Assembly: GCA_002189035.1 (NCBI GenBank)
Contig: NEEC01000516.1
Location: forward strand, 1 to 25,577
Length of the DNA: 25,577 bases
Reading direction: 5' to 3'
Source: Utricularia gibba
Taxonomy: Eukaryota; Streptophyta; Magnoliopsida; Lamiales; Lentibulariaceae
Below the pieces are notes generated by a model. It did no database searches, was not told the origin of the DNA, and was given only the letters and a program-made list of their open reading frames with translations. This document shows, piece after piece, positions 1 to 25,577 of the stretch (position 1 is its first letter; each line of letters opens with the position of its first letter). A program made the translations under genes and the position numbers.

Positions 1-312
1 TTAAATTACGATATCACGTGCACCCCACATGATTTTTTCAACAACTTACTTTATACTTGAGGAGGCGGTCTTGGGGTGCACCTAGAACGGGACAAAGGTC
101 AGGTTTGGCTTGCGCGAGTTAGTTGTAGCTCGGAAATAAAGTGATATTTATTAACGTTCAGTTTTTGGGGGCTGCCTACATGGTTTTTCAAGGAACAGCT
201 TCTCGTTTTGTGGCGGCCAGTCTCGCTGGGAACTTGGTCCTGGACCCCGATTCTGTATGGCTCATGAGGTCAACCGGATGGAAATCGATTAAAGAAAATG
301 ATGCCTTTCTTT
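1..312 (+). repeat. C-type monomer, end of a HOR unit cut by the left edge
   Basis: This is the first visible copy (unit start at 3). It carries the C-type ending: GATTCTGTATGGCTC, GGATGGAAATCG, TTAAAGAAAATG and CTTTCTTT. It shares the variant GGTCCTGGACCCCG with the C copy at 3760-4068. It is damaged where others read GCGCCGAGAGTTAG (here GCGCGAGTTAG) and where they read GTGATGTATTTA (here GTGATATTTA). Confidence 0.85.
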
Positions 313-1571
313 AAATTACGATATCACGTGCACCCCCACATGATTTTTTCAACAACTTGCTTTATACTTGTGGAGGCGGTCTTGGGGTGCACCTGGAACG
401 GGACAAAGGTCAGGTTTGGCTTGCGCCGAGAGTTAGTTGTAGCTCGGAAATAAAGTGATGTATTTATTAACGTTCAGTTTTGGGGGGCTGCCTACATGGT
501 TTTTCAAGGAACAGCTTCTCGTTTTGTGGCGGCCAGTCTCGCTGGGAACTTGGTCCTTGACCCGATTATGTATTGCTCATGAGGTCAACCGGATGCAAAT
601 TGATTAAAAAAATGATGCCTTTGTTTAAATTACGATATCACGTGCACCCCACATGATTTTTTCAACAACTTACTTTATACTTGAGGAGGCGGTCTTGGGG
701 TGCACCTAGAACGGGACAAAGGTCAGGTTTGGCTTGCGCCGAGAGTTAGTTGTAGCTCGGAAAATAAAGTGATGTATTTATTAACGTTCAGTTTTTGGGG
801 GCTGCCTACATGGTTTTTCAAGGAACAGCTTCTCGTTTTGTGGCGGCCAGTCTCGCTGGGAACTTGGTCCTTGACCCGATTATGTATGGCTCATGAGGTC
901 AACCGGATGCAAATTGATTAAAAAAAAATGATGCCTTTGTTTTAAATTACGATATCACGTGCACCCACATGATTTTTTCAACAACTTACTTTATACTTGA
1001 GGAGGCGGTCTTGGGGTGCACCTAGAACGGGACAAAGGTCAGGTTTGGCTTGCGCCGAGAGTTAGTTGTAGCTCGGAAAATAAAGTGATGTATTTATTAA
1101 CGTTCAGTTTTGGGGGGCTGCCTACATGGTTTTTCAAGGAACAGCTTCTCGTTTTGTGGCGGCCAGTCTCGCTGGGAACTTGGTCCTTGACCCCGATTCT
1201 GTATGGCTCATGAGGTCAACCGGATGCAAATCGATTAAAGAAATGATGCCTTTGTTTAAATTACGATATCACGTGCACCCCACATGATTTTTTCAACAAC
1301 TTACTTTATACTTGAGGAGGCGGTCTTGGGGTGCACCTAGAACGGGACAAAGGTCAGGTTTGGCTTGCGCCGAGAGTTAGTTGTAGCTCGGCAAATAAAG
1401 TGATGTATTTATTAACGTTCAGTTTTTGGGGGCTGCCTACATGGTTTTTCAAGAACAGCTTCTCGTTTTGTGCGGCCAGTCTCGCTGGGAACTTGGTCCT
1501 TGACCCCGATTCTGTATGGCTCATGAGGTCAACCGGATGCAAATCGATTAAAGAAAATGATGCCTTTCTTT
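313..1571 (+). repeat. Higher-order repeat unit, tetramer A-B-D-C (1259 bp)
   Basis: Four monomers start at 313, 627, 944 and 1258. The first has the A head (TTGCTTTATACTTGTGG) and tail (CAAATTGATTAAAAA). The second also ends CAAATTG. The third has GATTCTGTATGG with CAAATCGATTAAAG. The fourth ends AAAGAAAATG...CTTTCTTT, which closes the HOR. The last monomer reads CAAATCG where most C copies read GGAAATCG, so it may be a D/C mosaic. Confidence 0.8.
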
Positions 1572-2826
1572 AAATTACGATATCACGTGCACCCCACATG
1601 ATTTTTTCAACAACTTACTTTATACTTGAGGAGGCGGTCTTGGGGTGCACCTGGAACGGGACAAAGGTCAGGTTTGGCTTGCGCCGAGAGTTAGTTGTAG
1701 CTCGGCAAATAAAGTGATGTATTTATTAACGTTCAGTTTTTGGGGGCTGCCTACATGGTTTTTCAAGGAACAGCTTCTCGTTTTGTGGCGGCCAGTCTCG
1801 CTGGGAACTTGGTCCTTGACCCCGATTCTGTATGCTCATGAGGTCAACCGGATGCAAATTGATTAAAAAAATGATGCCTTTTTAAATTACGATATCACGT
1901 GCACCCCACATGATTTTTTCAACAACTTACTTTATACTTGAGGAGGCGGTCTTGGGGTGCACCTAGAACGGGACAAAGGTCAGGTTTGGCTTGCGCCGAG
2001 AGTTAGTTGTAGCTCGGAAAATAAAGTGATGTATTTATTAACGTTCAGTTTTGGGGGGCTGCCTACATGGTTTTTCAAGGAACAGCTTCTCGTTTTGTGG
2101 CGGCCAGTCTCGCTGGGAACTTGGTCCTTGACCCCGATTCTGTATTGGCTCATGAGGTCAACCGGATGCAAATTGATTAAAAAAATGATGCCTTTGTTTA
2201 AATTACGATATCACGTGCACCCCACATGATTTTTTCACAACTTACTTTATACTTGAGGAGGCGGTCTTGGGGTGCACCTAGAACGGGACAAAGGTCAGGT
2301 TTGGCTTGCGCCGAGAGTTAGTTGTAGCTCGGAAAATAAAGTGATGTATTTATTAACGTTCAGTTTTGGGGGCTGCCTACATGGTTTTTCAAGGAACAGC
2401 TTCTCGTTTTGTGGCGGCCAGTCTCGCTGGGAACTTGGTCCTTGACCCCGATTCTGTATGCTCATGAGGTCAACCGGATGCAAATCGATTAAAAAAATGA
2501 TGCCTTTGTTTAAATTACGATATCACGTGCACCCCACATGATTTTTCAACAACTTACTTTATACTTGAGGAGGCGGTCTTGGGGTGCACCTAGAACGGGA
2601 CAAAGGTCAGGTTTGGCTTGCGCCGAGAGTTAGTTGTAGCTCGGCAAATAAAGTGATGTATTTATTAACGTTCAGTTTTTTGGGGGCTGCCTACATGGTT
2701 TTTCAAGGAACAGCTTCTCGTTTTGTGGCGGCCAGTCTCGCTGGGAACTTGGTCCTTGACCCCGATTCTGTATGGCTCATGAGGTCAACCGGATGGAAAT
2801 CGATTAAAGAAAATGATGCTTTCTTT
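1572..2826 (+). repeat. Higher-order repeat unit, tetramer (1255 bp)
   Basis: Monomers start at 1572, 1884, 2200 and 2512. The unit ends with a C copy carrying GGATGGAAATCG, AAAGAAAATG and TTTCTTT. The first monomer lacks the usual A head (it reads TTACTTTATA) but has the CAAATTG tail. Both the opening monomer and the closing C copy read CGGCAAATAAAG rather than CGGAAAATAAAG. Confidence 0.78.
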
Positions 2827-4068
2827 AAATTACGATATCACGTGCACCCCACATGATTTTTTCAACAACTTGCTTTATACTTGAGGAGGCGGTCTTGGGG
2901 TGCACCTAGAACGGGACAAAGGTCAGGTTTGGCTTGCGCCGAGAGTTAGTTGTAGCTCGGCAAATAAAGTGATGTATTTATTAACGTTCAGTTTTTGGGG
3001 GCTGCCTACATGGTTTTTCAAGGAACAGCTTCTCGTTTTGTGGCGGCCAGTCTCGCTGGGAACTTGGTCCTTGACCCGATTATGTATGGCTCATGAGGTC
3101 AACCGGATGCAAATTGATTAAAAAAAATGATGCCTTTGTTTAAATTACGATATCACGTGCACCCATTTTTTTCAACAACTTTATACTTGAGGAGGCGGTC
3201 TTGGGTGCACCTAGAACGGGACAAAGGTCAGGTTTGGCTTGCGTTGAGAGTTAGTTGTAGCTCGGAAATAAAGTGATGTATTTATTAACGTTCAGTTTTG
3301 GGGGCTGCCTACATGGTTTTTCAAGGAACAGCTTCTCGTTTTGTGGCGGCCAGTCTCGCTGGGAACTTGGTCCTTGACCCCGATTCTGTATGGCTCATGA
3401 GGTCAACCGGATGCAAATCGATTAAAAAAAATGATGCCTTTGTTTAAATTACGATATCACGTGCACCCCACATGATTTTTTCAACAACTTACTTTATACT
3501 TGAGGAGGCGGTCTTGGGGTGCACCTAGAACGGGACAAAGGTCAGGTTTGGCTTGCGCCGAGAGTTAGTTGTAGCTCGGAAAATAAAGTGATGTATTTAT
3601 TAACGTTCAGTTTTGGGGGCTGCCTACATGGTTTTTCAAGGAACCGCTTCTCGTTTTGTGGCGGCCAGTCTCGCTGGGAACTTGGTCCTTGACCCCGATT
3701 CTGTATGCTCATGAGGTCAACCGGATGCAAATCGATTAAAGAAAATGATGCCTTTGTTTAAATTACGATATCACGTGCACCACATGATTTTTTCAACAAC
3801 TTTATACTTGTGAGGAGGCTTTGGGGTGCACCTAGAACGGGACAAAGGTCAGGTTTGGCTTGCGCCGAGAGTTAGTTGTAGCTCGGAAAATAAAGTGATG
3901 TATTTATTAACGTTCAGTTTTTGGGGGCTGCCTACATGGTTTTTCAAGGAACAGCTTCTCGTTTTGTGGCGGCCAGTCTCGCTGGGAACTTGGTCCTGGA
4001 CCCCGATTCTGTATGGCTCATGAGGTCAACCGGATGGAAATCGATTAAAGAAAATGATGCCTTTCTTT
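2827..4068 (+). repeat. Higher-order repeat unit, tetramer A-B-D-C (1242 bp)
   Basis: Monomers start at 2827, 3142, 3446 and 3760. The A copy has TTGCTTTATA and CAAATTG. The second copy (304 bp) has the B marker GCGTTGAG and two small deletions near 3163-3180. The D copy ends CAAATCGATTAAAGAAAATG...TTTGTTT. The C copy ends GGATGGAAATCG...TTTCTTT and has a rearranged CTTGTGAGGAGGC near 3808-3820. Confidence 0.82.
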
Positions 4069-5325
4069 AAATTACGATATCACGTGCACCCACATGATTT
4101 TTTCAACAACTTGCTTTATACTTGAGGAGGCGGTCTTGGGGTGCACCTAGAACGGGACAAAGGTCAGGTTTGGCTTGCGCCGAGAGTTAGTTGTAGCTCG
4201 GAAAATAAAGTGATGTATTTATTAACGTTCAGTTTTGGGGGCTGCCTACATGGTTTTTCAAGGAACAGCTTCTCGTTTTGTGGCGGCCAGTCTCGCTGGG
4301 AACTTGGTCCTTGACCCCGATTATGTATGCTCATGAGGTCAACCGGATGCAAATCGATTAAAAAAAATGATGCCTTTGTTTAAATTACGATATCACGTGC
4401 ACCCCACATGATTTTTTCAACAACTTACTTTATACTTGAGGAGGCGGTCTTGGGGTGCACCTAGAACGGGACAAAGGTCAGGTTTGGCTTGCGCCGAGAG
4501 TTAGTTGTAGCTCGGAAAATAAAGTGATGTATTTATTAACGTTCAGTTTTTGGGGGCTGCCTACATGGTTTTTCAAGGAACAGCTTCTCGTTTTGTGGCG
4601 GCCAGTCTCGCTGGGAACTTGGTCCTTGACCCCGATTATGTATGCTCATGAGGTCAACCGGATGCAAATCGATTAAAAAAAATGATGCCTTGTTTAAATT
4701 ACGATATCACGTGCACCCCACATGATTTTTTTCAACAACTTACTTTATACTTGAGGAGGCGGTCTTGGGGTGCACCTAGAACGGGACAAAGGTCAGGTTT
4801 GGCTTGCGAGAGTTAGTTGTAGCTCGGAAAATAAAGTGATGTATTTATTAACGTTCAGTTTTTGGGGGCTGCCTACATGGTTTTTCAAGGAACAGCTTCT
4901 CGTTTTGTGGCGGCCAGTCTCGCTGGGAACTTGGTCCTTGACCCCGATTCTGTATGGCTCATGAGGTCAACCGGATGCAAATCGATTAAAGAAAATGATG
5001 CCTTTGTTTAAATTACGATATCACGTGCACCCCACATGATTTTTTCAACAACTTACTTTATACTTGAGGAGGCGGTCTTGGGGTGCACCTAGAACGGGAC
5101 AAAGGTCAGGTTTGGCTTGCGCCGAGAGTTAGTTGTAGCTCGGCAAATAAAGTGATGTATTTATTAACGTTCAGTTTTGGGGGCTGCCTACATGGTTTTT
5201 CAAGGAACAGCTTCTCGTTTTGTGGCGGCCAGTCTCGCTGGGAACTTGGTCCTTGACCCCGATTCTGTATGGCTCATGAGGTCAACCGGATGGAAATCGA
5301 TTAAAGAAAATGATGCCTTTCTTTT
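4069..5325 (+). repeat. Higher-order repeat unit, tetramer A-B-D-C (1257 bp)
   Basis: Monomers start at 4069, 4382, 4696 and 5010, of 313, 314, 314 and 316 bp. All four are intact apart from a 3-4 bp loss near 4807 (GCGAGAG for GCGCCGAGAG). The unit opens with TTGCTTTATA and closes with GGATGGAAATCG and AAAGAAAATG, ending in CTTTCTTTT. Confidence 0.83.
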
Positions 5326-6513
5326 AAATTACGATATCACGTGCACCCACATGATTTTTTCAACAACTTGCTTTATACTTGTGGAGGCGGTCTTGGGGGC
5401 ACCTAGAACGGGACAATTATGAGAGTTGTAGTCCTTGGGGTGCCTACATGGTTTTTCAAGGAACAGCTTCTCGTTTTGTGCGGCCAGTCTCGCTGGGAAC
5501 TTGGTCCTTGACCCGATTATGTATTGCTCATGAGGTCAACCGGATGCAAATGATTAAAAAAAATGATGCCTTGTTTAAATTACGATATCACGTGCACCCA
5601 CATGATTTTTTCAACAACTTACTTTATACTTGAGGAGGCGGTCTTGGGGTGCACCTAGAACGGGACAAAGGTCAGGTTTGGCTTGCGCCGAGAGTTAGTT
5701 GTAGCTCGGAAAATAAAGTGATGTATTTATTAACGTTCAGTTTTGGGGGGCTGCCTACATGGTTTTTCAAGGAACAGCTTCTCGTTTTGTGGCGGCCAGT
5801 CTCGCTGGGAACTTGGTCCTTGACCCCGATTATGTATGCTCATGAGGTCAACCGGATGCAAATTGATTAAAAAATGATGCCTTTGTTTAAATTACGATAT
5901 CACGTGCACCCCACATGATTTTTTCAACAACTTACTTTATACTTGAGGAGGCGGTCTTGGGGTGCACCTAGAACGGGACAAAGGTCAGGTTTGGCTTGCG
6001 CCGAGAGTTAGTTGTAGCTCGGAAAATAAAGTGATGTATTTATTAACGTTCAGTTTTGGGGGGCTGCCTACATGGTTTTTCAAGGAAAGCTTCTCGTTTT
6101 GTGGCGGCCAGTCTCGCTGGGAACTTGGTCCTTGACCCCGATTCTGTATGCTCATGAGGTCAACCGGATGCAAATCGATTAAAAAATGATGCCTTTGTTT
6201 AAATTACGATATCACGTGCACCCACATGATTTTTTTCAACAACTTACTTTATACTTGAGGAGGCGGTCTTGGGTGCACCTAGAACGGGACAAAGGTCAGG
6301 TTTGGCTTGCGCCGAGAGTTAGTTGTAGCTCGGAAATAAAGTGATGTATTTATTAACGTTCAGTTTTTGGGGGCTGCCTACATGGTTTTTCAAGGAACAG
6401 CTTCTCGTTTTGTGGCGGCCAGTCTCGCTGGGAACTTGGTCCTTGACCCCATTCTGTATGGCTCATGAGGTCAACCGGATGGAAATCGATTAAAGAAAAT
6501 GATGCCTTTCTTT
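5326..6513 (+). repeat. Higher-order repeat unit, tetramer with truncated first monomer (1188 bp)
   Basis: Monomers start at 5326, 5577, 5889 and 6201. The opening A copy is only 251 bp: between the GGGACAA at 5409-5415 and the CTACATGG near 5443 about 60 bp are missing, including AATAAA and the T/G run, and the joining sequence is scrambled. The other three copies are 312-313 bp and the unit closes with a standard C tail. Confidence 0.82.
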
Positions 6514-7654
6514 AAATTACGATATCACGTGCACCCCACATGATTTTTTCAACAACTTGCTTTATACTTGAGGAGGCGGTCTTGGGGTGCAGGAACGGGG
6601 TCACCCGCCGTTAGAGTTAGTTGTAGCTCGGAATAATGATGTATTTATTAACGTTCAGTTTTTGGGGCTGCCTACATGGTTTTTCAAGGAACAGCTTCTC
6701 GTTTTGTGGCGGCCAGTCTCGCGGGAACTTGGTCCTTGACCCCGATTCTGTATGGCTCATGAGGTCAACCGGATGGAAATCGATTAAAAAAATGATGCCT
6801 TTCTTTAAATTACGATATCACGTGCACCCCACATGATTTTTTCAACAACTTGCTTTATACTTGAGGAGGCGTCTTGGGGTGCACCTAGAACGGGACAAAG
6901 GTCAGGTTTGGCTTGCGCCGAGAGTTAGTTGTAGCTCGGAAAAAAAGTGATGTATTTATTAACGTTCAGTTTGGGGCTTTTTTTGGGCAGTGGGGGGCTT
7001 ATGTGGGCGGATGCAAATTGATTAAAAAATCTTTGTTTAGACGATACGTGCACCATGATTTTTTCAACAACTTACTTTATACTTGAGGAGGCGGTCTTGG
7101 GTGCACCTGGAACGGGACAAAGGTCAGGTTTGGCTTGCGCCGAGAGTTAGTTGTAGCTCGGAAATAAAGTGATGTATTTATTAACGTTCAGTTTTTGGGG
7201 CTGCCTACATGGTTTTTCAAGGAACAGCTTCTCGTTTTGTGGCGGCCAGTCTCGCTGGGAACTTGGTCTTGACCCCGATTCTGTATGGCTCATGAGGTCA
7301 ACCGGATGCAAATCGATTAAAAAAATGATGCCTTTGTTTAAATTACGATATCACGTGCACCCCACATGATTTTTTCAACAACTTGCTTTATACTTGAGGA
7401 GGCGGTCTTGGGGTGCACCTAGAACGGGACAAAGGTCAGGTTTGGCTTGCGCCGAGAGTTAGTTGTAGCTCGGAAATAAAGTGATGTATTTATTAACGTT
7501 CAGTTTTGGGGGGCTGCCTACATGGTTTTTCAAGGAACAGCTTCTCGTTTTGTGGCGGCCAGTCTCGCTGGGAACTTGGTCCTTGACCCCGATTCTGTAT
7601 GGCTCATGAGGTCAACCGGATGGAAATCGATTAAAGAAAATGATGCCTTTCTTT
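6514..7654 (+). repeat. Higher-order repeat unit with two heavily damaged monomers (1141 bp)
   Basis: Monomers start at 6514 (293 bp), 6807 (232 bp), 7039 (301 bp) and 7340 (315 bp). The first two are the most degraded in the window: a scrambled stretch of about 20 bp at 6591-6612, and a stretch at 6971-7046 where only ordered fragments of the normal sequence remain. The third has the D signature (GATTCTGTATGG, CAAATCG, TTTGTTT) and the fourth the C signature (GGATGGAAATCG, AAAGAAAATG, TTTCTTT), so tetramer order can still be read. Confidence 0.72.
6971..7046 (+). other. Degenerate monomer segment with four G-runs
   Basis: After TAACGTTCAG the normal ~155 bp is replaced by about 75 bp made of short fragments that keep the normal left-to-right order (GGGGCT, a T-run, CAGT, a G-run, CTT, ATGT, CGGATGCAAATTG). 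This looks like many small deletions rather than an insertion. G-runs at 6973-6976, 6985-6987, 6992-6997 and 7005-7007 are found together only here. Poor consensus sequence is as likely as real decay. Confidence 0.6.
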
Positions 7655-8276
7655 AAATTACGATATCACGTGCACCCCACATGATTTTTTCAACAACTTG
7701 CTTTATACTTGAGGAGGCGGTCTTGGGGTGCACCTGGAACGGGACAAAGGTCAGGTTTGGCTTGCGCGAGAGTTAGTTGTAGCTCGGAAAATAAAGTGAT
7801 GTATTTATTAACGTTCAGTTTTGGGGGCTGCCTACATGGTTTTTCAAGGAACAGCTTCTCGTTTTGTGGCGGCCAGTCTGGGAACTTGGTCCTTGACCCG
7901 ATTCTGTATGCTCATGAGGTCAACCGGATGCAAATCGATTAAAGAAAATGATGCCTTTGTTTAAATTACGATATCACGTGCACCCCACATGATTTTTTTC
8001 AAACTTACTTTATACTTGAGGAGGCGGTCTTGGGGTGCACCTAGAACGGGACAAAGGTCAGGTTTGGCTTGCGCCGAGAGTTAGTTGTAGCTCGGCAAAT
8101 AAAGTGATGTATTTATTAACGTTCAGTTTTTGGGGGCTGCCTACATGGTTTTTCAAGGAACAGCTTCTCGTTTTGTGGCGGCCAGTCTCGCTGGGAACTT
8201 GGTCCTTGACCCCGATTCTGTATGGCTCATGAGGTCAACCGGATGGAAATCGATTAAAAAAATGATGCCTTTCTTT
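7655..8276 (+). repeat. Contracted HOR unit, two monomers (622 bp)
   Basis: Monomers start at 7655 (308 bp) and 7963 (314 bp). The first combines an A-type head (TTGCTTTATA) with a D-type tail (CAAATCGATTAAAGAAAATG, TTTGTTT), as expected if an exchange between an A and a D copy removed two monomers. The second is a C copy ending TTTCTTT. The A/D mosaic reading is inference from marker order. Confidence 0.7.
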
Positions 8277-9227
8277 AAATTACGATATCACGTGCACCCC
8301 ACATGATTTTTTCAACAACTTGCTTTATACTTGTGGAGGCGGTCTTGGGGTGCACCTGGAACGGGACAAAGGTCAGGTTTGGCTTGCGCCGAGAGTTAGT
8401 TGTAGCTCGGCAAATAAAGTGATGTATTTATTAACGTTCAGTTTTTGGGGGCTGCCTACATGGTTTTTCAAGAAACAGCTTCTCGTTTTGTGGCGGCCAG
8501 TCTCGCTGGGAACTTGGTCCTTGACCCGATTATGTATGCTCATGAGGTCAACCGATGCAAATTGATTAAAAAAAAATGATGCCTTGTTTTAAATTACGAT
8601 ATCACGTGCACCCCACATGATTTTTTCAACAACTTACTTTATACTTGAGGAGGCGGTCTTGGGGTGCACCTAGAACGGGACAAAGGTCAGGTTTGGCTTG
8701 CGCCGAGAGTTAGTTGTAGCTCGGAAAATAAAGTGATGTATTTATTAACGTTCAGTTTTGGGGGGCTGCCTACATGGTTTTTCAAGGAACAGCTTCTCGT
8801 TTTGTGGCGGCCAGTCTCGCTGGGAACTTGGTCCTTGACCCCGATTATGTATGCTCATGAGGTCAACCGGATGCAAATCGATTAAAAAAAATGATGCCTT
8901 TGTTTAAATTACGATATCACGTGCACCCCACATGATTTTTTTCAACAACTTACTTTATACTTGAGGAGGCGGTCTTGGGGTGCACCTAGAACGGGACAAA
9001 GGTCAGGTTTGGCTTGCGCCGAGAGTTAGTTGTAGCTCGGAAAATAAAGTGATGTATTTATTAACGTTCAGTTTTGGGGGCTGCCTACATGGTTTTTCAA
9101 GGAACAGCTTCTCGTTTTGTGGCGGCCAGTCTCGCTGGGAACTTGGTCCTTGACCCCGATTCTGTATGCTCATGAGGTCAACCGGATGCAAATCGATTAA
9201 AGAAAATGATGCCTTTGTTTAAATTAC

Positions 9228-9241
9228 GATATCACGTGCAC
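9228..9241. other. Three overlapping palindromes GATATC / CACGTG / GTGCAC (reference copy)
   Basis: Within 14 bp three self-complementary hexamers overlap: GATATC (9228-9233), CACGTG (9233-9238) and GTGCAC (9236-9241). CACGTG is the canonical E-box/G-box core bound by bHLH and bZIP proteins, and ATCACGTG also fits the RTCACRTG form of the budding-yeast CDEI element (established motifs). The cluster is present in almost every monomer. Protein binding here is unproven. Confidence 0.6.
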
Positions 9242-9299
9242 CCCACATGATTTTTTCAACAACTTACTTTATACTTGAGGAGGCGGTCTTGGGGTGCAC
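9236..9299. repeat. Perfect 10-bp inverted repeat, one per monomer (reference copy)
   Basis: GTGCACCCCA at 9236-9245 is the exact reverse complement of TGGGGTGCAC at 9290-9299, leaving a 44-bp loop. The pair is present in most monomers. Losses are small and usually one-sided (CCCCA cut to CCCA near 2-4% to one-fifth of copies by eye, or TTGGGTGCAC). In single-stranded DNA or a transcript it could form a stem with seven or more G-C pairs. No function is shown. Confidence 0.75.
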
Positions 9300-9355
9300 C
9301 TAGAACGGGACAAAGGTCAGGTTTGGCTTGCGTTGAGAGTTAGTTGTAGCTCGGA

Positions 9356-9361
9356 AATAAA
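9356..9361 (+). promoter_or_regulatory. AATAAA hexamer in each monomer (reference copy)
   Basis: Most monomers contain AATAAA on the + strand, followed within about 30 bp by a T-run and G-run (TTTTTGGGGG), an arrangement like a polyadenylation signal with a downstream GU-rich element. It is also simply an A-rich motif kept by homogenisation. It is lost in several C-type copies (AAAAAAG near 12470, 13405, 14336, 20896) and in others by single-base loss. Confidence 0.35.
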
Positions 9362-9372
9362 GTGATGTATTT

Positions 9373-9536
9373 ATTAACGTTCAGTTTTTGGGGGCTGCCT
9401 ACATGGTTTTTCAAGGAACAGCTTCTCGTTTTGTGGCGGCCAGTCTCGCTGGGAACTTGGTCCTTGACCCGATTCTGTATGGCTCATGAGGTCAACCGGA
9501 TGGAAATCGATTAAAGAAAATGATGCCTTTCTTTAA
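9373..9536 (+). repeat. Right half-unit of the monomer (reference copy)
   Basis: The matching anchors are ATTAACG, ACATGGTTTTTCAA, CTT, GGCGG, GTCT, GGCTCATG, GGAAA, TTAAAG and TGATG. The half runs to the TTTCTTTAA before the next ATTACG. Length is about 164 bp against about 150 bp for the left half; the extra bases lie mainly around the T/G run and in the AAAGAAAATG tail. Confidence 0.6.
9464..9495. repeat. TTGACC / GGTCAA inverted repeat (reference copy)
   Basis: TTGACC at 9464-9469 is the reverse complement of GGTCAA at 9490-9495, with a 20-bp spacer containing the TCATGA palindrome. A competing short hairpin, GGTC-CTT-GACC, uses the same left arm. Type C copies with GGTCGGGCCCC or GGTCCCCC have lost the left arm. 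Confidence 0.5.
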
Positions 9537-10447
9537 ATTACGATATCACGTGCACCCCACATGATTTTTTCAACAACTTGCTTTATACTTGAGGAGGCGG
9601 TCTTGGGGTGCACCTGGAACGGGACAAAGGTCAGGTTTGGCTTGCGCCGAGAGTTAGTTGTAGCTCGGAAAATAAAGTGATGTATTTATTAACGTTCAGT
9701 TTTTGGGGGCTGCCTACATGGTTTTTCAAGGAACAGCTTCTCGTTTTGTGGCGGCCAGTCTCGCTGGGAACTTTGGTCCTTGACCCCGATTCTGTATGCT
9801 CATGAGGTCAACCGGATGCAAATTAAAGAAAATGATGCCTTTGTTTAAATTACGATATCACGTGCACCCCACATGATTTTTTCAACAACTTACTTTATAC
9901 TTGAGGAGGCGGTCTTGGGGTGCACCTAGAACGGGACAAAGGTCAGGTTTGGCTTGCGCCGAGAGTTAGTTGTAGCTCGGAAATAAAGTGATGTATTTAT
10001 TAACGTTCAGTTTTGGGGGCTGCCTACATGGTTTTTCAAGGAACAGCTTCTCGTTTTGTGGCGGCCAGTCTCGCTGGGAATTGGTCCTTGACCCCGATTC
10101 TGTGGCTCATGAGGTCAACCGGATGGAAATCGATTAAAAAAATGATGCCTTTGTTTAAATTACGATATCACGTGCACCCCACATGATTTTTTCAACAACT
10201 TACTTTATACTTGAGGAGGCGGTCTTGGGTGCACCTAGAACGGGACAAAGGTCAGGTTTGGCTTGCGCCGAGAGTTAGTTGTAGCTCGGCAAATAAAGTG
10301 ATGTATTTATTAACGTTCAGTTTTTGGGGGCTGCCTACATGGTTTTTCAAGGAACAGCTTCTCGTTTTGTGGCTCCTGGCCCCGATTCTGTATGGCTCAT
10401 GAGGTCAACCGGATGGAAATCGATTAAAGAAAAATGATGCCTTTTTT
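9535..10447 (+). repeat. Irregular HOR unit, three monomers (913 bp)
   Basis: Monomers start at 9535, 9847 and 10157. The first has an A head and a D-like tail that has lost ATCG (CAAATTAAAGAAAATG). The third is a C copy of 291 bp in which about 23 bp between TTTTGTGGC and CCCCGATTCTG are missing (junction near 10372-10380). Confidence 0.68.
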
Positions 10448-11393
10448 AAATTACGATATCACGTGCACCCCACATGATTTTTTCAACAACTTGCTTTATA
10501 CTTGTGGAGGCGGTCTTGGGGTGCACCTAGAACGGGACAAAGGTCAGGTTTGGCTTGCGCCTAGAGTTAGTTGTAACTCGGAAAATAAAGTGATGTATTT
10601 ATTAACGTTCAGTTTTTGGGGGCTGCCTACATGGTTTTTCAAGAAAACAGCTTCTCGTTTTGTGGCGGCCAGTCTCGCTGGGAACTTGGTCCTTGACCCC
10701 GATTATGTATTGCTCATGAGGTCAACCGGATGCAAATTGATTAAAAAAAAATGATGCCTTTGTTTAAATTACGATATCACGTGCACCCCACATGATTTTT
10801 TCAACAACTTACTTTATACTTGAGGAGGCGGTCTTGGGGTGCACCTAGAACGGGACAAAGGTCAGGTTTGGCTTGCGCCGAGAGTTAGTTGTAGCTCGGA
10901 AAATAAAGTGATGTATTTATTAACGTTCAGTTTTGGGGGCTGCCTACATGGTTTTTCAAGGAACAGCTTCTCGTTTTGTGGCGGCCAGTCTCGCTGGGAA
11001 CTTGGTCCTTGACCCGATTCTGTATGGCTCATGAGGTCAACCGATGGAAATCGATTAAAGAAAATGATGCCTTTGTTTAAATTACGATATCACGTGCACC
11101 CCACATGATTTTTTCAACAACTTGCTTTATACTTGAGGAGGCGGTCTTGGGGTGCACCTGGAACGGGACAAAGGTCAGGTTTGGCTTGCGCCGAGAGTTA
11201 GTTGTAACACGGAAAATAAAGTGATGTATTTATTAACGTTCAGTTTTTGGGGGCTGCCTACATGGTTTTTCAAGAAACAGCTTCTCGTTTTGTGGCGGCC
11301 AGTCTCGCTGGAACTTGGTCCTTGACCCCGATTCTGTATGGCTCATGAGGTCAACCGGATGGAAATCGATTAAAGAAAATGATGCCTTTCTTT
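10448..11393 (+). repeat. Irregular HOR unit, three monomers (946 bp)
   Basis: Monomers start at 10448, 10766 and 11079. The first is a typical A copy (TTGCTTTATACTTGTGG, GCGCCTAGAG, GATTATGTATTGCTC, CAAATTG) at 318 bp. The last has A-like internal markers (TTGCTTTATA, GTAACACGG, CAAGAAACAG) but the C tail (GGATGGAAATCG, TTTCTTT), so it looks like an A/C mosaic. Confidence 0.7.
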
Positions 11394-12637
11394 AAATTAC
11401 GATATCACGTGCACCCCACATGATTTTTTCAACAACTTGCTTTATACTTGAGGAGGCGGTCTTGGGGTGCACCTAGAACGGGACAAAGGTCAGGTTTGGC
11501 TTGCGCCGAGTTAGTTGTAGCTCGGCAAATAAAGTGATGTATTTATTAACGTTCAGTTTTTGGGGGCTGCCTACATGGTTTTTCAAGAAACAGCTTCTCG
11601 TTTTGTGGCGGCCAGTCTCGCTGGGAACTTGGTCCTTGACCCGATTATGTATTGCTCATGAGGTCAACCGGATGCAAATTGATTAAAAAAAATGATGCCT
11701 TGTTTAAATTACGATATCACGTGCACCCCACATGATTTTTTCAACAACTTACTTTATACTTGAGGAGGCGGTCTTGGGGTGCACCTAGAACGGGACAAAG
11801 GTCAGGTTTGGCTTGCGTTGAGAGTTAGTTGTAGCTCGGAAAATAAAGTGATGTATTTATTAACGTTCAGTTTTGGGGGCTGCCTACATGGTTTTTCAAG
11901 GAACAGCTTCTCGTTTTGTGGCGGCCAGTCTCGCTGGGAACTTGGTCCTTGACCCCGATTATGTATGCTCATGAGGTCAACCGGATGCAAATTGATTAAA
12001 AAAAATGATGCCTTTGTTTAAATTACGATATCACGTGCACCCCACATGATTTTTTCAACTTACTTTATACTTGAGGAGGCGGTCTTGGGGTGCACCTAGA
12101 ACGGGACAAAGGTCAGGTTTGGCTTGCGCCGAGAGTTAGTTGTAGCTCGGAAAATAAAGTGATGTATTTATTAACGTTCAGTTTTTGGGGGCTGCCTACA
12201 TGGTTTTTCAAGGAACAGCTTCTCGTTTTTGTGGCGGCCAGTCTCGCTGGGAACTTGGTCCTTGACCCCGATTCTGTATGGCTCATGAGGTCAACCGGAT
12301 GCAAATCGATTAAAGAAAATGATGCCTTTGTTTAAATTACGATATCACGTGCACCCCACATGATTTTTCAACAACTTACTTTATACTTGAGGAGGCGGTC
12401 TTGGGGTGCACCTGGAACGGGACAAAGGTCAGGTTTGGCTTGCGCCGAGAGTTAGTTGTAGCTCGGCAAAAAGTGATGTATTTTAACGTTCAGTTTTGGG
12501 GGCCCTACATGGTTTTTCAAGGAACAGCTTCTCGTTTTGTGGCGGCCAGTCTCGCTGGAACTTGGTCCCCCCGATTCTTTATGGCTCATGAGGTCAACCG
12601 GATGGAAATCGATTAAAGAAAAATGATGCCTTTCTTT
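11394..12637 (+). repeat. Higher-order repeat unit, tetramer A-B-D-C (1244 bp)
   Basis: Monomers start at 11394, 11706, 12020 and 12334. B carries GCGTTGAG. The closing C copy (304 bp) is the first of a distinct C subtype: CGGCAAAAAGTG replaces the AATAAA region, CTGGAACTTGGTCCC replaces CTGGGAACTTGGTCCTTGACCCC, and the next motif is GATTCTTTATGG rather than GATTCTGTATGG. Confidence 0.8.
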
Positions 12638-13579
12638 AAATTACGATATCACGTGCACCCCACATGATTTTTTCAACAACTTGCTTTATACTTGTGGAGG
12701 CGGTCTTGGGGTGCACCTGGAACGGGACAAAGGTCAGGTTTGGCTTGCGCCTAGAGTTAGTTGTAACACGGAAAATAAAGTGATGTATTTATTAACGTTC
12801 AGTTTTTGGGGGGCTGCCTACATGGTTTTTCAAGAAACAGCTTCTCGTTTTGTGGCGGCCAGTCTCGCTGGGAACTTGGTCCTTGACCCGATTATGTATT
12901 GCTCATGAGGTCAACCGGATGCAAATTGATTAAAAAAAAATGATGCCTTTGTTTAAATTACGATATCACGTGCACCCCACATGATTTTTTCAACAACTTA
13001 CTTTATACTTGAGGAGGCGGTCTTGGGGTGCACCTAGAACGGGACAAAGGTCAGGTTTGGCTTGCGTTGAGATTTAGTTGTAGCTCGGAAAATAAAGTGA
13101 TGTATTTATTAACGTTCAGTTTTGGGGGGCTGCCTACATGGTTTTTCAAGAACAGCTTCTCGTTTTGTGGCGGCCAGTCTCGCTGGGAACTTGGTCCTTG
13201 ACCCCGATTATGTATTGCTCATGAGGTCAACCGGATGCAAATCGATTAAAAAAAATGATGCCTTGTTTAAATTACGATATCACGTGCACCCCACATGATT
13301 TTTTCAACAACTTACTTTATACTTGAGGAGGCGGTCTTGGGGTGCACCTAGAACGGGACAAAGGTCAGGTTTGGCTTGCGCCGAGAGTTAGTTGTAGCTC
13401 GGCAAAAAAGTGATGTATTTATTAACGTTCAGTTTTGGGGGCTGCCTACATGGTTTTTCAAGGAACAGCTTCTCGTTTTGTGGCGGCCAGTCTCGCTGGA
13501 ACTTGGTCCTTGCCCCGATTCTGTATGGCTCATGAGGTCAACCGGATGAAATCGATTAAAGAAAATGATGCCTTTCTTT
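12638..13579 (+). repeat. Higher-order repeat unit, trimer A-B-C (942 bp)
   Basis: Monomers start at 12638, 12955 and 13269. A has GCGCCTAGAG, GTAACACGG and CAAATTG. B has GCGTTGAG, TTTTGGGGGG and GATTATGTATTGCTC. C has CGGCAAAAAAG, CTGGAACTTGG and a TTTCTTT end. The D monomer of the tetramer is absent. Confidence 0.8.
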
Positions 13580-14509
13580 AAATTACGATATCACGTGCAC
13601 CCCACATGATTTTTTCAACAACTTGCTTTATACTTGGAGGCGGTCTTGGGGTGCACCTGGAACGGGACAAAGGTCAGGTTTGGCTTGCGCCGAGAGTTAG
13701 TTGTAACTCGGAAAATAAAGTGATGTATTTATTAACGTTCAGTTTTTGGGGGCTGCCTACATGGTTTTTCAAGAAACAGCTTCTCGTTTTGTGGCGGCCA
13801 GTCTCGCTGGGAACTTGGTCCTTGACCCCGATTCTGTATGCTCATGAGGTCAACCGGATGCAAATCGATTAAAAAAAAATGATGCCTTTGTTTAAATTAC
13901 GATATCACGTGCACCCCACATGATTTTTTCAACAACTTGCTTTATACTTGAGGAGGCGGTCTTGGGGTGCACCTAGAACGGGACAAAGGTCAGGTTTGGC
14001 TTGCGTTGAGAGTTAGTTGTAGCTCGGAAATAAAGTGATGTATTTATTAACGTTCAGTTTTGGGGGGCTGCCTACATGGTTTTTTCAAGGAACAGCTTCT
14101 CGTTTTGTGGCGGCCAGTCTCGCTGGGAACTTGGTCCTTGACCCCGATTATGTATGCTCATGAGGTCAACCGGATGCAAATTGATTAAAAAAATGATGCC
14201 TTGTTTAAATTACGATATCACGTGCACCCCACATGATTTTTTCAACAACTTACTTTACTTGAGGAGGCGGTCTTGGGGTGCACCTAGAACGGGACAAAGG
14301 TCAGGTTTGGCTTGCGCCGAGAGTTAGTTGTAGCAAAAAAGTGATGTATTTATTAACGTTCAGTTTTGGGGGCTGCCTACATGGTTTTTCAAGGACAGCT
14401 TCTCGTTTTGTGGCGGCCAGTCTCGCTGGAACTTGGTCGGGCCCCGATTCTTTATGGCTCATGAGGTCAACCGGATGGAAATCGATTAAAGAAAATGATG
14501 CCTTTCTTT
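13580..14509 (+). repeat. Higher-order repeat unit, trimer A-B-C (930 bp)
   Basis: Monomers start at 13580, 13894 and 14207. Marker order matches the trimer to its left. The C copy (303 bp) reads TAGCAAAAAAG, CAAGGACAG, CTGGAACTTGGTCGGGCCCC and GATTCTTTATGG. The A copy reads GTAACTCGG and CAAATCG, so it is less typical. Confidence 0.78.
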
Positions 14510-16072
14510 AAATTACGATATCACGTGCACCCACATGATTTTTTCAACAACTTGCTTTATACTTGTGGAGGCGGTCTTGGGGTGCACCTGGAACGGGACA
14601 AAGGTCAGGTTTGGCTTGCGCCTAGAGTTAGTTGTAACACGGCAAATAAAGTGATGTATTTATTAACGTTCAGTTTTTGGGGGCCCTACATGGTTTTTCA
14701 AGAACAGCTTCTCGTTTTGTGGCGGCCAGTCTCGCTGGGAACTTGGTCCTTGACCCGATTATGTATTGCTCATGAGGTCAACCGGATGCAAATTGATTAA
14801 AAAAAATGATGCCTTGTTTAAATTACGATATCACGTGCACCCCACATGATTTTTTCAACAACTTACTTTATACTTGAGGAGGCGGTCTTGGGGTGCACCT
14901 AGAACGGGACAAAGGTCAGGTTTGGCTTGCGCCGAGAGTTAGTTGTAGCTCGGAAATAAAGTGATGTATTTATTAACGTTCAGTTTTGGGGGCTGCCTAC
15001 ATGGTTTTTCAAGGAACAGCTTCTCGTTTTGTGGCGGCCAGTCTCGCTGGGAACTTGGTCCTTGACCCCGATTATGTATTGCTCATGAGGTCAACCGGAT
15101 GCAAATTGATTAAAAAAAAATGATGCCTTTGTTTAAATTACGATATCACGTGCACCCCACATGATTTTTTCACAACTTACTTTATACTTGAGGAGGCGGT
15201 CTTGGGGTGCACCTAGAACGGGACAAAGGTCAGGTTTGGCTTGCGCCGAGAGTTAGTTGTAGCTCGGAAAATAAAGTGATGTATTTATTAACGTTCAGTT
15301 TTTGGGGCTGCCTACATGGTTTTTCAAGGAACAGCTTCTCGTTTTGTGGCGGCCAGTCTCGCTGGGAACTTGGTCCTTGACCCGATTCTGTATGGCTCAT
15401 GAGGTCAACCGGATGCAAATCGATTAAAGAAAATGATGCCTTTGTTTAAATTACGATATCACGTGCACCCCACATGATTTTTTCAACTTACTTTATACTT
15501 GAGGAGGCGGTCTTGGGGTGCACCTGGAACGGGACAAAGGTCAGGTTTGGCTTGCGCCGAGAGTTAGTTGTAGCTCGGAAAATAAAGTGATGTATTTATT
15601 AACGTTCAGTTTTTGGGGGCTGCCTACATGGTTTTTCAAGGAACAGCTTCTCGTTTTGTGGCGGCCAGTCTCGCTGGAACTTGGTCGGACCCCGATTCTG
15701 TATGGCTCATGAGGTCAACCGGATGGAAATCGATTAAAGAAAATGATGCCTTTGTTTAAATTACGATATCACGTGCACCCCACATGATTTTTTCAACAAC
15801 TTGCTTTATACTTGAGGAGGCGGTCTTGGGGTGCACCTGGAACGGGACAAAGGTCAGGTTTGGCTTGCGCGAGAGTTAGTTGTAGCTCGGAAAATAAAGT
15901 GATGTATTTATTAACGTTCAGTTTTTGGGGGCTGCCTACATGGTTTTTCAAGGACAGCTTCTCGTTTTGTGGCGGCCAGTCTCGCTGGGAACTTGGTCCT
16001 TGACCCCGATTCTGTATGGCTCATGAGGTCAACCGGATGGAAAATCGATTAAAGAAAATGATGCCTTTCTTT
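14510..16072 (+). repeat. Expanded irregular HOR unit, five monomers (1563 bp)
   Basis: Monomers start at 14510, 14820, 15135, 15448 and 15758. A (GCGCCTAGAG, GTAACACGG), a B-like copy and a D-like copy (GATTCTGTATGG, CAAATCG) are followed by two C-like copies: one with CTGGAACTTGGTCGGACCCC but a TTTGTTT end, and one with GGATGGAAAATCG and a TTTCTTT end. This may be a tetramer with one extra C-like monomer. Confidence 0.65.
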
Positions 16073-17015
16073 AAATTACGATATCACGTGCACCCCACAT
16101 GATTTTTTCAACAACTTGCTTTTATACTTGAGGAGGCGGTCTTGGGGTGCACCTGGAACGGGACAAAGGTCAGGTTTGGCTTGCGTTGAGAGTTAGTTGT
16201 AGCTCGGAAAAAAAGTGATGTATTTATTAACGTTCAGTTTTGGGGGGCTGCCTACATGGTTTTTCAAGGAACAGCTTCTCGTTTTGTGGCGGCCAGTCTC
16301 GCTGGGAACTTGGTCCTTGACCCCGATTATGTATTGCTCATGAGGTCAACCGGATGCAAATCGATTAAAAAAAATGATGCCTTTGTTTAAATTACGATAT
16401 CACGTGCACCCCACATGATTTTTTCAACAACTTACTTTATACTTGAGGAGGCGGTCTTGGGGTGCACCTAGAACGGGACAAAGGTCAGGTTTGGCTTGCG
16501 CGAGAGTTAGTTGTAGCTCGGAAAATAAAGTGATGTATTTATTAACGTTCAGTTTTGGGGGCTGCCTACATGGTTTTTCAAGGAACAGCTTCTCGTTTTT
16601 GTGGCGGCCAGTCTCGCTGGGAACTTGGTCTTGACCCCGATTATGTATGGCTCATGAGGTCAACCGGATGGAAATCGATTAAAGAAAATGATGCCTTTGT
16701 TTAAATTACGATATCACGTGCACCCCACATGATTTTTTCAACAACTTACTTTATACTTGAGGAGGCGGTCTTGGGGTGCACCTGGAACGGGACAAAGGTC
16801 AGGTTTGGCTTGCGCCGAGAGTTAGTTGTAGCTCGGAAATAAAGTGATGTATTTATTAACGTTCAGTTTTTGGGGGCTGCCTACATGGTTTTTCAAGGAA
16901 CAGCTTCTCGTTTTGTGGCGGCCAGTCTCGCTGGAACTTGGTCCTTGACCCGATTCTGTATGGCTCATGAGGTCAACCGGATGGAAATCGATTAAAGAAA
17001 ATGATGCCTTTCTTT
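16073..17015 (+). repeat. Irregular HOR unit, three monomers (943 bp)
   Basis: Monomers start at 16073, 16389 and 16703. The first is B-type (GCGTTGAG, TTTTGGGGGG, GATTATGTATTGCTC), so the unit lacks an opening A. The last has the C markers CTGGAACTTGG, GGATGGAAATCG and TTTCTTT. Confidence 0.65.
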
Positions 17016-17957
17016 AAATTACGATATCACGTGCACCCCACATGATTTTTTCAACAACTTGCTTTATACTTGAGGAGGCGGTCTTGGGGTGCACCTGGAA
17101 CGGGACAAAGGTCAGGTTTGGCTTGCGCCGAGAGTTAGTTGTAACTCGGAAAATAAAGTGATGTATTTATTAACGTTCAGTTTTTGGGGGGCTGCCTACA
17201 TGGTTTTTCAAGGAACAGCTTCTCGTTTTGTGGCGGCCAGTCTCGCTGGGAACTTGGTCCTTGACCCGATTATGTATTGCTCATGAGGTCAACCGGATGC
17301 AAATTGATTAAAAAAAAATGATGCCTTTTTTAAATTACGATATCACGTGCACCCCACATGATTTTTTCAACAACTTACTTTATACTTGAGGAGGCGGTCT
17401 TGGGGTGCACCTAGAACGGGACAAAGGTCAGGTTTGGCTTGCGCCGAGAGTTAGTTGTAGCTCGGAAATAAAGTGATGTATTTATTAACGTTCAGTTTTT
17501 TGGGGGCTGCCTACATGGTTTTTCAAGGAACAGCTTCTCGTTTTGTGGCGGCCAGTCTCGCTGGGAACTTGGTCCTTGACCCCGATTCTGTATGGCTCAT
17601 GAGGTCAACCGGATGCAAATCGATTAAAGAAAATGATGCCTTTCTTTAAATTACGATATCACGTGCACCCCACATGATTTTTTCAACAACTTGCTTTATA
17701 CTTGTGGAGGCGGTCTTGGGGTGCACCTGGAACGGGACAAAGGTCAGGTTTGGCTTGCGCCGAGAGTTAGTTGTAGCTCGGAAAATAAAGTGATGTATTT
17801 ATTAACGTTCAGTTTTTGGGGGCTGCCTACATGGTTTTTCAAGGAACAGCTTCTCGTTTTGTGGCGGCCAGTCTCGCTGGGAACTTGGTCCCCCGATTCT
17901 TATGGCTCATGAGGTCAACCGGATGGAAATCGATTAAAGAAAATGATGCCTTTCTTT
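17016..17957 (+). repeat. Irregular segment: two-monomer unit plus a lone C-type monomer (942 bp)
   Basis: Monomers start at 17016, 17332 and 17648. The first is A-type (TTGCTTTATA, GTAACTCGG, GATTATGTATTGCTC, CAAATTG). The second has D internals (GATTCTGTATGG, CAAATCGATTAAAG) but the C end TTTCTTT. The third is C-type with a deletion giving GGTCCCCCGATTCTTATGG. Two neighbouring copies both end TTTCTTT. Confidence 0.65.
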
Positions 17958-19206
17958 AAATTACGATATCACGTGCACCCCACATGATTTTTTCAACAAC
18001 TTGCTTTATACTTGTGGAGGCGGTCTTGGGGTGCACCTGGAACGGGACAAAGGTCAGGTTTGGCTTGCAGAGTTAGTTGTAACACGGCAAATAAAGTGAT
18101 GTATTTATTAACGTTCAGTTTTTGGGGGCTGCCTACATGGTTTTTCAAGGAACAGCTTCTCGTTTTGTGGCGGCCAGTCTCGCTGGGAACTTGGTCCTTG
18201 ACCCGATTATGTATTGCTCATGAGGTCAACGGATGCAAATTGATTAAAAAAAATGATGCCTTGTTTAAATTACGATATCACGTGCACCCCACATGATTTT
18301 TTCAACAACTTACTTTATACTTGAGGAGGCGGTCTTGGGGTGCACCTAGAACGGGACAAAGGTCAGGTTTGGCTTGCGCCGAGAGTTAGTTGTAGCTCGG
18401 AAAATAAAGTGATGTATTTATTAACGTTCAGTTTTGGGGGGCTGCCTACATGGTTTTTCAAGGAACAGCTTCTCGTTTTGTGGCGGCCAGTCTCGCTGGG
18501 AACTTGGTCCTTGACCCCGATTATGTATGCTCATGAGGTCAACCGGATGCAAATTGATTAAAAAAATGATGCCTTTGTTTAAATTACGATATCACGTGCA
18601 CCCCACATGATTTTTTCAACAACTTACTTTATACTTGAGGAGGCGGTCTTGGGGTGCACCTAGAACGGGACAAAGGTCAGGTTTGGCTTGCGCCGAGAGT
18701 TAGTTGTAGCTCGGAAAATAAAGTGATGTATTTATTAACGTTCAGTTTTTGGGGGCTGCCTACATGGTTTTTCAAGGAACAGCTTCTCGTTTTGTGGCGG
18801 CCAGTCTCGCTGGGAACTTGGTCCTTGACCCCGATTATGTATGGCTCATGAGGTCAACCGGATGGAAATCGATTAAAGAAAATGATGCCTTTGTTTAAAT
18901 TACGATATCACGTGCACCCCACATGATTTTTTCAACAACTTACTTTATACTTGAGGAGGCGGTCTTGGGGTGCACCTGGAACGGGACAAAGGTCAGGTTT
19001 GGCTTGCGCCGAGAGTTAGTTGTAGCTCGGCAAATAAGTGATGTATTTATTAACGTTCAGTTTTGGGGGCTGCCTACATGGTTTTTCAAGGAACAGCTTC
19101 TCGTTTTGTGGCGGCCAGTCTCGCTGGAACTTGGTCCCACCCGATTCTGTATGGCTCATGAGGTCAACCGGATGGAAATCGATTAAAGAAAATGATGCCT
19201 TTCTTT
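17958..19206 (+). repeat. Higher-order repeat unit, tetramer (1249 bp)
   Basis: Monomers start at 17958, 18267, 18581 and 18897. A has GTAACACGG and CAAATTG with a short gap at TTGCAGAG. B has TTTTGGGGGG. The third position has GATTATGTATGGCTC and GGATGGAAATCG with a TTTGTTT end, a different third-position variant from the D seen in the left part of the array. C has CTGGAACTTGGTCCC and TTTCTTT. Confidence 0.78.
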
Positions 19207-20134
19207 AAATTACGATATCACGTGCACCCACATGATTTTTTCAACAACTTGCTTTATACTTGAGGAGGCGGTCTTGGGGTGCACCTGGAACGGGACAAAG
19301 GTCAGGTTTGGCTTGCGCCTAGAGTTAGTTGTAGCGGAAATAAAGTGATGTATTTATTAACGTTCAGTTTTGGGGGCTGCTACATGGTTTTTCAAGAAAC
19401 AGCTTCTCGTTTTGTGGCGGCCAGTCTCGCTGGGAACTTGGTCCTTGACCCGATTATGTATTGCTCATGAGGTCAACCGGATGCAAATTGATTAAAAAAA
19501 TGATGCCTTTGTTTAAATTACGATATCACGTGCACCCCACATGATTTTTTCAACAACTTGCTTTATACTTGAGGAGGCGGTCTTGGGGTGCACCTAGAAC
19601 GGGACAAAGGTCAGGTTTGGCTTGCGTTGAGAGTTAGTTGTAACTCGGAAATAAAGTGATGTATTTATTAACGTTCAGTTTTGGGGGGCTGCCTACATGG
19701 TTTTTCAAGGAACAGCTTCTCGTTTTGTGGCGGCCAGTCTCGCTGGGAACTTGGTCCTTGACCCGATTATGTATTGCTCATGAGGTCAACCGGATGCAAA
19801 TTGATTAAAAAAAATGATGCCTTGTTTTTTACGATATCACGTGCACCCACATGATTTTTTCAACAACTTACTTTATACTTGAGGAGGCGGTCTTGGGGTG
19901 CACCTAGAACGGGACAAAGGTCAGTTTGGCTTGCGCCGAGAGTTAGTTGTAGCCCGGCAAAGAATGTGATGTATTTCTTAACGTTCAGTTTTTCGGGGCT
20001 GCCTACATGGTTTTTCAAGGACAGCTTCTCGTTTTGTGGCGGCCAGTCTCTGGAACTTGGTCGGGCCCCCGATTCTTTATGGCTCATGAGGTCAACCGGA
20101 TGGAAATCGATTAAAGAAAATGATGCCTTTCTTT
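19207..20134 (+). repeat. Higher-order repeat unit, trimer A-B-C (928 bp)
   Basis: Monomers start at 19207, 19515 and about 19827. A has GCGCCTAGAG, CAAGAAACAG and GATTATGTATTGCTC. B has GCGTTGAG and TTTTGGGGGG. The C copy opens unusually (GTTTTTTACGATATC instead of GTTTAAATTACGATATC) and contains CGGCAAAGAATGTG and GGTCGGGCCCCC. Confidence 0.8.
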
Positions 20135-21072
20135 AAATTACGATATCACGTGCACCCCACATGATTTTTTCAACAACTTGCTTTATACTTGTGGAGGCGG
20201 TCTTGGGGTGCACCTGGAACGGGACAAAGGTCAGGTTTGGCTTGCGCCTAGAGTTAGTTGGGAAATAAAGTGATGTATTTATTAACGTTCAGTTTTTGGG
20301 GGCTACCTACATGGTTTTTCAAGAAACAGCTTCTCGTTTTTGTGGCGGCCAGTCTCGCTGGGAACTTGGTCCTTGACCGCGATTATGTATTGCTCATGAG
20401 GTCAACCGGATGCAAATTGATTAAAAAAAATGATGCCTTTGTTTAAATTACGATATCACGTGCACCCCACATGATTTTTTCAACAACTTGCTTTATACTT
20501 GAGGAGGCGGTCTTGGGGTGCACCTAGAACGGGACAAAGGTCAGGTTTGGCTTGCGTTGAGAGTTAGTTGTAGCTCGGAAAATAAAGTGATGTATTTATT
20601 AACGTTCAGTTTTGGGGGCTGCCTACATGGTTTTTCAAGGAACAGCTTCTCGTTTTGTGGCGGCCAGTCTCGCTGGGAACTTGGTCCTTGACCCCGATTA
20701 TGTATTGCTCATGAGGTCAACCGGATGCAAATTGATTAAAAAAAATGATGCCTTTGTTTAAATTACGATATCACGTGCACCCCACATGATTTTTTCAACA
20801 ACTTACTTTATACTTGAGGAGGCGGTCTTGGGGTGCACCTAGAACGGGACAAAGGTCAGGTTTGGCTTGCGCCGAGAGTTAGTTGTAGCTCGGAAAAAAG
20901 TGATGTATTTATTAACGTTCAGTTTTTGGGGGCTGCCTACATGGTTTTTCAAGGAACAGCTTCTCGTTTTGTGGCGGCCAGTCTCGCTGGGAACTTGGTC
21001 GGGCCCCCGATTCTTTATGGCTCATGAGGTCAACCGGATGGAAATCGATTAAAGAAAATGATGCCTTTCTTT
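20135..21072 (+). repeat. Higher-order repeat unit, trimer A-B-C (938 bp)
   Basis: Monomers start at 20135, 20445 and 20760. Type markers match the preceding trimer. The A copy carries GGCTACCTACATGG in place of GGCTGCCTACATGG, the first appearance of a variant confined to the right end. The C copy has CGGAAAAAAG and GGTCGGGCCCCCGATTC. Confidence 0.8.
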
Positions 21073-22310
21073 AAATTACGATATCACGTGCACCCCACAT
21101 GATTTTTTCAACAACTTGCTTTATACTTGTGGAGGCGGTCTTGGGGTGCACCTGGAACGGGACAAAGGTCAGGTTTGGCTTGCGCTAGAGTTAGTTGTAA
21201 CACGGAAAATAAAGTGATGTATTTATTAACGTTCAGTTTTTGGGGGCTACCTACATGGTTTTTCAAGAACAGCTTCTCGTTTTTGTGGCGGCCAGTCTCG
21301 CTGGGAACTTGGTCCTTGACCGATTATGTATTGCTCATGAGGTCAACCGGATGCAAATTGATTAAAAAAAATGATGCCTTTGTTTAAATTACGATATCAC
21401 GTACATGATTTTTTCAACAACTTACTTTATACTTGAGGAGGCGGTCTTGGGGTGCACCTAGAACGGGACAAAGGTCAGGTTTGGCTTGCGGAGAGTTAGT
21501 TGTAGCTCGGAAAATAAAGTGATGTATTTATTAACGTTCAGTTTTGGGGGGCCCTACATGGTTTTTCAAGGAACAGCTTCTCGTTTTGTGGCGGCCAGTC
21601 TCGCTGGGAACTTGGTCCTTGACCCCGATTATGTATTGCTCATGAGGTCAACCGGATGCAAATCGATTAAAAAAATGATGCCTTTGTTTAAATTACGATA
21701 TCACGTGCACCCCACATGATTTTTTCAACAACTTACTTTATACTTGAGGAGGCGGTCTTGGGGTGCACCTAGAACGGGACAAAGGTCAGGTTTGGCTTGC
21801 GCCGAGAGTTAGTTGTAGCTCGGAAAATAAAGTGATGTATTTATTAACGTTCAGTTTTTGGGGCTGCCTACATGGTTTTTCAAGAACAGCTTCTCGTTTT
21901 GTGGCGGCCAGTCTCGCTGGGAACTTGGTCCTTGACCCCGATTATGTATGGCTCATGAGGTCAACCGGATGGAAATCGATTAAAAAAAAATGATGCCTTT
22001 GTTTAAATTACGATATCACGTGCACCCCACATGATTTTTTCAACAACTTACTTTATACTTGAGGAGGCGGTCTTGGGGGTGCACCTGGAACGGGACAAAG
22101 GTCAGGTTTGGCTTGCGCCGAGAGTTAGTTGTAGGAAAATAAAGTGATGTATTTATTAACGTTCAGTTTTGGGGGCTGCCTACATGGTTTTTCAAGGAAC
22201 AGCTTCTCGTTTTGTGGCGGCCAGTCTCGCTGGAACTTGGTCCCCCCGATTCTTTTGGCTCATGAGGTCAACCGGATGGAAATCGATTAAAGAAAATGAT
22301 GCCTTTCTTT
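21073..22310 (+). repeat. Higher-order repeat unit, tetramer (1238 bp)
   Basis: Monomers start at 21073, 21386, 21690 and 22005. A has GTAACACGG and GGCTACC. B (304 bp) has a gap that removes half of the palindrome cluster (ATCACGTACATG, 21397-21408). The third copy has GATTATGTATGGCTC and GGATGGAAATCG with a TTTGTTT end. C has CTGGAACTTGGTCCCCCC and TTTCTTT. Confidence 0.76.
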
Positions 22311-22625
22311 AAATTACGATATCACGTGCACCCCACATGATTTTTTCAACAACTTGCTTTATACTTGAGGAGGCGGTCTTGGGGTGCACTGGAACGGGAA
22401 AAGGTCAGGTTTGGCTTGCGCCGAGAGTTAGTTGTAACACGGAAAATAAAGTGATGTATTTATTAACGTTCAGTTTTTGGGGGCTACCTACATGGTTTTT
22501 TCAAGAAACAGCTTCTCGTTTTGTGGCGGCCAGTCTCGCTGGGAACTTGGTCCTTGACCCCGATTATGTATGGCTCATGAGGTCAACCGGATGGAAATCG
22601 ATTAAAAAAATGATGCCTTTTCTTT
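22311..22625 (+). repeat. Lone A/C mosaic monomer (315 bp)
   Basis: The left part is A-type (TTGCTTTATA, GTAACACGG, GGCTACC, TTCAAGAAACAG). The right part has C-like GGATGGAAATCG and a TTTCTTT end, with GATTATGTATGG. It lies between two tetramers, so it probably marks an exchange point between A and C copies. Confidence 0.66.
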
Positions 22626-23879
22626 AAATTACGATATCACGTGCACCCCACATGATTTTTTCAACAACTTACTTTATACTTGAGGAGGCGGTCTTGGGGT
22701 GCACCTGGAACGGGACAAAGGTCAGGTTTGGCTTGCGCCGAGAGTTTAGTTGTAGCTCGGAAAATAAAGTGATGTATTTATTAACGTTCAGTTTTGGGGG
22801 GCTGCCTACATGGTTTTTCAAGGAACAGCTTCTCGTTTTGTGGCGGCCAGTCTCGCTGGGAACTTGGTCCTTGACCCGATTATGTATTGCTCATGAGGTC
22901 AACCGGATGCAAAATTGATTAAAAAAATGATGCCTTTGTTTAAAATTACGATATCACGTGCACCCCACATGATTTTTTCAACAACTTGCTTTATACTTGA
23001 GGAGGCGGTCTTGGGTGCACCTAGAACGGGACAAGGTCAGGTTTGGCTTGCGCCGAGAGTTAGTTGTAGCTCGGAAAATAAAGTGATGTATTTATTAACG
23101 TTCAGTTTTGGGGCTGCCTACATGGTTTTTCAAGGAACAGCTTCTCGTTTTTGTGGCGGCCAGTCTCGCTGGGAACTTGGTCCTTGACCCCGATTATGTA
23201 TGGCTCATGAGGTCAACCGGATGGAAATCGATTAAAGAAAATGATGCCTTTGTTTAAATTACGATATCACGTGCACCCACATGATTTTTTCAACAACTTA
23301 CTTTATACTTGAGGAGGCGGTCTTGGGGTGCACCTGGAACGGGACAAAGGTCAGGTTTGGCTTGCGCCGAGAGTTAGTTGTAGCTCGGAAAATAAAGTGA
23401 TGTATTTATTAACGTTCAGTTTTTGGGGGCTGCCTACATGGTTTTTCAAGGAACAGCTTCTCGTTTTTGTGGCGGCCAGTCTCGCTGGGAACTTGGTCCT
23501 TGACCCCGATTCTGTATGGCTCATGAGGTCAACCGGATGGAAATCGATTAAAGAAAATGATGCCTTTGTTTAAATTACGATATCACGTGCACCCATGATT
23601 TTTTCAACAACTTGCTTTATACTTGAGGAGGCGGTCTTGGGGTGCACCTGGAACGGGACAAAGGTCAGGTTTGGCTTGCGCCGAGAGTTAGTTGTAGCTC
23701 GGAAATAAAGTGATGTATTTATTAACGTTCAGTTTTTGGGGGCTACCTACATGGTTTTTCAAGGAACAGCTTCTCGTTTTGTGGCGGCCAGTCTCTGGGA
23801 ACTTGGTCCTGACCCCGATTCTGTATGGCTCATGAGGTCAACCGGATGGAAAATCGATTAAAGAAATGATGCTTTCTTT
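22626..23879 (+). repeat. Higher-order repeat unit, four monomers, atypical order (1254 bp)
   Basis: Monomers start at 22626, 22942, 23256 and 23572. Only the first has a CAAAATTG tail; the other three all have GGATGG with AAAGAA tails. The last also carries GGCTACC and ends TTTCTTT. Length fits a tetramer but A-B-D-C order is blurred. Confidence 0.62.
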
Positions 23880-25443
23880 AAATTACGATATCACGTGCAC
23901 CCCATGATTTTTTCAACAACTTGCTTTATACTTGAGGAGGCGGTCTTGGGGTGCACCTAGAACGGGACAAAGGTCAGGTTTGGCTTGCGCCGAGAGTTAG
24001 TTGTAGCTCGGAAAATAAAGTGATGTATTTATTAACGTTCAGTTTTGGGGGCTGCCTACATGGTTTTTCAAGGAACAGCTTCTCGTTTTGTGGCGGCCAG
24101 TCTCGCTGGGAACTTGGTCCTTGACCCCGATTATGTATGGCTCATGAGGTCAACCGGATGGAAATCGATTAAAGAAAATGATGCTTTGTTTTAAATTACG
24201 ATATCACGTGCACCCCACATGATTTTTTCAACAACTTACTTTATACTTGAGGAGGCGGTCTTGGGGTGCACCTGGAACGGGACAAAGGTCAGGTTTGGCT
24301 TGCGCCAGAGTTAGTTGTAACACGGAAAATAAGTGATGTATTTATTAACGTTCAGTTTTTGGGGGCTACCTACATGGTTTTTCAAAAACAGCTTCTCGTT
24401 TTGTGGCGGCCAGTCTCGCTGGGAACTTGGTCCTTGACCCCCGATTATGTATGGCTCATGAGGTCAACCGGATGGAAATCGATTAAAGAAAAATGATGCC
24501 TTTCTTTAAATTACGATATCACGTGCACCCACATGATTTTTTCAACAACTTACTTTATACTTGTGGAGGCGGTCTTGGGGTGCCTGGAACGGGACAAAGG
24601 TCAGGTTTGGCTTGCGCGAGAGTTAGTTGTAGCTCGGAAAATAAAGTGATGTATTTATTAACGTTCAGTTTTGGGGGCTGCCTACATGGTTTTTCAAGGA
24701 ACAGCTTCTCGTTTTGTGGCGGCCAGTCTCGCTGGGAACTTGGTCCTTGACCCCGATTATGTATTGCTCATGAGGTCAACCGGATGCAAATCGATTAAAA
24801 AAAATGATGCCTTTGTTTAAATTACGATATCACGTGCACCCCACATGATTTTTTCAACAACTTACTTTATACTTGAGGAGGCGGTCTTGGGGTGCACCTA
24901 GAACGGGACAAAGGTCAGGTTTGGCTTGCGCGAGAGTTAGTTGTAGCTCGGAAAATAAAGTGATGTATTTATTAACGTTCAGTTTTTGGGGGCTGCCTAC
25001 ATGGTTTTTCAAGGAACAGCTTCTCGTTTTGTGGCGGCAGTCTCGCTGGGAACTTGGTCCTTGACCCCGATTATGTATGGCTCATGAGGTCAACCGGATG
25101 GAAATCGATTAAAGAAAATGATGCCTTTGTTTAAATTACGATATCACGTGCACCCCACATGATTTTTTCAACAACTTACTTTATACTTGAGGAGGCGGTC
25201 TTGGGTGCACCTGGAACGGGACAAAGGTCAGGTTTGGCTTGCGCGAGAGTTAGTTGTAGCTCGGAAAATAAAGTGATGTATTTATTAACGTTCAGTTTTT
25301 GGGGGCTACCTACATGGTTTTTCAAGGACAGCTTCTCGTTTTGTGGCGGCCAGTCTCACTAAGAACTTGGTACGCCCCCGATTCTTTATGGCTCATGAGG
25401 TCAACCGGATGGAAATCGATTAAAGAAAATGATGCCTTTCTTT
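23880..25443 (+). repeat. Irregular segment, five monomers as 2 + 3 (1564 bp)
   Basis: Monomers start at 23880, 24193, 24508, 24819 and 25133. TTTCTTT ends fall at 24508 and 25444. The second copy is an A/C mosaic (GTAACACGG, GGCTACC, GGATGGAAATCG). The last is C-type (GGTACGCCCCCGATTCTTTATGG) and also carries GGCTACC and the unique GTCTCACTAAGAAC. Confidence 0.65.
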
Positions 25444-25577
25444 AAATTACGATATCACGTGCACCCCACATGATTTTTTCAACAACTTGCTTTATACTTG
25501 TGGAGGCGGTCTTGGGGTGCACCTGGAACGGGACAAAGGTCAGGTTTGGCTTGCGCCTAGAGTTAGTTGTAACACGG
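25444..25577 (+). repeat. Partial A-type monomer at the right edge
   Basis: The 134 bp follow a TTTCTTT end and carry TTGCTTTATACTTGTGG, CACCTGGAACGG, GCGCCTAGAG and GTAACACGG, the A-type set. The array therefore opens a new HOR unit here and continues past the window. Confidence 0.9.

Follow-up and report, generated by a model that had tools for sequence, protein, structure and literature searches.

A 314-bp satellite of Utricularia gibba with weak, local four-monomer units among several higher-order periods

Satellites in which several monomers are repeated together as one unit are represented by primate alpha satellite, for which a monomer of ~171 bp is reported. In higher-order repeats of alpha satellite the units are near-identical, while the monomers within a unit are far more diverged. 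Arabidopsis CEN178-type satellites of plant centromeres are likewise arranged in tandem with higher-order structure. Higher-order repeats are described as the usual organisation of centromeric satellites in plants, where they occur together with Ty3/gypsy elements (PMC12371157). Grouping of monomers is ordinary for plant satellite DNA, and primates are not the nearest comparison. Within the Lentibulariaceae, the 161-bp repeat Gn7c161 is reported as the most abundant tandem repeat in the genome of the small relative Genlisea nigrocaulis, where every chromosome carries it and it was found with a centromere-specific antibody (PMC4542322). In potato, repeat-based and repeat-free centromeres are reported in one karyotype and have been mapped (PMC4620154). 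For U. gibba, the putative centromeres are stated to lack satellite repeats and the absence of centromeric satellites was used to suggest new centromeres (PMC8333044).

The DNA analyzed here (the window) is a single whole contig of U. gibba (C27, 25577 bp). Monomer segmentation and alignment resolved it into an array of a 314-bp satellite with 83 monomers, which are arranged head-to-tail in tandem (TRF period 313-315). The tandem monomers and an identity peak at a multi-monomer lag, as found here, are features of satellites with higher-order repeats in general, and a satellite with higher-order units is a known kind of DNA. The parts of the array are collected in Table 1.

Table 1. Parts of the satellite array in the window (positions in bp from the first letter of the contig)
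Feature	Position	Strand	Basis
Whole contig C27, 314-bp satellite array; last of 83 monomers truncated at contig end	1..25577	+	TRF, segmentation, alignment
Five consecutive four-monomer units, starts 311, 1570, 2825, 4067, 5324	311..6511	+	Marker spacings 4,4,4,4,4; lag-4 peak in 1-9534
Short monomer, 251 bp	5324..5574	+	Segmentation
Irregular part, marker spacings 1, 3, 2; includes short monomer 6805-7031	6512..8274	+	Markers, segmentation
Additional four-monomer unit	8275..9532	+	Marker spacing
Mixed units, chiefly three- and four-monomer; lags 3, 7, 10 preferred	9533..25577	+	Lag identity, markers

A sequence-only reading had proposed a tetrameric A-B-D-C higher-order repeat of ~1.25 kb over 313-9534. 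Its periodic variants and a lag-4 peak were recovered; the order is less clean than proposed, as the contrast is weak and the order breaks at 6.5-8.3 kb. The CTTTCTTT marker was confirmed at every fourth monomer from 311 to 6512, two bases before the positions given originally, and the tetramer recurs as described at 8277-9534, with marked starts at 8275 and 9533 and four monomers between them. The interval is not always four monomers, since two further copies of the marker, at 6805 and 7653, divide 6512-8275 into 1, 3 and 2 monomers; the marker state is unreadable at 5 of the 83 monomer starts. The interval list given originally omits 6512-8275. Its 1188-bp interval results from the monomer at 5324-5574 being only 251 bp long, which may be a true deletion or a consensus error. 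Five equal four-monomer spacings in a row were rare among shuffles (p = 0.0085, for a run counted post hoc). The linkage of further markers was also borne out: nine of the ten marked starts in 311-9533 have the TTGC head and the GGAAATCG tail precedes nine of them.

The lack of a lag-4 excess in 1-9.5 kb had been named as the observation that would speak against the tetramer, and the opposite was found. Substitution identity in 1-9534 (32 monomers) is highest at lag 4 with 98.92%, compared to 98.56, 98.44, 98.51, and 98.64% at lags 1, 2, 3, and 5, an advantage of 0.3-0.5 percentage points (z 3.2; p = 0.029 for any of lags 1-16, 5000 shuffles). At 15 informative sites in the same part the lag-4 value is 0.811 vs. 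0.696-0.750 at lags 1, 2, 3, and 5 (p = 0.012). The six marker-defined four-monomer units show an identity of 98.47% within and 97.68% between phases (reached in 0 of 2000 shuffles), a comparison that is partly circular as the units were chosen by a marker inside them. Phases 1 and 2 are hardly separable (p = 0.065) and the other five phase pairs have p-values of 0.027-0.0315, near the floor of the test, so that four distinct monomer classes are only just supported. Clustering with 4 or 5 classes yielded a single large, mixed class and was set aside. The higher-order organisation proposed in the sequence-only reading is right in kind, but the alpha-type contrast between units and monomers is far stronger than the 98.92% at lag 4 vs. 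98.4-98.6% at lags 1, 2, 3, and 5 in the window, and the monomer lengths differ. The four-monomer grouping in 1-9.5 kb is real, yet weak and local, and the original proposal is thereby confirmed in part.

Beyond this part, in 9534-25577, lags 3 (p = 0.009), 10 (p = 0.004), and 7 are preferred and lag 4 shows no significant identity excess (p = 0.865). Over the whole window, 17 of 25 marker spacings equal three or four monomers, a share reached in 0 of 20000 shuffles. Other contigs with the 314-bp satellite show periods of 2, 5, 4/7, and 11 monomers, and in some none is apparent. The contig C11 has a five-monomer period (lag 5 98.17% vs. 93.8-94.9% at lags 1-4, z 15.6) and its 12 listed marker matches have spacings other than 1, 3 or 4 monomers. 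C8 prefers lags 4 and 7, and C10 has an eleven-monomer period at 47-57 kb (98.24%, p = 0.004). On C10, C86, C115, and C119 (C11 excluded) the marker spacing is 1, 3 or 4 in 45 and 2 in 2 of 60 cases. Three of the seven other contigs tested had no clear period in the main-subfamily parts read: in C325 and in C475 (1-8.7 kb) identity merely decays with distance, and in C473 the lag analysis gave nothing clear. The tetramer is one local form among several higher-order periods of this satellite, and the periodic variants are stronger in some other arrays (C11, C10) than in the window.

The two halves of the 314-bp monomer resemble each other more than in 300 of 300 shuffles, which suggests that the monomer is a doubled older unit of ~157 bp. 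This putative half unit is close in length to the 161-bp Gn7c161 (PMC4542322). Of 181 isolated one-base deletions, 140 fall in homopolymer runs, which make up 53% of positions. Along the monomer, neither a conserved nor a variable block is significant in 20-bp windows (p = 0.37-0.59); in 60-bp windows, 1-60 is the lowest (p = 0.022), while the highest value falls at 81-140 (p = 0.006). Descent of the satellite from an RNA gene was dropped, as the window gave no match to Rfam. A CENP-B-like or CDEI-like box was dropped as well: in each group 75-100% of the full monomers retain CACGTG, which is only the 54th-90th percentile of all 6-mers, the site is altered in the sister satellite on C213 described below, and the CENP-B pattern had no match on either strand of the window.

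A 24-mer of the satellite (≤3 mismatches) has 9228 matches, from which a share of ~2.9 Mb or ~2.9% of the assembly is estimated. The contigs C1-C4, which are of chromosome scale, had no 314-bp satellite among the matches listed by pattern search, and an 18-mer that detects 75-100% of full monomers in ten sampled groups left C1-C6 without a match among those listed. As presence on every chromosome was not found in this way, the 314-bp repeat is not classed as the species' centromeric satellite. In this it differs from Gn7c161 with its reported place on each chromosome (PMC4542322), and also from CEN178-type satellites, which it resembles by organisation, its own centromeric place being only putative. 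A satellite on part of the karyotype, as the contigs suggest for U. gibba, resembles the situation in potato, where the centromeres were mapped (PMC4620154). The window's own subfamily is absent from all 30 sampled large-contig ends, and 13 sampled telomeric ends lack the satellite in the 120-1500 bp read, short samples that leave a deeper subtelomeric place possible. Satellites of other types were found at 4 of the 30 ends. In the 3.7-Mb contig C213 the last 21.5 kb read are occupied by a sister satellite with 70-76% identity, and telomere repeats lie at the opposite end; a dimer period suggested there by autocorrelation over 1.5 kb was not confirmed across 20 kb (p = 0.833 at lag 2; lag 10 is best, with p = 0.104). 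Three other large contigs terminate in a satellite of 336-344 bp, which was rejected as a relative of the 314-bp satellite (BLAST without match at E 1) and in which an internal dimer was not found (p = 0.42 and 0.74). C255 begins with a 153-bp repeat, which was considered as 5S rDNA and dropped (Rfam, no matches).

Within the array on C475, outside the window, sits a CRM-like retrotransposon in which a further LTR of its family is nested. Its LTR of 603 bp runs from TGATG to CATCA, with LTR copies 99% identical, and agrees in length and ends with CRM group A, for which LTRs of 299-1225 bp with the ends TGATG and T/CATCA are described (PMC3059260). As in this group, polyprotein coding extends into the 3′ LTR: an ORF at the integrase end has a residue run in common with one in the other LTR, the frames being broken. 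At the integrase C-terminus Pfam shows only an SH3-like domain. Members of the LTR family lie on C474 and C475, which are satellite contigs, and also on C476 and C477; on large contigs they are dispersed and in places clustered (51 matches; 40 of 207 candidates scored). C474-C477 share one arrangement of nested LTRs, which points to redundancy among these contigs.

The reading that we prefer, with a probability of about 0.7, is that of an abundant U. gibba satellite with a doubled monomer, shaped by unequal exchange or conversion, that forms heterochromatic, perhaps (peri)centromeric blocks on some chromosomes. An old ~157-bp unit would have doubled, and exchange or conversion between misaligned copies would then have spread blocks of neighbouring variants together, mostly of four monomers in 0.3-9.5 kb, mostly of three or four beyond, and of 2, 5 or 11 in other arrays. 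That higher-order organisation marks active unequal exchange, as originally proposed, is a reasonable inference in view of the spacings of 1, 3, and 4 monomers on other contigs. It is improbable that the four-monomer pattern stems from assembly or chance, i.e., from a consensus of misplaced long reads in a homogeneous array. The small lag-4 margin, the indel noise in homopolymer runs and the apparent redundancy of C474-C477 fit such an origin, but the markers are substitutions at fixed sites, no shuffle matched the share of three- and four-monomer spacings, and the same marker recurs at spacings of 1, 3, and 4 on four other contigs.

Where the blocks lie, and any function they may have, divides two further readings. 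The satellite may belong to heterochromatin outside the centromeres, be it a knob, a subtelomeric block or another one without a kinetochore role, which we regard as a tentative possibility. The missing listed matches on C1-C4 argue that it is not needed by every chromosome, and the putative centromeres of U. gibba are stated to be free of satellites (PMC8333044); the sampled telomeric ends speak against a subtelomeric place within the distance read, and the CRM-like insertion on C475 points, weakly, the other way. That insertion would suit a CENH3-bound centromere repeat on those chromosomes that carry the satellite, with satellite-free centromeres on the chromosomes of C1-C4, an assignment that appears doubtful. 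It is consistent with the abundance, the higher-order periods, the position of the sister satellite on C213 opposite to the telomere repeats and the coexistence of both centromere kinds in potato (PMC4620154). However, the CRM-like LTR family is scattered on large contigs too, the window's own subfamily is missing from the sampled large-contig ends, and the unrelated 336-344 bp satellite could be the centromeric one instead. A mixed karyotype, which we consider unlikely, would combine satellite-free centromeres (C1-C4) with long satellite-based centromeres built from three or more array types (314-bp, C213-type sister, and unrelated ~340-bp), each with its own higher-order periods.

If such a mixed karyotype were true, the published satellite-free picture would reflect which chromosomes were assembled end to end. 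U. gibba serves as a model of genome shrinkage. With the estimated share of one satellite in several higher-order forms and the satellite-ended large contigs, the question of satellite-based vs. satellite-free centromeres becomes testable within one very small plant genome.

The window (C27; C numbers denote contigs of the assembly, which comprises 100.09 Mb in 516 contigs, and L numbers loci read from them) consists over its 25,577 bases of one satellite from end to end. The main TRF rows have a period of 313-315 and segmentation yielded 83 monomers on a consensus of 316 columns. By substitutions, pairs of monomers are on average 98.05% identical on consensus columns (83 monomers) and 97.3% identical on MAFFT columns (80 of the 83 monomers), the latter set giving 94.5% if indels are included. 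Isolated one-base deletions were located inside homopolymer runs in 140 of 181 cases, such runs making up 53% of positions, and the indel noise resembles that of a long-read consensus; for this homopolymer-linked noise the analysis rests on substitutions.

A sequence-only reading had proposed a tetrameric higher-order repeat (A-B-D-C, about 1.25 kb) at 313-9534. Comparing monomers n positions apart (lag n), the excess of identity at lag 4 in 1-9534 passes the test set beforehand (98.92%, z 3.2, p 0.029 over 16 lags), the effect being small. The marker, i.e., the diagnostic monomer end that sets the unit starts, recurs every four monomers at 311, 1570, 2825, 4067, 5324 and 6512 and again for the pair 8275 and 9533, while the proposed spacing breaks down between 6512 and 8275, where successive markers are 1, 3 and 2 monomers apart. 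Over the whole window the marker is present in 26 of 83 monomers (5 starts are unreadable), and 17 of its 25 spacings are of 3 or 4 monomers, a share reached by none of 20,000 shuffles; for the run of five fours the shuffle p is 0.0085. Within six marked four-monomer units, which were picked via the marker contained in them, identity is 98.47% within phases vs. 97.68% between phases (0/2000 shuffles), with phases 1 and 2 not clearly distinct (p 0.065). From 9534 to 25577 lag 4 is not significant (p 0.865), and lags 3 (p 0.009), 10 (p 0.004) and 7 (p 0.044) stand out.

Lag tests were also performed on parts of seven other contigs carrying the satellite (C7, C8, C10, C11, C325, C473, C475), and the C474 array was compared for identity only. 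C11 shows a strong five-monomer period at 1-35 kb (lag 5 98.17% vs. 93.8-94.9% at lags 1-4, z 15.6), and C8 has peaks at lags 4, 7 and 8 (z 5.4, 6.3, 4.7). On C7 two monomer types alternate (lag 2 95.96% vs. lag 1 88.86%; 14 monomers only, z 2.3), which is also visible among the matches of a degenerate 18-mer described below. C10 repeats in steps of eleven monomers at 47-57 kb (98.24%, p 0.004) and less strongly at 22-32 kb (lag 11 z 2.4), and its marker spacings read 3,3,1,4,3,3,1,4,3,4,3,3. In the right part of C475 lag 3 reaches z 3.0 (14 monomers); identity only declines with distance in C325 and over 1-8.7 kb of C475, and C473 gave no clear period. The marker has 165 exact matches genome-wide, 100 of which were listed with positions; among these, spacings on C10, C86, C115 and C119 are 1, 3 or 4 in 45 of 60 cases and 2 in two (the 24 window and 12 C11 matches being excluded), and all 11 spacings between the 12 C11 matches are at least 5 monomers. 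Compared with the C27 consensus, the arrays average from 85.5% identity (C475, right part) and 88% (C8) up to 97% (C27, C473), and therefore subfamilies track contigs or contig parts. Unequal exchange together with conversion would yield periods that shift within a contig as well as from contig to contig while the underlying sequence remains shared, and we infer from the periods, rather than from direct observation, that these processes are the source of their variety.

The monomer itself may have an older internal structure. The halves of the 314-bp consensus align at a score of 45 (300 shuffles: mean 25, maximum 44), and those of a sister satellite on C213 align more clearly (61, null maximum 42). 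As the half-to-half similarity exceeds the shuffles, the 314-bp monomer would be an old dimer whose ancestral unit measured about 157 bp. This sister is 70-76% identical to the window's satellite with a spacing of about 309 bp. C213 measures 3.7 Mb and begins in telomere repeats; at its other end the sister occupies the entire 21.5 kb that was read (L044, L067, L068). The exact C213-type pattern has 1882 matches, the earliest listed on C34. The 336-344 bp repeats of C451, C244 and C255 (L066, L046, L061) form a second satellite, unrelated to that of the window; they are 74-77% alike over 308-346 aligned columns and gave no BLAST match to the 314-bp repeat; an 18-mer common to them has 3218 exact matches across the assembly, the earliest listed on C32. 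Thus, neither pattern matches C1-C4.

Allowing up to 3 mismatches, a 24-mer of the 314-bp satellite matches the assembly 9228 times (control 0), from which a total of about 2.9 Mb is estimated, taking 314 bp per match. A degenerate 18-mer built from sampled arrays, present in 75-100% of full monomers in each of ten groups, has 7145 matches; the first 100 in contig order are all on C7, hence none are on C1-C6, where a more diverged copy could escape. C1-C4 measure 8.50, 6.19, 5.35 and 3.85 Mb, and C451 6.82 Mb. For U. gibba, PMC8333044 gives 18 contigs above 1 Mb, of which four are putative complete chromosomes, along with Unitig_8 of 6.8 Mb. TTTAGGG arrays are present in the assembly (670 matches of a 28-mer, control 0). 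Thirty ends were inspected, namely both ends of C1-C4 (120-500 bp) and of 11 other contigs above 1.7 Mb (1500 bp), these 15 being the large contigs named by the searches and not all in the assembly. Telomeric repeats were found at 13 ends, those of C451 being degenerate, a relative of the 314-bp satellite at one (C213), 336-344 bp repeats at three (C244, C255, C451), and neither telomeric repeats nor these satellites at 13, among them the start of C255; the window's own subfamily was seen at none of the 30. The start of C255 (L053), a 3.4-Mb contig, carries a tandem repeat of 153-154 bp without Rfam match. No telomere was seen at the far ends of C1 and C2 in this assembly copy, so that their completeness rests on PMC8333044.

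Many contig sizes are exact multiples of 2,500 (8500000, 6192500, 2492500, 3452500, 267500, 25000, 12500), as if these contigs were cut at block ends; it is at such an end that C1 and C2 lack a telomere. On C515 (L003, L004) a split interrupts the mitochondrial cox1 near codon 242, and the reading frame of exon 1 remains open over 562 aa, as would be expected of a group I intron that carries an endonuclease gene in frame. The PDB chain nearest to exon 1 is 7jro, which we take to be from mung bean (the match table gives COX1 only), and exon 1 has Cys-Cys in place of its Leu-Ser. PMC3141634 reports a pair of adjacent cysteines in COX from Utricularia and from some Genlisea. The assembly is very probably that of Utricularia gibba.

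A retrotransposon interrupts the satellite on C475 (see table). Its LTR measures 603 bp, starting with TGATG and ending with CATCA, and an ORF in the right LTR contains the same residues as the integrase ORF has at its end. PMC3059260 lists both this type of LTR terminus and a coding region extending into the 3' LTR among the traits of group A CRM elements, and by these features the element is CRM-like. A further LTR of the family is nested, inverted, in the left LTR; this arrangement is shared by C474, C475, C476 and C477, which suggests that these contigs are redundant. Members of the LTR family are also found on large contigs, some of them in clusters (at least 51 matches, 40 of 207 candidates scored), and therefore the insertion is no proof of a centromere.

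Mobile element within the 314-bp satellite
Feature	Position	Loci	Basis
Ty3/gypsy element interrupting satellite	C475:8668-15997	L008, L009	gag, RT, RNase H and integrase domains

According to PMC6982007, U. gibba exceeds U. reniformis in the prevalence of CRM elements. No published description of the 314-bp satellite was found in open-licence literature, as covered by titles, abstract openings and passages of PMC8333044, PMC6982007 and PMC4542322. PMC12371157 describes higher-order repeats as the norm for plant centromeric satellites, and the array of the window thus adds a further case to a known type. PMC8333044 states, with reference to an older study, that U. gibba has no satellite repeats in its putative centromeric regions; the listings for C1-C4 agree with this statement, yet abundant satellite is present elsewhere in the assembly.
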